From positions 13,786,696 to 13,850,695 of the forward strand of contig CM037871.1 in assembly GCA_021292105.1 (NCBI GenBank): a stretch of 64,000 nt of DNA, read 5' to 3'. The notes beneath the pieces were generated by a model that saw only the letters and a list, made by a program, of their open reading frames with translations, was not told the DNA's origin and searched no databases. The DNA is from Anadara kagoshimensis (lineage: Eukaryota > Mollusca > Bivalvia > Arcoida > Arcidae). Position numbers and translations under genes: made by a program. Shown in pieces: positions 1-64,000 of this stretch (the stretch's first letter is position 1; each line of letters starts with the position of its first letter).

Positions 1-300
1 ACTCCTAAAAACCACTAAAACCCAAAATTTAAATCTCACCTTTCGGCACAGATAAAACACTTGATTAAGTTGGGCCCAGGGCAAGACTGTACTGTGCACA
101 GTCTGACTAGATCAAGTCCAAATTAATTTAAATAACTAAATAAATATTACTTTAACCTCTCATAACCCCTACTTTTAGCACAGATAAAATACTTGTTCAA
201 GTTGGGCCCAGGGCAAGACTACTGTGCACAGTCTGACTAGAACAAGTCTAAATTACAACCAGTAAATAACCATACAAATAAATATAACTACTATTCAGAA
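1..300 (+). repeat. Tandem 5' monomers of a non-LTR retrotransposon
   Basis: Two copies of a unit of about 132 bp stand head to tail. Each contains GCACAGATAAAA, then AAGTTGGGCCCAGGGCAAGA, then TGTGCACAGTCTGACTAGA. The first starts near 46 and the second near 178. The second runs into the start codon of the Gag-like ORF at 305. Tandem 5' UTR monomers that act as promoters are known in several LINE families; that role is inferred here. The array may extend left of the window. Confidence 0.7.
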
Positions 301-304
301 TAAG

Positions 305-1063
305 ATGACCAACAAAAGAACTTTGGCGGGGAGCTCCCCACAGGATTCGCCGGCTAAAAGGCCTAACATAAGGGCTAAGGGAGGCAGCCCCATACCACAA
401 GTCGTAGCCACCACAGTTCTGGCCTTTATTGTCAACATATATCCAAAAGATAGAAAGAAAAATGGCACTATACAAGAAGCAGACCTTCGTAACAAGCTTC
501 TAAATACTGTCAACCACAACCCCAGTAATTACAACATCATCAGGACTAACAATGGGTACCAGATACGGACCACCCAACAAACTTTAGTAGACCAAATTAA
601 AAAATTCACAACCATCAGTGGGGTAGATATCTGGGTCAGAGTTTCGGCAAACCTCATCAAGGGAGTCATTAAAAATGTCCCCCTGGATGCGGATTTGACG
701 CAACTCAAACAAAACAAAGAAATACATTCGGCAAGTAGACAAAAGAAAGGAAGAGAGAGACAAAAACAGTCGTTATTAACTTCTTTGGCAAAATACTACG
801 CACAAATATCACATTCCAAAATACTCTATATAATGTACACAATTATATACCTAACCCAATTAGGTGTTATAATTGTCAACTTTTCGGACACACCGCGCAA
901 AATTGTAAACGGAAATCAGTATGTGCCAAATGCAATAAAAACCACAAAACTACGGACTGTAACAACCCGAAAACCAAGAAATGCCATAACTGTGGTGGGG
1001 ACCACTCAGCAGCCTTTAAAAAATGTCCCAAATTCATTGAAATCCAAAAAACATTCAAAGTAA
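305..1063 (+). pseudogene. LINE ORF1 (Gag-like), frameshifted before its zinc knuckles
   Basis: The frame opens at ATG 305 with a basic N-terminus and runs 252 codons. The part recognisable as nucleic-acid-binding lies in another frame, at 865-1026: CYNCQLFGHTAQNC (CX2CX4HX4C), CAKCNKNHKTTDC (CX2CX3HX4C) and CHNCGGDHSAAFKKC (CX2CX3HX6C). This triple zinc-knuckle series is typical of ORF1 of I/Jockey elements, which coats the RNA. A frameshift between about 700 and 860 therefore separates the N-terminal part from the knuckles. The end of the 305 frame is a shadow of the knuckle region. Non-functional as it stands. Confidence 0.75.
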
Positions 1064-1066
1064 AGT

Positions 1067-1642
1067 AGAATCCCAAGAAAGGAAACATATAGAGACGCTG
1101 TACTTAACCAAAAAACCGCACCCTTAGTTAATAATCGTCAACCTAAAGATACAGATATGGTCAGCATCAACAAACTAGAGCTAGCATCATTCATTACACA
1201 AATTTTGGCTTCTTGAATAGACCCAAACCTTGAGGACAAAGTAAAAAATGACCATTTCAGTAGCATCACCCGGCAAGTGTCAAAAGCTGCCAAGGATCAA
1301 CTTAAAATAAATGTAGACCCCGGGGCAATTTTTAACAAAGTTTTTAAAACAAATGGGAACGAACCCGAAACAGTAATGGAAACCCCAGAAAACATTGATG
1401 AAGAAATACAAATTATACCAGACACACCGATTCAAAATACCCAGGCTCTTCCCGAAACACCAATTAGGCACAAAGCAAAAGCAAAAAGCTGCCGAACAAA
1501 ATTGGGGGATAAATTTAAAGACAAATTTCCCCGCCAAAGCTCTGAACCTAAAACAGATAAAACAGATTATAACATCCCCCTAAATTCAACCTCCCTTACG
1601 GCAGAAGTACAACTTCCACATCATCAAAAATACAATAATTAA
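1067..1642 (+). pseudogene. LINE ORF1 C-terminal remnant
   Basis: After the zinc knuckles the sequence holds low-complexity, charged coding-like DNA with stops near 1067 and 1214. The longest open part (1277-1642, 121 codons, no ATG at its start) is rich in Pro, Thr, Glu and Lys and has repeated D/E-TPI motifs (PDTPIQN, PETPIRH). It lies between ORF1 and the endonuclease ATG at 1699, so it is most simply the degenerate tail of ORF1. No domain is recognised. Confidence 0.45.
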
Positions 1643-1698
1643 ACACAATAATTCCGTTAATAAACAAAATCCGTAAATAACACTCCACCAACACAACA

Positions 1699-2384
1699 AT
1701 GTCTCTGAATATATTCCAGTGGAACTGCCAAGGACTTAAAACCCGTTTCAATCAATTCAAACAAATGTTAAATGAGCTAGATGAGCTCCCTCATGTTCTA
1801 TGCCTTCAGGAAACTTTTATAACTGATAAACAAAAATCTATCAAATTAACCGAATACCAAGAAATCATAAAACAAAGTAGGCCTGGATCTAAGGACCGCG
1901 GTGGGATCTCAATCTATGTTCAAAATAATTTGGCAGTGACTTCGGCAGACCACCTTGACGCCGACCCTTTCGAGGCCATCGGAATCAAGCTGGTCACCCC
2001 TATAGGCAACATACAAATCATCAACGTTTACAATCCATGCAAAAAATTTGATCTTCAAAACCTCAATAAACTCAAAAACTACATTACCTGTAAGGATAAC
2101 ATTATTACAGGTGACTTCAACGCTAAGCACCCTCTTTGGGGAAGTGACCAAACAGATCAAAACGGGAAACAGATTGTGGAATGGTTAAATTATAATGATA
2201 ACTTAGTTTTAATTAATTAATAACGGAGATCCCACCAGAATTTGTCCCGATACAGGCAAACTGACTCACTTAGATCTCACTTTAGTCAACTCTGAAATAT
2301 CGGCCAAAAGTAATTTGGATGTCCTCCCGGACACGCTCGGGTCAGATCATTATCCCACTCTCACCACAATCCAACAAGCTCCAT
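1699..2384 (+). pseudogene. LINE ORF2: AP endonuclease domain, one frameshift
   Basis: ATG 1699 starts an exonuclease-endonuclease-phosphatase fold that nicks target DNA for reverse transcription. Motifs visible: NIFQWNCQGL (start), LCLQETF (catalytic Glu), GGISIYVQNN, INVYNP, and TGDFNAKHPLWGS (D and N of the GDFNA motif). After the stop at 2218 the domain continues in another frame with THLDLTLVN and LGSDHYP (SDH motif, about 2341). Endonuclease landmarks are present in the right order, so the domain was complete before a single frameshift near 2205-2225. Confidence 0.85.
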
Positions 2385-4222
2385 TAAAATTAAAAATTCA
2401 ATTGCCGCAAAAATACATATATGAAAAAGCCGACTGGAATAGATTCAAGTACATATGTTCCCAAATACAGGACACAGACATACAACACCAAAACACACAA
2501 ACTTTCTCAGACAACCTATGCCGGGCAATTATAAACGAAGCTAATATGTCAATCCCAAAAACATCAGGGAAAACCACCTTTCGGCCATCAAATCCTGGTG
2601 GGACACGGAATGCCAAGATGCAAAAAAAAAAAAAAAAACGCAAGGCGCTCAATAAATTTAGGAAAACCAAAGAACCTCAAGATCATATCATATATAAAGA
2701 AGAAACCAAAAAACTCAAAAAAATCATACAAGAAAAGAAACAAAAAACTGGCAAACTTTCGTCTCATCCTTTAACAACAGAACAAACATTAGAACACTAA
2801 AAAAATTAAATCAATCCAGGGTCAAAACATCAGCAGATACCGGACTTAAATAAAATTAACATCACAAATAAGGAAAAGGCCGAATCCTTAGCGCAAACTT
2901 TCTCCAATAACAGCAGCAACTCAAACCTGGATCCTAAATTCAAAATTAATAAACAAAATTTCGAAACTCAACAAAAAGATAATATACTAGACCCTGGGGA
3001 CAACAACACCACCTTAAATGTCCCCCTAACACTTTCGAAACTCAAAATTGCCCTAGCCTCTAAACCTAACTCATCGCCCGGCATAGATAAAATCACATAC
3101 ACTCTAATTAAACACCTCCCTGAGAATTGTATCAAACTAATTTTAGAACTATTCAATCAAATTTGGAAAACAGAAGCCATGCCGCTCACCTGGAAAAATG
3201 CCCTAGTTATTCCACTACTAAAACCTGGAAAAGATAAAATGGACGTAAAATCATACCGTCCAATATCACTTACATCACATCTTTGCAAACTCATGAAAAC
3301 AATCATTAATAACAGGCTAACACACCATTTGGACTCAAAAAACATAATAAATAATAAGCAGAGTGGTTTCCGAAAAGGGCATTCCACCATTGGCCATTTA
3401 GTCCGCTTAGAAACTGAGATCAAAAACGCAATAGTAAAAAAAAGAATATTTAGTAGCCGTCTTTCTAGACATAGAAAAAGCTTTCGACCTAGTATGGCAT
3501 AAAGGCCTCCTTTATAAATTAAAAACCCATGGAATTACCGGCAACATTTATTCATTCATAAAAGATTTCTTACAAGACAGAAAAATCCAAGTAAAAATCA
3601 ATGATCAGACCTCAGAACTGCATAACCTAGAAAACGGTACGCCTCAGAAAAGTGTACTTTCTCCCACTCTTTTCAATTCATAATCAACGATCTATCAAAA
3701 ACTCTCACATCCAACACTCAAGATATCTCTCAATATGCCGACGACGGCGCCATCTGGCAAAGTTCACACAACCTGCAACATATACAAAAAAACATGCAGA
3801 AAACACTTAACTCTGTTCATGAGTGGTCTACCAACTGGGGATTTAAATTATCCAAACAAAAAACAATAGGTGTCATTTTCGGCCACAGACCAGAAAAAAC
3901 TATGCAACTTAAAATTAACAATCAATACATCAAATTTGAAGATATAGCAAAATTTTTAGGTCTAACTTTCGACAGTCGCCTCACATGGAAAGCACACATT
4001 AAAGAGCTAGCTAAAAACTGCCAATCAGCACTCAACGCCATGCGCTGTGTAGCCGGTACCGATTTCGGCGCTGATAAAAACACATTAAAACTTATGTACA
4101 ATAGTCTCATACAATCAAAACTTGACTACGGCTGTCAAGCATATAATTCGGCCTGCAAAACTAATAAATCTATTTTGGACAGAATTCAACATCAAGCACT
4201 TCGAATAACACAGGAACCATAA
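2385..4222 (+). pseudogene. LINE ORF2: linker and reverse transcriptase, frameshifted
   Basis: A Lys-rich linker with an A16 run near 2625 is followed by a non-LTR reverse transcriptase. Blocks seen: SSPGIDKITY (about 3070), WKNALVIPLLKPGKD, YRPISLTS, KQSGFRKGHST, then after a frameshift near 3450 the DIEKAFD and LVWHKGL blocks, then LSPTLF with another frame change near 3670, and the catalytic QYADDGAIW with YADD at 3734-3745. The thumb region KFLGLTFDSRLTWKAHI follows, and the frame ends at 4220 after HQALRITQEP. The catalytic aspartates are intact although the frame is broken at least three times. Confidence 0.85.
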
Positions 4223-4234
4223 AAAACACCCCAA

Positions 4235-4785
4235 TTGATAGTCTACATATTGAAGCCAACACTATACCACTCGAGCTCCGCAGAGAGCAACTATCTCTCA
4301 AATACTGGGCTAGAACACAGACAAAACCTATCACTTTTCCTGCAAACAAAATCACTGCCAACTGTGGAACATACACACACAAATCACACAAATGGGATTA
4401 ACACTCAGCACCTTACGGCTTTAAAATAAGAAAATCTATCGTCGCTGCAAAGCTACATGACAAAAAATAACCCTATACAAAACACCCTCCATCCCCCAGT
4501 GGATGCACATACCACCAAACATATCTGCACATCTCCATAGGATAACAGATAAACACCAAAACCCGGCTCAAGCCAAAGCTCTAGCACTAGATCACATACA
4601 CACACACTATAGTCAACACACAAAAATATACACAGACGGATCAAAAACACAAAATAAAACAGCCTCAGCATACTATGTAGCACATAACAGCTCAAGACCA
4701 GACATACTCAACCAGATACAGAAATACCAGGGTCCATGACACAGCTACACTGCGCATAGCTGAACCATCGCAAGTCAAAAGCTCG
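4235..4785 (+). pseudogene. LINE ORF2: truncated RNase H domain
   Basis: The stretch after the reverse transcriptase includes IYTDGSKTQNKTASAYYV (about 4627-4680), whose Asp lies in the first catalytic motif of RNase H. After a frame change, RVHDTATLRIAEP carries the expected Glu of the second motif near 4770. The rest of the domain is missing. The sequence passes within a few codons into the C-terminal end of a NADAR domain, so an internal deletion or template switch is inferred at about 4760-4785. Confidence 0.65.
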
Positions 4786-5494
4786 GTAGACAAAACATTT
4801 TCGGCAAACTTCTCATGCAACTTCGCGACGTCCACCTATCGCCTCCCCGTTCAGTCACTCCCTCTAGGCAAATAACTTTAGGCTTATACGGGTCAAGTTA
4901 TATCAAACATCTACAAAACTTCTATCAAAATCAAAATTATCCAACTTAAGGACCCGTTTTTTCGGCCAAGGTGGCATGACTGCTCTCTCCTTTAATAAAT
5001 CACTATTAAACCAATTAATAGAGTTTAAACCCATGGTAGCGTTCATCCTCCTAGCGGCAATGACATCACATCAAAAACAAATCCTTTGGCTATAACTCAT
5101 GGTCTCATGGGAATTCATGAGACCCTAAAAACGGCTGGAATTCAGCACGTATTTCATTGAGCTCGAGGTCCCCGGTCCTCAATGATAAATACGTGCTGAA
5201 TTCCATAAGAGACCATAAGAGACCCTCTCTTACCTCATAAGAGACCCTCAGCTGGACAAGGCCACATTTGATAGTATTCGGCGAACTATCAAAAAACAAT
5301 TAAAGGCCATATTGCCTAAGTACTTCCTTGAGCACTGCACTAAGTACCCAAGGTTTTACATCGGCGACAAAGTCCACTTTAATGCTGAAGGGTCAAAATC
5401 CGTTCTGCTGAACATTGTACGTTCAGCAAATAAAGCCATTGCCAACTATAGTCTGGTAGAGGATTTTGAAAAATCCGCTTATTTTTCGATGTAG
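4776..5494 (+). pseudogene. NADAR C-terminus plus SGNH-hydrolase domain, copy 1 (decayed)
   Basis: The piece starts with GRQNIFGKLLMQLRD (about 4789-4833), the C-terminal signature of NADAR/YbiA-like domains. It then continues as an SGNH-hydrolase-like domain: YGSSYIKHL (block I, about 4893), FFGQGGMTA (block II), SGNDI (block III) and GDKVHFNAEGSK (block V Asp and His, about 5362-5397). The order and spacing match the copy at 9304-10207. Several frameshifts and a palindromic scar (5137-5201) break it. The last part, 5312-5494, is open for 60 codons. All four SGNH blocks survive at sequence level, but no intact protein can be made. Confidence 0.7.
5134..5201. repeat. Short inverted duplication inside the SGNH remnant
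   Basis: GGAATTCAGCACGTATTT near 5136 is repeated in reverse complement as AAATACGTGCTGAATTCC near 5184, around a centre close to 5168. Two short direct copies of AAGAGACC follow (5203-5237). The second SGNH copy lacks the palindrome, so it arose in this copy, probably by strand switching during repair. Confidence 0.7.
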
Positions 5495-5499
5495 GGAGG

Positions 5500-6019
5500 A
5501 CAACGTGTTCAAAGGTGGCAAGTTATGTCATAACCTTCTTTGAACTTACTTTGGTAGAATCGGCTTGTTGCCAAGCAAGATTTCACCCAGGGGCCATTGT
5601 GGGTAGCTAAAGATCAATGGGTGCAAAGTTCAAGTGAAAATGCCCATATTGACCTATACACAAGTTCAAGGTGACTTACAGAAGTTTTTCTTTATACATT
5701 TTGTCTTCTAAATATGTAAATGGTATCTTCAAATTAATAGAAAGTCATATCCAACTAATTCAGTCACTTATTTTCAAAGTTTTCCATGAAAAATAAGATT
5801 AGACGCTTGCACAAATTTGACCTTTACAAATATGATTAATTGTGGCAAATAAATACTAGTATAAACACATTTGTGCATTTGAAATTGTTTCACAAAACTT
5901 TAGACTTCTGTTAAAATAATTTTACTGAATCATATTGCCCGCATTTATATAAGTATCCACTTAAAAAAAAGAAATCAAAGTACTGGTGGTACTGAAAGAT
6001 TTGTTAGCTATAATGACTG
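5500..6019. other. Non-coding stretch without recognised features
   Basis: AT-rich sequence with no long open frame on either strand, no tandem repeat and no terminal repeats that I can see. It separates the LINE copy from the next decayed gene. Confidence 0.5.
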
Positions 6020-7300
6020 TATCTGTATAATACTATCAAGTGTGTTCTCTTTTTCTGGTGGAAATATTAGTGAACTGTTGAAACACGAACTATTCCTAGT
6101 GCCGCTTTCTATACCTGATACACCAGGACCCTTGTTATCTGCAGCCGACGAGTCGGATCTTCAAAATATCCCTGAGGAAGAAGTTTGCATGGAGACATTA
6201 CTACCAAAATAATTAATGGTCAAACTTTAGTTGTAGCACTGGGAAAACGGAAAGGCATCAATACATTCGGCGAGTTAGGAAACGTACAAACTGTTTTTAT
6301 CCACGCGAAAGATAAATGTATCAAAATTGATGTCATTATGATAAGATATGACAACTAATCCATAAAAGGTGAAACCATCTAGATAAAGAGGATCAGGCCC
6401 CCGTTCTGTTAGAAAATTATTGATAATTAAAATGTCCCTCTGCCATCAAATTGGTAAGATTTTATCAGTCATCAAGAAAACAAATAGGATCTCGAAGTAA
6501 TCCAAGACACTTCTTAGCTTAGCTGAGGGTATCAGGGGGTCCAACAGACAGCATGTTTACTTCATACAGAAGAAGGAGAGTAACCGTTTTTAAAGCTTTA
6601 CACAAGGAAGCCGATACTAGAATTGTCCCCCATGGTGTTGATGCAAGGCTATAAAAGAACAGTTGTTGTCTGTCGTGATACTGATGACCTTATTCTTCTG
6701 TTGCTTTTAAATGCGGAAGTATGATTCCAGACCGGGACATCTAAAGTTCGTCCCTGTTCATAGCATAAAATTATCACCTCTGGAGAGGAATAAGCTCCCA
6801 GTATTCCATGCAATTGCAGACTGCAAGACTGTCAATTAACTTTCTAAATACAGCATTCCGTGTTTCCAAGAGGGAACTTTTCTAAATTGTGAGTGCAGAT
6901 GCCTTCATTGAATGTACCTAGCGAGGATTTCTCATCTACGATGTAAACTGTTCCTCTCAGGGGAAAAGTACAATTGAAAATTTGCTTCCAACATCATATG
7001 CAACCGACCTACATATTCAACGTGGATACTATTAAACTGCTGTTTGGCTGCATTTAGTTATACTGGTATTTGTTCCGGATCTCCCATCACCTATAGGACA
7101 CGGATGGTGCTAGTCTCACTAACTTGCGTACTGTGTGCATTTAACTTCCAGTGGAGGTTAGTCCATCGACAAAATCCCTCAAACTGGCTCTGTTCTGCGC
7201 AATTTTACCCCCTCTGTTTCAATTCCAGAAACTTGTCTCAAGGTGTCTTTGATTCTTGTGTGTTCCATTTCAAAGTTTTGTGATGTTGTTGGCAGGTGTC
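6020..7300 (+). pseudogene. Decayed transposon-associated gene of unknown function
   Basis: Fragments in several + frames recall an uncharacterised protein family common beside invertebrate transposons. Seen in order: PLLSAADESDLQNIPEE (about 6130), INTFGELGNVQTVFIHAKD (about 6258), KRTVVVCRDTDDLILLL (about 6655-6705), LPVFHA-like sequence (about 6797), and a distal part with DLPSPIGHGW-like residues (about 7070-7105). Stops and frame changes occur every 50-150 bases, so it is long dead. A Cys-containing stretch at 8090-8150 could be its end beyond a SINE insertion. The family assignment is from memory of pattern only and is weak; no biochemical role is claimed. Confidence 0.4.
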
Positions 7301-7769
7301 TTGATGGTGTGACCTATCCATCCCCAATGTCGCTTTTGTGTTTGTATTTCAAAGCGACCTTGTTTTGTGATCCACCATAAACTTTTCGTTACTAATTTTG
7401 TCTTGCATCTGGCAACAAGACCACGAACAATACTAGTTTTTATACTTAAATCTGAGTTTTTTCACAAATTAAACTTATTATTATTTTTATTTTTGCTTAA
7501 ATCTTACTTTGAACATTAACTTTTCTAAGACAATTACAGGTCAAAGATCATGAACAAAACTTAACTTTTTGGACTTAGGTTAAGTATTTTCCTGATGTTC
7601 ACGATTATTCTCGGACAGTTAAGTTAGTGCGAGTCTGAATGTGACTTAAAACAGTTTTAATGAGAAAATTACAAATTGGTTGATTGCATGGGGTTTTACG
7701 GGCTTTTACGTATTTCAGTCATATCAAGACGTCACCAGCTATATGTGAAGTGGCAGAAATTTTTACCTT

Positions 7770-8013
7770 TGCAGTAACTTAGGAAAATGTGCAGGAAAAG
7801 TTCCTTAACATGTTATACCCGCCTTGGCACGGGGGAATCGGTTTTTAAGATCTCTCTCAAAGGATCTCATGACTTTCGTTTCTAAATACCGAGTGTTTGG
7901 CAAAAGAAAAGTCACTACCTTATTTCAAGTCTTGATCAGACCCACTAGGGTTCGAACCCAGGACTGGCCACATACGGGGAGTGAGCGCTATACCAATTGA
8001 GCTACAGTAGGGG
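7770..8013 (-). mobile_element. tRNA-derived SINE (family with TTCGCCAAGCACTCGGC-like core)
   Basis: On the minus strand the 5' head at about 8010-7935 has an A box (TAGCTCAATTGGTATAGCG) and a B box (GGTTCGAACCC), as in a tRNA. It is followed by GACTTGAAATAAGG and TTGCCAAACACTCGGTATT, a core also found at 39036-39365 and 39541-39760. The head is not a convincing functional tRNA because the acceptor stem does not pair well. Internal pol III promoter boxes are present. Confidence 0.7.
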
Positions 8014-8079
8014 GTTTTAATGAGAAAAAATAACCTTTACCAAAACCATGTCATGCATTGCTGAAATGTAAATAAATCA

Positions 8080-8780
8080 TGTTGCACTACAAGTGGGTGG
8101 CTGTATGCACTTGCAATGGGGCCGTTGAACCGTTGATTTGTGGAATCCTTTGAATGATAATGCCACAGATAGTGATATTGATGAATGAAAAGAAATCGTT
8201 AGATGTGACTGATATTCCAGAGATTCTCGTGACTATGGCTTGCCGATTACAGAACTTGCAGTACTTTGATTTTAAACTTTTAATAAATTTCAAATTATCA
8301 GCTGGGTTTAAACAATATATTTGTTTTAATCACAGTCGTGTATTTACAATAGATTTATATTTTAAACATTTTGATTCATGCTTTGATGTTAAATGTATAC
8401 TTTTATTTTATTCTATCTTGAAGCTTGTGTCAGAATTTTGAAAAACAACATTGAAATATTTAAATTTTAGCCTAAACAGTCTCAATTAGCTTCCTAGTCA
8501 ACGTTAAAATACATGAATATGCTATGATTGCATGAAAACAGATTTATTTGATTTATTTAAATCTCAAAAAGTATATACATGTATTTAGACAGCTATACAC
8601 TAATAAAGATTAATTTTTAGAAAAAAACACTGACCTTTGACCTTTTATCTACTAAACCAAGGGTCGATCAGCTTGGCAACAGGTTGATTCTTGACCCCTA
8701 ACCTATGATGATAAAAGACAGCTATGTTGCCAGCTTTGAACACTCATGTCCCCCTATTGTGAAATTTCAATTTTTTTCCA
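8080..8780. other. Non-coding stretch; imperfect hairpin at about 8640-8725
   Basis: No convincing gene. An open frame at 8154-8441 looks like chance in AT-rich DNA. The stretch at 8640-8725 forms an imperfect hairpin (CCTTTTATC ... GATAAAAG arms with AAGGGTCGATCAG pairing to TGATTCTTGACCC). Its origin is unknown. Confidence 0.4.
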
Positions 8781-8789
8781 CCAGACTAC

Positions 8790-8917
8790 TAGGGGTGGTA
8801 ACTACCATGTTAAATGTTAAATGTTCTATGTTAAATGTTACTTGTACTCGTTTTAAATGTCCTGTCCTATGTCCTTAACTGTATTTAACAAGTAACGTAT
8901 GTCTGGTATGTCTAGTC

Positions 8918-8961
<44 letters not shown>
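8790..8961 (+). mobile_element. 3' end of a retroelement with poly(A), related to the 9304-10348 copy
   Basis: About 130 bp of TTAAATGT-rich sequence ending GTATGTCTGGTATGTCTAG then TCTTGT is followed by about 39 adenines (8923-8961). The same ending (GAATGTATGTCCGGTGGTGT, then AATGTCTTGTC and poly(A)) closes the NADAR-SGNH copy at 10348. The two are therefore 3' ends of one retroelement family, and this one is an extremely 5'-truncated insertion. Confidence 0.6.
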
Positions 8962-8962
<1 letters not shown>

Positions 8963-9303
8963 AGATTCCTTCTCCAAACCCTTTGCTTGTAATAAAACAA
9001 TGGGTATTGTTATACAGGGGCTCATAGCCCGTTATAACGTTAAATAACGATCAAATCAAAACCCACCATAACTCGCTTTTCGGCTTGATCGGCTTGTTAC
9101 AAAAACCTGTTTACACTCTGTAAATTATTTATAACTTTTATTTTTGATTTTTTTTTAATTTTTAATTTTTAGCTTTTATTTTTTAAAAAAATCTTCTAGT
9201 TAAATATAACAAAACCTATGATATAATTATTTTATTTTTTTCCTTTTTTTCACTCTTTCAAAGTAGTTTATCTTTATTTTTATTTGTCTCCATAAATCCT
9301 TAA

Positions 9304-9650
9304 TTTTATTTTTTTATTTTTTACACTGACTACCATGGCAAAGCTAGCTATCATGGGCTAAATCATCTGGCATATCAAATTAGGAACGCTTCAAAATCCA
9401 AATTCCTATCAAAACAAACTCGGACATCTTCGGACTGGCACTTTTCAAAATTAAAATTTCTCAAGGAGCTCCTGAACATTAATATTAAAACTTGTAGGGT
9501 ATTTAAGGAGCTCCTTTTAATCACTGGCAATCAAAATTTATACCACAATGTTCGAGACACATATTGGGGCACAGGGGACGAAGGTGGACAAAATCACTGC
9601 GGACAGAATGTTTTTGGCAATCTACTTATGCAACTTAGGGACTGTCACGC
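9304..9650 (+). CDS. NADAR domain (YbiA-like ADP-ribose N-glycosidase fold), 5' partial
   Basis: The frame is open from 9304 and has no ATG until 9628, so the N-terminus is missing. Residue numbers count from 9304. HLAYQ (residues 21-25) matches the EHAYQ motif. A Trp-containing helix (SSDWHFSKLKF) and LLLITGNQNLYHNV follow. Then comes the most diagnostic part, DTYWGTGDEGGQN (85-97), and NVFGNLLMQLRD near 103-114. The D-x-YWG-x-G plus N-x-x-G-x-LLM-x-LR pattern is characteristic of NADAR. Known NADAR proteins cleave N-glycosidic bonds in riboflavin-pathway intermediates or remove ADP-ribose from guanine as partners of DarT1-type toxins. Which activity this one had is unknown. Confidence 0.8.
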
Positions 9651-10207
9651 ACCGCCTCCCCTGGTTCAGGAACCCCCAAATTGTCTCCATTTAGAAATCT
9701 TCGGGTCTAGCTATATCAAACACCTCTCTAAATTTCATCAAACTCAAAAACATCCTAGCGCTAAGACCCGATTTTTTGGCCAAGGGGTAATGACTGCCAA
9801 CATGCCCAACACAACCCTACTAAATAATCTAATCAGTAGTAAACCCATGGTAGCCTTTGTAATGTTAGATGGCAATGACATTACCGCAAAAACAAAACCA
9901 ACCGATTTGGCCAACACTCATGGAAATTTATGGGAAACTAAAAAATGCTGGAATGCAGCATATTTTTATCATTGAGATCCCCACTAGGGGATATTTCCGA
10001 GACCCCTATCTTACCAAAGCCAAGTTTGACGCAATTCGCAAAGCTGTCAAACGCAAATTAAAGCTTCATCTAGCCAAGTACTGTCTTGAGAACGCACTGC
10101 AGTTCCCAAGACACTACAAGGCAGATCAGGTACATTTAAACGATGAGGGGTCAAAACTGCTATTGCTAAACATTTTCAGAGCGGCTAACAAAGTCACTGC
10201 CACATAA
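9651..10207 (+). pseudogene. SGNH/GDSL-hydrolase-like domain fused to NADAR, one frameshift
   Basis: This continues the NADAR frame. Blocks seen: FGSSYIKHL (block I, candidate nucleophile Ser about residue 136), RFFGQGVM (block II Gly), MLDGNDI (block III, G190 N191 D192), then after a single frameshift near 9930 the sequence continues as GMQHIFIIEIP and ends with ADQVHLNDEGSKLL (block V, Asp codon 10124 and His codon 10133). The four blocks in order define the SGNH fold, which covers esterases and lipases. Block I is GSS instead of GDS. Esterase-like domains are known in ORF1 of some CR1/L2 LINEs, but here the domain follows NADAR and precedes the poly(A). The frameshift makes this copy non-functional. 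Confidence 0.75.
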
Positions 10208-10348
10208 CATCCAAACTTTTTTGTTAAATTTTTGTGATTTTTGTTAAATGTATCAGTAACGTCCATTGTCTATGTCTTGTCATAAGTGTTGTAAATGTGA
10301 ATGTATGTCCGGTGGTGTAATGTCTTGTCAAAAAAAAAAAAAAAAAAA

Positions 10349-11130
10349 GAGAAGTAACGCTAGCCATTAATAACAAAAACCACCGAAAAAGCATAATATG
10401 CCCACAAAACCTAAGCAGAGCTGTCAGGGGCCGGCAGGCCCGATCAGCCGATAAAAAGCGACAAACAAGGAGGGTATTTTGTGCCGGAACATCGGAAAAT
10501 AAAAAGAAAAGAACCAACAAGTACTTCTTCTATTTAATTATTAGGTAAGTCACGTTTACCATTATTTTATTTGATATTTTGGAATTTAACAAAGTTAAGA
10601 AAAGTAATAATAATTTATTTTATTTTTGGAATTTTCCTATAAATCAGTTTCTACATTATTTCATTTTAACTTATTTTGCCTAAATACTTTTTGTAATTAT
10701 TTTCACATTTATTTCATCTTGCGATGGCGTCTGAATTGGCACTTAGTCTATTTTTATTTGTTTTGAATTTGAATTTCAATTGGAAGGAAAAACTAGAATT
10801 TTATGTAAACCGCAAACAGTAAAAATGATTTAAATTAATTATTTTACTTTAAATATGTATTTTAATGTTAATCAGTTTTAAACTGAACAAATAGATTTAA
10901 AATTTAGTTTTCAAATATTATCATGTTTAAATGTTGAGTTTTACAAAATTTAAATGTGGATTTTTCACCCACGTGAATTCTGAACACAAAATTGACTCGG
11001 TCAATTTTAATTTATAAAGTTTGCTTTAAAACGAATTTCGAATCAACTCAGTGTCCGCCATTTTGGACGCCAAGTTGTCACGATTAAAACACATTTAATT
11101 TTGAAGGGGTTTGATATATACTCAAACGAC
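10349..11130. other. Non-coding stretch
   Basis: AT-rich sequence without a recognisable gene. A GC-richer part at 10380-10500 precedes TTAGGTAAGTCACG near 10541, but no supported exon can be defined. Confidence 0.45.
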
Positions 11131-11140
11131 TTTCGTGTCA

Positions 11141-11312
11141 TGATATATATAGAGGATCTTGCATGAGGTTTATGTAATATTGAATTTATTAAACGAGTTG
11201 AATAATATTTTATGCAACGAGCCTTGGCGAGTTGCATAAAACATTATTCAACGAGTTTAATAAATTCAATATTGCATAAACACGAATGCGAGATTCTATT
11301 TATTATATATTC
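11141..11312. mobile_element. Foldback (hairpin) element, family 1
   Basis: Arms of about 60 bp flank a centre near 11222. The left arm reads TTTATGTAATATTGAATTTA, ACGAGTTGAATAATATTTTA, TGCAACGAG; the right arm is its reverse complement with few mismatches. A related but more diverged copy lies inverted at 28870-28995. Such hairpin elements are usually non-autonomous. No coding capacity. Confidence 0.7.
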
Positions 11313-11708
11313 CCATAAAAAACGGGTTTTTCGTAGATTTAAAACGTGTCTTCTCATTAAAAGAAAACAGCTGATTGACCGAAACACAAGTTCACGTAAA
11401 TGTGTACAAGCGACAAAAGTAAAACTGCTGAAATATTAAAAGTAAACAATAGTCCGCAGGATACAAAAACAAAACAAACATTTTCAATTTAAACACAATG
11501 TATCTTCTTTTTAGAAGAAAAGTACAAAAGTATCAACTCAAATTAGAATCAACAAACAGTGTCAAATGAAACAAACAACTGTGAACTAGGTCAATTGTGT
11601 GACGTCAGTCTGGAATGACTTTTATGCTTTTATGACGTCACACTCATTCAATACGATTTTTATTGTATGACCGTATTACATGGATTATTGAGTAGATTAT
11701 ATAATAAA

Positions 11709-14700
11709 ACATACTACAGACCCGTACACTACATCCACCACCATACTCATGTTGTATATAACATACTACAGACCCGTACACTACATCCACCACCATACTC
11801 GTGTTGTATATAACATACTACAGACCCGTATACTACATCCACCACCATACTCGTGTTGTATATAACATACTACAGACCCGTACACTACATCCACCACCAT
11901 ACTCATGTTGTATATAACATACTACAGACCCGTATACTACATCCACCACCATACTCGTGTTGTATATAACATACTACAGACCCGTACACTACATCCACCA
12001 CCATACTCGTGTTGTATATAACATACTACAGACCCGTACACTACATCCACCACCATACTCGTGTTGTATATAACATACTACACACCCGTACACTACATCC
12101 ACCACCATACTCATGTTGTATATAACATACTACAGACCCGTACACTACATCCACTACCATACTCGTGTTGTATATAACATATTACAGACCCGTACACTAC
12201 ATCCACCACCATACCATGTTGTATATAACATACTACAGACCCGTATACTACATCCACCACCATACTCGTGTTGTATATAACATACTACAGACCCGTACAC
12301 TACATCCACCACCATACTCGTGTTGTATAACATACTACAGACCCGTACACTACATCCACCACCATACTCGTGTTGTATATAACATACTACAGACCCGTAC
12401 ACTACATCCACCACCATACTCGTGTTGTATATAACATACTACAGACCTGTACACTCCAACCACCACCATACTCGTGTTGTTTATAACATACTACAGACCC
12501 GTACATTACATCCACCACCATACTCGTGCTGTATATACTAGTAACATATTACAGACCCGTACACTACATCCACCACCATACTCGTGTTGTATATAACATA
12601 CTACAGACCCCTATACTACATCCACCACCATACTCGTGTTGTATATAACATACTACAGACCCGTACACTACATCCACCACCATACTCGTGTTGTATATAA
12701 CATACTACAGACCCGTACACTACATCCACCACCATACTCGTGTTGTATATAACATACTACACACCCGTACACTACATCCACCACCATATTCGTGTTGTAT
12801 ATAACATACTACAGACCCGTACATTACATCCACCACCATACTCATGTTGTATATAACATACTACAGACCCGTACACTACATCCACCACCATACTCATGTT
12901 GTATATAACATACTACAGACCCGTACACTACATCCACCACCATACTCATGTTGTATATAACATACTACAGACCCGTACACTACATCCACCACCATACTCG
13001 TGTTGTATATAACATACTACAGATCCGTACTCTACATCCACCACAATACTCGTGTTGTATATAACATACTACAGACCCGTACACTACATCCACCACCATA
13101 CTCGTGTTGTATATAACATACTACAGATCCGTACACTACATCCACCACCATACTCGTGTTGTATATAACATACTACAGATCCGTACACTACATCCACCAC
13201 CATACTCGTGTTGTATATAACATACTACAGACCCGTACACTACATCCACCACCATACTCGTGTTGTATATAACATACTACAGACCTGTACACTCCAACCA
13301 CCACCATACTCGTGTTGTATATAACATACTACAGACCCGTACATTACATCCACCACCATACTCGTGCTGTATATAACATATTACAGACCCGTACACTACA
13401 TCCACCACCATACTCGTGTTGTATATGACATACTACGGACCCGTACACTACATCCACCACCATACTCGTGTTGTATATAACATACTACAGCCCCGTACAC
13501 TACATCCACCACCATACTCGTGTTGAATATAACATACTACAGACCCGTACACTACATCCACCACCATACTCGTGTTGTATAACATACTACAGACCCGTAC
13601 ACTACATCCACCACCATACTCGTGTTGTATATAACATACTACAGACCCGTACACTACATCCACCACCATACTCGTGTGTATATAACATACTACAGACCCG
13701 TACACTACATCCACCACCATACTCGTGTTGTATATAACATACTACAGACCCGTACACTACATCCACCACCATATTCGTGTTGTATATAACATACTACAGA
13801 CCCGTACATTACATCCACCACCATACTCATGTTGTATATAACATACTACAGACCCGTACACTACATCCACCACCACACTCATGTTGTATATATCATACTA
13901 CAGACCCGTACACTACATCCACCACCTAACTCGTGTTGTATATAACATACTACACACCCGTACACTACATCCACCACCATACTCGTGTTGTATATAACAT
14001 ACTACACACCCGTACACTACATCCACCACCATACTCGTGTTTTATATAACATACTACAGACCCGTACACTACATCCACCACCATACTCGTGTTGTATATA
14101 ACATACAACAGACCCGTACACTACATCCACCATCATACTCATGTTGCATATAACATACAACAGACCCGTACACTACATCCACCACCATACTCGTGTTGTA
14201 TATAACATACTACAGACCCGTACACTACATCCACCACCAAACTCATGTTGTATATAACATACTACAGACCCGTACACTACATCCACCACCATACTCATGT
14301 TGTATATAACATACTACAGGCCCGTACACTCCAACCACCACCATACTCGTGTTGTATATAACATACTACAGACCCGTACATTACATCCACCACCATACTC
14401 GTGCTGTATATAACATATTACAGACCCGTACTCTACATCCACCACAATACTCGTGTTGTATATAACATACTACAGACCCGTACACTACATCCACCACCAT
14501 ACTCGTGTTGTATATAACATACTACAGCCCCGTACACTACATCCACCACCATACTCGTGTTGTATATAACATACTACAGACCCGTACACTACATCCACCA
14601 CCATAATGGTGTTGTATATAACATACTACAGACCCGTACACTACATCCACCACCATACTCGTGTTGTATATAACATACTACAGACCCGTACACTACATCC

Positions 14701-17700
14701 ACCACCATACTCGTGTTGTATATAACATACTACAGACCCGTACACTACATCCACCACCATACTCGTGTTGTATATAACATACTACAGACCCGTACACTAC
14801 ATCCACCACCATACTCATGTTGTATATAACATACTACAGACCCGTACACTACATCCACCACCATATTCGTGTTGTATATAACATACTACAGACCCGTACA
14901 TTACATCCAACACCATACTCATGTTGTATATAACATACTACAGACCCGTACACTACACCCACCACCATACTCGTGTTGTGTATAACATACTACAGACCCG
15001 TACACTACATCCACCACCATACTTGTGTTGTATATAACATACTACAGACCCGTACACTACATCCAACACCATACTCATGTTGTATATAACATACTACAGA
15101 CCCGTACACTACACCCACCACCATACTCGTGTTGTATATAACATACTACAGACCCGTACACTACATCCACCACCATACTCGTGTTGTATATAACATACTA
15201 CATATCCGTACACTACATCCACCACCATACTCGTGTTGTATATAACATACTACAGACCCGTACACTACATCCACCACCATACTCGTGTTGTATATAACAT
15301 ACTACAGACCCGTACACTACATCCACCAACATACTCGTGTTGTATATAGCATACTACAGATCCGTACACTACATCCACCACCATACTCGTGTTGTATATA
15401 ACATACTACAGACCCGTACACTACATCCACCACCATACTCGTGTTGTATATAACATACTACAGACCTGTACACTCCAACCACCACCATACTCGTGTTGTA
15501 TATAACATACTACAGACCCGTACATTACATCCACCACCATACTCGTGCTGTATATAACATATTACAGACCCGTACACTACATCCACCACCATACTCGTGT
15601 TGTATATAACATACTACAGACCCGTACACTATCCACCACCATACTCGTGTTGTATATAACATACTACAGACCCGTACACTACATCCACCACCATACTCGT
15701 GTTGTATATAACATACTACAGACCCGTACACTACATCCACCACCATACACGTGTTGTATATAACATACTACAGACCCGAACATTACATCCACCACCATAC
15801 TCGTGTTGTATATAACATACTACAGACCCGTACACTACATCCACCACCATACTCGTGTTGTATATAACATACTACAGACCGTACACTACATCCACCACCA
15901 TACTCGTTGTAATATAACATACTACAGACCGTACACTACATCCACCACCATACTCGTGTTGTATATAATATACTACACACCCGTACACTACATCCACCAC
16001 CATACTCGTGTTGTATATAACATACAACAGACCAGTTACACTACATCCACCTCATACTTATGTTGCATACAACATACAACAGACGCGTACACTACATCCA
16101 CACCACACTCATGTTGTATATAACATACTACAGACCCGTACACTCCAACCACCACCATACTCGTGTTGTATATAACATACAGACCCGTACACTACATCCA
16201 CCACATACTCATGTTGTATATAACATACTACAGACCCGTACACTCCAACCACCACCATACTCGTGTTGTATATAACATACTACAGACCCGTACATTACAT
16301 CCACCACCATACTCGTGCTGTATATAACATATTACAGACCCGTACACTACATCCACCACCATACCGTGTTGTATATAACATACTACAGACCCGTACACTA
16401 CATCCACCACCATACTCGTGTTGTATATAACATACTACAGACCCGTACACTACATCCACCACCATACTCGTGTTGTATATAACATACTACAGACCCGTAC
16501 ACTACATCCACCACCATATTCGTTTTGTATCTAACATACTACAGACCCGTACACTACATCCACCACCATATTCGTGTTGTATATAACATACTACAGACCC
16601 GTACACTACATCCACCACCATACTCGTGTTGTATAAACATACTACAGACCCGTACACTACATCCACCACCATATTCGTTTTGTATATAACATACTACAGA
16701 CCCGTACACACATCCACCACATATTCGTGTTGTATATAACATACTACAGACCCGTACATTACATCCACCACCATACTCATGTTGTATATAACATACACAC
16801 ACGTACACTACATCCACCACCATACTCGTGTTGTATATAACATACTACAGACCCGTACATACATCCACCACCATACTCGTGTGTATATAACATACAACAT
16901 ACCCGTACACTACATCCACCATCATACTCATGTTGCATATAACATACAACAGACCCGTACACTACATCCACCACCATACTCGTGTTGAATATAACATACT
17001 ACAGACCCGTACACTACATCCACCACCATACTCATGTTGTATATAACATACTACAGACCCGTACACTACATACACCACCATATTCGTGTTGTATATAACA
17101 TACTACAGACCCGTACATTACATCCAACACCATACTCATGTTGTATATAACATACTACAGACCCGTACACTACACCCACCACCATACTCGTGTTGTGTAT
17201 AACATACTACAGACCCGTACACTACATCCACCACCATACTCGTGTTGAATATAACATACTACAGACCCGTACACTACATCCACCACCATACTCATGTTGT
17301 ATATAACATACTACAGACCCGTACACTACATACACCACCATATTCGTGTTGTATATAACATACTACAGACCCGTACATTACATCCAACACCATACTCATG
17401 TTGTATATAACATACTACAGACCCGTACACTACATCCACCACTATACTCCTGTTGTGTATAACATACTACAGACCCGTACACTACATCCACCACTATACT
17501 CCTGTTGTATATAACATACTACAGACCCGTACATTACATCTACCACCATACTCCTGTTGTATATAACATACTACAGACCCGTACACTACATCCACCACCA
17601 CACTCATGTTGTATATAACATACTACAGACCCGTACACTACATCAACCACCATACTCATGTTGTATATAACATACTACAGACCCGTACACTACATCCACC

Positions 17701-18082
17701 ACCATACCCGTGTTGTATATAACATACTACAGACCCGTACACTACATCCACCACCATACTCATGTTGTATATAACATACTACAGACCCGTTACACCCACC
17801 ACCATACTCGTGTTGTGTATAACATACTACAGACCCGTACACTACATCAACCACCATACTCGTGTTGTATATAACATACTACAGACCCGTACACTACATC
17901 CACCACCATACTCGTGTTGTATATAACATACTACAGACCCGTACACTACATCCACCACCATACTCATGTTGTATATAACATACTACAGACCCGTACACTA
18001 CACCCACCACCATACTAGTGTTGTATATAACATACTACAGACCCGTACACTACATCCACCACCATACTCGCGTTGTATATAA
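11709..18082. repeat. 52-bp minisatellite, about 122 copies
   Basis: The unit begins ACATACTACAGACCCGTACA and continues CTACATCCACCACCATACTC, GTGTTGTATATA (52 bp). It is repeated head to tail for 6.37 kb with few substitutions. Rare variants recur together: CTCCAACC in place of CTACATCC, next to CATTACATCC and GTGCTGTATATA, at about 12.45, 13.29, 14.33, 15.47, 16.14 and 16.24 kb. This shows higher-order duplication of blocks of roughly 16-22 units. Short indels are concentrated at 15.6-17.0 kb. Open frames on both strands inside it are products of the repeat and are not genes. Confidence 0.95.
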
Positions 18083-18432
18083 CCAATTTGGTATATCGTT
18101 ATAACGATTTAGTATATCGTGGTGACGATTTAGTATATCGTTATAACGATTTAATATATCGTTATAACGATTTAATATATCGTTATTACGATTTAGTATA
18201 TCGTTATAACGATTTAGTATATCGTTATTACGATTTAGTTTATCGTGGTAACGATTTAGCATATCGTTATAACGATTTAGTTTATCGTTATAACGATTTA
18301 GTATATCGTTTTAACGATTTAGTTTATCATTATAACGATTTAGTATATCGTTATAACGATTTATTATATCGTGGTAACGATTTAGTATATCGTAGTAACG
18401 ATTTAGTATATCGTTATAACGATTTAATATTT
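18083..18432. repeat. 21-bp palindromic-unit array, block 1
   Basis: The unit TATATCGTTATAACGATTTAG (given in parts: TATATCGTTA, TAACGATTTAG) is tandemly repeated about 16 times. Each unit contains the perfect 14-bp palindrome ATCGTTATAACGAT; variants have GTGGTAACG or GTTATTACG centres. Because 21 is divisible by 3, a 126-codon heptapeptide-repeat frame stays open, but it is a consequence of the repeat. It directly abuts the minisatellite and ends with AATATTTTTTGCAAGTGTG and TAGGGGCTCCGTA. Confidence 0.9.
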
Positions 18433-18498
18433 TTTGCAAGTGTGTCCCTTTAGGGGCTCCGTATTCTCCTTCGACCGCCATTTCTACGTTAGTTGAAA

Positions 18499-18740
18499 TA
18501 TATCGTTATAACGATTTAGTTTATCGTTATAACGATTTGGTAAATCGTTATAACGAATTTAGTATATCGTTATAACGATTTAGTATATCGTGGTAACGAT
18601 TTAGTATATCGATCGTTATAACGATTTAATATATCGTTATTACGATTTAGTATATCGTTATAACGATTTATTATATCGTTATTACGATTTAGTATATCGT
18701 GGTAACGATTTAGTATATCGTTATAACGATTTAATATTTT
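18499..18740. repeat. 21-bp palindromic-unit array, block 2
   Basis: A second block of the same 21-bp unit, about 11 copies, ends in the same flank as block 1 (AATATTTTCTCAAGTGTG, then CAGGGGCTCCGTA). Array plus tail has thus been duplicated as a unit, with about 65 bp of other sequence between. Confidence 0.9.
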
Positions 18741-19231
18741 CTCAAGTGTGTTCCTTCAGGGGCTCCGTACTTTAGCATACTTTAAACTAACTGGTATCTT
18801 TTTTAAAAAAAACCAGTTAATTACTCAAATAACATTTTAAAGATAAACTCCATAGCAACTTTCAAATAGAACAATGAATTAATCTTCTAATCGTTTTTGT
18901 GCTTCTCAAATTTCAAATTTAAAACGTTTATGTCATAAGAATTCAATAACAATGGCAACATGCATATGTGTGACGTTGCGTAACCATGATAGACCATGAC
19001 AATAACTACACTGTAGTGCAGAAAACCGGTTTTGAATGCAATCAATATAGGTCTGCTATATGAGGACATTGCTGTGTGTTAGTTACTTCTCTACAATATG
19101 TTCCTTAAAAATCTGACGGAACTTTAATATTGTCACATTGAAACTTTACTTTCGTTGACCTTAACGTCCAATGGACTCTGACCTACTATTTATTACACGG
19201 GAGATACTCCAAAATTTCATCAAACGACAGA

Positions 19232-19337
19232 ATGTACGCAACAAGCTGTTGTGGCACGAGAGGGAGTTTTATATGGAAAGTTATAATTTGCGTCGCAGTT
19301 TATTTTGTATTATACGGCTTTTTTAAGTTTAAAACAG
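19232..19337 (+). CDS. Probable first exon (signal anchor) of the methyltransferase gene
   Basis: ATG 19232 opens 35 codons with a short polar N-terminus (MYATSCCGTRGSFIWK), a hydrophobic stretch of 15-16 residues (VIICVAVYFVLYGFF, residues 17-31) and a basic end (KFK). The frame is interrupted by a consensus donor, ACAG|GTAAGA, after one base of the next codon (G at 19337). The catalytic exon at 39887 starts with the two bases needed to complete a Gly codon. A short cytoplasmic tail and one membrane segment is the usual layout of Golgi type II enzymes. Linking the two exons across 20.5 kb is an inference from phase, strand and architecture. Confidence 0.55.
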
Positions 19338-19476
19338 GTAAGATTTTATATTATTTTTATTTATTTTTTTTATTCTCTTTGTTTTATTATTCTATTAATT
19401 TTTTTTATTAATTTTAATGGTGTTTTACGCCCTAGTTAAGAATTTTTAAAGTAAGTCGAGGCTGTCGGTTTCTTGT

Positions 19477-19673
19477 AGTCTCACTTAGCATACATTTTGA
19501 ATTTAAAGGTAAAAAGGTAGGATTTTTATGTATGCTAAGTGAGACTGGAACATGGTTGTGGACCATGGAGAGAACAATAGAAATTAATTACAGGTAAACT
19601 AATAAAATGACATTAATGCAAATAAAAAAAGAACCATACAACCAATTTAACAAGAATTAAATGTGTTCAATTC

Positions 19674-19730
<57 letters not shown>

Positions 19731-21139
19731 TTATTTCATTAAGTGTCACATATAAAAATTCAATGTTCACATAAATGTAAAAAACCAAATCTACAAAAGT
19801 TTTATTGTTTTATGGGGGATAAAAGGAAAAAAAATATAACAAACGTTGCAAAATTTATATTTAATGCATTTAAATTAAGATAAATTGTTTTGTAAAATAA
19901 TGTATTTAGTTGTTTCATGTGCATAATGATTGTTGTTGTATGGCTATAAACATGACTGTAATATGTTTAATGCTAATAAACTAAATTGAAATTGAAATAA
20001 TTAAAATACATGTAAAAAATACAACAAAAATTTACTCATAAAAAATAAACATTTGATCATATAAATTAAAACATTTGATCTGAATACTGAAAACTGTTGA
20101 AAATGTTAGCCAATATCTGTTTAGAAATTTTATAATAATAATATATTCAAAATTTTTTTTACATTTACATTTTCAAATTGTGAAAAAGACAGAATTTTCA
20201 CTATAATTAGCAGGTTATTAATTAAAAAGAGCTAAATTCATTTACCAATAAATAAAAAAGTACGGAATACTTTAAACAGACAATAAGAATAATTTTTCAC
20301 AAAATCCATAAATCTCACTACATAAGGGAAATTTTAATGGCAGAACAGCAAAACTAAAAGATTTTTTATAAATAAAGAACAAAAGTTGATATTGTTATAG
20401 TTATTACATTTCTCTTAGAAATTGCTAGAAATCCTGGTGTAGTTTATTAAAATTTAGTTTTCTAAAACTTAACCATATTTCCGTTCAAAAAACAAATTTA
20501 TTAATCTATTTTTATTTATTTATTTACAAGTTTTTATTTATTTTATTTACTAGTTTTTATTAATGAACTGATTAAATTATTATTATTTTTTTATTTATTT
20601 ATTCTTTTACTGGTTTTTATTTATTATGAACGAATGAATGAATTAATGAATGAATGAATTTCTTCATTGAAAAAGCTGAAAATATTTTTTTTAAATATTG
20701 AAAACATGAAAAAATACATTCAGCTTCTTATGAAACAAGTGAAATTTCAAATCTGTTGAAGTAAGATATCCAAGTTTGAATCACACCCAAATCAAAACAT
20801 GTTTTTTTTTTCACTGAATACATGTTCATTATTGATATATTTATTTTTTTAATTTCATTCATTCTTTTCCTGTTTTTTTATTATTATTTTTACCTTTGAA
20901 TTTATTTATTTATTTATTTATTTATTTATCATTAATTACCTGATTATTATTTTTTATTGATATTCTTCAATTGTTATTTTTTGTTGCTTTTTAAAACCCT
21001 AAAATTTGACTATGATGATAATTATACATATTTAGGAAATGGACTATGCCAAGTGTACATGTCTCGGGTAAATTTGGCGATTTTAAAATGTATTTCTAAG
21101 TGAGACTATGGTTATTTAAAATGTATGCTAAGTGAGACT
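19477..21139. mobile_element. TIR element with AGTCTCACTTAGCATACATT ends
   Basis: AGTCTCACTTAGCATACATT at 19477 is matched in reverse complement at the right end (AATGTATGCTAAGTGAGACT, 21120-21139). Two further inner copies of the same terminal motif occur, at about 19527-19546 (inverted, making a 70-bp hairpin with the left end) and at about 21090-21103. No transposase is visible; the interior is very AT-rich. No clear target duplication was found, so the superfamily is unknown. Confidence 0.55.
19676..19731. repeat. (TAA)n microsatellite
   Basis: About 18 perfect TAA units. Flanking sequence 19555-19680 (GGTTGTGGACCATGGAGAGA onward) recurs at 54055-54185. Confidence 0.9.
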
Positions 21140-21141
21140 AA

Positions 21142-21312
21142 ACCGTCGGTTCAGGGGCGGTGGAGGAATGTCCGAGAAAGAGCATCTACTGCAGCAAGTG
21201 AAGTAACAAATTTTCTCCTCACTAGGATCTGTCCCTAGTGGGAATCGAACCTAAGCGTTGAGAGACAGTGATCCGTAGGGGCCTTAAACCACCCAGCCAC
21301 CTACTAGATTAT
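21142..21312 (-). mobile_element. tRNA-like sequence (Ser/Leu type), probable SINE or pseudogene
   Basis: On the minus strand, GTAGGTGGCTGGGTGGTTTA resembles an A box, and GGTTCGATTCCC, about 45 bases downstream, is a good B box followed by ACTAGGGAC. The spacing suggests a class II tRNA with a long variable arm. The acceptor stem pairs poorly, so a functional tRNA is unlikely. Confidence 0.45.
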
Positions 21313-21791
21313 AATTCTTAACGTAAATATATCATTATCTGTTTTTTTTTTTAAACAGACAAGATTCCGTTACTCTACAGAGTAATGAATTGAAAAAAAC
21401 TATTTTTGACTGTTATCACAATTTTTATATGCATGACGTCTCTGTATCAAAATAAATCCCTGATATATATTTAACGTACAATTGATTATGTCACTTTCAT
21501 TCCCAATTTTTATTGTACACGTGGCGAGCGAAACTACCTGGTCAGAAGAACCCAAGGCGCAGATCCAGACCGGGGCACACCCGGCGGGGTCTTCCCGATT
21601 CTACCACTTTTAATTACTGGTAAATAGAAACATTGGTCTTAAATGTTATTTTAGTAATTATAGTCTATTTCCTTTTGCTTCATTTACCTGGATTTTGTGT
21701 TATATCATTTGTATTTGTATTTTTTAATGTAAAAATAAAAATAAATGAAAATGAGTTTTAAAAAAATATCTGTTTATTATTTATTATTATA

Positions 21792-21839
<48 letters not shown>

Positions 21840-22138
21840 GCACTAACTTATGAATCATGATTATAATTGGAGCCAGCCAAATAACACTGATCAGCCGTAA
21901 TTTTTATCATTAAAGTTAAGTGTAAAAATATTAAAAATGGGTCAAGGCTCAATGGTTTTTTTTTTAAATTTCTATTTATTTAATGGGTGTAAAGTGTGGA
22001 AGAAATTTTAAATAATTAATTAATATGGGTGTAAAGTGTGGAAGAAATTTTAAATAATTACACAAAGCAAGGTGCACGTTTGTTTTTTTTTAATACTGCA
22101 CAGAAAGTCATGAAAAATGGAGAATATGTCCAACAATG

Positions 22139-22140
<2 letters not shown>
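21313..22140. repeat. Non-coding with (TTA)n microsatellite at 21782-21839
   Basis: The interval has no gene. A run of about 17 TTA units ends at 21839. A 30-bp direct repeat (ATGGGTGTAAAGTGTGGAAG, then AAATTTTAAATAATTA) lies at 21979 and 22025. Confidence 0.8.

Positions 22141-22215
<75 letters not shown>
22141..22215. repeat. (TA)n microsatellite
   Basis: About 75 bp of alternating TA with one TAA interruption at about 22185. Confidence 0.95.
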
Positions 22216-22216
<1 letters not shown>

Positions 22217-22319
22217 ATGAAAGAGTAATGCAACAAGTATATATATGTATTAGAAAAATCTCAATCATTTAACATTTCTAAAGCTACAGTAAATTGAAAA
22301 AATGTGCACCAGAAACTTT

Positions 22320-22915
22320 ACATTGGAATGGACTGGACGAGACCCTTTTTTCAAACTCTGGAGAACAATGCCATTAAGTCAGGTGCACATCTTTGATAAT
22401 CTTTTGATATAATACAGTACAAAGTAACTAAGTTTCAAAGTCTGGGCAAATGGGGGAAAAAACTCCTTAAATTTTTTTCAAAAAGTCAGTTGCACATCTT
22501 CAATATTTACAGAAACATTCTGTGAAGTTTAAAGGTTTTTGATTGAAAACTGTAAGAGGAGTTGAGTTCACAAAGTAGGTACCCCCAGTTAAAAAAACTT
22601 GCTAAAAAGTGACTAAGTTTCAAAGTCTGGAAAAATGGGGGGAAAATCTTGAAATATTTCCATAAATTCAGGTGCACGTCTTCAATATATATAAAAAAGA
22701 TTCTGTGAAGTTTCAAGGCTTTTGGTTGAAAACTGTAAGAGGAGTTGAGTTCACAAAGTAGACCTGTACTCCCAGTTTAAAAACTTGCTAAAAATGACTA
22801 AGTTTCAAAGTCTGGAAAATGGGGAACATTCTGTGAAGTTTTAAGGTTTTTGGTTGAAAACTAGATGGAGTTGAGTTGATAAAGTTGGTACCTTATTTTA
22901 AAACAGACTATATTC
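22320..22915. repeat. Degenerate tandem repeat, unit about 185 bp, three or more copies
   Basis: The recurring blocks are GTTTCAAAGTCTGGAAAAAT, TCAGGTGCACGTCTTCAATA, ATTCTGTGAAGTTTCAAGG and AACTGTAAGAGGAGTTGAGT. They start near 22322, 22432, 22617 and 22801, and the last copy is shortened. This kind of sequence is common in retroelement 3' regions of molluscs, but no coding part is present to assign it. Confidence 0.75.
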
Positions 22916-23390
22916 TTAATCCTATTGTTTTAATTGTATATCTAAGGAATTATAATTCTGAAGTCTAGCCAATTTGACCAAAATACAACTTACAAGTTGT
23001 GATGTATCCATATTATTAGAAATGGCGTATTATCTTTTCGATTTTGAGTCAGAATATTAGGGAACTAAAAGTGAACCAGAGAATTTATTCAAATTGGATT
23101 CATACGAAGTTATAGATAATGATCATCGTTTGTAGGTTTGGGACATATAATAAAACTGTCGAGCAATGAACACTGAGAGGGAATGCATTTGCTGCACAGA
23201 AATCGTACAGATCAATTTATTTAAAAATGTATAATCGACAGCTTTGACCTTGAGATCGTGCATTTCAATCAAGAAGTTTTGCGATTAGCAAGATCGTAAA
23301 AAACAACATAAGACGAGGAGACATTAACCAATCCATGGCCAGTCATGAAAATAAAAAATAAAAATAACATTTACGGTTTATGAGAATAAA

Positions 23391-23432
<42 letters not shown>

Positions 23433-23841
23433 GTCACCTGTAATTAAACCCTTAATATTGAGCGACTACCTAGTTGTATATCGGAGTGTACCCAATCCAC
23501 TTAACTAACGAGACAGGTATACTGACACTTCCTGTATATTTACCAACCCTTTAACTGCTTCAGTAGTTGTGTATTTACACACCCTATTTTAAGATGTTGA
23601 TAATCTCGTAATTCATAAATATCTATAATTTTAGAGCATTTTTAAAAACATCATTTTTCACAATAATTATTTCAGACTTTTACTTATATTTATTTATAAT
23701 AAATACGTATATAAAATAAATAAATAGGTCCTTTTAGAAAATGATGTTAATATGCATTAAAATAATATTAATGATAATAATAATTATATATGAAAAACAG
23801 AATAACAAGCATTTATAAATCAGAAGAGGGGATAGCTACTT
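22916..23841. other. Non-coding stretch with (TTA)n at 23393-23432
   Basis: No gene recognised. It is AT-rich, with one perfect TTA microsatellite of about 13 units. Confidence 0.6.
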
Positions 23842-24192
23842 TTAATGTACTAACAGGAAAGGGAAAAGGGGAAAAATGCAGCTGGGACACGAGCCCGGGA
23901 GCATTCTGATACTAGCGAGACGTTCTACCGATTGAGCTACACGGTCCGCCACATTCCTCCCATCTTTTTTTCTATTCAACTCCCTTGAATCGAAACCAGC
24001 GGGTTCCACACCTGGGACCAACTTGTTGGTCAGCCAATGCCCAGGGTCGGATGATTCCCTAAATGTAACAGGAAAAGAAAAAAAAAAATCAGCGGCGTAA
24101 CCGGAACTCGAACCCGGGACCTTCACAATACTAACAAGACGCTCTACCGATTGGGCCACCTGACCACCTATCGAGCCCTTTCCGGCACACAA
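23842..24192 (-). mobile_element. Tandem pair of tRNA-derived SINE-like units
   Basis: Two related tRNA-like heads on the minus strand share GATACTAGCGAGACGTTCTA and its variant, with A boxes (TAGCTCAATCGGTAGAACG near 23940; CCCAATCGGTAGAGCG near 24160) and B boxes (GGGCTCGTGTCCC; GGGTTCGAGTTCC). Each is followed by T/C-rich sequence and TTTTCCTGTTA. The period is about 228 bp. They are too divergent in the acceptor stem to be confident functional tRNAs. Confidence 0.6.
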
Positions 24193-24603
24193 TTGTTCTG
24201 AGCCAAGAATTTAATTTCACTTTTTAATTTTTATTTTCAATGCGTTTCGTCATCAGATCACCTACCGTAGTGGTTACACAATAAACAGAAGAGTTATTTC
24301 ATCCTGTGTATAGTTTGGAAAATAAGTGACGTGTTTCTTTAAGAAGATGGCCCGAGTAATCGACGGTTGTAAATTAAACTTATTTAAATTTACGAAATGT
24401 TGCTATTTGTAATTCAGTTTAAATCATTTTAAATATCAAAAATGATTATTTTACTTTTTAAGTTTCTCGTGTCTTTTACGCAAAAAAGTGAAAGTATTAC
24501 CAAGTTCATGACCATTATGAACGCCGACGGACAGATCAGTCCTTTTAAAAAATAAATATAAATTTACCTATAAATTATTTTTTAAAATCATTCCATCCAT
24601 ATG

Positions 24604-24925
24604 CAGGGACGGATCCAGGAGTTTTTTTAAAGGGGGGGGGGGGGGGGTTGAGAACTAGTACTATCCAGGATTTTGTAAAAGGGGGGGGGGGATTGATAAC
24701 TATACAGGATTTTTTGAAAGGGGGATGAGAATTATATCAATGCTAGATGCGAGCGCCGAAGGCGCGAGCCGCGTCCAGAGACGATGGGTCTAGGGCAGAG
24801 CCCCGATGGGGGCCAGAAAATAATTTTAATAAGTCAATATCTGACTTTCTCTCTCCCTCTCTTTAATTTTTTCAAAGGGGGGGGTTGCAACCCCCGCAAC
24901 TCCCCCCCCCCTAAATCCGCCACTG
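24604..24925. mobile_element. 322-bp MITE, CAGGGACGGATCCAG ends, ATATG duplication
   Basis: The left end CAGGGACGGATCC is matched by the right end AAATCCGCCACTG as an imperfect terminal inverted repeat. ATATG flanks both sides (24599-24603 and 24926-24930). The interior has runs of 9-18 G (24641-24658, 24690-24699) and G/C-rich duplications. CAG-type ends resemble hAT MITEs, but those give 8-bp duplications; only 5 bp match here. The superfamily is left open. Confidence 0.6.
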
Positions 24926-24999
24926 ATATGACAATGTTATCAAATAGACTTGACTACAAATTTCATGAAAATCGCTTAAAGACTCAAATAAAGTATAAT

Positions 25000-26174
25000 A
25001 TCCGTGGTAAATGATAGTACATTTCTATCATTTACTATGCTATATAACGGTATGTTGTCACCGTATCTAAGGCCACCGATAACATCTTTACCTGAAATGC
25101 CCGGATGTCCGGAACCGAGAAAATTGAGATCTTATCGATTTAACGTGAAAAAATAAAAGAATATTTTATCATTTTAGGCCAGTTGATGCATAGATCACTG
25201 TGCACATGATTTAGCCGATATTGGTCATTATTCAATTTAAAATAAGTCTAAATAGAGACAAGTCTAAGTTATTATTATTTTTTAATTATTTTTACAATCA
25301 CGGTCGCACACAAAACCATATATAAGCAATATTTTTAAATTTTTTTACACTATACTGTAACCACACTATTGATAGCATGGCGAGGTTTGTTCACACATGA
25401 CGTCACAGCGTGTGTTCTTCTCACCTCCAACACAAAAGAGCTGCAGCGATGATTTTCGGCAATTTCCAAATAGCGAATATTTATCTTAATGAAATAATTT
25501 TTTATTTTTTTGAATTTTTTATTAATATTATACTTATAACTATCGATTTTGGTCATAATCCCCTAGACTTCAGTATCCCTTTAAATACTACTCAGTAGGA
25601 TAGCCAAGTCCAAATTGTGCGTTGGTTTTAATTTTTGAGACCTTCCGCGGTAAATAAAAAGGGATTACTTTTTGGCGAGTGTCTGAACCCGAAAAAAATT
25701 CGCCATTTTCAGAATCGTTTTTATACCATCAAATTAACATTTCTAGCTACGAATATGATGCAATCGTGTGAGGGATTAACTAAACTAAAAAGTCCGAGAT
25801 AAAACGCCACATTTGCTTAAAATAACTGATATCCTGACGATAACCGATTTCTCTTAAAAATCAACAGAAATTTCTTCTCCATTTTTGAAACTGGTACGTT
25901 TTTTTGTGTAAAGAATAGTTTTCCTAGAAATTTTAATACAATGTCAGAAAATTATTATAGTATACGCCAGTAAATTATCGTACCCTGGTGCATGAGGGTA
26001 AAATATGCGAAAATCGCAAAAATCCAACAGCATGATTTCAGTACGCCTTATTATCAATGAAAACTAATATGACCGCGACCTTGATAAGCATTGTTCCAAC
26101 GTAATGACGTAAACAACGTTCCCCGTTTCAAATATATAGGTCAACTGTCTACTGCATACACAGTACACGGAATG
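25000..26174. other. Non-coding stretch
   Basis: No gene is supported. TCAGTAGGATAGCCAA at 25592-25607 is matched in inverted orientation at about 31727-31742. A segment around 25880 (AACTGGTACGTTTTTTTGTG) recurs in direct orientation near 31350. Confidence 0.5.
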
Positions 26175-26394
26175 TACAGTACAGACCTGTCGAAAGTTTA
26201 ACACTAAGCTAACCAAAAGAAGTCAAAGCTCGACTGCCGAGTGCCTTAGGTATGGAAAGGTAGCGGTCGAAAAGCTGCCAAGAGATAGATGGCAACTGCT
26301 GTCGATATAAACACCAAACGAGGGACCAATATGGGCTGTCAATTCGGCACCAATTCGTTAGCTGGGTGCTAAACTTTGGACAGTCTGTACTGTA
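26175..26394. mobile_element. 220-bp MITE with CAGTACAGAC ends and TA duplication
   Basis: Imperfect inverted ends of about 40 bp: TACAGTACAGACCTGTCGAA, AGTTTAACACTAAGCTAAC on the left against the reverse complement of GTTAGCTGGGTGCTAAACTT, TGGACAGTCTGTACTGTA on the right. TA at both outer edges fits the Tc1/mariner target rule. There is no coding capacity. Confidence 0.7.
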
Positions 26395-27973
26395 TTTAGC
26401 GATTTTTTAATTTTTTAATTTTTTTTTTTTGCAAGAGGCATCCTCACCTGGAAGGTTTGCAGGACATGATTTAGGACCCCAAATAAATAAATAGGGCCTA
26501 CATTAAATAAATTAAATAAATAAATATGTACAGAGACATAAGGAGCTAGGATACAAAATGTCTAGCAGGTTAGAGATGATAATAAATAAATAAATAACTT
26601 GATAAATAAGTAATAAAATAAGAAATTTTACAGAAAATTAAGTTAGAACTGGTACACAATATATCAGCAGTTTAAATAAATAAATAAATAAATTAGAAAT
26701 TGTACAGAGAAATAAGTTAGAGCTGGGACACAATAGGTTGAGCTGGTTAGTGATGATAAATAGAGTAAATAAATAAAAAGAGATCAAAATAAGTTGCATT
26801 TTGTCTTTCCTCAAGGTACTAACATGAAATGGATGTGGTATGGGTACCATCAAAGTAACCTCAGATATTTTTTTGTAAAAATAAATAAAATAAATATTTT
26901 GATATGAACAAAATTAACAATTAGAATATAAAAGATATTGAATACTAAAAAGTTAAAAACTTTTATGAACAGGCAGATAGTTAAACATTTTGTCATACTG
27001 TTGTTTGTTTAATGAATGACAAATGGGTCATAATAGCATTTAAAAGGACTAAAAACTGTCTAAATTATCAATTAATTTAAAAAACTACACAAACAGGTGA
27101 TTTTTTTTGGGGGACAGGTACTTTCTAGTTGTTCTGGCTGTGATAAATAGATAAATCATTCACAAATAAATAAAAACTATGTGTACCGGTATATTCTGTA
27201 CAGGATCATATGGCAGTGTTCATTCTAGAAAGGGACTGTTGATTCTTTATTTTGCCAAATGGCACCATTGTAAAGGTCGTAGTGGGCCACATTTGAAATT
27301 AGATTTCAAATGCAAGTTCAAAATATTTTATAACATTGTCATATATAAAAGCCACAATATATAAAACTATTACATACTTCATTAACAAAAGCTTTTACAT
27401 CCAGCCTAAAAGACTTACAGTCACATCAAACATTGGATGTATGCAACATTATTGATGTTATTGGTTATTAGAGAAATTTTATTAGAAATGAACCCATCTG
27501 AAAAAATCCTAGATGAACACCCATGGTTATTACTGTTTACACATAGTGGAACATTTTTCAAAGAAAAATGCATTATGTGTGACTAAACCAACTTTGTAAA
27601 TTGTAATAATGTTGAATGTCTCATTTCATGTAAAATTAAAACATAACAATATCTGTAATACACTAGGAATTAAATATCATCAGACATTTGTGAATGTTTC
27701 ATTTTATATAAAAAAATCAACACATATCAATATCCGTAACATACTGGGAATTATATACCATTACACATTTATGAATCGAATGCTTCTCTTGATACTGAAT
27801 ATACCCCTTTTCTTCACCACATGCAATGCTTTTTCATGCACCCATGTCTGAAGTAGCATACAGGTAACAACATATGTTAAAATCTTACTATGTCATAAAG
27901 TTTGTCAGTTCTCTTGGTGAGGGCTGAGTTTTGCCTAAGGGATGAAGCTTAACTATTTTGAGTTAGGAGCCCA
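26395..27973. other. Non-coding, TAAA-rich
   Basis: Scattered short AATAAATA tracts (26490-26700) and AT-rich sequence. Short open frames here (for example 27179-27364) show no domain or codon pattern. Confidence 0.6.
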
Positions 27974-28558
27974 GGCCCCGGTTTCACAATCATTCCTTAA
28001 CTTAAGAATTTCCTTAACTTATGTTTTTTCCTTAAATTTAAGATTTTTCCTAAAGTTAAGGAAAAAAGCGTTTCACAATATTTTCCTTACTTAAATGTTT
28101 CCTTAACTTAAGATTTTTTTCCTTAAATATTTAAGGATGCAAAATCATTTCCTTAAATATTTAAGGAAATCTCCGTAGGAAAAAAAATGGCGTGTTTTTT
28201 AGACGCCTGGGACAAATATTTATTATATATTACTGATCACATTGCCTTTAAACGCCGAGGAGGAGAAAAGAGAAAGTTTTTCGCCGGCTTTCATTACTAG
28301 ATGAATTAAACAAACGTTTTTTTCACCGGCTTTCACCTGTAGATCTCTTTATATCTAAGTGAAAAAAGGAGGTCAATGGGCCTTAAACGCTCACCTGAGC
28401 AGGTATTGCCCTTATCACGGCCAATTAATTACAGAAAAAATCTAAATTTTCAGGAGTTGGGACCAATTATAAGAATATTTGCAAATTAATTATGTCTTGA
28501 GAATGCTTTATATAATATATCTAAAGTCTACATGCAGTATATTTATAAACAGCAAAAA

Positions 28559-28589
<31 letters not shown>

Positions 28590-29991
28590 ATTAATTAATT
28601 AATCTAATTTAAAAAAGTGCGATATCGTTTACGCAACCTTGGTAACATTCCAATACGTCGATTTTTTATTTATTTATTATTTTTATTTATTATGGATAAG
28701 TCAACTTATTTTGTGACATATCATATCATAAAATGTTAGCTGTACTCTTCGGGCGTATGTGACATGTTTACGTGACTTCTCTGAATTGCGGTCAATTGGT
28801 CATTTTCTTATAGAGGAAACGGATTGTATTTTCACGAGAAAAAAACCCTGTTTCCTATTATATCTTAAATAGATTCTTACACTCGAGTTTATGTAATATC
28901 AAGAATTCATTAGTCTCGTTGCATAAAAATTATTTAACTCATTTAATGTATTTTATATTACATAACCTCATGTAAGACCCTCAATATACTTGCCTATACA
29001 AAATGTTAACATGAAGTTTTTCAGATATATTGACTGACTGATATCACTAATTTCAGCAATTTCCCCCTCAAGTGCCTTGTCATTTTCCATTTTTGGGTCC
29101 TACAGCTGAGACTTGTGCAGGGCCCCAGGAGGGCATACACCTTCTCATCTGTGCAATTTCGAAAGCATGATAGCTGACTTATATCATCAAATTGGTCCAG
29201 TAGTTTTGGAGAAGATTAAAATGTAAAGTTTACACACGACGGAAAATGCACGACACATGGCAAACAACGCATGTCGGACGGGAGTGACCGCAATAGCTCA
29301 CCTGAGCTAAAAAAAAAACAATCGCAGTTAATTTGTTATACGTCTGTATGATCTAAAAAGCAATAACAGATCATAAAAATAAATGATAAAAAATACTGAG
29401 TATGCAGCTTACACTATTCACAGATTGTTCATTGCATGGTAATTTCGGCCTTCCTCTTTTATTTCTACCGGACCTTTACAATTACCGAAAAAATCTCCCT
29501 CATTCTGTATTTTATTCTACAAGGTATTTCGCCCAGTTAGCCTTTTTTTTAAAAATATTTTATTTATTTATATAATATATTTTTATACAAATAATATTAT
29601 TTATAATCATTCTCCCTGAACCTTTATTTTATTACATATAGGACTGTTTGTGTAAACATAATTGTAGACTTTTATTATTCAAGATTGTATACCTCGAAAA
29701 CGTATTCCTAACACTTAACAGTGGTGCTAAAAATAATCGAGGAAAATCCGAATCGAAGATGAAGAAGCAGGTTTTTATAATACTTTTTATGTTTTAAACG
29801 CAAAAGATTTCCAAAGAGTCCGCTCGTATGCTTGAAAAAATTTCCTTAGTTAAGATTTTCCTTAAATATTTAAGGAAAATTTAAGGAAACATTGTGAAAC
29901 GCGATTTAAGGAAATTCTTAGCTAAGGACGAAAATATAGAAATTAGGATAAGGAAATTCTTAAGTTAAGGAATGATTGTGAAACCGGGGCC
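27974..29991. mobile_element. 2.0-kb non-autonomous element with GGCCCCGGTTTCACAATC ends
   Basis: GGCCCCGGTTTCACAATCAT at 27974 has its reverse complement at 29972-29991. Subterminal copies of CCTTAACTTAAG and CCTTAAATATTTAAGG occur in inverted orientation at both ends, over about 190 bp. The inside has no transposase, a (TAAA)n run at 28556-28591, and a diverged foldback copy at 28870-28995. A clear target duplication is not seen. Ends of this kind occur in PIF/Harbinger-like elements, but that is a guess. Confidence 0.65.
28870..28995 (-). mobile_element. Foldback element, family 1, diverged copy
   Basis: Read on the minus strand, it follows the copy at 11141-11312: GGGTCTTACATGAGGTTATG, TGCAACGAG in the centre, CATAAACTCGAGTGTAAGA at the end. 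The arms have diverged so the hairpin is weaker. Confidence 0.6.
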
Positions 29992-31893
29992 AGCTCACTT
30001 CATTAAAGAATTTGTAACAGTAATAAATAGCTTAAATGTGTAAACATTAAGGGACCCAGACTGGATTTTAGAAGCCATTGTCTACTGGGCCCTTGCTTAT
30101 CTTCATCCCTGTACCTAGTTTCTTTCTTAATCTCATTTACCTGGTTATAAGTGAAATAATCTTGAATGGAGTGTGTATACCAACCAATCAATTCTAAATT
30201 TAACTGATAAATCAATAAATCTGGAATAGGCCTAGTGTGTTACAATTATTATTCTTTCAAACTAATAATGGGCATTTTGATAGATTGTGTCATTGATTTC
30301 ATTGCATTTGCATCAACTTATTTCTTAATGTTATTATCAAACCAGTTTCCATGAATTTTCCTGAAAGAAGGTGATTTTTATTTATCAGAATTTTACAATT
30401 TTACAGAAATTACTGAACTTTCTAAATATTTTACAGATCTGTATTTAATCATTATAATATGGACCTAAATTTTCAACCAAATCAAGTGAAATCCACATGA
30501 TTGGTATTAACCTTTCCTATTTCCTACTTCCACATAGACTATTTTAAATGTTATTTGTGTTATGTCAAGTTGATTTAAAACTTTTAATGAAGCAAAATAA
30601 TCAATATTTCATGTCTAAATTGTACTAAAATAATAATGCCGGGGTTATTGGCATTAGAACAGAAACTAAAACTTAAATAATAAAGACCAGTGCTGTGTTG
30701 ACTCTGGCTAAACTAATATGGGAGAGGTTCCCTCATTTTTGGGGAATATTTCATAAAGAAAACTCCAGTCTAACCCTCTTTAATGATGTTAGGTGATTTA
30801 TCCAATGATATGTACTGATATGACAGACAGGTCCTATTTATATTTTGCCAGCAAAGCAAAATCAGTTGGTCATTTTAAGTAATTCTGAGTCCCTAACTAG
30901 CCTTACATCAGCAGGTTGAACTGTACACTATATTGGTACAGATCCCGAGTCCATATGGGTAAAATTAGAACACATGTGTATCTAATTTGTTCGACAGCCA
31001 TGCAGATCAATCATACATGACAAATAAGGCTAAAAAGCTTGACTATTTTGTCCAAAATACACGACGACATTTTCTGCATGCTAAAATTGTGATCGAAGCG
31101 GGACGAATGCTAATCAAATATGTCCGACTGGAAGTAGTTCCAAAAAATCGGCAGATTAGACAAGAAATGGACAGAAAATACAATATTTTTAAGGAAAAAC
31201 TTACTTTATTTCAACAAAAAATACCTCCACAGCGTCTCTCGATTATCAAACTTATGAAGCTGTCTTAGCATTTCTGTGTCAAATTAGCCGGAAAGGGGCG
31301 GCCCGTGATCGAGAATTCGGCAATGTCATCGATTTTTTCGACATTTAAAACTGGTACGTTTTTTGTGTAAAGAAAATTATTTGACAAATTATACATCAAA
31401 ATAACCATGAGAAAAAGTTCTTTCCGTTCATGTAAAAACATCTTTGTTGCATGAGGAGCTGCGTGCACAGAATTATATTTTTTAAAGTTTCAATTTTCAA
31501 TATTTCGCCGGTGCCTAACATTCAATCACGATTTAAATTGTTAAATTCTCACTGACGTCTTTAATGACTTACTTTTGTCCTTAAAATACTACAAATAGTA
31601 TTAAGAACTCGCAGTGAAATAAATATTATGTAATTTTGCCGCCTCGAGTAAATTCAAATTTTTGACAATTTTTTTCACTTTGTCTGCGCGTGAAATTTTG
31701 TTTGATGAATCAATGCGCTGGCCGGGTTGGCTATCCTACTGACTGTCTACCTGTGACGACTTTAAAGAATCCGCTCAGGTAATTTTTTTTACAGCTGCTC
31801 TTTGAGCTTTAAATAATATAACGATGTGACTTCTATCGCTATTCAGTGAAGACTAATCACTATGACAATGTGCAAACTCTTATAATATATAGG
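29992..31893. other. Non-coding stretch, one unexplained 94-codon frame
   Basis: The frame at 30987-31268 (+) encodes a Lys/Arg-rich peptide with no ATG at its start, no splice-site support and no family I recognise. I do not claim it as a gene. The rest is AT-rich without repeats except the inverted TCAGTAGGATAGCCAA partner at 31727-31742. Confidence 0.5.
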
Positions 31894-32711
31894 TCGACAA
31901 AGATAAAGTGGCACATCCGGGGAGTATAGTTTTTATAAACACATTTTGTAAACACGGGTGTTATTAAAAAGACCTTCATGACATAAAATTATTAAGCAGG
32001 AATATATCTACGGAATTGGCTCAGTGGTCTTTAGTTGTTGTGTTATCATGGATTGTGTAAATAACAGAGCGCAAGTTCGAATCCCCGAAAGTGTATACTA
32101 CTTTATCTTTAATTTTTTGTTTTTCTTTCTTTTTATTTCCAAGACTTTCATTTTCACAAAAAAATTAATTTTCTCTGTAAAAACACATAAACAACGGAGC
32201 CGTTTAAAATATTTCTATAAAAAAAATTAAAGATAAATTTCATATAATTTTATATGTGTGTTACAAAAAGCTATGTCTATATGTTTAGAGCCAATAAAGG
32301 CTTATTGAATTTAATATTTCTTGTGTGAATCATTTAATGTTTAATAATGTCTCTGCTTAGATTTGGGTGGAAGTGATTATAGCTATGGCGGTAGTCGTAG
32401 TATTTAATACATTTTCCAAAAAATAATGAATTTAAAGTTATTGGTCATTTGATTAATTAAGCAAGCAATTCATGTTTCTGCTGAGAAAAATACGGAAAAT
32501 ACTAAGATTAAAAATGAATAAAAATTAACAGTTGTGAGGATCCGAACCATCAACTCTATGTAGTAAATCAAGACCTATCTGTTGTTCCGCTGAGCTACCT
32601 CAGTGATATAGAAGAGCCGGTGTAAAATCGAATATATCAACTTACGCAGTCACACCCGTGTTTATGAATTGTATTTGTAATTGCCCGGGTGTGCAACTTT
32701 ATCTTTGTCGA
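31894..32711. mobile_element. 818-bp element with inverted ends, each followed by a tRNA-like head
   Basis: TCGACAAAGATAAAGTGGCA at 31894 has an imperfect inverted partner ending at 32711. The arms match for about 70 bp, including AAACACGGGTGT. Inside each arm is an inward-facing tRNA-like sequence: + strand at 32018-32090 (GGCTCAGTGG ... GTTCGAATCCCC) and - strand at 32618-32535 (TAGCTCAGCGG ... GTTCGGATCC). Both are followed by T-rich tracts. The symmetrical arrangement suggests a composite or dimerised tRNA-derived element. Confidence 0.6.
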
Positions 32712-32769
32712 ATATTTAACAGCCGTTCTACAATATAGCGGAGCAATCAGTGAGCGTTTACGTAATAGT

Positions 32770-32915
32770 TACTAACCGAGTCAGCGGGGTTCATCAATTT
32801 GAAACACCTGGGCACGTGCGTTTAGTGATCCCGAACCGCGAAGCGGTGAGGGATTACGAGCACGTGCCCAGGTGTTTCAAATTGATGGACCCCGACGACG
32901 AGGTTCGTAACTGAC
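32770..32915. mobile_element. Foldback element, family 2 (AAACACCTGGGCACGTGC)
   Basis: Imperfect arms of about 50 bp: GGGGTTCATCAATTTGAAAC, ACCTGGGCACGTGC on the left and their reverse complement on the right, with a smaller internal palindrome CCGCGAAGCGG in the loop. The same core forms the hairpin at 38426-38532. It lies 18 bp left of the Transib-like element. Confidence 0.75.
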
Positions 32916-34259
32916 TTACACGATGACAATAATCACTGTGGTACAGCGTACACGGGATATTACAGCATAAAATGAGCCAAACAGCCCATGTAAACAACAC
33001 CAGCGTTAGTCGAAAGCCGATTTTTGACTTATCTGTCCATTTTAACATCTGATGGTGTATTGGGTCATCAATCGGACACATAAATGATTCTACTGAAATA
33101 GCTAACTGCATGTGATACACTGTTTAAACACTGAAACAAATTGATGAAGCGTTAGTGCTCACCTGTGATTTTGACGTCGCTGGGAGTTTCTTTCCAATAT
33201 TTCAACTTTCACTTGATAATTAAAAATTCCGAAGCGTACAATTCCTCAAAGATGTTCAGAACTACATGTCCACCAATTTTTAACTCAATGTATTGCGAAA
33301 TAAAGGAGCAGGAGACGTTTAAAGATCGACGCGGTGTACTGGGAATTGATTCTCGCCATCGTTTTAGTGTACCGGGAATTGCGAGGTTACGGTTACAGAG
33401 AATCGTGTATAACATTATTTTCAAGTCTTAATTTTTAAAGAAATTTGAAATTGCGAATGTATGATACAGTTTGTATGCATGGTGCATACAATAATAAATA
33501 AGTTTTATGGTGCAAGTTAATATTAGGTGTTCATAGAAAAGGCTCTAACCTCGATTTCAAAATTTAATTAGGTAGATCGCCAATATTAAGAGGCATATAG
33601 TGATCCAATATTTTCATAAGAAATGTTTAACACTTAAGGATATCCAAACTTATATGGTATCCGAACTAGGAACATATGACCTTCCAACTCTAAAGTAAAA
33701 GTGTGGGTGGTGGGATTTAAACTCAACAGAAAGACCCTTGTTCTAGAAGACCTGCCATTGATGCAACCCCACTCGGAAAAGTCAATAAAGTCAATGATAT
33801 CGTTACGACTAACAGACAAGTTACATAATGGTATTATACCAAGTTTCCACAAATTTGAAATAATTAGTAGCCAAATTTCCAAAATTTGTGAAAATATAGT
33901 CCTTTTTAAAGTATTTTTCCACAAATTTGCTAAAATATATTACTTTTTGAAATAATTCCTCAGAAATTAGTAGCCAATGGCGATTTTGGCTACCAGGAAT
34001 GGAAACATACTATGTAGCCAGTTGTCATTTCACAGGAAATATATGTATTACATTTAATTCTGACAAAAGATCTTCCAATGAGAAATGCTTTCAGTTGGGT
34101 ACTAACTTACCAAGGCAAATGGCATTCTGCAGCCAGTTAGTGCTTGGTATATGTATCAAAAACAAACATACTAATCCATATCCGAATCACAATCCAGAAG
34201 CAAAGTATAAACTTTGGAACTGACAAGTTAGGTTATACGCGTGAACTTCCACCAGGGAA

Positions 34260-35060
34260 GTGAGACCGGGTGCTCCGGAAGGGTAAGCACCTCCTGTTTA
34301 GCTAGCTACACCCGCCACGCGTGTAATTAAAATTGTGTGAAAGGAACATGGAACTATGAGACGTCAAATATATCCAGGGCAATCCTGGACACAGAGACAT
34401 CAAACTTGTCAACAATACTGTGATCACGGCCATAAAACTATTTGAAGGCCTTGAAAAGCCTAGGCTTGCAATATCCCTGAGTCAACAATTTAATTATTTG
34501 CAAGCAGCCTACTTCGTTGTACAAAGTCCCCGTGGTGGGAACAAGCTCCGTACCATAGCGTATTAATTGAGAAACGAATATGATACACCATAAGCAGGAG
34601 AAGCAGGTATACTGCTGCATAAAAATGGAAAGTTGATAATAGAAAAATTGAAGTCATCACGTTTGTCATTAAGTTTCAAATGTAGCCTTTTGTGTGCGTC
34701 ATAATCCAGGTATAAGTCTAATTATGAAGCAGAACTTGAGGAATCAGCCGTGTCTTTCTAGTCTCCAAATTTAGGATTGTTAAGAGACAGAACGTCATCT
34801 ATATATCTGTATGTTGAGTTGAATGATTTGGCGATAGTCTTCTTTCCAGATTTAACAAGGTTCTGCATAAAGTCTGCTTCATAAGAATAAAGAAACAAAT
34901 CAGCATGCAATGGTGCACAGTTTGTAACCATTGGTATACCGATTGTTTGCTGAAAAACTATATTACCAAACACAACAAATATGTTATCTATCAAAAACTC
35001 CAAGATTTTGTTGATGGTATCTTCAGTATATTTTTGTTTCTAATGTATAATGCTTGACAA
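34260..35060 (-). pseudogene. Penelope-like (or related) reverse transcriptase remnant, copy A
   Basis: On the minus strand, FLIDNIFVVFGN, QQTIGIPMVTNCAPLHADLF, SYEADFM and YRYIDDVLSLNNPKFGD (catalytic Asp-Asp) are blocks of a reverse transcriptase (35003-34758). Downstream follow FNFSIINFPFLC-like, SQLIRYG and KLLTQGYCKPRLFKAFK (to about 34440). Some 20-25 codons after the DD block are missing and one frame change is present. A conserved 3' tail (34440-34150) includes GGAGGTGCTTACCCTTCCGG on the minus strand. Assignment to a Penelope-like clade is tentative; retroelement RT is certain. Confidence 0.7.
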
Positions 35061-35306
35061 AATAACCAGAATCCCAATTCAGCACCAGATATTTGTATCT
35101 TGGCTTACCGTTTTTGTAAAAGAAAGACAAGTGAATAATTTCTGTAAGACGTTCTTTCACTATTATTTAGAATGAGGGATAGTCGTGTAAAGTGTAATAA
35201 TACTTTATCATTATGATTAGAACTTGTTCTTGTCTATGGAATGATTATAATTGCCGAATCAAGGTAAAGCAAAACACGTTTCAAACAGCATCACGGATGA
35301 GTGGTC

Positions 35307-35308
<2 letters not shown>

Positions 35309-35388
<80 letters not shown>
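35309..35388. repeat. (TA)n microsatellite
   Basis: About 80 bp of pure alternating TA. The frames reading Tyr-Ile repeats through it are artefacts. Confidence 0.95.
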
Positions 35389-35390
<2 letters not shown>

Positions 35391-35485
35391 CTGTTCTTAT
35401 TTAGAGGTGGTGTTTATGTTAATATCACTAGACAATATAGCGTTATGACGTATAGAATGTGTGGAGGCTTTTTTCTATCTCATTT

Positions 35486-36334
35486 TACGAGGGCGACTCA
35501 ATAAGTAACTAGCCATCTCATTTCCGATTGTCCGACACTGTACATGGTTATACCCGGATACAAAATTGCACGCGTATCGAGATGTCAGTATGGTTTTAGG
35601 CACAGGGCAGCGTAACAGAACAAGTTTTTGATAAAAAAAAACCCGAATAGTTGCACATCTAATATTATAAAGGAATGAAAAAAGTCGAATATAATATTTT
35701 AGCAATTAAAATATTTCTGAAATGCTACGGTTATTCGCGTAGTAATGTGATAAACTAACAAGTCTAAAATGGTAATGTCTAAAAACTGGAAACTTTAAAT
35801 ACACAAAATTTGACCTTGCAAACCTTCATCGGGGATTTGCAGAAAAACGAATCAGTTGATATTAGAATTTTTTCTATATTATTTGATAAAATATATTTGC
35901 TTTTTGAACACACGAATTAAAAACAAATCTATAGAGTGGATTTTTTTGTGACAAAAATAAGGAAAATGACTTCAAAATAGGCACCAGTTGGGTCCCAAAA
36001 TCTCTTAGCAATGTGCAAATGGCAACCAAAGCATCAACATACAGCGCCCTATTGAAGCGTTTTATGTCAAAATGCGTCTAAAGCATGTATATGAGATTTA
36101 GATTCATTAATATGAGCCAGACAATAAAGCACAGAGATATTAGAGGACGTCATTTCAGGTTTGACAGTTGAGGATTGGGTCAATGGAAATCACCCTGTCT
36201 TTTTCAGTTCTTGGGTGATGAACATCGTTGGTATAAGTGTATCACACTAGAGGGCACTGAATTACATTAAAAAATAAGGGGTGGATCTAATCTGTAAATA
36301 AGTTAAGCTGGTTTCTTATTGATTCGCCCTCGTA
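35486..36334 (+). mobile_element. Internally deleted mariner nested in the Transib-like element
   Basis: The left end TACGAGGGCGACTCAATAAG (35486) and right end CTTATTGATTCGCCCTCGTA (to 36334) are inverted repeats with TA at both edges. At 849 bp it is shorter than a full mariner (about 1.3 kb). A C-terminal transposase trace is visible on the + strand near 36240-36320 (KCITLEG-like and LVSY). The same mariner, lacking its left end, is in copy 2 (about 61200-62258), so it was present before that element duplicated. Confidence 0.7.
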
Positions 36335-37465
36335 AATAGAAACTCAAACATAGCACATGACAATGAACTATGGTTAACATTTTAAAACAGAAAAATGTGT
36401 TATATTGTTAAAACTATTTATTTCTTATCCGTTTCAAGACTTTTGATTTTAATCTCGCCACATTTGTGGAACTGTTTTACACCAGACACTCCCTTCCGAC
36501 GACTGTCTCATTTTGACCTGTGATGTAAATAAGCCATCTTGCATTAATTGTAGCTGGTCAATTCGATCTATTGACATTAAGTTAAATATTTTAAAAGTTT
36601 TCTCAAATTGCAATCTTCATTTTTCTGCTCAGTGCCAAACTACAAAGTTTTTTCTTTGCTTTCACTTCACTAGTTGCATTTGCTATGTTACTGTCAAACT
36701 TAAACTATTTAAGAATGAATTATATTTTGACATTACACACGGGCCTTTGTAATGGATTAGTTAACACTTATACATCTCCCTCAGTCTACATATATAGGAA
36801 AAATTTGTTTATGATATGGCTATGTGTTTCATCTTCATATTGTCTGTAATGCATGATTAATAATTACAGATGTTGAAGTTTTTCACTAGATAATTAATTG
36901 TTTTGCTTCTCAATGAAAAAGCCGTATAAATTTCTATATAAATGCATTAAAACATGAAAATCGCACAGCTGACAAGATATTTGACTCTCAATTCCCAGTA
37001 CACCTATTTGCTCCTGTAATGCCAATTCCCAGTACACCTTTTTGCAATTCCCAGTACACCGCGTGTTATCCCCCAACGTCTCCTGCTCCTTTATATCGCA
37101 ATACATTAAGCTTATATTTGGTGGACATTTAGTTCTGAACATCCTTGAGGAATTGTACGCTTCAGAATTTTTAATTATCAAGTGAAAATTGAAATATTGG
37201 AAAGAAACTCCCGGCGACGTCAAAATCACAGGTGAGCACTTGTGCTTCATCAATTTGTTTCAGTGTTTAAACAGTGTATCACATGCAGTTAGCTATTTCA
37301 GTAGAATCATTTATGTGTCCGATTGATGGCCCAATACACCATCAGATGTTAAAATGAACAGATAAGTCAAAATTCGGCCTTCGACTAACGCTGGTGTTGT
37401 TTACATGGGCTGTTTGGCTCATTTTATGCTGTAATATCCCGTGTACGCTGTACCACAGTGATAAT

Positions 37466-38425
37466 ACAGTTCAAAATAATGTGTACAAATGATTAAAAAA
37501 AAGGAAATTAATTGTTTAAAATATACTAGAGTATAACAATAAAAATAATTTCATATTGTATAATAAATAAATAAATAAATGAATAAATCAAGACCTTGTC
37601 AGGTAAATTAAAGAAAATTCATTCATTAAAAAAATACTATAGCCAGTAAACATTCATACAGCAGTTTAAAAATATTGCAATTGATTATTTTCTTAAAAAT
37701 ACACGATCAAAATCTAGTATCATTTTCGACAAAGAAAACCATGAAGGCAGAAAATTATCAAGCAAATACTGAATATATGTCTCCCTTTTAACACCTGTTA
37801 GTCGTAAGTCCTACTCTGGCCCAATGGATAGCAGGCCTGCTTGGCAATGAAGAGGTTGTGAGTTCGAATCCCGACTGAAGTCCTCTTTTTCTCTTTTTAA
37901 ATTTTAGAAATAATGCAATGTCATTTCACGCATGAGCGAAAGTTGAAAAACAAACGCACGGAGTTTTTTAATTCCATACACACTGTTCAAGATGTCTGAC
38001 TACAATTCAGACGAAATACTGAGTCAAGCATTAGATTTCAAAATGAACAGGTTTTTATTACCCAAAATACATATAAAACCATAGAAGACTGTTACGAAGA
38101 ACAGGCATTTTCAAAATTTTACAAAAAGCCGTAAATGTACGCCCAATGCTTGATGACGGCGGTCCATCTCAAATGGGTGCTTTCACTTATGGAAATGGAG
38201 AATTTGTAAAAGTGTCCGCAATTTTACGTTGTAGGCTAGCATTATACTTGGCTAAAAAGATCCCCGTCAACATTGTTATGCTTAAACATGTTTAATACAT
38301 CGAGCAAGAACATACCGATCAGTGTTCAAATTACGATCCCAAAAGCAAAATTTTTGTTATGAGAATTAGACTTAATAAATTTTCAATATCATGATTTTTG
38401 TATTTGTTGTTTCATTTTGGATATC
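37466..38425 (+). other. Mostly non-coding; tRNA-Arg-like sequence at 37812-37890
   Basis: At 37812-37890 (+), CTGGCCCAATGGATAGCAGG is a good A box and GAGTTCGAATCCCG a good B box, with T-rich sequence after it. The similarity is to tRNA-Arg, but the acceptor stem is not convincing. At 37992-38330 there are coding-like traces starting ATGTCTGACTACAATTCAGA, broken by stops, which I do not recognise. Confidence 0.45.
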
Positions 38426-38532
38426 TCGATTGTCTATTGTTTACTAGCACGTGCCTAGGTGTTTCAAGTTGAACTACCCGGTGGTTCAACTTGAAACACC
38501 TGGGCACGTGCTAGTAAACAATAGACAATCGA
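38426..38532. mobile_element. Foldback element, family 2, near-perfect hairpin
   Basis: Arms of about 52 bp: CGATTGTCTATTGTTTACTA, GCACGTGCCTAGGTGTTTCA, AGTTGAACTACC, centred near 38479, are almost perfectly palindromic. The core GAAACACCTGGGCACGTGC is shared with 32770-32915. Confidence 0.8.
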
Positions 38533-39035
38533 GTATTCAAGTTGGTTACGGACCCGAAGAAAACAAAAGAGTTATCGTGTAAAACAATTTACAGTCGAAA
38601 AAAATCACAGGTGCAAATATATACAGCTGAAGAAAATACAGGTGAAAAAATAAAGCGGTATTTAAAAAGTCGATAATACGTATGCTTATACTCGATAACT
38701 TCAACCTTATACTCGATAACTATATGACCGAGAGATCCCCCATAGGTGTATATAGCTATAGGATCCTCACTGACCCTCATCGATTGAGGATCTCCCATTA
38801 TAAGAGATCTGGGGCTGAACTCTCATTTCCTATTCATTAATCGATATTTTGACAGATTTTGGCCACTTTCGGATTTCTTTATCACAGCCATTCCGAAGCC
38901 GATTTTCGGCTGTTTTTTTCCCCGTTAAAACTGATAAATTTTTGACAGGTCTATATCGCCAATAAAGTTATAACTGTTTTTGTTGTGTCATTGGAAAGTT
39001 TTACTTTATCATAACGTCTTATAGGGTTGTAACCA

Positions 39036-39365
39036 TTGCGGTAGCACAGTTGGTAGAATGCTCGCTTCGTAAGTGGGAGGTCGTGGGTTCAAACCCCGAC
39101 CGGGTCTGACTCAAAACTTGAAAGTGGGAAGTGACTGTTCTTTCGCCAAGCACTCGGCATTACGAAATAAAAGTCACGGTTCTTTCGGATGGAAACTTAA
39201 AATAAACGAGGTACCATGTGACGCTAAAGAACCCTGCTGTATAATGCCATCAGTGCAACGCAAAGGCAAAATTTCGCCTATAGCTGGGGTAGTCTAGATA
39301 TACAAATGTAAGTGAAATATTATTGACTTAGACGTTAAACACCATTACTTAACTCAACTCAACTC
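39036..39365 (+). mobile_element. tRNA-derived SINE, nearly full length
   Basis: The head has A box GGTAGCACAGTTGGTAGAATG and B box GGGTTCAAACCCC at 39046-39100, then the core GACTCAAAACTTGAAAGTG, TTCGCCAAGCACTCGGCATT, and a tail with GACGTTAAACACCATTACTT, AACTCAACTCAACTC. The family is shared with 39541 (+) and 7770-8013 (-). The open frame at 39073-39297 is inside the SINE and is not a gene. Confidence 0.8.
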
Positions 39366-39540
39366 CGTCTCTCTTTCTAGATGTCTGCCGGCCATCTCGA
39401 TGCCTTTTCTATTCTATATCTTATCATGTCTATGAATGGATTTTGATGATATTCGTGATGACGCCCATAAAACTACCAGTAAACAGAATTACAAAAATCC
39501 TTATTCAGTGACAAAGCATACACCATAAAGCAAAACAACT

Positions 39541-39765
39541 AAGGTAGCCCAGTGGGATGTCGTGAGTTCGAATCCCGGCCGGGTCTGACCAAGACTTAAA
39601 TATAGGCAGCAACTCTTATTTCGCCAAGCACTCAAAATTTAGAAATGAAAATCAATGGGTCCTTTTGAAGAGACCTTAAACACCAATGCCCTATGTCACG
39701 GCCGGCGTGTCCTGTTTAAAACCCATTCTGTACATTGACTTTAAATTCGGAAAGGTAAGTAAACG
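39541..39765 (+). mobile_element. tRNA-derived SINE, 5' partial
   Basis: The B box GAGTTCGAATCCCGGCCGGG is followed by TCTGACCAAGACTTAAATA and TTTCGCCAAGCACTCAAAAT. Only part of the A-box half is left. It lies about 120 bp upstream of the methyltransferase acceptor. Confidence 0.75.
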
Positions 39766-39886
39766 AATTCTGTTCAGATAGATACACATAGCCACTTTTG
39801 TGTTTATCCAATGACTAGTCACTTTTATAAGACTATTTCATCATTTATTATTTAATTTGTAAACGAAATTTTCTCTTACATTTTAG

Positions 39887-40638
39887 GTAACAATCTGAAT
39901 CCTACTGCAAGCACGACATCTAGACTTATCGTGGACCCGTCAAGGCAATCCGTTTTCCAGAATATATACAGTCGCAAAGTTTGGGGGAATGCCGGCAATG
40001 GGTCTGGAGAAGGGTCATCACTTGGTTATACAATAGTACTCCGTAAACATTTGCTGGAATTCGTCTCCAAATACAACTTGTCTAGTATGATTGATATTCC
40101 CTGTGGTGGCATGGTATGGACAGAAGCGTTTCTAAAATCAGTGTGGCTGGAGAGACCGTTTTTTAAATACACCGGTATGGATATTACGCAAACTGTTGTT
40201 AATCAGCTACAGGAAAAGTGGAAAGGCAACGACAGGGTTACTATAAGGTTAGCCGACTTAGCGTCCCCATTACCTCGTATAAATGCAGATTTTGTTTTCA
40301 CGCGTGATACGCTTCAGCACTTGTCACTTAAAGATAGCTGTTTAGCTATAGACAATTTAATCAACCTTGGAGACAATGTTAAATATGTTTTAATTGGAAC
40401 TTATCCAAACAGTTTAAACAACACTAATGTAAAAACGGGACAATTTTATGCCACCAATTTACTGAAGACGCCGTTTAACTTACCAGAGCCGTTTCATGTC
40501 ATCACAGAACGGCATCAAGACTTCAAAGCAAAAGTAGATAGATTACATAAACATATGTATGGGTATCAAATGAAGGACCTACAATTACACAGGTGTAAGA
40601 TTTGTACTGCATATATAAAAAGAAATGATTGTCCATAG
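39887..40638 (+). CDS. SAM-dependent methyltransferase, terminal exon
   Basis: After acceptor TTTTAG the frame reads NNLNPTASTTSRLIVDPSRQ and stays open to TAG 40636-40638, about 249 residues. It is a class I Rossmann methyltransferase: SLGYTIVLRKHL helix, motif I MIDIPCGGMVW (about 40090), acidic loop YTGMDIT (40168), DLASPLPRINADFVFTRDTL with HL (motif IV region, about 40255-40325), and NLPEPFHVI near the end. The DIPCG/FTRD-x-x-QHLS/PFNLPEPF set is known from uncharacterised bacterial and invertebrate methyltransferases; the substrate is unknown. There is no ATG before the conserved part, so an upstream exon is needed; 19232-19337 fits in phase. The intact frame and AATAAA signal suggest a live gene. 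Confidence 0.8.
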
Positions 40639-40655
40639 TGAAATGTTATGTTTGG

Positions 40656-40661
40656 AATAAA
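40656..40661 (+). terminator. Polyadenylation signal AATAAA of the methyltransferase gene
   Basis: AATAAA lies 18 bp after the stop codon, in TTTGGAATAAAAATATAA. The 3' UTR would be very short. Confidence 0.55.
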
Positions 40662-40699
40662 AATATAATTTTACGTTCTTTTTCCTCATGTCATAAGGT

Positions 40700-41870
40700 T
40701 ATTGAGAGCATAAAAAGGCGCAACTTTAATAAAGTGCGAAGTATAATTGCTTATATTTTATTTGCAATCTTTCAATGAGTTCAACAACTTTTAGCGTCTT
40801 TGGTATGACAGAATTCAGGCTCTGCCGACTGCAAGTCAAAAGTTGTGTTTTTGTAATAATCGGCCACTTTGCATGATCATATCTCCAGAAAATAAGAAAT
40901 ATTTTATTTTTATAGTTTTATATAAGTTTTTAACCCTTGTAAATATAACGTAACATATAATTGCTCAAATTGTGTAAATTTTAAAAGTATCTTTATACTT
41001 CATTTATTTATTCTTTTAAAGTCTCTTGTAGTTCTTTTAGAGTGGGTACATATAATATATTTTTAATGTTTTATAGGTGTAAATGATTGTGTTTTATATG
41101 TAGGTTAGACTATAATAAAATATATATGTATATGTATCTCCATGAGGTTATGGTTATTGTTTTATAATGTGTTGTTTATATAGAGAAAAATAATAGCATT
41201 CACTGTCTATAAGCCAGATTATAGATGGCTTAGAGGTGGCTTATAGACGGCCTTTTAAGCTTTACATATATTATTAGATCATAACCCCAAGTGATGCTTA
41301 CCACAAGACACAATGAATCTAAGAAGAAATTATTTCCCTTTGAAACGCTATGACAAATTTGAGTGCATGTTTACAATTTAAACTGTAATTTTTAAAATAG
41401 CTTTAAAAAACCTTTTAAAATAGACGTGTTCATTTATGCCTAAACATGTATGGTTATACATAAAGCTTATTTATTTTTTATTTTCTTTAAATATTTGTTG
41501 ATTTGAAAGCAAATGTAGACATATCCGTATCTCATTGAAAACCTGAAATCCACTTGCGTTACAACACTGCAAATGCAATAATTATATAATATTGGTTTAA
41601 AAATACCACATAAAATATTATGTACTGAACTGAAATATTAAAGCTTAATACCCGATAACGTTACGGTCGGACGGTCTCCCATATGTTAGCACAGAAAAGG
41701 AAAATCCCCATCTTTTAAAGCTATTAAACCACACTGATTTTTTCCTAAAAAGTCCCTACATATGAATAAAACTAGAATTAAATATCTCGTTCATATCGGT
41801 TAAATATATTATGCCAAGCAACGTATATACGCCTATGAATAAGCAAAGTAAATCTTCAAATGAAGAATAA
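40700..41870. other. Non-coding stretch
   Basis: AT-rich, without a gene, tandem array or clear terminal repeats. Confidence 0.55.
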
Positions 41871-41879
41871 TTAAAAGCC

Positions 41880-41961
41880 TTGTAACTACTCCCAATGAAG
41901 TCCGACGCCTAATGAAGTCCGGACTTCATTAGGCGTCGGACTTCATTAGGAGTTGTTACAA
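41880..41961. mobile_element. Perfect-centre hairpin, 41-bp arms
   Basis: TTGTAACTACTCCCAATGAA, GTCCGACGCCTAATGAAGTC is followed directly by its reverse complement (centre between 41920 and 41921), with two or three mismatches near the base. The arms also contain direct repeats of AATGAAGTCCG. It lies 39 bp left of the Polinton. Confidence 0.75.
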
Positions 41962-42000
41962 AGCCCCAATAGATCGGTATTTAAAAAATCGATACATAGG

Positions 42001-42240
42001 AGTAGTGTAGACGGGGCTTTATTAGGGGGGGGGGTGGAGCAAAATTGCACCGCCACTAAGTAACTGCACCGCACTAGTAGCTGCATCGCCCCTAGTAACT
42101 GCACCGCTCTATCTAAAAATACGGCACATCTGCTTTTATTGGACATCTGCTCATTGTGCGGCCAATTTGATTTCTTTAATTCTTATTCATTTAAATATTG
42201 ATTTCCTTATATGGACCTAATGCATCACTCTATGTATTAT
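42001..42240. repeat. Polinton left TIR, outer part
   Basis: It pairs with 49880-50119. It includes short internal direct repeats around CTAGTAACTGCACCGC (three to four units), which vary between the two ends. After the insertion at 42241-43667 the TIR resumes at 43668 and runs to about 43880. Confidence 0.85.
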
Positions 42241-43667
42241 TTATTGAACGAGAAAGGGTGCTGTATTGACTGTATTGGGAATTACAGTCGAGGGGTGGTC
42301 ACGAGTTTGCGAAGCAAACGAGTGTCCCACCCCTCGACTGTCATTCCTAATACAGTCAATACAGCACACTTTCGAGTTTCAATAAATGATTTGTGGCACG
42401 ACACATTATTGACATGGATTTGCTGTGTTAGAAATAAAATAAAATTCAAAATATGCAAATTATTAAACCCCTTGAAAAATCCACATGTATGACAGATGGC
42501 AAGCATGGTCATCTAACAATCTAAGAGTAAACATGACCAAATTAATAACTCATTAATCAGTGGTCAGTTGTACCCAACATCTCATCAGGTTAGAAAGTGT
42601 GTTAGTTTGTCACATTTTGTAGAAGAGGATGGACGAAAATGGGTAAGTAGAGTACTATTTTATACTAAAAATATCGCTTAAATAATAGTTTTGAGAGGAA
42701 AAGTAAAATTGAATACGTTAAAAATTTAATTTAGAAAACCATTTAGAAAAATCTGTATATTGCAAAAATTGAATCTGTATATTATACAAAAAGTGATTAT
42801 ATAACCAATATCAATATGCAATGAGTTGCCAATGTCAAAGTTAAGAGTCTCAAAATTAGAGATAAAGCATGATTACTAGGGGTAAAAATATGTTTTGTCA
42901 TTCAAGGTCCAGCACCTTTTGCTTTTGAAAGTCCAATATCAACATTGAAATGTCCATATACAATTTTTTATAGTTAAAATTATAAAATATAAAGGTACCA
43001 TTGCAAAATCAATATATAAGTTCCAAATCCCTGACCCGTGGAATTTTGAACCCCTGCTTACATTAAAATATTAAAGCTGTTTATAACAATGATTTAACAT
43101 TTTTAAATTGGTTTACTGTATTCAATTTGTTTCAATATTTTGAAATTAAAAAAAAATGATTTTTTTTTGTATTTTAGGAGTGTCTAGAATATGTTATAGT
43201 GCAACTTACAGAAATAAAAATTGTACTACTTGTTTTTATCTCAAAACATTGAAAACTTAAGGAAATTATATGTTGTGTAGTAGTTGATTCTTAGGATTAC
43301 AAACAATTACAGTGACGGATTTACCACTATATTTTTATGCTAATTAAATTCAAATGGAAATATGTGACAACTTTGTTCAAATTTCATGCCATACTAGTCT
43401 TTTGGATTAAAATGGATTTGTCTTAATTGTGTGTAATGTTTGCTTTGGTTTTATTTAAATGATCTTGTCCTTAATTTGACCCAGGTCACCGTAACCACTT
43501 GGTGTAATTCACTTACAGCACGGCAAAACTGTGCTGTAACTTAATTACAGCACAGTTTTGGGTTTAGGACAATGAAAATTAGGCCCCGCCCCTACAAGTT
43601 ATTCACTTGTATGGAGATTTATAGAACACCCGAGAACAAAAGAAAACCTGCATAGTCGTGCCACAAT
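42241..43667. mobile_element. Insertion in the Polinton left TIR, with hairpin and TTGTGGCACGAC ends
   Basis: The right TIR is continuous where this sequence interrupts the left one, which defines a 1427-bp insertion, with TAT on both sides. It begins with a hairpin of about 70-bp arms (42241-42388, loop TTTGCGAAGCAAACG). TTGTGGCACGAC at 42391 is the exact inverse of the last 12 bp (GTCGTGCCACAA, to 43667). A second small palindrome around CAGCACAGTTTTG lies at 43513-43562. No protein is encoded. The superfamily is unknown. Confidence 0.7.
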
Positions 43668-43824
43668 ATGAGAATTAATTCATAATACGCGGTCTGGTAT
43701 AAATGGTCTAATCAGCGATGAACGCATTGGATCTGTTCGCTTTAATATAATATTGTGTAAGCAATATCTCGTCACTTTAAGCGCAATTCTTGCTAATGTT
43801 CTGTCGTATAGCAGAAACTATTTA

Positions 43825-43914
43825 ATGGACGATTTAGACGAAGGAAATTTTGAAACAGAATATGACCAATTGTACGAATTGCTGAAAAATTTAAAAACTG
43901 TCGAATGGATTCAG
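43825..43914 (+). CDS. First exon of a Polinton gene, in the left TIR
   Basis: ATG 43825 starts 30 acidic codons (MDDLDEGNFETEYDQLYELL...) ending in WIQ at a consensus donor CAG|GTAAGC (43915), phase 0. The right TIR has the same start (49740 down to 49690, minus strand), so both ends of the element carry this exon. On the right it appears to have led to the PC4-like exons. On the left a candidate acceptor TTTTTTAG at 44687 precedes a 62-codon frame with several Cys (44688-44875), but the phase does not fit a simple join, so that gene is uncertain. Confidence 0.5.
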
Positions 43915-43984
43915 GTAAGCCAATTAATTTTGCTTTTATATTACGCGCCATATAGGTCTTGATAATTACCTGTTATTCTAATAT

Positions 43985-44372
43985 AAGAGAAAACATTTTA
44001 CAAACAACCATTTTCATAAACTATGGTAGAGCTTGTTCCCACTACTGGGACTTTGTACAACGAAGTAGGCTGCTTGCAAATAAATTGTTGACTCAGGGAT
44101 ATTGCAAGCCTAGGCTTATCAAGGCCCTCAAAAAGTTTTATGGCCGTCATCACAGTATTGTTGATAAGTTTGATGTCTCTGTGTCCAAGATTGCCTTGGA
44201 TATATTTGACGTCTCATAGTTCCATGTTCCTTTCACACAATTTTGATTACACACGTGACGGGTGTAGCTAGCTAAACAGGAGGTGCTTACCCTTCCGGAG
44301 CACCCGGCCTCACTTCCCTGGTGGAGGTTCACGTGTCTAACCTAACTTGTCAGTTCCAAAGTTTTTACTTTG
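43985..44372 (+). pseudogene. Penelope-like reverse transcriptase 3' fragment, copy B (nested)
   Basis: SRLLANKLLTQGYCKPRLIK and KKFYGRHHSIVDKFDVSVSK (44060-44190) match the C-terminal part of copy A at 34260-35060. The 3' tail GGAGGTGCTTACCCTTCCGG to about 44400 is also shared. The frame ends at TAG 44217. It sits inside the Polinton, between its left TIR and the rest of its genes, so it inserted later. Confidence 0.7.
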
Positions 44373-44687
44373 CTTCTGGATTGTGATTCGGAAATGGATA
44401 AGTATGTTTGTTTTTGACTATATAGTAAAACGAGACCTATACATTATATTAACAACAAGATTTTATATTACGCGCCATACGGTTATTTTTAACAAGTGTA
44501 CGAGTCTACCCGTATTTACATATACATCTGTCAAAAGAACGAATCGGACATTTAAGTTCATTCAAGCGCTCTCGGTTCGCTGATTATGAATGAAAGGGGA
44601 AAAAGTGCATACATATGTAGTAAACAAAATTTATAGTTTGTACGTCCAAAAAACTGATATAATGTTCGTTTAGTTTGCTTTTTTTAG

Positions 44688-44875
44688 GAAATGCAACGAG
44701 TGAAGCAAACAAGCTGGATTCTGTAGATTTATGTCTGATGGAGTGTGAACACCGTTATGCTGTCATTACCTACAGAAGACAAACCCACAACTGTCCTGTA
44801 GATCAGGAGGAAGACGCAGGTTTTGTGGATGATTTAGAACTCATATGTTACAAAATTATAGAAGATAAATTATAG
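44688..44875 (+). other. Possible exon, Cys-containing, unknown
   Basis: After a good acceptor (GCTTTTTTTAG) the frame NATSEANKLDSVDLCLMECE runs on through HRYAVITYRRQTHNCP to a stop at 44873, with four Cys in a pattern a little like PAN/Apple domains. It could be a Polinton exon or part of a host gene; it is also phase-compatible with the 19232 exon. It is reported only as a possibility. Confidence 0.3.
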
Positions 44876-45296
44876 TGGCATTCAGTATGGAATCAGATGC
44901 ACAACTATTATTTGTTGGATATATATCACAGAATTGACTTGACTTTAAAATGTCAAAGTGAAAACATTGAAATTGGACATTAAATCAAAATCATTACTTG
45001 TAAAATTCTATCATTTGGAAAAAAGATTATGTATGTAAATATCGCTCAAGGTATATAAAGTGCTATTAAATTTTGTTGTTGTTATTTTTTATTTCTATCA
45101 TGTTGCTTCCCCGAATCGAATATCATCACAGCTTAACAAGTACTAGGTTCGAATCCTATTTTTCAGAATTCTGTCTATTTCTAACACAAAAATACCTAAA
45201 GGTTGAATCCGACCACAATTTCTAGAGTTGATAAATAAATAACAAACGCAAAAAAGTAAACTAAAACTATTTTTTATTTATTTATTTTTGATTTTG

Positions 45297-45298
<2 letters not shown>

Positions 45299-45354
<56 letters not shown>
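45299..45354. repeat. (TA)n microsatellite
   Basis: About 56 bp of alternating TA near the 3' end of the integrase gene. Confidence 0.95.
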
Positions 45355-45357
<3 letters not shown>

Positions 45358-45409
45358 AAAATATGCATGGATATACATAAAAATTACAAATCTTTTACAT
45401 CACTCGCTT

Positions 45410-46450
45410 TTACCCAAGAATTAAAATTCTTGGGCCAATATAACATTTAACCAAATATTGTTTATTTTGACCTCTCCCCTTTGTTTTTAAGATTTTCCAC
45501 ATATCATCATCTCTCACATCTGATTTAGCTAATTCACTTTGATAGAAACTTCCAGAAATTGCAGAACCAGCATAATCTTTGAGAAGCAATAGTGAAAATT
45601 TCTTCTGTCCACTTTTCGTCATATTCACGACTAAAATATTTTGTAAGTGTGAAATTCTAACTTTATCGCCCACTTTAAATCTAAAAGGCTTTCGTATTCT
45701 AAATCGTTTTGGAGAGGAACTTTTCTTTTTTTCTTGTCTCTGTCGAGGAATGTACATACGTTTCCATATACGGGGTTGCTGGTTTTTAGTTACGCTAGCA
45801 GGAGCCATTTCAATAGTGCGGTGAAACGTTTGATTATAACTATTGGCAAACGATTGAAGTTCTTTCACATATTCATAACCTTGTTTAAAAGTGAAATATC
45901 TATAAATTTGCTTTTCAAAGTTTTTATCGCTCTCTCGGACACTGCAGCCTTGGTTTCGTTATACGCCAATAGGTGTTTAATGTTTTTGCTTTTTAATAGT
46001 CTTTGTACGACTTTTGCTTTAAATACCTGTCCAGCATCTGTTCGTAATTTATTTGGTATTCTCCCTTGTTTAAAATGTCTTCAAAGGCTTCTACAACAAT
46101 CTGTCCTTTCTTATCTTTCAAGGGACGTAACCAAACATATTTCGAAAACACATCGATCACTAGTAACACATAATGTATACCATCATTGTACTTGGCAAAT
46201 TTTACCATATCCATTAAATCTGCTGACCATTGATCATCAATACCCGAGATCACTATTTTGTTTCTTTTAAATTTTCTTCTTACTGAGCGTTGCAAACTGT
46301 AAGGTTCTTGTCTTTGTAACCATTTGCTTATTTTATATTTGCCGATAACGTATTTACCATTTTTTTTATAAATCTATACAATTTGTCTGGTCCCGAAAAT
46401 GCAGCTGGATTTGAAGGGTCAAAATAAATATCCTTTAAAAAATCTTCCCA
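45410..46450 (-). pseudogene. Polinton integrase (retrovirus-type, DDE), frameshifted
   Basis: On the minus strand, from about 46390: an N-terminal IGKYKISKWLQ region, a core starting WSADLMDMVKFA (first catalytic Asp) with IDVFSKYVWLRPLKDK (46295-45993), a second Asp region (TDAGQ) and ERAIKT Glu region in another frame (about 46040-45910), then GDKVRISHLQNI and a chromodomain-like end (LVKC near 45435). Such integrases insert the element and make the 6-bp target duplication seen at its ends. At least two frameshifts disrupt it. The final open part (45868-45410) is 152 codons long. Confidence 0.8.
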
Positions 46451-46525
46451 ACTAGGAATCTTTACACCTTAAAAGTCCACTTTATACTGTCTAATTAAAC
46501 ACAAAACACCCCTGTTTTATACACG

Positions 46526-47260
46526 TTAATTTTTTTCAGTCTCGCTTTCAACATCGCTGACCTCGTCTGCTTCATCATAATCATCACTCATATCATCTGT
46601 TTCATCACCATGGTCATCATCATCACCATCATCATCTTGACTTCTAATCAAAGTTTCAATTATATCATTGATTAAACGTTTTCGCAATTTAACCGCCTGC
46701 TGGATGACTTCAAACGGTTTCATTTCGAAATCAATCTCAAGCCGCTGGGCTGTTTTCATGATTTTAAGGTGCACGGGGTCATGGTTTAATTTATCCACGT
46801 TGATTAACAACTCGACATCGGCTTTTCTAAAATCTTTACCTTATTCTGGCAAATAGTCTCGTATTGCTTTTCGACGAGCTTCACTTCGAGCGTAACCGTC
46901 TTGTGTATATGATTTCATTGCATCTTGTAATTTTGCATTGTCTCTGAATACTTGACCACCAATAAGTTTAGCCCACACTTGACTACTAGATACTTTTGCT
47001 TTTTGGCTCGGGCGTCCTCCTATCTGCTCCGCTTTGCGTGTATTGGATCTAAAATAAGTGCACCAATTTTATATACGTCGCTGAACATCACTGCAATTAT
47101 CAAACACGAGTCCACAATCATCGCAAGATGGCATACTTTCGTATTCTTGATAGGTTGGTATCACTGCAGTCTGTGTTGCAACAGTTGGTTTTTCAGACAT
47201 CCTTTCAGTCCAAGTGTTTTCTTGTATTTTATTGTTTGGAGAAACGACCGGTGTTTTAAA
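46526..47260 (-). pseudogene. Polinton accessory protein: zinc-finger-like N-part, acidic tail
   Basis: Minus strand. CDDCGLVFDNCSDVQRRI near 47120-47070 resembles a C2H2-type finger but reaches a stop. After a frame change come KADRIGGRPSQKAKVSSSQV and a helical part up to 46850, where one stop lies. The last open part (46810-46526, 94 codons) ends in a run of Asp/Glu (SQDDDGDDDDHGDE). I have seen similar proteins near Polinton integrases but know no function. A role in DNA or capsid handling would be speculation. Confidence 0.5.
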
Positions 47261-47439
47261 TGCGTTATTTACTGTTGAATTTAGAAGAACAGCTGTTGTT
47301 TTACTGGTATTCTCCGACGGATTTAGAAAACCAGCTGTTTTTCTTCTAATTTCAAATCATTCACTTTACTAGTTGAATTTGCAACTGTTGTAAAATGTTT
47401 TCTCTCAATCTATTATTTTCCGATGTAGTCGGTTTTAAA

Positions 47440-47720
47440 TCCACCAATAAAAAGCCTCTCTCTTACATAGTATCTTTATCAAATTTATCCATGAAAATTT
47501 GACTTTTTCCGGGATACATTTGACTGGCTAGCGTCAGGATCTGTTGTTTATCAACCGAGTTTTTAAAAAGTACTAAATAATGACAGTTTCTTCTTTGAGT
47601 TGAGTCTTTACTGAAGTATAAATTCCTGAGTTATGGCTAAAACAGTCAAATTCCTATGGTGGCTCTCTTCCGTAAGCAATTCGTTAATTGTACGGTCCTC
47701 TCTATAACATAATATAAAGG
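47440..47720 (-). pseudogene. Polinton packaging ATPase, C-terminal fragment
   Basis: On the minus strand, LTVLAITQEF (about 47645), then NCHYLVLFKN and ILTLASQMYPGK (about 47590-47500), then after a stop and frame change GFLLVDLKPTT. This matches the C-terminal half of the FtsK/HerA-type ATPase of Polintons, which is thought to package DNA into capsids. The P-loop half is not visible, so the gene is truncated, and it carries at least two frame breaks. Confidence 0.65.
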
Positions 47721-47829
47721 CTGCCACCTCTTGTAAAGCCAAAAAATTCGATCAGGTTGTGGTTCAATCAGCTTGTCGGTCCTGTAAATAATGCTGTGAA
47801 AGGATGTTTAAACTTAAACTCATTTAGTT

Positions 47830-48085
47830 TCGATAGATAATAGGCAGGCCGCCGATGCTGTTGCTGCTGCTGCTGCTGCTCTGCTGCTGCTTAGGATCCT
47901 CATAGTAGGGCCTTGATAATTGCTGCTGCTCCTGCTGCTGCTGCCTAGGATCATCATAGTAAGGCTACGATAATTGCTGCTGCTGCCTAGGATCATCATA
48001 GTAAGGCTGCGATAATTGCTGCTGCTGCTGCTTAGGATCATCATAGTAGGGCCTTGATAATTGCTGCTGCTGCTGCTGCTGGTGG
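47830..48085 (-). pseudogene. Gln-rich tandem-repeat coding remnant
   Basis: On the minus strand, four repeats of a block of 42-54 bp encode QQQQLSRPYYDDPK-like units, with one stop (TAG) in the third. Clean periodicity in codons and conservation of the PYYDDP core suggest it was translated. It is inside the Polinton, between the ATPase and the PC4-like gene. The function is unknown; it could be a disordered region of a structural protein. Confidence 0.5.
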
Positions 48086-48750
48086 GATTCTAATATGTTT
48101 AACTGTTTCTGTGTGTTGTGTATTACTTTTGTGTGTCTTCTTAAATCATTTGGCTATACGTATGATTTTTTTTTATATATTATACATTTGTGTGACATGT
48201 TGTCACTTCAAATTCTTCCAAGTAAATGCTAGGTTTACCTTTTGAAAAAATATATACAGAAAAAGAGCCGCTGTTTTTTTTTCAATCGGGTGCCATAGGA
48301 CCTCGATTATCAGAGTCATATAAAATTCACACGTTACCCTTCTCATCATAGCAAGATTCCTAAGCACCATAAGTTTTCTTCTAATAAATAGTCGCCTCCT
48401 TTGTTAATGTGGCGTAAAACACCATAAGGTTATAAGCTCAACATTTGTCATTGATGTTTTTTTGTGATTTTTTACTTTAAAGTACATTATTATCGCTACA
48501 TTTTTTTCAAGATTGGAATATTAACCAAACAACTAACAAAAGTATAATTTATTTTCTTTATTTCAAATGATTTAAATGGTTATTTTACATTGAATAACAC
48601 ATAATATTTACAAAAACAGCAGCTGTTCTTCTCAATTACACATTGAATTACATACACTTTTTACTAAAAGAGCGGCTGTTCTTCTTAATTCTATATTAAA
48701 TTACATACAATTTTTAACAACAGCTATTCTTCTCAATTACACCTTGTTTT

Positions 48751-49195
48751 TCAATCTGAGACATATTTATCCAGATAGTCAGTACTCTGTCTTACAGAAT
48801 TCCATTGGTTAAATGTTAGGGCAATACACGTTTTTGATGGAACCAGAGTTTGTTTTCCATGCGGGATAAACCACTTTCTTATGTCCACCACTTGAAATGG
48901 TTTCTTGATATTCACGAATATATACCTACCCAAGTCGATCATGACTCCCATTTCATAACCGTTAAAAACATATTCTTTGTCAAAATTGTCAATGCAATAT
49001 TGAATTTCATTCCAGTGTACCTAGTGTAGTAAATTTCATTGTTCTACACTTAAAGCAATTTCCTTTCTAGTAGGATAATAACCGTGTTCGCCTTTACTAT
49101 ATTGACGAATGTGTATTAAATATGGTCGTTATATCTTTGTGCAACCGCAAAACGATAATTTCCGATATTTAGAAGACACAAATCTCTTCTGACTG
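48751..49195 (-). pseudogene. PC4-like ssDNA-binding protein, two domains, frameshifted
   Basis: Domain 1 (49195-49025, minus): an acceptor TTGTTGTAG precedes EIKLTVRRDLCLLNIGNYRF, then after a stop LIHIRQYSKGEHGYYPTRK and IALSVEQ. Domain 2 (48951-48751): VMIDLGRYIFVNIKKPFQVV, DIRKWF, then KTCIALTFNQWNSV. The pattern (G-x-Y-R/I-F-V, IR-x-y/f, P-T/S-K-x-x-I-A-L-T/S-x-x-Q-W) is that of the transcriptional coactivator PC4/SUB1 fold, which binds single-stranded DNA. Two domains in a row are unusual. The first exon probably lies in the right TIR (49690-49740). Confidence 0.7.
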
Positions 49196-49689
49196 TTAGC
49201 TTTATTTCCTACAACAAAAATCAATATTATTCATTAAATATTAACAATAAATACACTCTTATCAACCGGATTTTTTATTAATAACATATCTATTTCCTGG
49301 GTTTTATAACCTGTTTGTACGCTTTAAAGTTTAATATATTTTCCCGATAATTTAATGTGTGTGTGTGTTTTTGCACTTTAACCCCGCTGGCATATTGTTT
49401 TGATGGACAATTTAAATTAAATACAATGCTCAAGTCTCGCCTTTAAAAAAGAATGATAATAAGGTTATGCACCATTGAATGAACTTTATTTAATGTAACT
49501 CGTTCTTTTGACAGGTATCGCATATTTAAATGTAAATATATAGACTTGCACACTGACGTGTTTTAAAATAATATGGCATTTTAAGGGGGATAATCGTACG
49601 GCGCGCAATATAAATTCATTTACAGGGTTTTAAGGAATAATTCTATGATTTGCGTTTATTACACCCTAGTGTTAATTTTTCAGCAATCC

Positions 49690-50119
49690 TCACAGATGAT
49701 CAATTTCTATTTCAAAATTTCCTTCGTCTAAATCGTCCATATAAGTTTTAAAATATAAACGTCCAAATACAAGCAATAATTGCGCTTAAAGTGACTAAAT
49801 AACACTTGCGCAATATTGTCTGAAAGCAAAAAGCTCCAATGCGTTTATTGGTCCATTTATACCAGACCGCGTATTATGAATTAATTCTCATAATAAAGTG
49901 ATGCATTATGTCCATATAAGGAAATCAATATTTAAATGAATAAGAATTAAAGAAATCAAATTGGCCGCACAATGAGCAGATGTCCAATAAAAGCAGATGT
50001 GCCGTATTTTTAGATAGAGCGGTGCAGTTACTAGGGGCGGTGCAGTTACTAGGACGGTGCTCAGTGGCGGTGCAATTTTGCTCCAACCCCCCTACCTATA
50101 AAGCCCCGTCTACACTACT
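49690..50119. repeat. Polinton right TIR
   Basis: Inverted match to 42001-42240 plus 43668-43880. The minus strand holds the start of the acidic first exon (ATG at 49740-49738, MDDLDEGNFEIEIDHL), which here meets a stop after 16 codons. The outer 180 bp are almost identical to the left end, which suggests the insertion is not very old. Confidence 0.8.
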
Positions 50120-50125
50120 CATAGG

Positions 50126-51507
50126 TATGTGTTTACTCGATAACTTTACCTATGATTGATGTCGTATAGAAGCAGGTCTGGACGTGCACTTAATCTTTAT
50201 ACGTCCAACGCACCTGCGTTTGACGGTATCGGTGACCCTTAAACTAGGGAAAGATCTTATCAGGTCACGGATGATGAACGTGAATCAAACGGAATAAGAT
50301 CTAATCAGCCCCTTAGATTTATTGAGAGGGGCTAAAAGGGGCAATAATAAATGATGGAAGGGGCACTGCGCTCAGAGAGGTCTATGTAAGAAATAACTGT
50401 GGGAACGGAAGTTCGATCAAACTGTACAGTTGTCGGTAGCTCTGTTTTCTGAAGCGAGACACGAACATGGCTGAAACGATTGGCGAGTACTTTTTAACCA
50501 ACAATAATCATACACAGTAATATCTTGAACAAACTTTTACGGAGAAATTTAACGATGGAAATTGAACATTTCAAGAAATCGCTATCATATATATCTGCAT
50601 TAATCGACTATAACGATACTTGAACACGAGAGAAATCAACAAAACACCCCGACTGGTCGCGAAAATAACGCATAAATTCTCCGATATTTTGTATTTTCTA
50701 TTGAAACAAACAACTCTCAAGGCAACGTAAGCATAAAAATACACAGTATTAAGAAGCCACCACGCTCTTGTAAATATCTATTGCTAAAAATAAGATTTTT
50801 CTTTGCACCTGGGAAGTTGTATACTGTACAGGTAGCTCAAATTTCTCTGTCCAGGTAGCTCGAAATAATTCAATGCTGTTTTCATTATTTATTGACTGCG
50901 ATTTTAGCTACTAGATGCTGAATATCTTCATATTGCATTTTTTTTTAATTTCATGTTAACGAAAATAAAATATAGTCCATTTAGTAAAAATTAACAGTTT
51001 GATTTCTAACTAATTGCAACAGCAAATATTTTGTTACTAATATGCTCTTGAATACATTAAATCTTTATGGGAATAAATCTACAAAATCTGGGAAAGCAGT
51101 ATTAATTTCTTACGGGATGGGGTCTATAGACAAGGGTCATAACTCTTGTTAAACCGGTGGGACTTTAGTTACGCAGTTACTACCTCTAAAATAAATAAAT
51201 CTGTAATGTTAAGTGCCTGCTACGACACAAATAACATGATCTAGGTAAAGTGATGGGTTACGTTAGATTTTTAGTTAATTGGGAAATTAATTGATTATTG
51301 AAACAAGTAGGTAACCCGTCACGCATGAGCCCCTACTGTTCAATAGGAACGTTATGTTCAGATTTTTTTTAAAGTTCTCATGAACTTTTAGAATATTATA
51401 TTGCATTTCGACAATGTCTCGATCATGTCCTGATTGCAAAAATAAAAAGGAATAATATTGTTTATTGATCAAGTTTGAATTGATCATATTTATTGAACAA
51501 TAGTGAT

Positions 51508-51512
<5 letters not shown>
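50126..51512. other. Non-coding stretch
   Basis: No gene or clear repeat is recognised. It includes unique-looking sequence around 50140-50480. Confidence 0.55.
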
Positions 51513-51550
<38 letters not shown>

Positions 51551-51685
51551 AACGTTACACATGGCCTTGTCCTTACCAGTGCCAGGTTTATATTGCATTC
51601 TTTTCACAGTTCAGGTCGATGAATAAAATAAAATAAAATAAAATAAAATAAAATAGATGAATAAAATAAAATAAAATAAAATTTA
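51513..51685. repeat. (TC)n and (AAATA)n microsatellites
   Basis: (TC)18 at 51513-51548, then two AAATA-type tracts at 51624-51654 and 51661-51682. Confidence 0.95.
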
Positions 51686-52504
51686 TTTATTAAGTATATA
51701 ATAAAGCTAAAATGAAATGTTTTAACGGAGATTTATTTCTTATTTAATTTTTTGCTAGATTGCATTGTTGATGCTGAGAAAATATCTTAAACCATTATAA
51801 TTATTATTATTATTATTCATTTATTAATTAAAACGTTTATATAGCTTGAATAGAATATTTAAAAACGCTGATTTAATTTTTATTTAAACTTGGAGTAAGA
51901 ATATAAGACCCCAACAAAACGCATTTAAAATAAATACTCGAAACATTTATAAAATGGTTTAAAACACAAAGTATTCTTAAACAAGATCAAACGAATCTAC
52001 TCACGATAACAACGAACCAAACAGAATGAAAACACAACAAGAAAAGAAATGATTTCGTGCAAATTTTCAATTAGCTGGTACACATGTTAAATTTTTTCAT
52101 CGTTTTATAACGAAATGCATTCAAGTCATTAGTGTTTAAATACTGATTGTAATCCGTCTGCGTTTAGCCAGAGACATATAAAACCCCGATTGGATTTTTG
52201 TTGATCTATAATCACTTATTGCTCTCCCAAATTGGAATTATCTAACAGGCCACGCTCGACCGAACAAAACTACCATCTTTATAACTGTAAAGTATATCAC
52301 ACCTGTATCGTATATAAAGATGGTCAGTATAGACGATTCTATTTTTCGATACAAGTAGAGTTATCTTTCTTTATAACTAGAGGGCGCTATTACGCCAGCC
52401 ATTACAAGACTGATTCAGTTATTGTTTACAGTAGCGACGTAATATATACATGTGTGTAAATCGAAACTTAATTGTAACTCTTAGCAAATTAATTGCCTTA
52501 CGTA

Positions 52505-52605
52505 TCTGGAGGAGGAAAACGCTGTGCTATCGTAGGTTGTCACAACAACCAAAAGAAGATCTACGAATGGAAAAAACGAATATGTGCCGAACTAGAGGAG
52601 GACTA
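52505..52605 (+). pseudogene. THAP-type zinc-finger fragment
   Basis: The frame GGGKRCAIVGCHNNQKKIYE, then WKKRICAELEED, and a stop gives the C-x4-C start and the Trp of a THAP domain, a DNA-binding finger common in P-element and Kolobok transposases. The second Cys/His half is absent. It may be one exon. Confidence 0.5.
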
Positions 52606-53007
52606 AAAGTTTTAAAAAAATAATAATAAAGTAAATCAAGATCACATTTGATGTAATTTTTAATGTCGAGTTCAGAAATGCTTGTTTACACACTTGTCAA
52701 GATTATTTCACTTTTTACCCATCAAGTTACTTACAAATGTATATAAAAATTGCTGCTGAAAAAAACATGTACCGGTATTTGACAAAAGAACTGGGAGCAA
52801 AATTTCTTGACTTGACAGGGGTTTAACCCATGGACTGTCACTCTCAAGACGTTCAAGAAGTAATTGGCCTGATCGACTTCTCATATGCTAAGAATTTGAG
52901 ATTCTTTATTCAAATTGAACAATAACATCATAAAGACTATCTAGAAGAGTATTTAGCATCTTCAATCAGATTATAATATAAAAAAAGTTAAAAAACTAAA
53001 TATATGA

Positions 53008-53437
53008 TTATGTACAAAATTTCTTGTATTCATCACAGAGGATAAACCTTCCCGCCTGAAAATCATCCACTAAACGGACAAGCATATGTTTAAAGTAAAA
53101 TGATCTTACTCTGGGTAAGAGTTGATTGATGAATTCCTCATCATAATTCACATCAATTGTGACATGTTTCACGGGATCAGAATTCCATACAAAAAACTTG
53201 CATTTTATTATATTGGTGCAGTGCATTTGCATCTGAACCTTGTAATAATAACCTTTTTCTCTCCTTTTTGTTAATTTCATAACCCTGTTGTGTTTTTATT
53301 ATGTCATAGTTCTTCGAATCGCTGGTCAGTTCACTAATTGGTTTTAATGGGCATTTTATCTCCAACAATGTTTCGTTTAAAACAACTCCATCTGGACTTG
53401 CAGATCGGAGAGAAATGTTTATGTACAACTGTGCCAA
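53008..53437 (-). pseudogene. YqaJ/lambda-exonuclease-type nuclease, one frameshift
   Basis: Two overlapping minus-strand frames form one domain: ASPDGVVLNETLLEIKCP (the D...E-x-K catalytic pattern, about 53395-53345) and, after a frameshift near 53230, YYYKVQMQMHCTNIIKCKFF, VWNSDPVKHVTIDVNYDEEF, ending in a Phe/Tyr-rich helix at 53008. SPDG-x(n)-EIKCP followed by YY-x-Q-x-Q-M is diagnostic of the YqaJ-like exonuclease family. These nucleases are often fused to THAP or SWIM zinc fingers in invertebrate repeats. Catalytic residues are kept, but the frame is broken. Confidence 0.75.
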
Positions 53438-53929
53438 TGGTATTTACAGTGCTGTTGTGAACATTTTTATTTTGGTTCTGATAATTTTCCGTGTTCTGTG
53501 GCAGTGTTTCACTTGAATCGAGTATATAAATGATTATTAACCAATTCTATTTTTTAATATCGAATCACGGTAGCCCCGGAGCATGTTCTAATAAATTACA
53601 TTCCCTACAGGCAGCGCCTGTGATGTACTGTGTATACTTACAACACCTATCAAATGTTATCGGATATATTTTTAATTAAATTTAATTATATAATTAATGC
53701 ATTCCAATCATTGGTTACCCTGTGCCGACTTACAATGTCCCGGAGGTCTACTTTCGGTTTTACTTTTCCAACAGTGTTAAACAATTAAATCTGATAATAG
53801 GGATTAGTACTAAATATACATTGATGTATATCAGTCATCATATCGAAATCTTTATTTCTAAATAAAATGCGGCGAATGCTAATTAGAAAAAACAAACTGT
53901 ATGAAAACACTATCGATGTTTAATAGGAA

Positions 53930-54185
53930 TCATTCTTGTAATTGCGGACGGTCACGTGGTTTCAAGATGGATGCGCCCATTGATTTGACGATAGAAGCGA
54001 CTTCTAATGTAAGGGCAGATAACCCTTCAGATCGGGCCTCGATTTCTGCGTATGGTTGTGGACCATGGAGAGAACAATAGAAATTAATTACAGATAAACT
54101 AAAGTCTGTTCCAAAAGAAGATGAAATAATGCAAATGATACAAGCACCAAACAACCAATTTAACGAGAATTCAATTTTTTTTGTT
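53930..54185 (+). other. Short open start and a sequence shared with 19.55-19.68 kb
   Basis: ATG 53969 opens 37 codons (MDAPIDLTIEATSNVRADNP...). From 54052 the DNA (GGTTGTGGACCATGGAGAGA, ACAATAGAAATTAATTACAG) matches 19550-19680. Its first part is inverted at 55737-55795. It is probably repeat-derived. Confidence 0.4.
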
Positions 54186-54230
54186 TTTATCTGAAAACAG
54201 ATTTCAAACTACTAGTATTGAAGGTATCTG

Positions 54231-55341
54231 GTCAACTCGTTCCAATTCCAACTCGTTCCAACTGATTTTCGCCAACTCGTTTCAACTTTTTTACCAACTC
54301 GTTCCAACTTTTTTACCAACTCGTTCCAACTTTTTCACAAACTCATTCCAAATTTAAGAATTTTTAATGATTTTAGCTGTTACCAACTGGTTCAAACTTT
54401 TTATATAATTAAATAATTAAGGATCTTCTAATTTTTAATTGATCACAACGTTGCCCAGCTCTAACCACGTAGAGGTATCGTCCTCTTCAAAAGCCATAAT
54501 AGTCCAGAGTTCCAAAATATAATATATATTGCAGATATTTGGTTTTTTTATGTTACATTTTTCTTTATATTTTCTTCTTTTTCTTTTCTTTTTTATTTTT
54601 TTGTATCTTTCTTCATTTCTTTTCTTGTTGTGTTTATTATTTTTTCATTCTGTTTGGTTCGTTGTTATCGTGAGTAGATTCGTTTGATCTTGTTTAAGAA
54701 TACTTTGTGTTTTAAACCATTTTCATGTATTTTTCACGCACACTTGTCGGTAAAAAGAGGAAAGAAAACATAATTTTTCAATCGCACACTGTTATTTAAA
54801 AAACAAGTAAAGATTTTATTTGCGAAACTAAAATTCCTTTAAAAAATAAAAGATGTGCTGCTAATACGCTTGTTAGCCAGACAAACTATATCCGTTTATC
54901 TGTTTATGGTGCCGATCTACCTAATAGTTCTGACAGTCTTGATAAACAAAGACATAGCAATTAATTTTGATCACAATACGTAATATTATTTATTATTTAT
55001 CTGTTATATAATTCATTTGTTAATTTAATTGGTTATCTATATTATGCTATTCTTAGTGCGTTAGGTTTAATAATGTGTGTTTATAATCAATTGAAATAAA
55101 GGAAATTATGGGGAATAATTTATCTATTAAAATAAAATAAAATAAGATAAAATAAAAGTAAATTAAATAGAAAATAAAATAAAATAAAAACGCATGTAGA
55201 TCTAATCAACTTAATTGAGAAATTTGGTATGAGTTGGTAGTTGTAACGAGTTGGCAAAAAAAGTTGGAACGAGTTGGTAATTTCAGAGAGTTGGAACGAG
55301 TTGGAAGTTACAAAGAGATGGAACGAGTTGTATTTGAAACG
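54231..55341. mobile_element. 1.1-kb element whose inverted ends are arrays of GTTGGAACGAGTTGG
   Basis: The left end (54231-54352) holds six to seven copies of CAACTCGTTCCAACTTTTT-like units. The right end (55222-55341) holds the inverse, GTTGGAACGAGTTGG, again in several copies. There is no coding capacity; the interior includes (AAATA)n at 55130-55190. It is flanked by CTAGTATTG on both sides (54213 and 55342 area), which could be a target duplication. Confidence 0.6.
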
Positions 55342-55852
55342 AGTTGACTAGTATTGGTATTGAAGATGTTAGCAAAAATATTTCAATAATAATAATAATA
55401 ATAATAAAATTAGTTTATTGACGTGTCACTTACAATCATACTATAAAATTTTTGATATATACATAAATTATACTAAAATATATGATTATATCCAGCCATA
55501 AAAATGTGTTATGAGACAGTGACTATAAAACCATTATATATACATTGTACATATTGATAAAAACGTTTTTCTAGGTTGTATGGGACCATGACTTAATAAA
55601 GCATTAAAACCATCATTATAAGTAGAACTACTAAAATTTTCAATAAACGCGTTTGCTTACTGTAAGATAATAAAGGAAGCAGAAGTCGATTTCACCTGTA
55701 ATACACTAATGTGTCCGACTTGCAGAGATCAATTCAGACGCAGAAATCGAGGCACGATCTAAAGGGCTATCTGCCCTTACATTAGAAGTCGCCCTATACT
55801 GACCATCTTTATACTAGTATACGGATACAGGTGTGATATACTTTACAGTTAT

Positions 55853-55956
55853 TTTTTGTTTTTTTTTTTCTTTTATTATATAAGAATAACAGAATAACAA
55901 TAAATATATAAATACAATTAAATGAATTAAATAATGATATGAATTACATAATGATT

Positions 55957-55988
<32 letters not shown>

Positions 55989-56837
55989 TATCATAATAAT
56001 AAGACATGTGCTTTATTGAATGATAAGCATAGCATGTAAGAAGTGATTGGGTCATTCCCTGCCTACAATTCTCAGCAATGACTATTATCCAATAGAAGCT
56101 TGGTCATGAGGTAGAGTGAGTTTTTTAATAATTATAGTAACAATAATAATAATGGATAATAATAATGATAATACACAAGGGTATGTGCATTTAATAATAA
56201 TAATAATAATTATCATCCAATAGAATAAGGTTTATCCAGTGATAATAATAATAATAATAATAATTCGACATTTGCTATGTTGAATGACAAGCAGAGCAGG
56301 TACAATGGTGGTTAGTCGATTTCTATGCCTACAGTCACTGCAATGCTTATCATCCAAACAAAGCTATGGCTGGTGGTGGATATGGGGTATTTTTTCAAGT
56401 AAAGAAATTCAATAAAATAATACAAAACCAGTCATTTTGACTACACAAATATTACAATATGTATATAACTTTAAGTGTTTACAATATCAGATATGACTAT
56501 GTAATAATTTCAAAAGATAAAGTGTGTGTCTATATTTTTTTCATAAGATTGATAACAGTGGCATAAAAAGACAAGCTACTTTTGAGAAAATTAATTAATT
56601 CTTTTTCTGTTTCTTTCTGTCCATCAAAGCGACATTTCATTTTATACTTATAAATTTTAAAGGCAATAAAAGAAATAACATTATTAAGAGAGAATATTTT
56701 ATCATTCTGCTGATGAAAGAAACCAAGAACAATATTTTTCCATGAAATACGAATTTTTAGGATGACACCAATTTTAGACCAAAGTCTATCAACATTTTTG
56801 CAAGAGAAAAGTAGGTGCTCTGAATTTTCATTACAAG
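55853..56837 (-). mobile_element. 5'-truncated LINE with 11-bp target duplication
   Basis: TTTACAGTTAT is present on both sides (55842-55852 and 56838-56848). On the minus strand, sequence opens with NENSEHLLFSCKNVDRLWSK (the C-terminal Cys/His region of a LINE ORF2) and ILKIRISWKN, ending about 56530. A 3' UTR with TTA-rich repeats follows, and the end is an A-rich tail (T-rich on +, 55853-55876). It interrupts the right arm of the 51.8-57.2 kb inverted repeat. Confidence 0.75.
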
Positions 56838-57838
56838 TTTACAGTTATAAAGGTGGTAGTTTTGTTCAGTCGAGCTTGACCTGTTACATAATTCCAATTT
56901 GGGAGAGCAATAAGTGATGCTAGATCAACAAAAATCCAATCGGGGTTTTATATGTCTCTGGCTAAACGCAGACAGATTATAATCAGTAATTAGACACTAA
57001 TGACTTGAATGCATCCCGTAATAAAGTGGTGGGAAAAAAATAACATGTGTAGCAGCTAATTGAAAATTTGCACGAAATCATAATTTTATAAATGTTTCAA
57101 GTATTTATTTGAAATACGTTTTCTCGGGGTCTTATATGCTTACTCTAAGTTAAAATAAATATTAAATCAGCGTTTTTAAATATTCCATTCTAGCTATATA
57201 TTAATGTTTTTATTTACATATTCAATAATTCTTGAGAACAAAACTATAGCTATAGTTTTAAGTAAATTTTATTTAAAATTGTCCATTATAATAACTGTAC
57301 AAGTCAAAAGATGAAAAAACAACTTTCAATGTTTTTTGTAATAATCTATCCTTATATCATATAAAGTGAAAAACAAATGACTGACATTGAATCACTTGAT
57401 GCAATGGTTTTAGATTTCACATTAAACTGTTTTATGAGATATTTTTACACCACATGAGAGAAAGTTAAATGATTTCATTATGTAACAATGAATAAAATTC
57501 TTAACGAGAGAGAGGGAGGGGGTACATTATTATGATGATAGTCTTGACAAATTGAAAACATAACATTTGAACAGTTGAACTCTTTGAAAAACTAATTATG
57601 TATTACCATTGTCATTAAATACATTTATCGAATGCATTTAATGGTAATATATATGGTGTTGATTGTAGAATGTCTTCGTAATCCAACGTGTGTTAAAATT
57701 TTACATAGGTTGTTTAGTCATTGTTTTAATACAAGTATTAACTTGTTTATTATGTTTAAAAACAGGCAACTCCTATACATTGTTTGTATAATAACATCAT
57801 CAATAATTTAAATAACAAGCACGTTAAGTGGCTGGGTT

Positions 57839-59250
57839 GTGGATGAATCAGAAAATGTACGTTGTGCTGTTAAAGTTAATCAATACCTTACTTACTGGTT
57901 TAATGTTTCCTTGGATGTAAAACAAGGTAGTACTCTGTCTCCAACACTATTTTCTATTTACATTAACGATCTGGTAGAACAGATAAATGCGCTTAACCTC
58001 GGTATTCAGGTAGATGATAGAATGATATCTCCCTTACTGTATGCGGGTGACATTAGTAAAAACTCATGTCATCGCACCGGAAGAACAAAGTCTACAGGGT
58101 CAGTTAGATGTCATTGGCAAATTGTGTAGGAAATGGAGGCTCATAATAAATCCCAAAAAAGTCTAATGTAGTTCATTTTAGAACACCCAGTACTCCACAA
58201 AGTAGCTTTTCAATGTCTTGTGGTGAAGAATGTATTGACTATTGTTCGTCATACAAATATCTTGGTGTTTGGTTTAATGAATTTTTAGATTTTAACTTTT
58301 GTGCTAAACAGCTAGCTAAATCAGCCCATAGAGCATTAAGTGTTATCATAACTAAATTCAATGCAGTTGGAGACATGAACTATAAAGAATATACCAAGTT
58401 GTATTCGAATTTAGTGCTCCCAATATTGTCTTATGGAACAGGTATTTGGAGAATGAATCAATATAATTGTATAAGCTCTGTACATATAAAAGCATGTAAA
58501 TTTTTTCTTGGTTTACCAAAGCGTAGCTCTAATCTAGCTGCTAAAGCTGACATGGGTTGGCTGTCAACTGATGCCATTCTTAAGCTTGAAGTTTTTAGAT
58601 TGTGGAATAGAGTTATTTCTAATGCCAGTGACTTGAGCCAATTTGTTCACATTTGGTCTTTAAAATGCAAATCCTCTTGGTATAGCAGGAGTTTTAACAT
58701 GTGTAGGTCTCCTAATATCATAGATCATACATCACACTTGGTAGATTTGTAGTCAGCTTGGCAGTCCATGTGGGACAAAGACCAACTATACTTTTAAAGT
58801 AGTATTTGGAATGATAACAACCAACCAAATGGCAACAAGCTACGTACTTATAGAATTTTTAAACAAAATATAAAAAACCGAACCCTATGTTTTAAACTCA
58901 ACCAAGTCTTCTCGTAAATATTTTTCGAGGCTTCGTTGTGATAGTCTACCTATTAAAATAGAAACTGGTCGCTTTAGTAACCCCCCCCCCCCCTCTGGCT
59001 GATAAAATTTGTCAGTTTTGCAACAGCAAAAGTGTATGAAGATGGGTTTCATTTTCTCATGGAGTGTCCATGGTACTGTGACCTCAGGTATAAATTGACC
59101 GCCGGGGCAGCAGAGATGTATGATTGTTTTAATGTTTTATCAGTAGTTGATCAGTTTTATTATTTTATGACCAGTAATGATATGGTATCTTGTATATTAA
59201 CCACAGTCCAGGCTATGTACAAAAGGCGAGAAAATTTTATTCTGTAGAAT
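57839..59250 (+). pseudogene. CR1/L2-like LINE ORF2, 3' half, decayed
   Basis: The RT part begins RCAVKVNQYLTYWFNVSLDV and KQGSTLSPTLFSIYINDLVE. The catalytic motif reads LLYAGDI (about 58035), so the first catalytic Asp of YADD is replaced by Gly. After a frame change, YKYLGVWFNEFLDFN, LPILSYGTGIW, ACKFFLGLPKRSSNLAAKAD and LKLEVFRLWNRVI (58213-58752) follow. EDGFHFLMECPWYCDLR (59032 on) is the C-terminal zinc-ribbon-like end. A C14 tract at 58980-58993 lies in between. It is 5'-truncated and inactive. No poly(A) or terminal satellite is evident before the next element at 59302. Confidence 0.75.
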
Positions 59251-60384
59251 CTGTATTTTAGTAGTTTTTTAAAAAGACAACAGCTTTTTTAATATTGAAC
59301 TCACTGTGGTACAGCGTACACGGGATATTAAAGCATAAAATGAGCAAAACAGCTGGTGTAAACAACACCAGCGGGATTTGAAAGCCGATTTTTTACTTAT
59401 CTGTTCATTTTAACATGTGACGGTGTATTGGGGCATCAATCGGACACATAAACGTTTCTATTGAAATAGTTAACTGTATCCGATACACTGTTTAAACTTT
59501 AAAACAAATTGATAAAGTGCAAGTGCTCACCTTTGATTTTGCCATCGCCGGGAGTTTCTGTTCAATATTTCAATTTTCACTTCTTGATTAAAAATTCTGA
59601 AGTGTACAATTCCTCTAGAATGTTAAGAACTACATGTCGACCAAATTTCAGCTCAATGTATTGCGAAATAAAGGAGCAGGACACGTTGAAAGATCGACGC
59701 GGTGTACTGGGAATTGATTCTCATCACCGCTTTAGTGTACTGGGAATTGCAAAATTACGGTTACCGGAAATCGTGTATAACATTATTTTCAAGTCCCAAT
59801 TTTTAAAGAAATTGGGGATTGCGAATGTATGATACAGTTTGTATGCATGGTGCATACAATAATAAATAAGTTTCACTGTGCAAGTTTATATTAGGTGTTC
59901 ATAGCAAAGGCTCTAACCTTGAATTCAAAATTGAATTAGGTAGATCGCCAATATTTAGAGACATAGAGTGATTCCATAGTTTCATTAAAATGTTTAACAC
60001 TTAAGGATATCCAAACTAATATGGTATCCACACTAGGAAAATATGACCTTCGAATTTAAAAGTAAAAATGTGGGTTGTGGGATTTAAACGCAACAGAAAG
60101 GCCCTTGTTCTAGAAGGTCTGTCATTGATGCAACCCCAGAAAAGGTCAATAAAGTTTATGATATTGTTACGACTGACAAGCGAGTTACAGAATGGTATGT
60201 AGCCAGTTGGCATTTCACAGGGAATACATGTATTACATTTAATTCTGACAGAAAATCTTGCAATGAGAAATGCTTTCAGTTGGGTACCAACTTACTAAGG
60301 CATCTGACAATTGGTCAGAAGCACATCAAGTGCACTTTGTTGTGTGCTTTTTTCAGAGATAAGTTACTATGGATTACACGTGGG

Positions 60385-60690
60385 TTTATCAATTCACCCC
60401 AGTGGCCAATGTTTACACTTAATCACCCTGAAAAAAAGACCAATACTGTTACATCAGCTGGAGAGGGTATGACCTCGGCTTCCAGTGATGCTGATCATAT
60501 TCTGGTGGTAGGTTATCTCCAAAAGGGACAAACAATCAATGACACATACTATTCATCACTTTTGATGCAGTTACGGAAAATTATTAAATTCAAGAAATGA
60601 CGGAAAGCTCAGTAAAGATGTGCTGTTCCGCTAAAAGTAGCCTATTTAAATCAGACAAATCTTAGGAAATGATAGTGAAACTGCAGCCAG
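60385..60690 (+). pseudogene. Mariner transposase fragment nested in copy 2
   Basis: The frame 60280-60600 includes LNHPEKKTNTVTSAGEGMTS, HILVVGYLQKGQTINDTYYS and LLMQLRKIIKF, the middle of a mariner transposase (the SAG-KVM, DYLQKGQTI and YY-x-x-LL blocks). The catalytic Asp of the D-x-LQKG region reads G-Y instead of D-Y, so the enzyme would be dead. Copy 1 has no such insert between AAGGCAAATGG and CTGCAGCCAGTT. Confidence 0.65.
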
Positions 60691-60929
60691 TTGGTGCTTG
60701 GTATATGTGTAATACCTTTTTTATTATTAGTAGTACTTGTTATTGTCTATAGAATGATTAAAAATTGTCGATTCAAGGTAAAATATATCACGTTTTAAAC
60801 AGCATCACTTATGAGTGGTCGAAATTGTGCACCGTTATTAGTATGTAGGTTGCATTTACATAGAACATGCTGGCTTCAATAAACAAGCTGTTTTATTTAG
60901 AGGTGGTCTTTACGTTAATGCCACTAGAC

Positions 60930-61198
60930 TCAAAAAGACCGCACTCGGACCACATGCGGGAAAGTGATTTATCCTTGCCGTTGGCCTTTACTGGTTTACC
61001 TGGTATCAGTATAATGTGCCTGGGGAGTGGTACGCTTGTCTGCGGCATACTGACTCTGTGAGCTAGAACATTAAAGTCGCCATGAGTGCGCCCTAGTACA
61101 AAGCAGACCATAACTTGTTCATAGATTAATAAAATTAATAGTTCTCGTCGCGAATAGCTGGAAAATTGCTGATGCGACGTTAACCAACCAACCAACCC
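60930..61198 (+). mobile_element. SINE with (AACC)n tail, nested in copy 2
   Basis: The sequence is absent from copy 1. It ends ATAGCTGGAAAATTGCTGAT, GCGACGTTAACCAACCAACC, a tail typical of molluscan SINEs. Its 5' head is not clear. Confidence 0.55.
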
Positions 61199-62258
61199 AT
61201 TTCCGATTGTCCGACACGGCCATTATTTTTTGTGCCTTGTTTCAATACATGTTTTATACCCGGATACAAAATTACACGCGTATCGACGTGTCAGTAAAGT
61301 TTTAGGCACTTTTTTGCAGAGCGTAACGGAATACATATATTTGAGTTGCACATCCGATATTAAGGAATTAAAAAAAATGTATATAATATTTTACCAAGTG
61401 CATTATTTCTGAAATGCTATGGTTATGATAAACTAACAGGCCAAAAATGGCAGTGTCTAAAAACTGGAAATTTTGAATACATGTAGATGAAATTTGAGCT
61501 TTCATCGTGGATTTGCAGAAAATCGAATCGGTTGACATTAGGATTTTTTCTATATTATTTGATAAAACTATATTTGCTTTCTGGACACATTAATTTTAAA
61601 AAATCTATCTAGCGGATTTTTAACAACCAAAGCATCAGCATACGGCGCCTTGTTGAAGCGTTTATGTCAAAAGATGATTTTCTTTTGCGTCTAAAGACTT
61701 GGTGCAATAATATGAGCCAGACAATAAAGCACAGAGTCGTCAGTGGATAGGGCCTGGGTCCCCTAGGCCAAAGAAGGTTAAAAAGCATTAGTGTACTGGC
61801 AAGGTGATGACTACAGTATTTTGGGACGCAAAAGGTGTTATTGTGTGTGACTTTTAACCAAAGAGAAGTACAATGATAACTGGAGTGCACTATGCAAACT
61901 TGCTAGACCGCACGAGAAATGATATCTGTGAAACCGCCGCAACAGGACAACGCAAGAGTACACAGTTGCAAAGTTACAATGAAGGCTGTGGGGCGAAATA
62001 CCACATTCTGCCTAGCTCGTAGCGACTTCTTCTTTTCCCAAAATTGAAAAATGATACCCGATGGCGTCATTTCAGGTCTGACCAAGAAGTCATGAAGACA
62101 GTTGAGGAGTGTGTCAATGGATATATAACCCTGTCTTTTTCAGATCTGGGTGATGGATGAGTGCATCACACTAGAGGGCACTGAATTACATTAAAAAGAA
62201 GAGGTGGATCTAATCCGGAAAAAAGGTTAAGCTGGTTTCTTATTGATTGGCCCTCGTA
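61199..62258 (+). mobile_element. Mariner remnant, copy 2, without left end
   Basis: It matches 35515-36334 of copy 1: CATTTCCGATTGTCCGACAC, GAGGGCACTGAATTACATTA and the right end TTGATTGGCCCTCGTA at 62258. It has extra sequence relative to copy 1 (about 61740-62040), so copy 1 is the deleted one. Confidence 0.6.
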
Positions 62259-63801
62259 AATAAAAATTCAAAATAAACATATGACACTATGAACTATGTT
62301 TAACATGTTAAAAATGAAAAAATGTGTTATATTGTTAAAACTTTTTATTTTTATAAATCAGTTTCAAGACGTTTGATTTTACTCTCGTCTCATTTGTGGA
62401 TCTGTTTTACACCAGATACCTCCTTTCGACGACTGTCTCATCTTGACCTTTGATATAAATAAGTCATATTTTAGCTGGTCGATTCAATCTAATGACATTA
62501 GGTTAAATATTTTAAAAAATTTCTCAAATTGTAATCTTCATTTTCCTGCTCAGTTCCAAACTACAAAGTTTTTTTTCTTTACTTTCACTAGTTGCATTTG
62601 CTATGTCACTGTCAAACTTTAACAATTTAAGAACTGATTATATTTTGACATTACACATGGGCCTTTGTTATGGTTCAATAAACACTTGGATCTCTCTCAA
62701 TCTATATATATCGGGGAAATATGTGTTAAATATGTGGTCTATGTATGTTTCATCTTCATCTCGTCTATAATGCATTATTAATAATTACAGATGTTGAAGA
62801 TTTTCACTAAATAAATAATTGTTTCGTTTGTCATTGAAAAAGAAGTATAAATTCTATATAAATTCATTAAAACATGAAAATCGCACAGCTGGCAAGATAT
62901 TTGAATCCTCAATTCCCAGTACACCTACTTGCTCCTTAATTGCCAATACCCAGTACACCTTTTTGCAATTCCCAGTACACCGCATGTTATCCTCCAACGT
63001 CTCCTGCTCCTTTATATCTCAATACATTGAGCTGAAATTTGGTCGACATGTAGTTCTTAACATCCTAGAGGAATTGTACGCTTCAGAATTTTTATTTATC
63101 AGGTGAAATTTGAAATATTGGAAAGAAACTCCCGGCGACGGCAAAATCACAGGTGAGCACTTGCGCTTTATCAATTTGTTTTAAAGTTTTAACAGTGTAT
63201 CAGATGCAGTTAACTATTTCAATGGAATCATTTATGTGTCCGATTGATGCCCCAATACACCATCACACGTTAAAATGAACAGATAAGTCAAAAATCGGCT
63301 TTCAAATCCCGCTGGTGTTGTTTACACTAGCTGTTTTGCTCATTTTATGCTTTAATATCCCGTGTACGCTGTACCACAGTGGAACTGATGCTTTAAAAAA
63401 AGGTATAGTTTTTTAAATGTACTGTACATTTAATGCTATGCTATTTATATGTTTTTAACTATAGTGTGAAACTATTTATCCCGGTTTTATTCTTTTGTCT
63501 GATGAAGATGTACATACAGTGTCTCATAAGTCTTTTGGGCTGGATATCATAATATGTTTTAGAATGTTTATCTATGTATAGATATGTTTTATGAAATGTG
63601 ACACTTAAATAAACTATTTATTATCTTAGTTATTACTATAGCATAATTAATTGTTTTATTATGTATTAAAAAATGAAAGTGTCTCATAAGTCAGTAATGG
63701 CTGGGCAGTAATACTTTTAGTAAGAAAAAAACTTTATGTCTAGTGCAAATACATATATGGATACATTAACAAGAAAACTAGATTAAGTGTTTAACAAGTA
63801 A

Positions 63802-64000
63802 GACAAATTGGACATAATTGCTGAGAAATTAACAAAATTTGAAACAAAGTTGTTGAATGTAACGCGCGACGTAGATGTAGTGTGTAAAGATGTTGCTGAA
63901 ATTAAAACCAAAATTCAAAGCATGGATGAAGGTATGAATTTTATATATGAAAAGTTTGAAAAAAATCTATCGTTGACCGAGGACCTCGAAAACAAAATAG
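63802..64000 (+). CDS. Coiled-coil ORF1 of a LINE, cut by the window end
   Basis: An open frame (KLDIIAEKLTKFETKLLNVT, then DVAEIKTKIQSMDEGM, EKNLSLTEDLENK) continues past the end. Leu/Ile heptads and charged residues predict a coiled coil as in L1-type ORF1 proteins. Two stops (63784, 63799) separate it from an ATG at 63736 in the same frame, so it is either decayed or starts later. Confidence 0.45.

Follow-up and report, generated by a model that had tools for sequence, protein, structure and literature searches.

A 64,000-nucleotide stretch of Anadara kagoshimensis contig CM037871.1 (the window) carries LINE coding sequence followed by a NADAR domain and an SGNH hydrolase, which raises the question of whether this pair is a gene of the LINE and what it could do for the element. 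We read the window as holding decayed copies of a LINE with three open reading frames (ORFs), and neither of these copies appears functional. The features are as follows.

59..118, + strand: M1 hairpin, first copy in the 5′ UTR (80.0 bits; training-set row of model R1; changes on both sides in 11 of 18 pairs)
191..248, + strand: M1 hairpin, second copy in the 5′ UTR (73.5 bits; training-set row)
311..1068, + strand: ORF1 from the ORF list, frameshifted, with putative zinc knuckles in 739-1068 (zf-CCHC)
1681..2800, + strand: ORF2 APE-type endonuclease (EN), two frames (Exo_endo_phos_2, 51.4 bits; second frame 17.3 bits, below the cut-off)
2810..4222, + strand: ORF2 reverse transcriptase (RT), two frames (RVT_1, 39.0 and 29.6 bits)
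4222..4679, + strand: ORF2, RT thumb with a remnant of RNase H whose C-terminal portion is missing (tblastn with the RNase H ORF of copy L028)
4722..4776, + strand: M1 hairpin in the intergenic region between ORF2 and ORF3, where RNase H meets NADAR (34.6 bits, E 7e-6; outside the training set)
4770..5448, + strand: ORF3 of family B, last ~20 NADAR residues and SGNH, frameshifted (homology to L027 and L039)
5449..8787, no strand: insertion with inverted ends TAGTCTGGT/ACCAGACTA (site uninterrupted in L027, L029, L030 and L039)
8788..9059, + strand: 3′ UTR, A-tract and hairpin tail of copy 1 (78.8% identity to L027 3034-3267)
9304..9651, + strand: ORF3 of family A (copy 2), NADAR without N terminus and catalytic Glu (39.8 bits, profile 55-160 of 163; alignment A1)
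9652..10207, + strand: ORF3 of family A, SGNH hydrolase, frameshift near 9868 (Lipase_GDSL_2, 13.4 bits, E 0.11; homology to L028/L027)
10208..10468, + strand: 3′ UTR, A-tract and tail of copy 2 (L038 6942-7564 matches window 9799-10468 at 88.9%)

A preliminary description had given copy 1 the order EN, RT, RNase H, NADAR end and SGNH. EN and RT were recovered at the scores listed, whereas RNase H is only a remnant and the SGNH part is frameshifted. In tblastn, residues 1-68 and 87-151 of the 415-residue L028 ORF aligned at 4222-4679, and the Pfam RNase H match in that ORF spans residues 129-258. The ORF3 part of copy 1 is 95% identical to L027 ORF3 over 58 aa and 90-93% identical to L039 in DNA. 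A 3′ end at 8790-8961, previously counted as a separate copy, belongs to copy 1 and was split off by the insertion, since in L027, L029, L030 and L039 the SGNH sequence continues directly into that found at window 8788 onward. This 3.3-kb insertion is probably a DNA transposon. Nor is the poly(A) the terminus, because about 100 nt common to the copies (8961-9059 and 10348-10468) come after the A-tract. The locus is duplicated at C15:14.68 Mb with 98-99% identity, so that copy is not independent evidence.

In copy 2, which had been described as NADAR followed by SGNH, the NADAR match exceeds the Pfam cut-off of 35.1 bits, although the catalytic Glu is missing; SGNH gives a weak Pfam match there and is clear from relatives. 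An assignment of copies 1 and 2 to one family was rejected at 68% DNA identity (4776-5164 against 9589-9979), giving families B and A, respectively. The internally deleted copy L038, which joins sequence matching window 1-2093 to that matching 9799-10468, suggests that the 5′ half of copy 1 belongs with the family of copy 2.

The predicted order RT, RNase H, NADAR and SGNH was found in individual copies elsewhere, as distinct from an element consensus. In L028 (C4:18.18 Mb), EN (79.2 bits), RVT_1 (33.6 bits), RNase H (52.9 bits) and NADAR (PF08719, 80.0 bits) follow one another on one strand, and an open RNase H frame leads through an intergenic region to an open 330-aa NADAR-SGNH ORF; its ORF1 is cut, its ORF2 lies in several frames, a MITE of ~1 kb precedes ORF3, and ORF3 is present a second time in interrupted form. 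In L039 (C5:1.98 Mb), RT and RNase H are followed by an intergenic region that contains three M1 hairpins, then by an ORF3 from 6652 with its N terminus deleted and by the 3′ tail. At C3:28.0 Mb, RNase H is followed by an intergenic region containing a ~2.4-kb gap and by ORF3 from residue 120 onward, which begins at base 28002065, the same base where the intergenic region ends. ORF3 is linked to the LINE, and in one copy it is open. None of the copies examined has all three ORFs open, and in the related LINE copy L049 the ~2.2 kb that follow RNase H contain no ORF3. The zf-CCHC scores of ORF1, 17.1 and 15.1 bits, lie below the cut-off of 20.8. The complete element would comprise a 5′ UTR with M1, ORF1 with zinc knuckles, ORF2 with APE endonuclease, RT and RNase H, an intergenic stretch in which modules are repeated, ORF3 with NADAR fused to SGNH, a 3′ UTR, an A-tract and a tail.

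M1, a covarying hairpin, precedes ORF1 and, in L039 and the window, ORF3 too. L028, L027, L030 and L037 gave no M1 match, so M1 before ORF3 is not shown for family C. At the gathering score, Rfam gave no match in five sources, and a tRNA scan with bacterial settings found none.

For NADAR domains, De Souza & Aravind 2012 is reportedly an early survey. At least 150 NADAR matches occur in the genome (150 of 341 candidates were scored). The Pfam calls held for NADAR in both the window and L028; those for SGNH (Lipase_GDSL_2, cut-off 32.9) exceeded the cut-off in L033 (36.8 bits) and L034 (35.2 bits) and fell below it in the window, L028 (26.9 bits) and L042 (31.5 bits). NADAR Glu33 and Lys40 of L028 correspond, by spacing (E+7) and not by alignment, to E88/K95 of the E. 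coli C7 NADAR. The catalytic Glu falls in a gap in window copy 2 and is Ser in the family-B copy L027. Glu137 of L028, a candidate for the acidic residue that known NADARs have in their last strand, is Gln in families A and B and V, N or R elsewhere. The SGNH catalytic residues in L028 were assigned by motif as S164, G188, N218, D303 and H306. The usual nucleophile motif of SGNH/GDSL enzymes is GDS; here it is GSS.

Between L028 and L027, the best pair, the NADAR part is under strong purifying selection, with 134 codons showing 16 synonymous and 2 nonsynonymous changes (dN/dS 0.03). The first SGNH part gave 0.06 and the endonuclease 0.32; constraint is weaker on the second SGNH part (0.36 and 0.40, the latter at p 0.12). 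Among solved structures, ORF3 matched YbiA (2b3w, E 1.1e-11), a NADAR (8bau, 3.1e-5) and weakly one other (0.82), with no SGNH match. Of 837 candidates for ORF3 from a large protein database, none reached E 1e-3. A search of viral contigs returned 18 stretches with one relative, covering NADAR residues 38-139 only, and in bacterial and archaeal contigs the one pattern used found no match.

The same two-domain gene is present in terminal-inverted-repeat (TIR) transposons of this genome. One TIR element of ~3 kb, whose TIR is 26 nt in L033 and whose other loci have 112-nt inverted copies, has NADAR-SGNH as its sole long ORF, and the pair is also one gene of L045, a MULE-like element with TIRs of 83 nt (98%), flanked on both sides by ATTAACAAC, a target-site duplication read by eye. 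L045 5833-6180 matched no Pfam family and resembles by eye L035, in whose frame a MULE domain scores 32.2 bits. The reverse order, SGNH then NADAR, was seen in a large transposon-like ORF. The occurrence of the pair in LINE and DNA transposons suggests a tool against host defence shared by both transposon classes.

How might ORF3 serve the LINE? NADARs take ADP-ribose off guanine in DNA and RNA (PMC11543638, PMC11833690), and N2-guanine ADP-ribosylation of DNA has been found in six clams (PMC11209040). ORF3 would be made from the element's own RNA, and its expression may be aided by M1 or by a TATA-like sequence that precedes it. Its NADAR would strip ADP-ribose from guanine in element RNA or cDNA, thereby countering a host ADP-ribosyltransferase, and the SGNH part might localise the protein or take off an ester-linked group; the gene would then be an anti-defence cassette handed between transposon classes. 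It is plausible that ORF3 counters host ADP-ribosylation, and we give an even chance to the whole explanation, a three-ORF LINE with an anti-defence ORF3. A more specific version, in which the cassette is shared by LINEs and DNA transposons (including the large ORF with SGNH first) and erases guanine-N2 ADP-ribosylation made on element RNA or DNA by CARP-1-type host enzymes, such as clams have, with LINE expression through M1 before ORF1 and ORF3, is doubtful. The genome gave no match to DarT, and none to PF22596, for which the control likewise matched nowhere.

ORF3 could instead be a housekeeping gene for retrotransposition, acting in RNP assembly, with SGNH targeting membranes, as proposed for ZfL2-1 ORF1p, and NADAR binding RNA or a nucleotide. 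Lipid binding and slow catalysis are described for the SGNH of ZfL2-1 ORF1p (PMC3905857), and in alignment A1 the SGNH Ser and Gly are kept in 7/7 rows, Asn in 6/6, and Asp and His in the 4/4 rows that reach them. We nevertheless consider this role unlikely, as it accounts neither for the same pair in DNA transposons nor for the fact that L028 and the TIR copies L033 and L045 retain the Glu and Lys of NADAR. Another candidate target of ORF3 is small NAD-derived signals or metabolites, such as ADP-ribose derivatives or riboflavin intermediates, in place of nucleic acid; small-molecule substrates have been proposed for other viral NADARs (PMC9503650), and we regard this as improbable here.

The presence of the pair in the ~3-kb TIR element and in L045 also bears on whether ORF3 is a LINE gene at all, since a TIR-transposon gene might have been inserted repeatedly beside or inside LINEs. 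In a NADAR tree of little resolution (7/10 inner branches open), family C was not separated from the TIR-transposon genes, while A and B formed their own clade (99/98). LINE domains lie upstream in 7/11 family-C ORF3 loci, whereas none of 28 L033-type loci is near them (238 hits; EN or RNase H within 12 kb, either strand). Among the seven, C5:1778197 has upstream only 43-46% relatives, and another element intervenes at C3:11.69 Mb; the C9 and C15 copies are near-identical. At the remaining four, neither EN nor RNase H lies upstream, and one of them has the intergenic sequence. Furthermore, the LINE-linked copies have LINE intergenic sequence and 3′ ends in common, and internally deleted copies retain both ends. 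The possibility that the pair belongs to another transposon, raised at the outset, therefore holds in so far as TIR transposons carry it and may be the origin of ORF3; that it is only a TIR-transposon gene was rejected on the linkage and the common intergenic sequence, and repeated insertion is very unlikely. Chance juxtaposition within repeat clusters, where elements are clustered and nested, mostly in a single orientation (L027, L037, L038), can hardly account for the same-strand order, the common intergenic sequence and the deletion junctions on C3, C4, C5 and C9/C15.

I-group LINEs (I, Nimb) combine a CCHC ORF1 with APE-EN, RT and RNase H. The present element resembles them in EN, RT and RNase H, which stand in this order in L028, and in the putative zinc knuckles of ORF1, and differs in its third ORF; I-group LINEs are not known to us to have one. 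In searches of open-licence PubMed Central literature, neither the NADAR-SGNH combination nor such a LINE ORF3 was found; NADAR in retroelements as such is already in print (PMC12477816), which limits the claimed novelty. CR1/L2 LINEs such as ZfL2-1 also encode an SGNH esterase, described with a coiled coil in ORF1 of two exclusively vertebrate groups (PMC3905857, PMC4120745), whereas here it is fused to NADAR in a 3′ ORF. DarT1-NADAR toxin-antitoxin pairs and the NADARs of RNA-virus polyproteins likewise place an ADP-ribose remover in genetic conflict (PMC11543638, PMC9503650), unlike our case in that this genome lacks DarT matches and ORF3 is not a polyprotein.

What is added is a LINE that has a third ORF on its 3′ side and in which a covarying RNA module precedes ORF1 and, in some copies, ORF3 as well. 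One genome carries the same predicted two-enzyme protein in transposons of two classes, strongly selected in the LINE, which makes a possible use of nucleic-acid ADP-ribosylation by animals against transposons directly testable with one purified 330-aa protein. If the cassette reading is true, an animal and its transposons are in an ADP-ribosylation arms race.

Close printed relatives are the Tx1 LINEs of another mollusc, Crassostrea gigas, which have a NADAR-like (YbiA-type) domain in ORF1, in an account that mentions no SGNH in its passages on them (PMC12477816); here L028 and L039 place the domain downstream of RNase H, in a third ORF. The same account places NADAR at the Pol N terminus of Ectocarpus Gypsy elements, also a capture by a retroelement, although an LTR element and again with SGNH unmentioned in those passages. 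A second LINE of the present genome, L044, with the order ORF1-like, NADAR ORF, EN and RT, fits the Tx1 report better than the ORF3 LINE does.

Within the window, ORF3, a third LINE gene in which NADAR is fused to an SGNH hydrolase, was only weakly tied to the LINE, but copies across the genome established that it belongs there. The preliminary description of a LINE carrying NADAR-SGNH at its 3′ end was borne out by L028 and L039, copies of families C and B, rather than by the window alone. The assembly comprises 1,115,223,567 bases in 36 contigs, about 19 of which (C1-C19) look chromosome-sized because they have matches at tens of Mb. NADAR is very common in it, with at least 150 scored matches (150 of 341 candidates scored). 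The window spans C15:13,786,696-13,850,695, and its locus has a duplicate of 98-99% identity at C15:14.68 Mb. The features are as follows.

Window, 5′ of the 1681-4679 block: ORF1 with putative zinc knuckles
Window 1681-4679, + strand: endonuclease (EN), reverse transcriptase (RT) and cut RNase H
Window 4722-4776: 55-nt hairpin
Window 4770-5448: NADAR domain end and SGNH (copy 1, family B)
Window 5449-8787: insertion of 3.3 kb whose ends (TAGTCTGGT/ACCAGACTA) are inverted
Window 8788-9059: element 3′ end
Window 9304-10207: second ORF3 fragment (copy 2, family A), frameshifted, lacking the NADAR N terminus with the catalytic Glu
C4:18,178,500-18,188,499 (L028, family C): ORF1 remnant, EN, RVT_1, RNase H, intergenic region, MITE, ORF3

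In L028, EN scored 79.2 bits, RVT_1 33.6 and RNase H 52.9, with zf-RVT alongside RNase H at 21.7 bits (cut-off 27.5). Next come ~1.16 kb of intergenic sequence and a ~1-kb MITE (about 6795-7822), which precede a 330-aa ORF3 (7887-8876; NADAR 80.0 bits, GDSL 26.9, under cut-off), and a second ORF3 copy, interrupted by an insertion, lies downstream. The same type of intergenic region follows RNase H at C3:11.70 Mb (93%, 1488 nt); at C3:28.0 Mb it follows RNase H and, after a ~2.4-kb gap, continues directly into ORF3, the two meeting at residue 120 on one and the same base (28,002,065). The final stretch of this region also precedes ORF3 at C9:3.94, C15:39.68, C3:59.36 and C3:67.65 Mb. Furthermore, L039 (C5:1.98 Mb) carries unbroken RT, RNase H, intergenic region, a family-B ORF3 with its NADAR N terminus deleted, and a 3′ tail. 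L038, in which window 1-2093 (94.3%) is fused to 9799-10468 (88.9%), is an internally deleted family-A element that keeps both ends. L027 and L029 show the beginning of a further ORF1 ~0.9 kb upstream of the family-B ORF3, and in the L049 copy ORF3 was not detected across ~2.2 kb downstream of RNase H. EN or RNase H matches occurred upstream, on the same strand and within 12 kb, at 7 of the 11 family-C ORF3 loci (6 within 3 kb), versus none within 12 kb on either strand at any of the full set of 28 L033-type loci; L033 is a TIR transposon carrying NADAR-SGNH, and its type is defined here by a stretch of at least 66% identity (Fisher p 2.1e-5, all 238 EN/RNase H matches used). As the C9 and C15 family-C loci are near-identical and hence dependent, they were merged in a smaller locus set, giving 6/10 versus 0/24 (p 1.6e-4). 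Two of the seven linked loci are weak: the LINE relatives upstream of C5:1,778,197 are all distant ones, and at C3:11.69 Mb another element intervenes. LINE-type NADAR-SGNH genes are clustered in L027, L029, L037 and L038, mostly in one orientation and with frequent internal deletions; such clusters possibly represent a preferred target or trap locus.

The two window copies had been described as sharing one order. Copy 1 indeed runs EN, RT, cut RNase H, NADAR end and SGNH, but copy 2 belongs to a different family; it is NADAR-SGNH, though not the nearly whole NADAR proposed, given its missing N terminus. The supposed separate third 3′ end at 8790-8961 is the split-off end of copy 1, as the junction without the insertion is present in L027, L029, L030 and L039. 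Nor is poly(A) the terminus: ~100 nt shared with copies elsewhere lie 3′ of both A-tracts, indicating that the A-tract is internal to the element. Within the insertion, 7930-8005 (- strand) resembles a tRNA-derived SINE with A and B boxes by eye, in which ARAGORN found no tRNA; window 7711-8003 and L033 6209-6505 are 73% alike.

A ~60-nt hairpin module (M1) occurs twice in the family-A 5′ UTR, three times in the L039 intergenic region and 3′ of RNase H in L049. With the structure drawn by hand from the same 11 sequences, several of them close relatives, 91.7% of cells pair and 11 of 18 pairs change on both sides. The covariation score was reached by 0/500 shuffles, and slid versions paired at only 21-37%; the number of pair types was not above shuffles (295/500 reach it). 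The M1 model matched window 4722-4776, no training row (E 7e-6), and since this hairpin is flanked by the RNase H remnant and ORF3, it appears to be the LINE's own intergenic piece. Among 39 sources, 24 matches had E ≤1 and 21 E <1e-5, most of the latter being rows of the training set or duplicates of these; in L029, one match lies upstream of ORF1 (60.1 bits). Zero matches were found in L027, L028, L030 and L037, which have LINE-type ORF3, or in L033-L036 and L040-L048, and an Rfam search gave no family at gathering score. An antisense match (L016 2051-2095, 35.8 bits) sits behind an ORF3 for which the 3.5 kb examined contained no LINE domain. Upstream of the L028 ORF3, a TATA-like CCTATAT after CCCCCC, MITE-interrupted, was seen by eye, and similar stretches lie upstream of an RT fragment in L039. 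As a guess, M1 might aid ORF1 and ORF3 expression, and the TATA-like sequence that of ORF3. The L028 intergenic region (5817-6436, 5638-6030) also holds a 78-nt hairpin three times (fold z -4.0, -1.1, -2.0) and a 92-nt repeat with no structure.

The gene also occurs in other transposons. In the L033 type (~3 kb), NADAR-SGNH is the sole long ORF and a 112-nt end is found in inverted copies at many loci. L045 has 83-nt TIRs with a 9-bp repeat on either side, and encodes an OTU protease (30.1 bits), a PHD-like protein (under cut-off) and NADAR-SGNH. A 1593-aa frame in L034 (5219-9998) has SGNH (35.2) then NADAR (79.7) and a weak DUF6589 match, and in a 1592-aa frame of L035 (5092-9867), NADAR (70.5) is followed by the domain of a MULE transposase (32.2). 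The LINE L044 carries a NADAR ORF (93.7 bits) ahead of EN and RT, an order near that of published oyster Tx1 elements; many near-identical NADAR ORFs in the genome may derive from L044-like elements. In this second LINE type (L044 2893-4716 and 3-2014, L005-L008), the stand-alone NADAR ORF lies between EN-RT and an ORF1 that is coiled-coil-like by eye. The NADAR tree separated families A and B well as a clade (99/98) but gave no firm order for C and the L033, L042 and L045 genes; transfer may have gone either way.

The numbers of synonymous and nonsynonymous changes between L028 and L027 were 16 and 2 for NADAR (134 codons; ratio 0.03), 13 and 3 for the first part of SGNH (0.06), 7.7 and 10.3 for its second part (0.36), and 30 and 38 for EN (0.32). 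Thus, in this pair, NADAR and the first SGNH part are constrained at least as strictly as EN. Other ORF3 pairs gave 0.07-0.40, and EN of L028-L029 gave 0.61; 12 of 14 comparisons, on partly overlapping pieces chosen by tblastn, departed from neutrality at uncorrected p <0.05. The ORF3 nucleophile motif is GSS, the usual SGNH enzyme motif being GDS. L028 retains SGNH Ser164, Gly188, Asn218, Asp303 and His306 and NADAR Glu33 and Lys40, the latter pair assigned by spacing to residues named in PMC11543638. In the seven-row ORF3 alignment, Lys is present in all rows and Glu in five (Ser in L027, a gap in the window row), L033 and L046 being near-identical.

A search for DarT found 0 matches in this genome, as did PF22596, presumably the accession of a guanine-ADP-ribosylating enzyme, whose control was likewise silent. 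In published work, only NADARs, among the hydrolase families tested, cleave ADP-ribose off guanosine in RNA (PMC11833690), NADARs also strip guanine ADP-ribose in DNA (PMC11543638), and a clam activity ADP-ribosylates guanine N2 in DNA (PMC11209040). A transposon-borne NADAR could undo guanine ADP-ribosyl marks on element RNA or cDNA. Human LINE-1 is restricted by the PARP-family protein ZAP; PMC4441479 describes its PARP domain as inactive and PARP1 as without effect, and so gives no direct support for anti-LINE ADP-ribosylation. For the SGNH of ZfL2-1, a lipid-binding role is proposed in PMC3905857; speculatively, that of ORF3 might remove an ester-linked group. NADAR in a LINE is not new, being in print for oyster Tx1 ORF1 (PMC12477816), but the NADAR-SGNH combination, presented earlier as undescribed, was not found in the literature searched: among the matches listed, no title or abstract named a transposon that combines NADAR and SGNH, or a LINE whose third ORF follows RNase H.

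Elsewhere in the window, a satellite array (11704-18083; 52-bp unit, 123 copies, 94% matches) is followed by a 21-bp array up to 18737. A 260-aa ORF (39856-40638) matched Methyltransf_11 at 24.5 bits, exceeding the cut-off of 21.2. Fragments of an integrase-like element (45993-46373, rve 19.3 bits) and of another RT (57812-58129, 24.4 bits) scored under cut-off, and a Transposase_1 element fragment (60088-60600) scored 25.8 bits, above the cut-off of 24.
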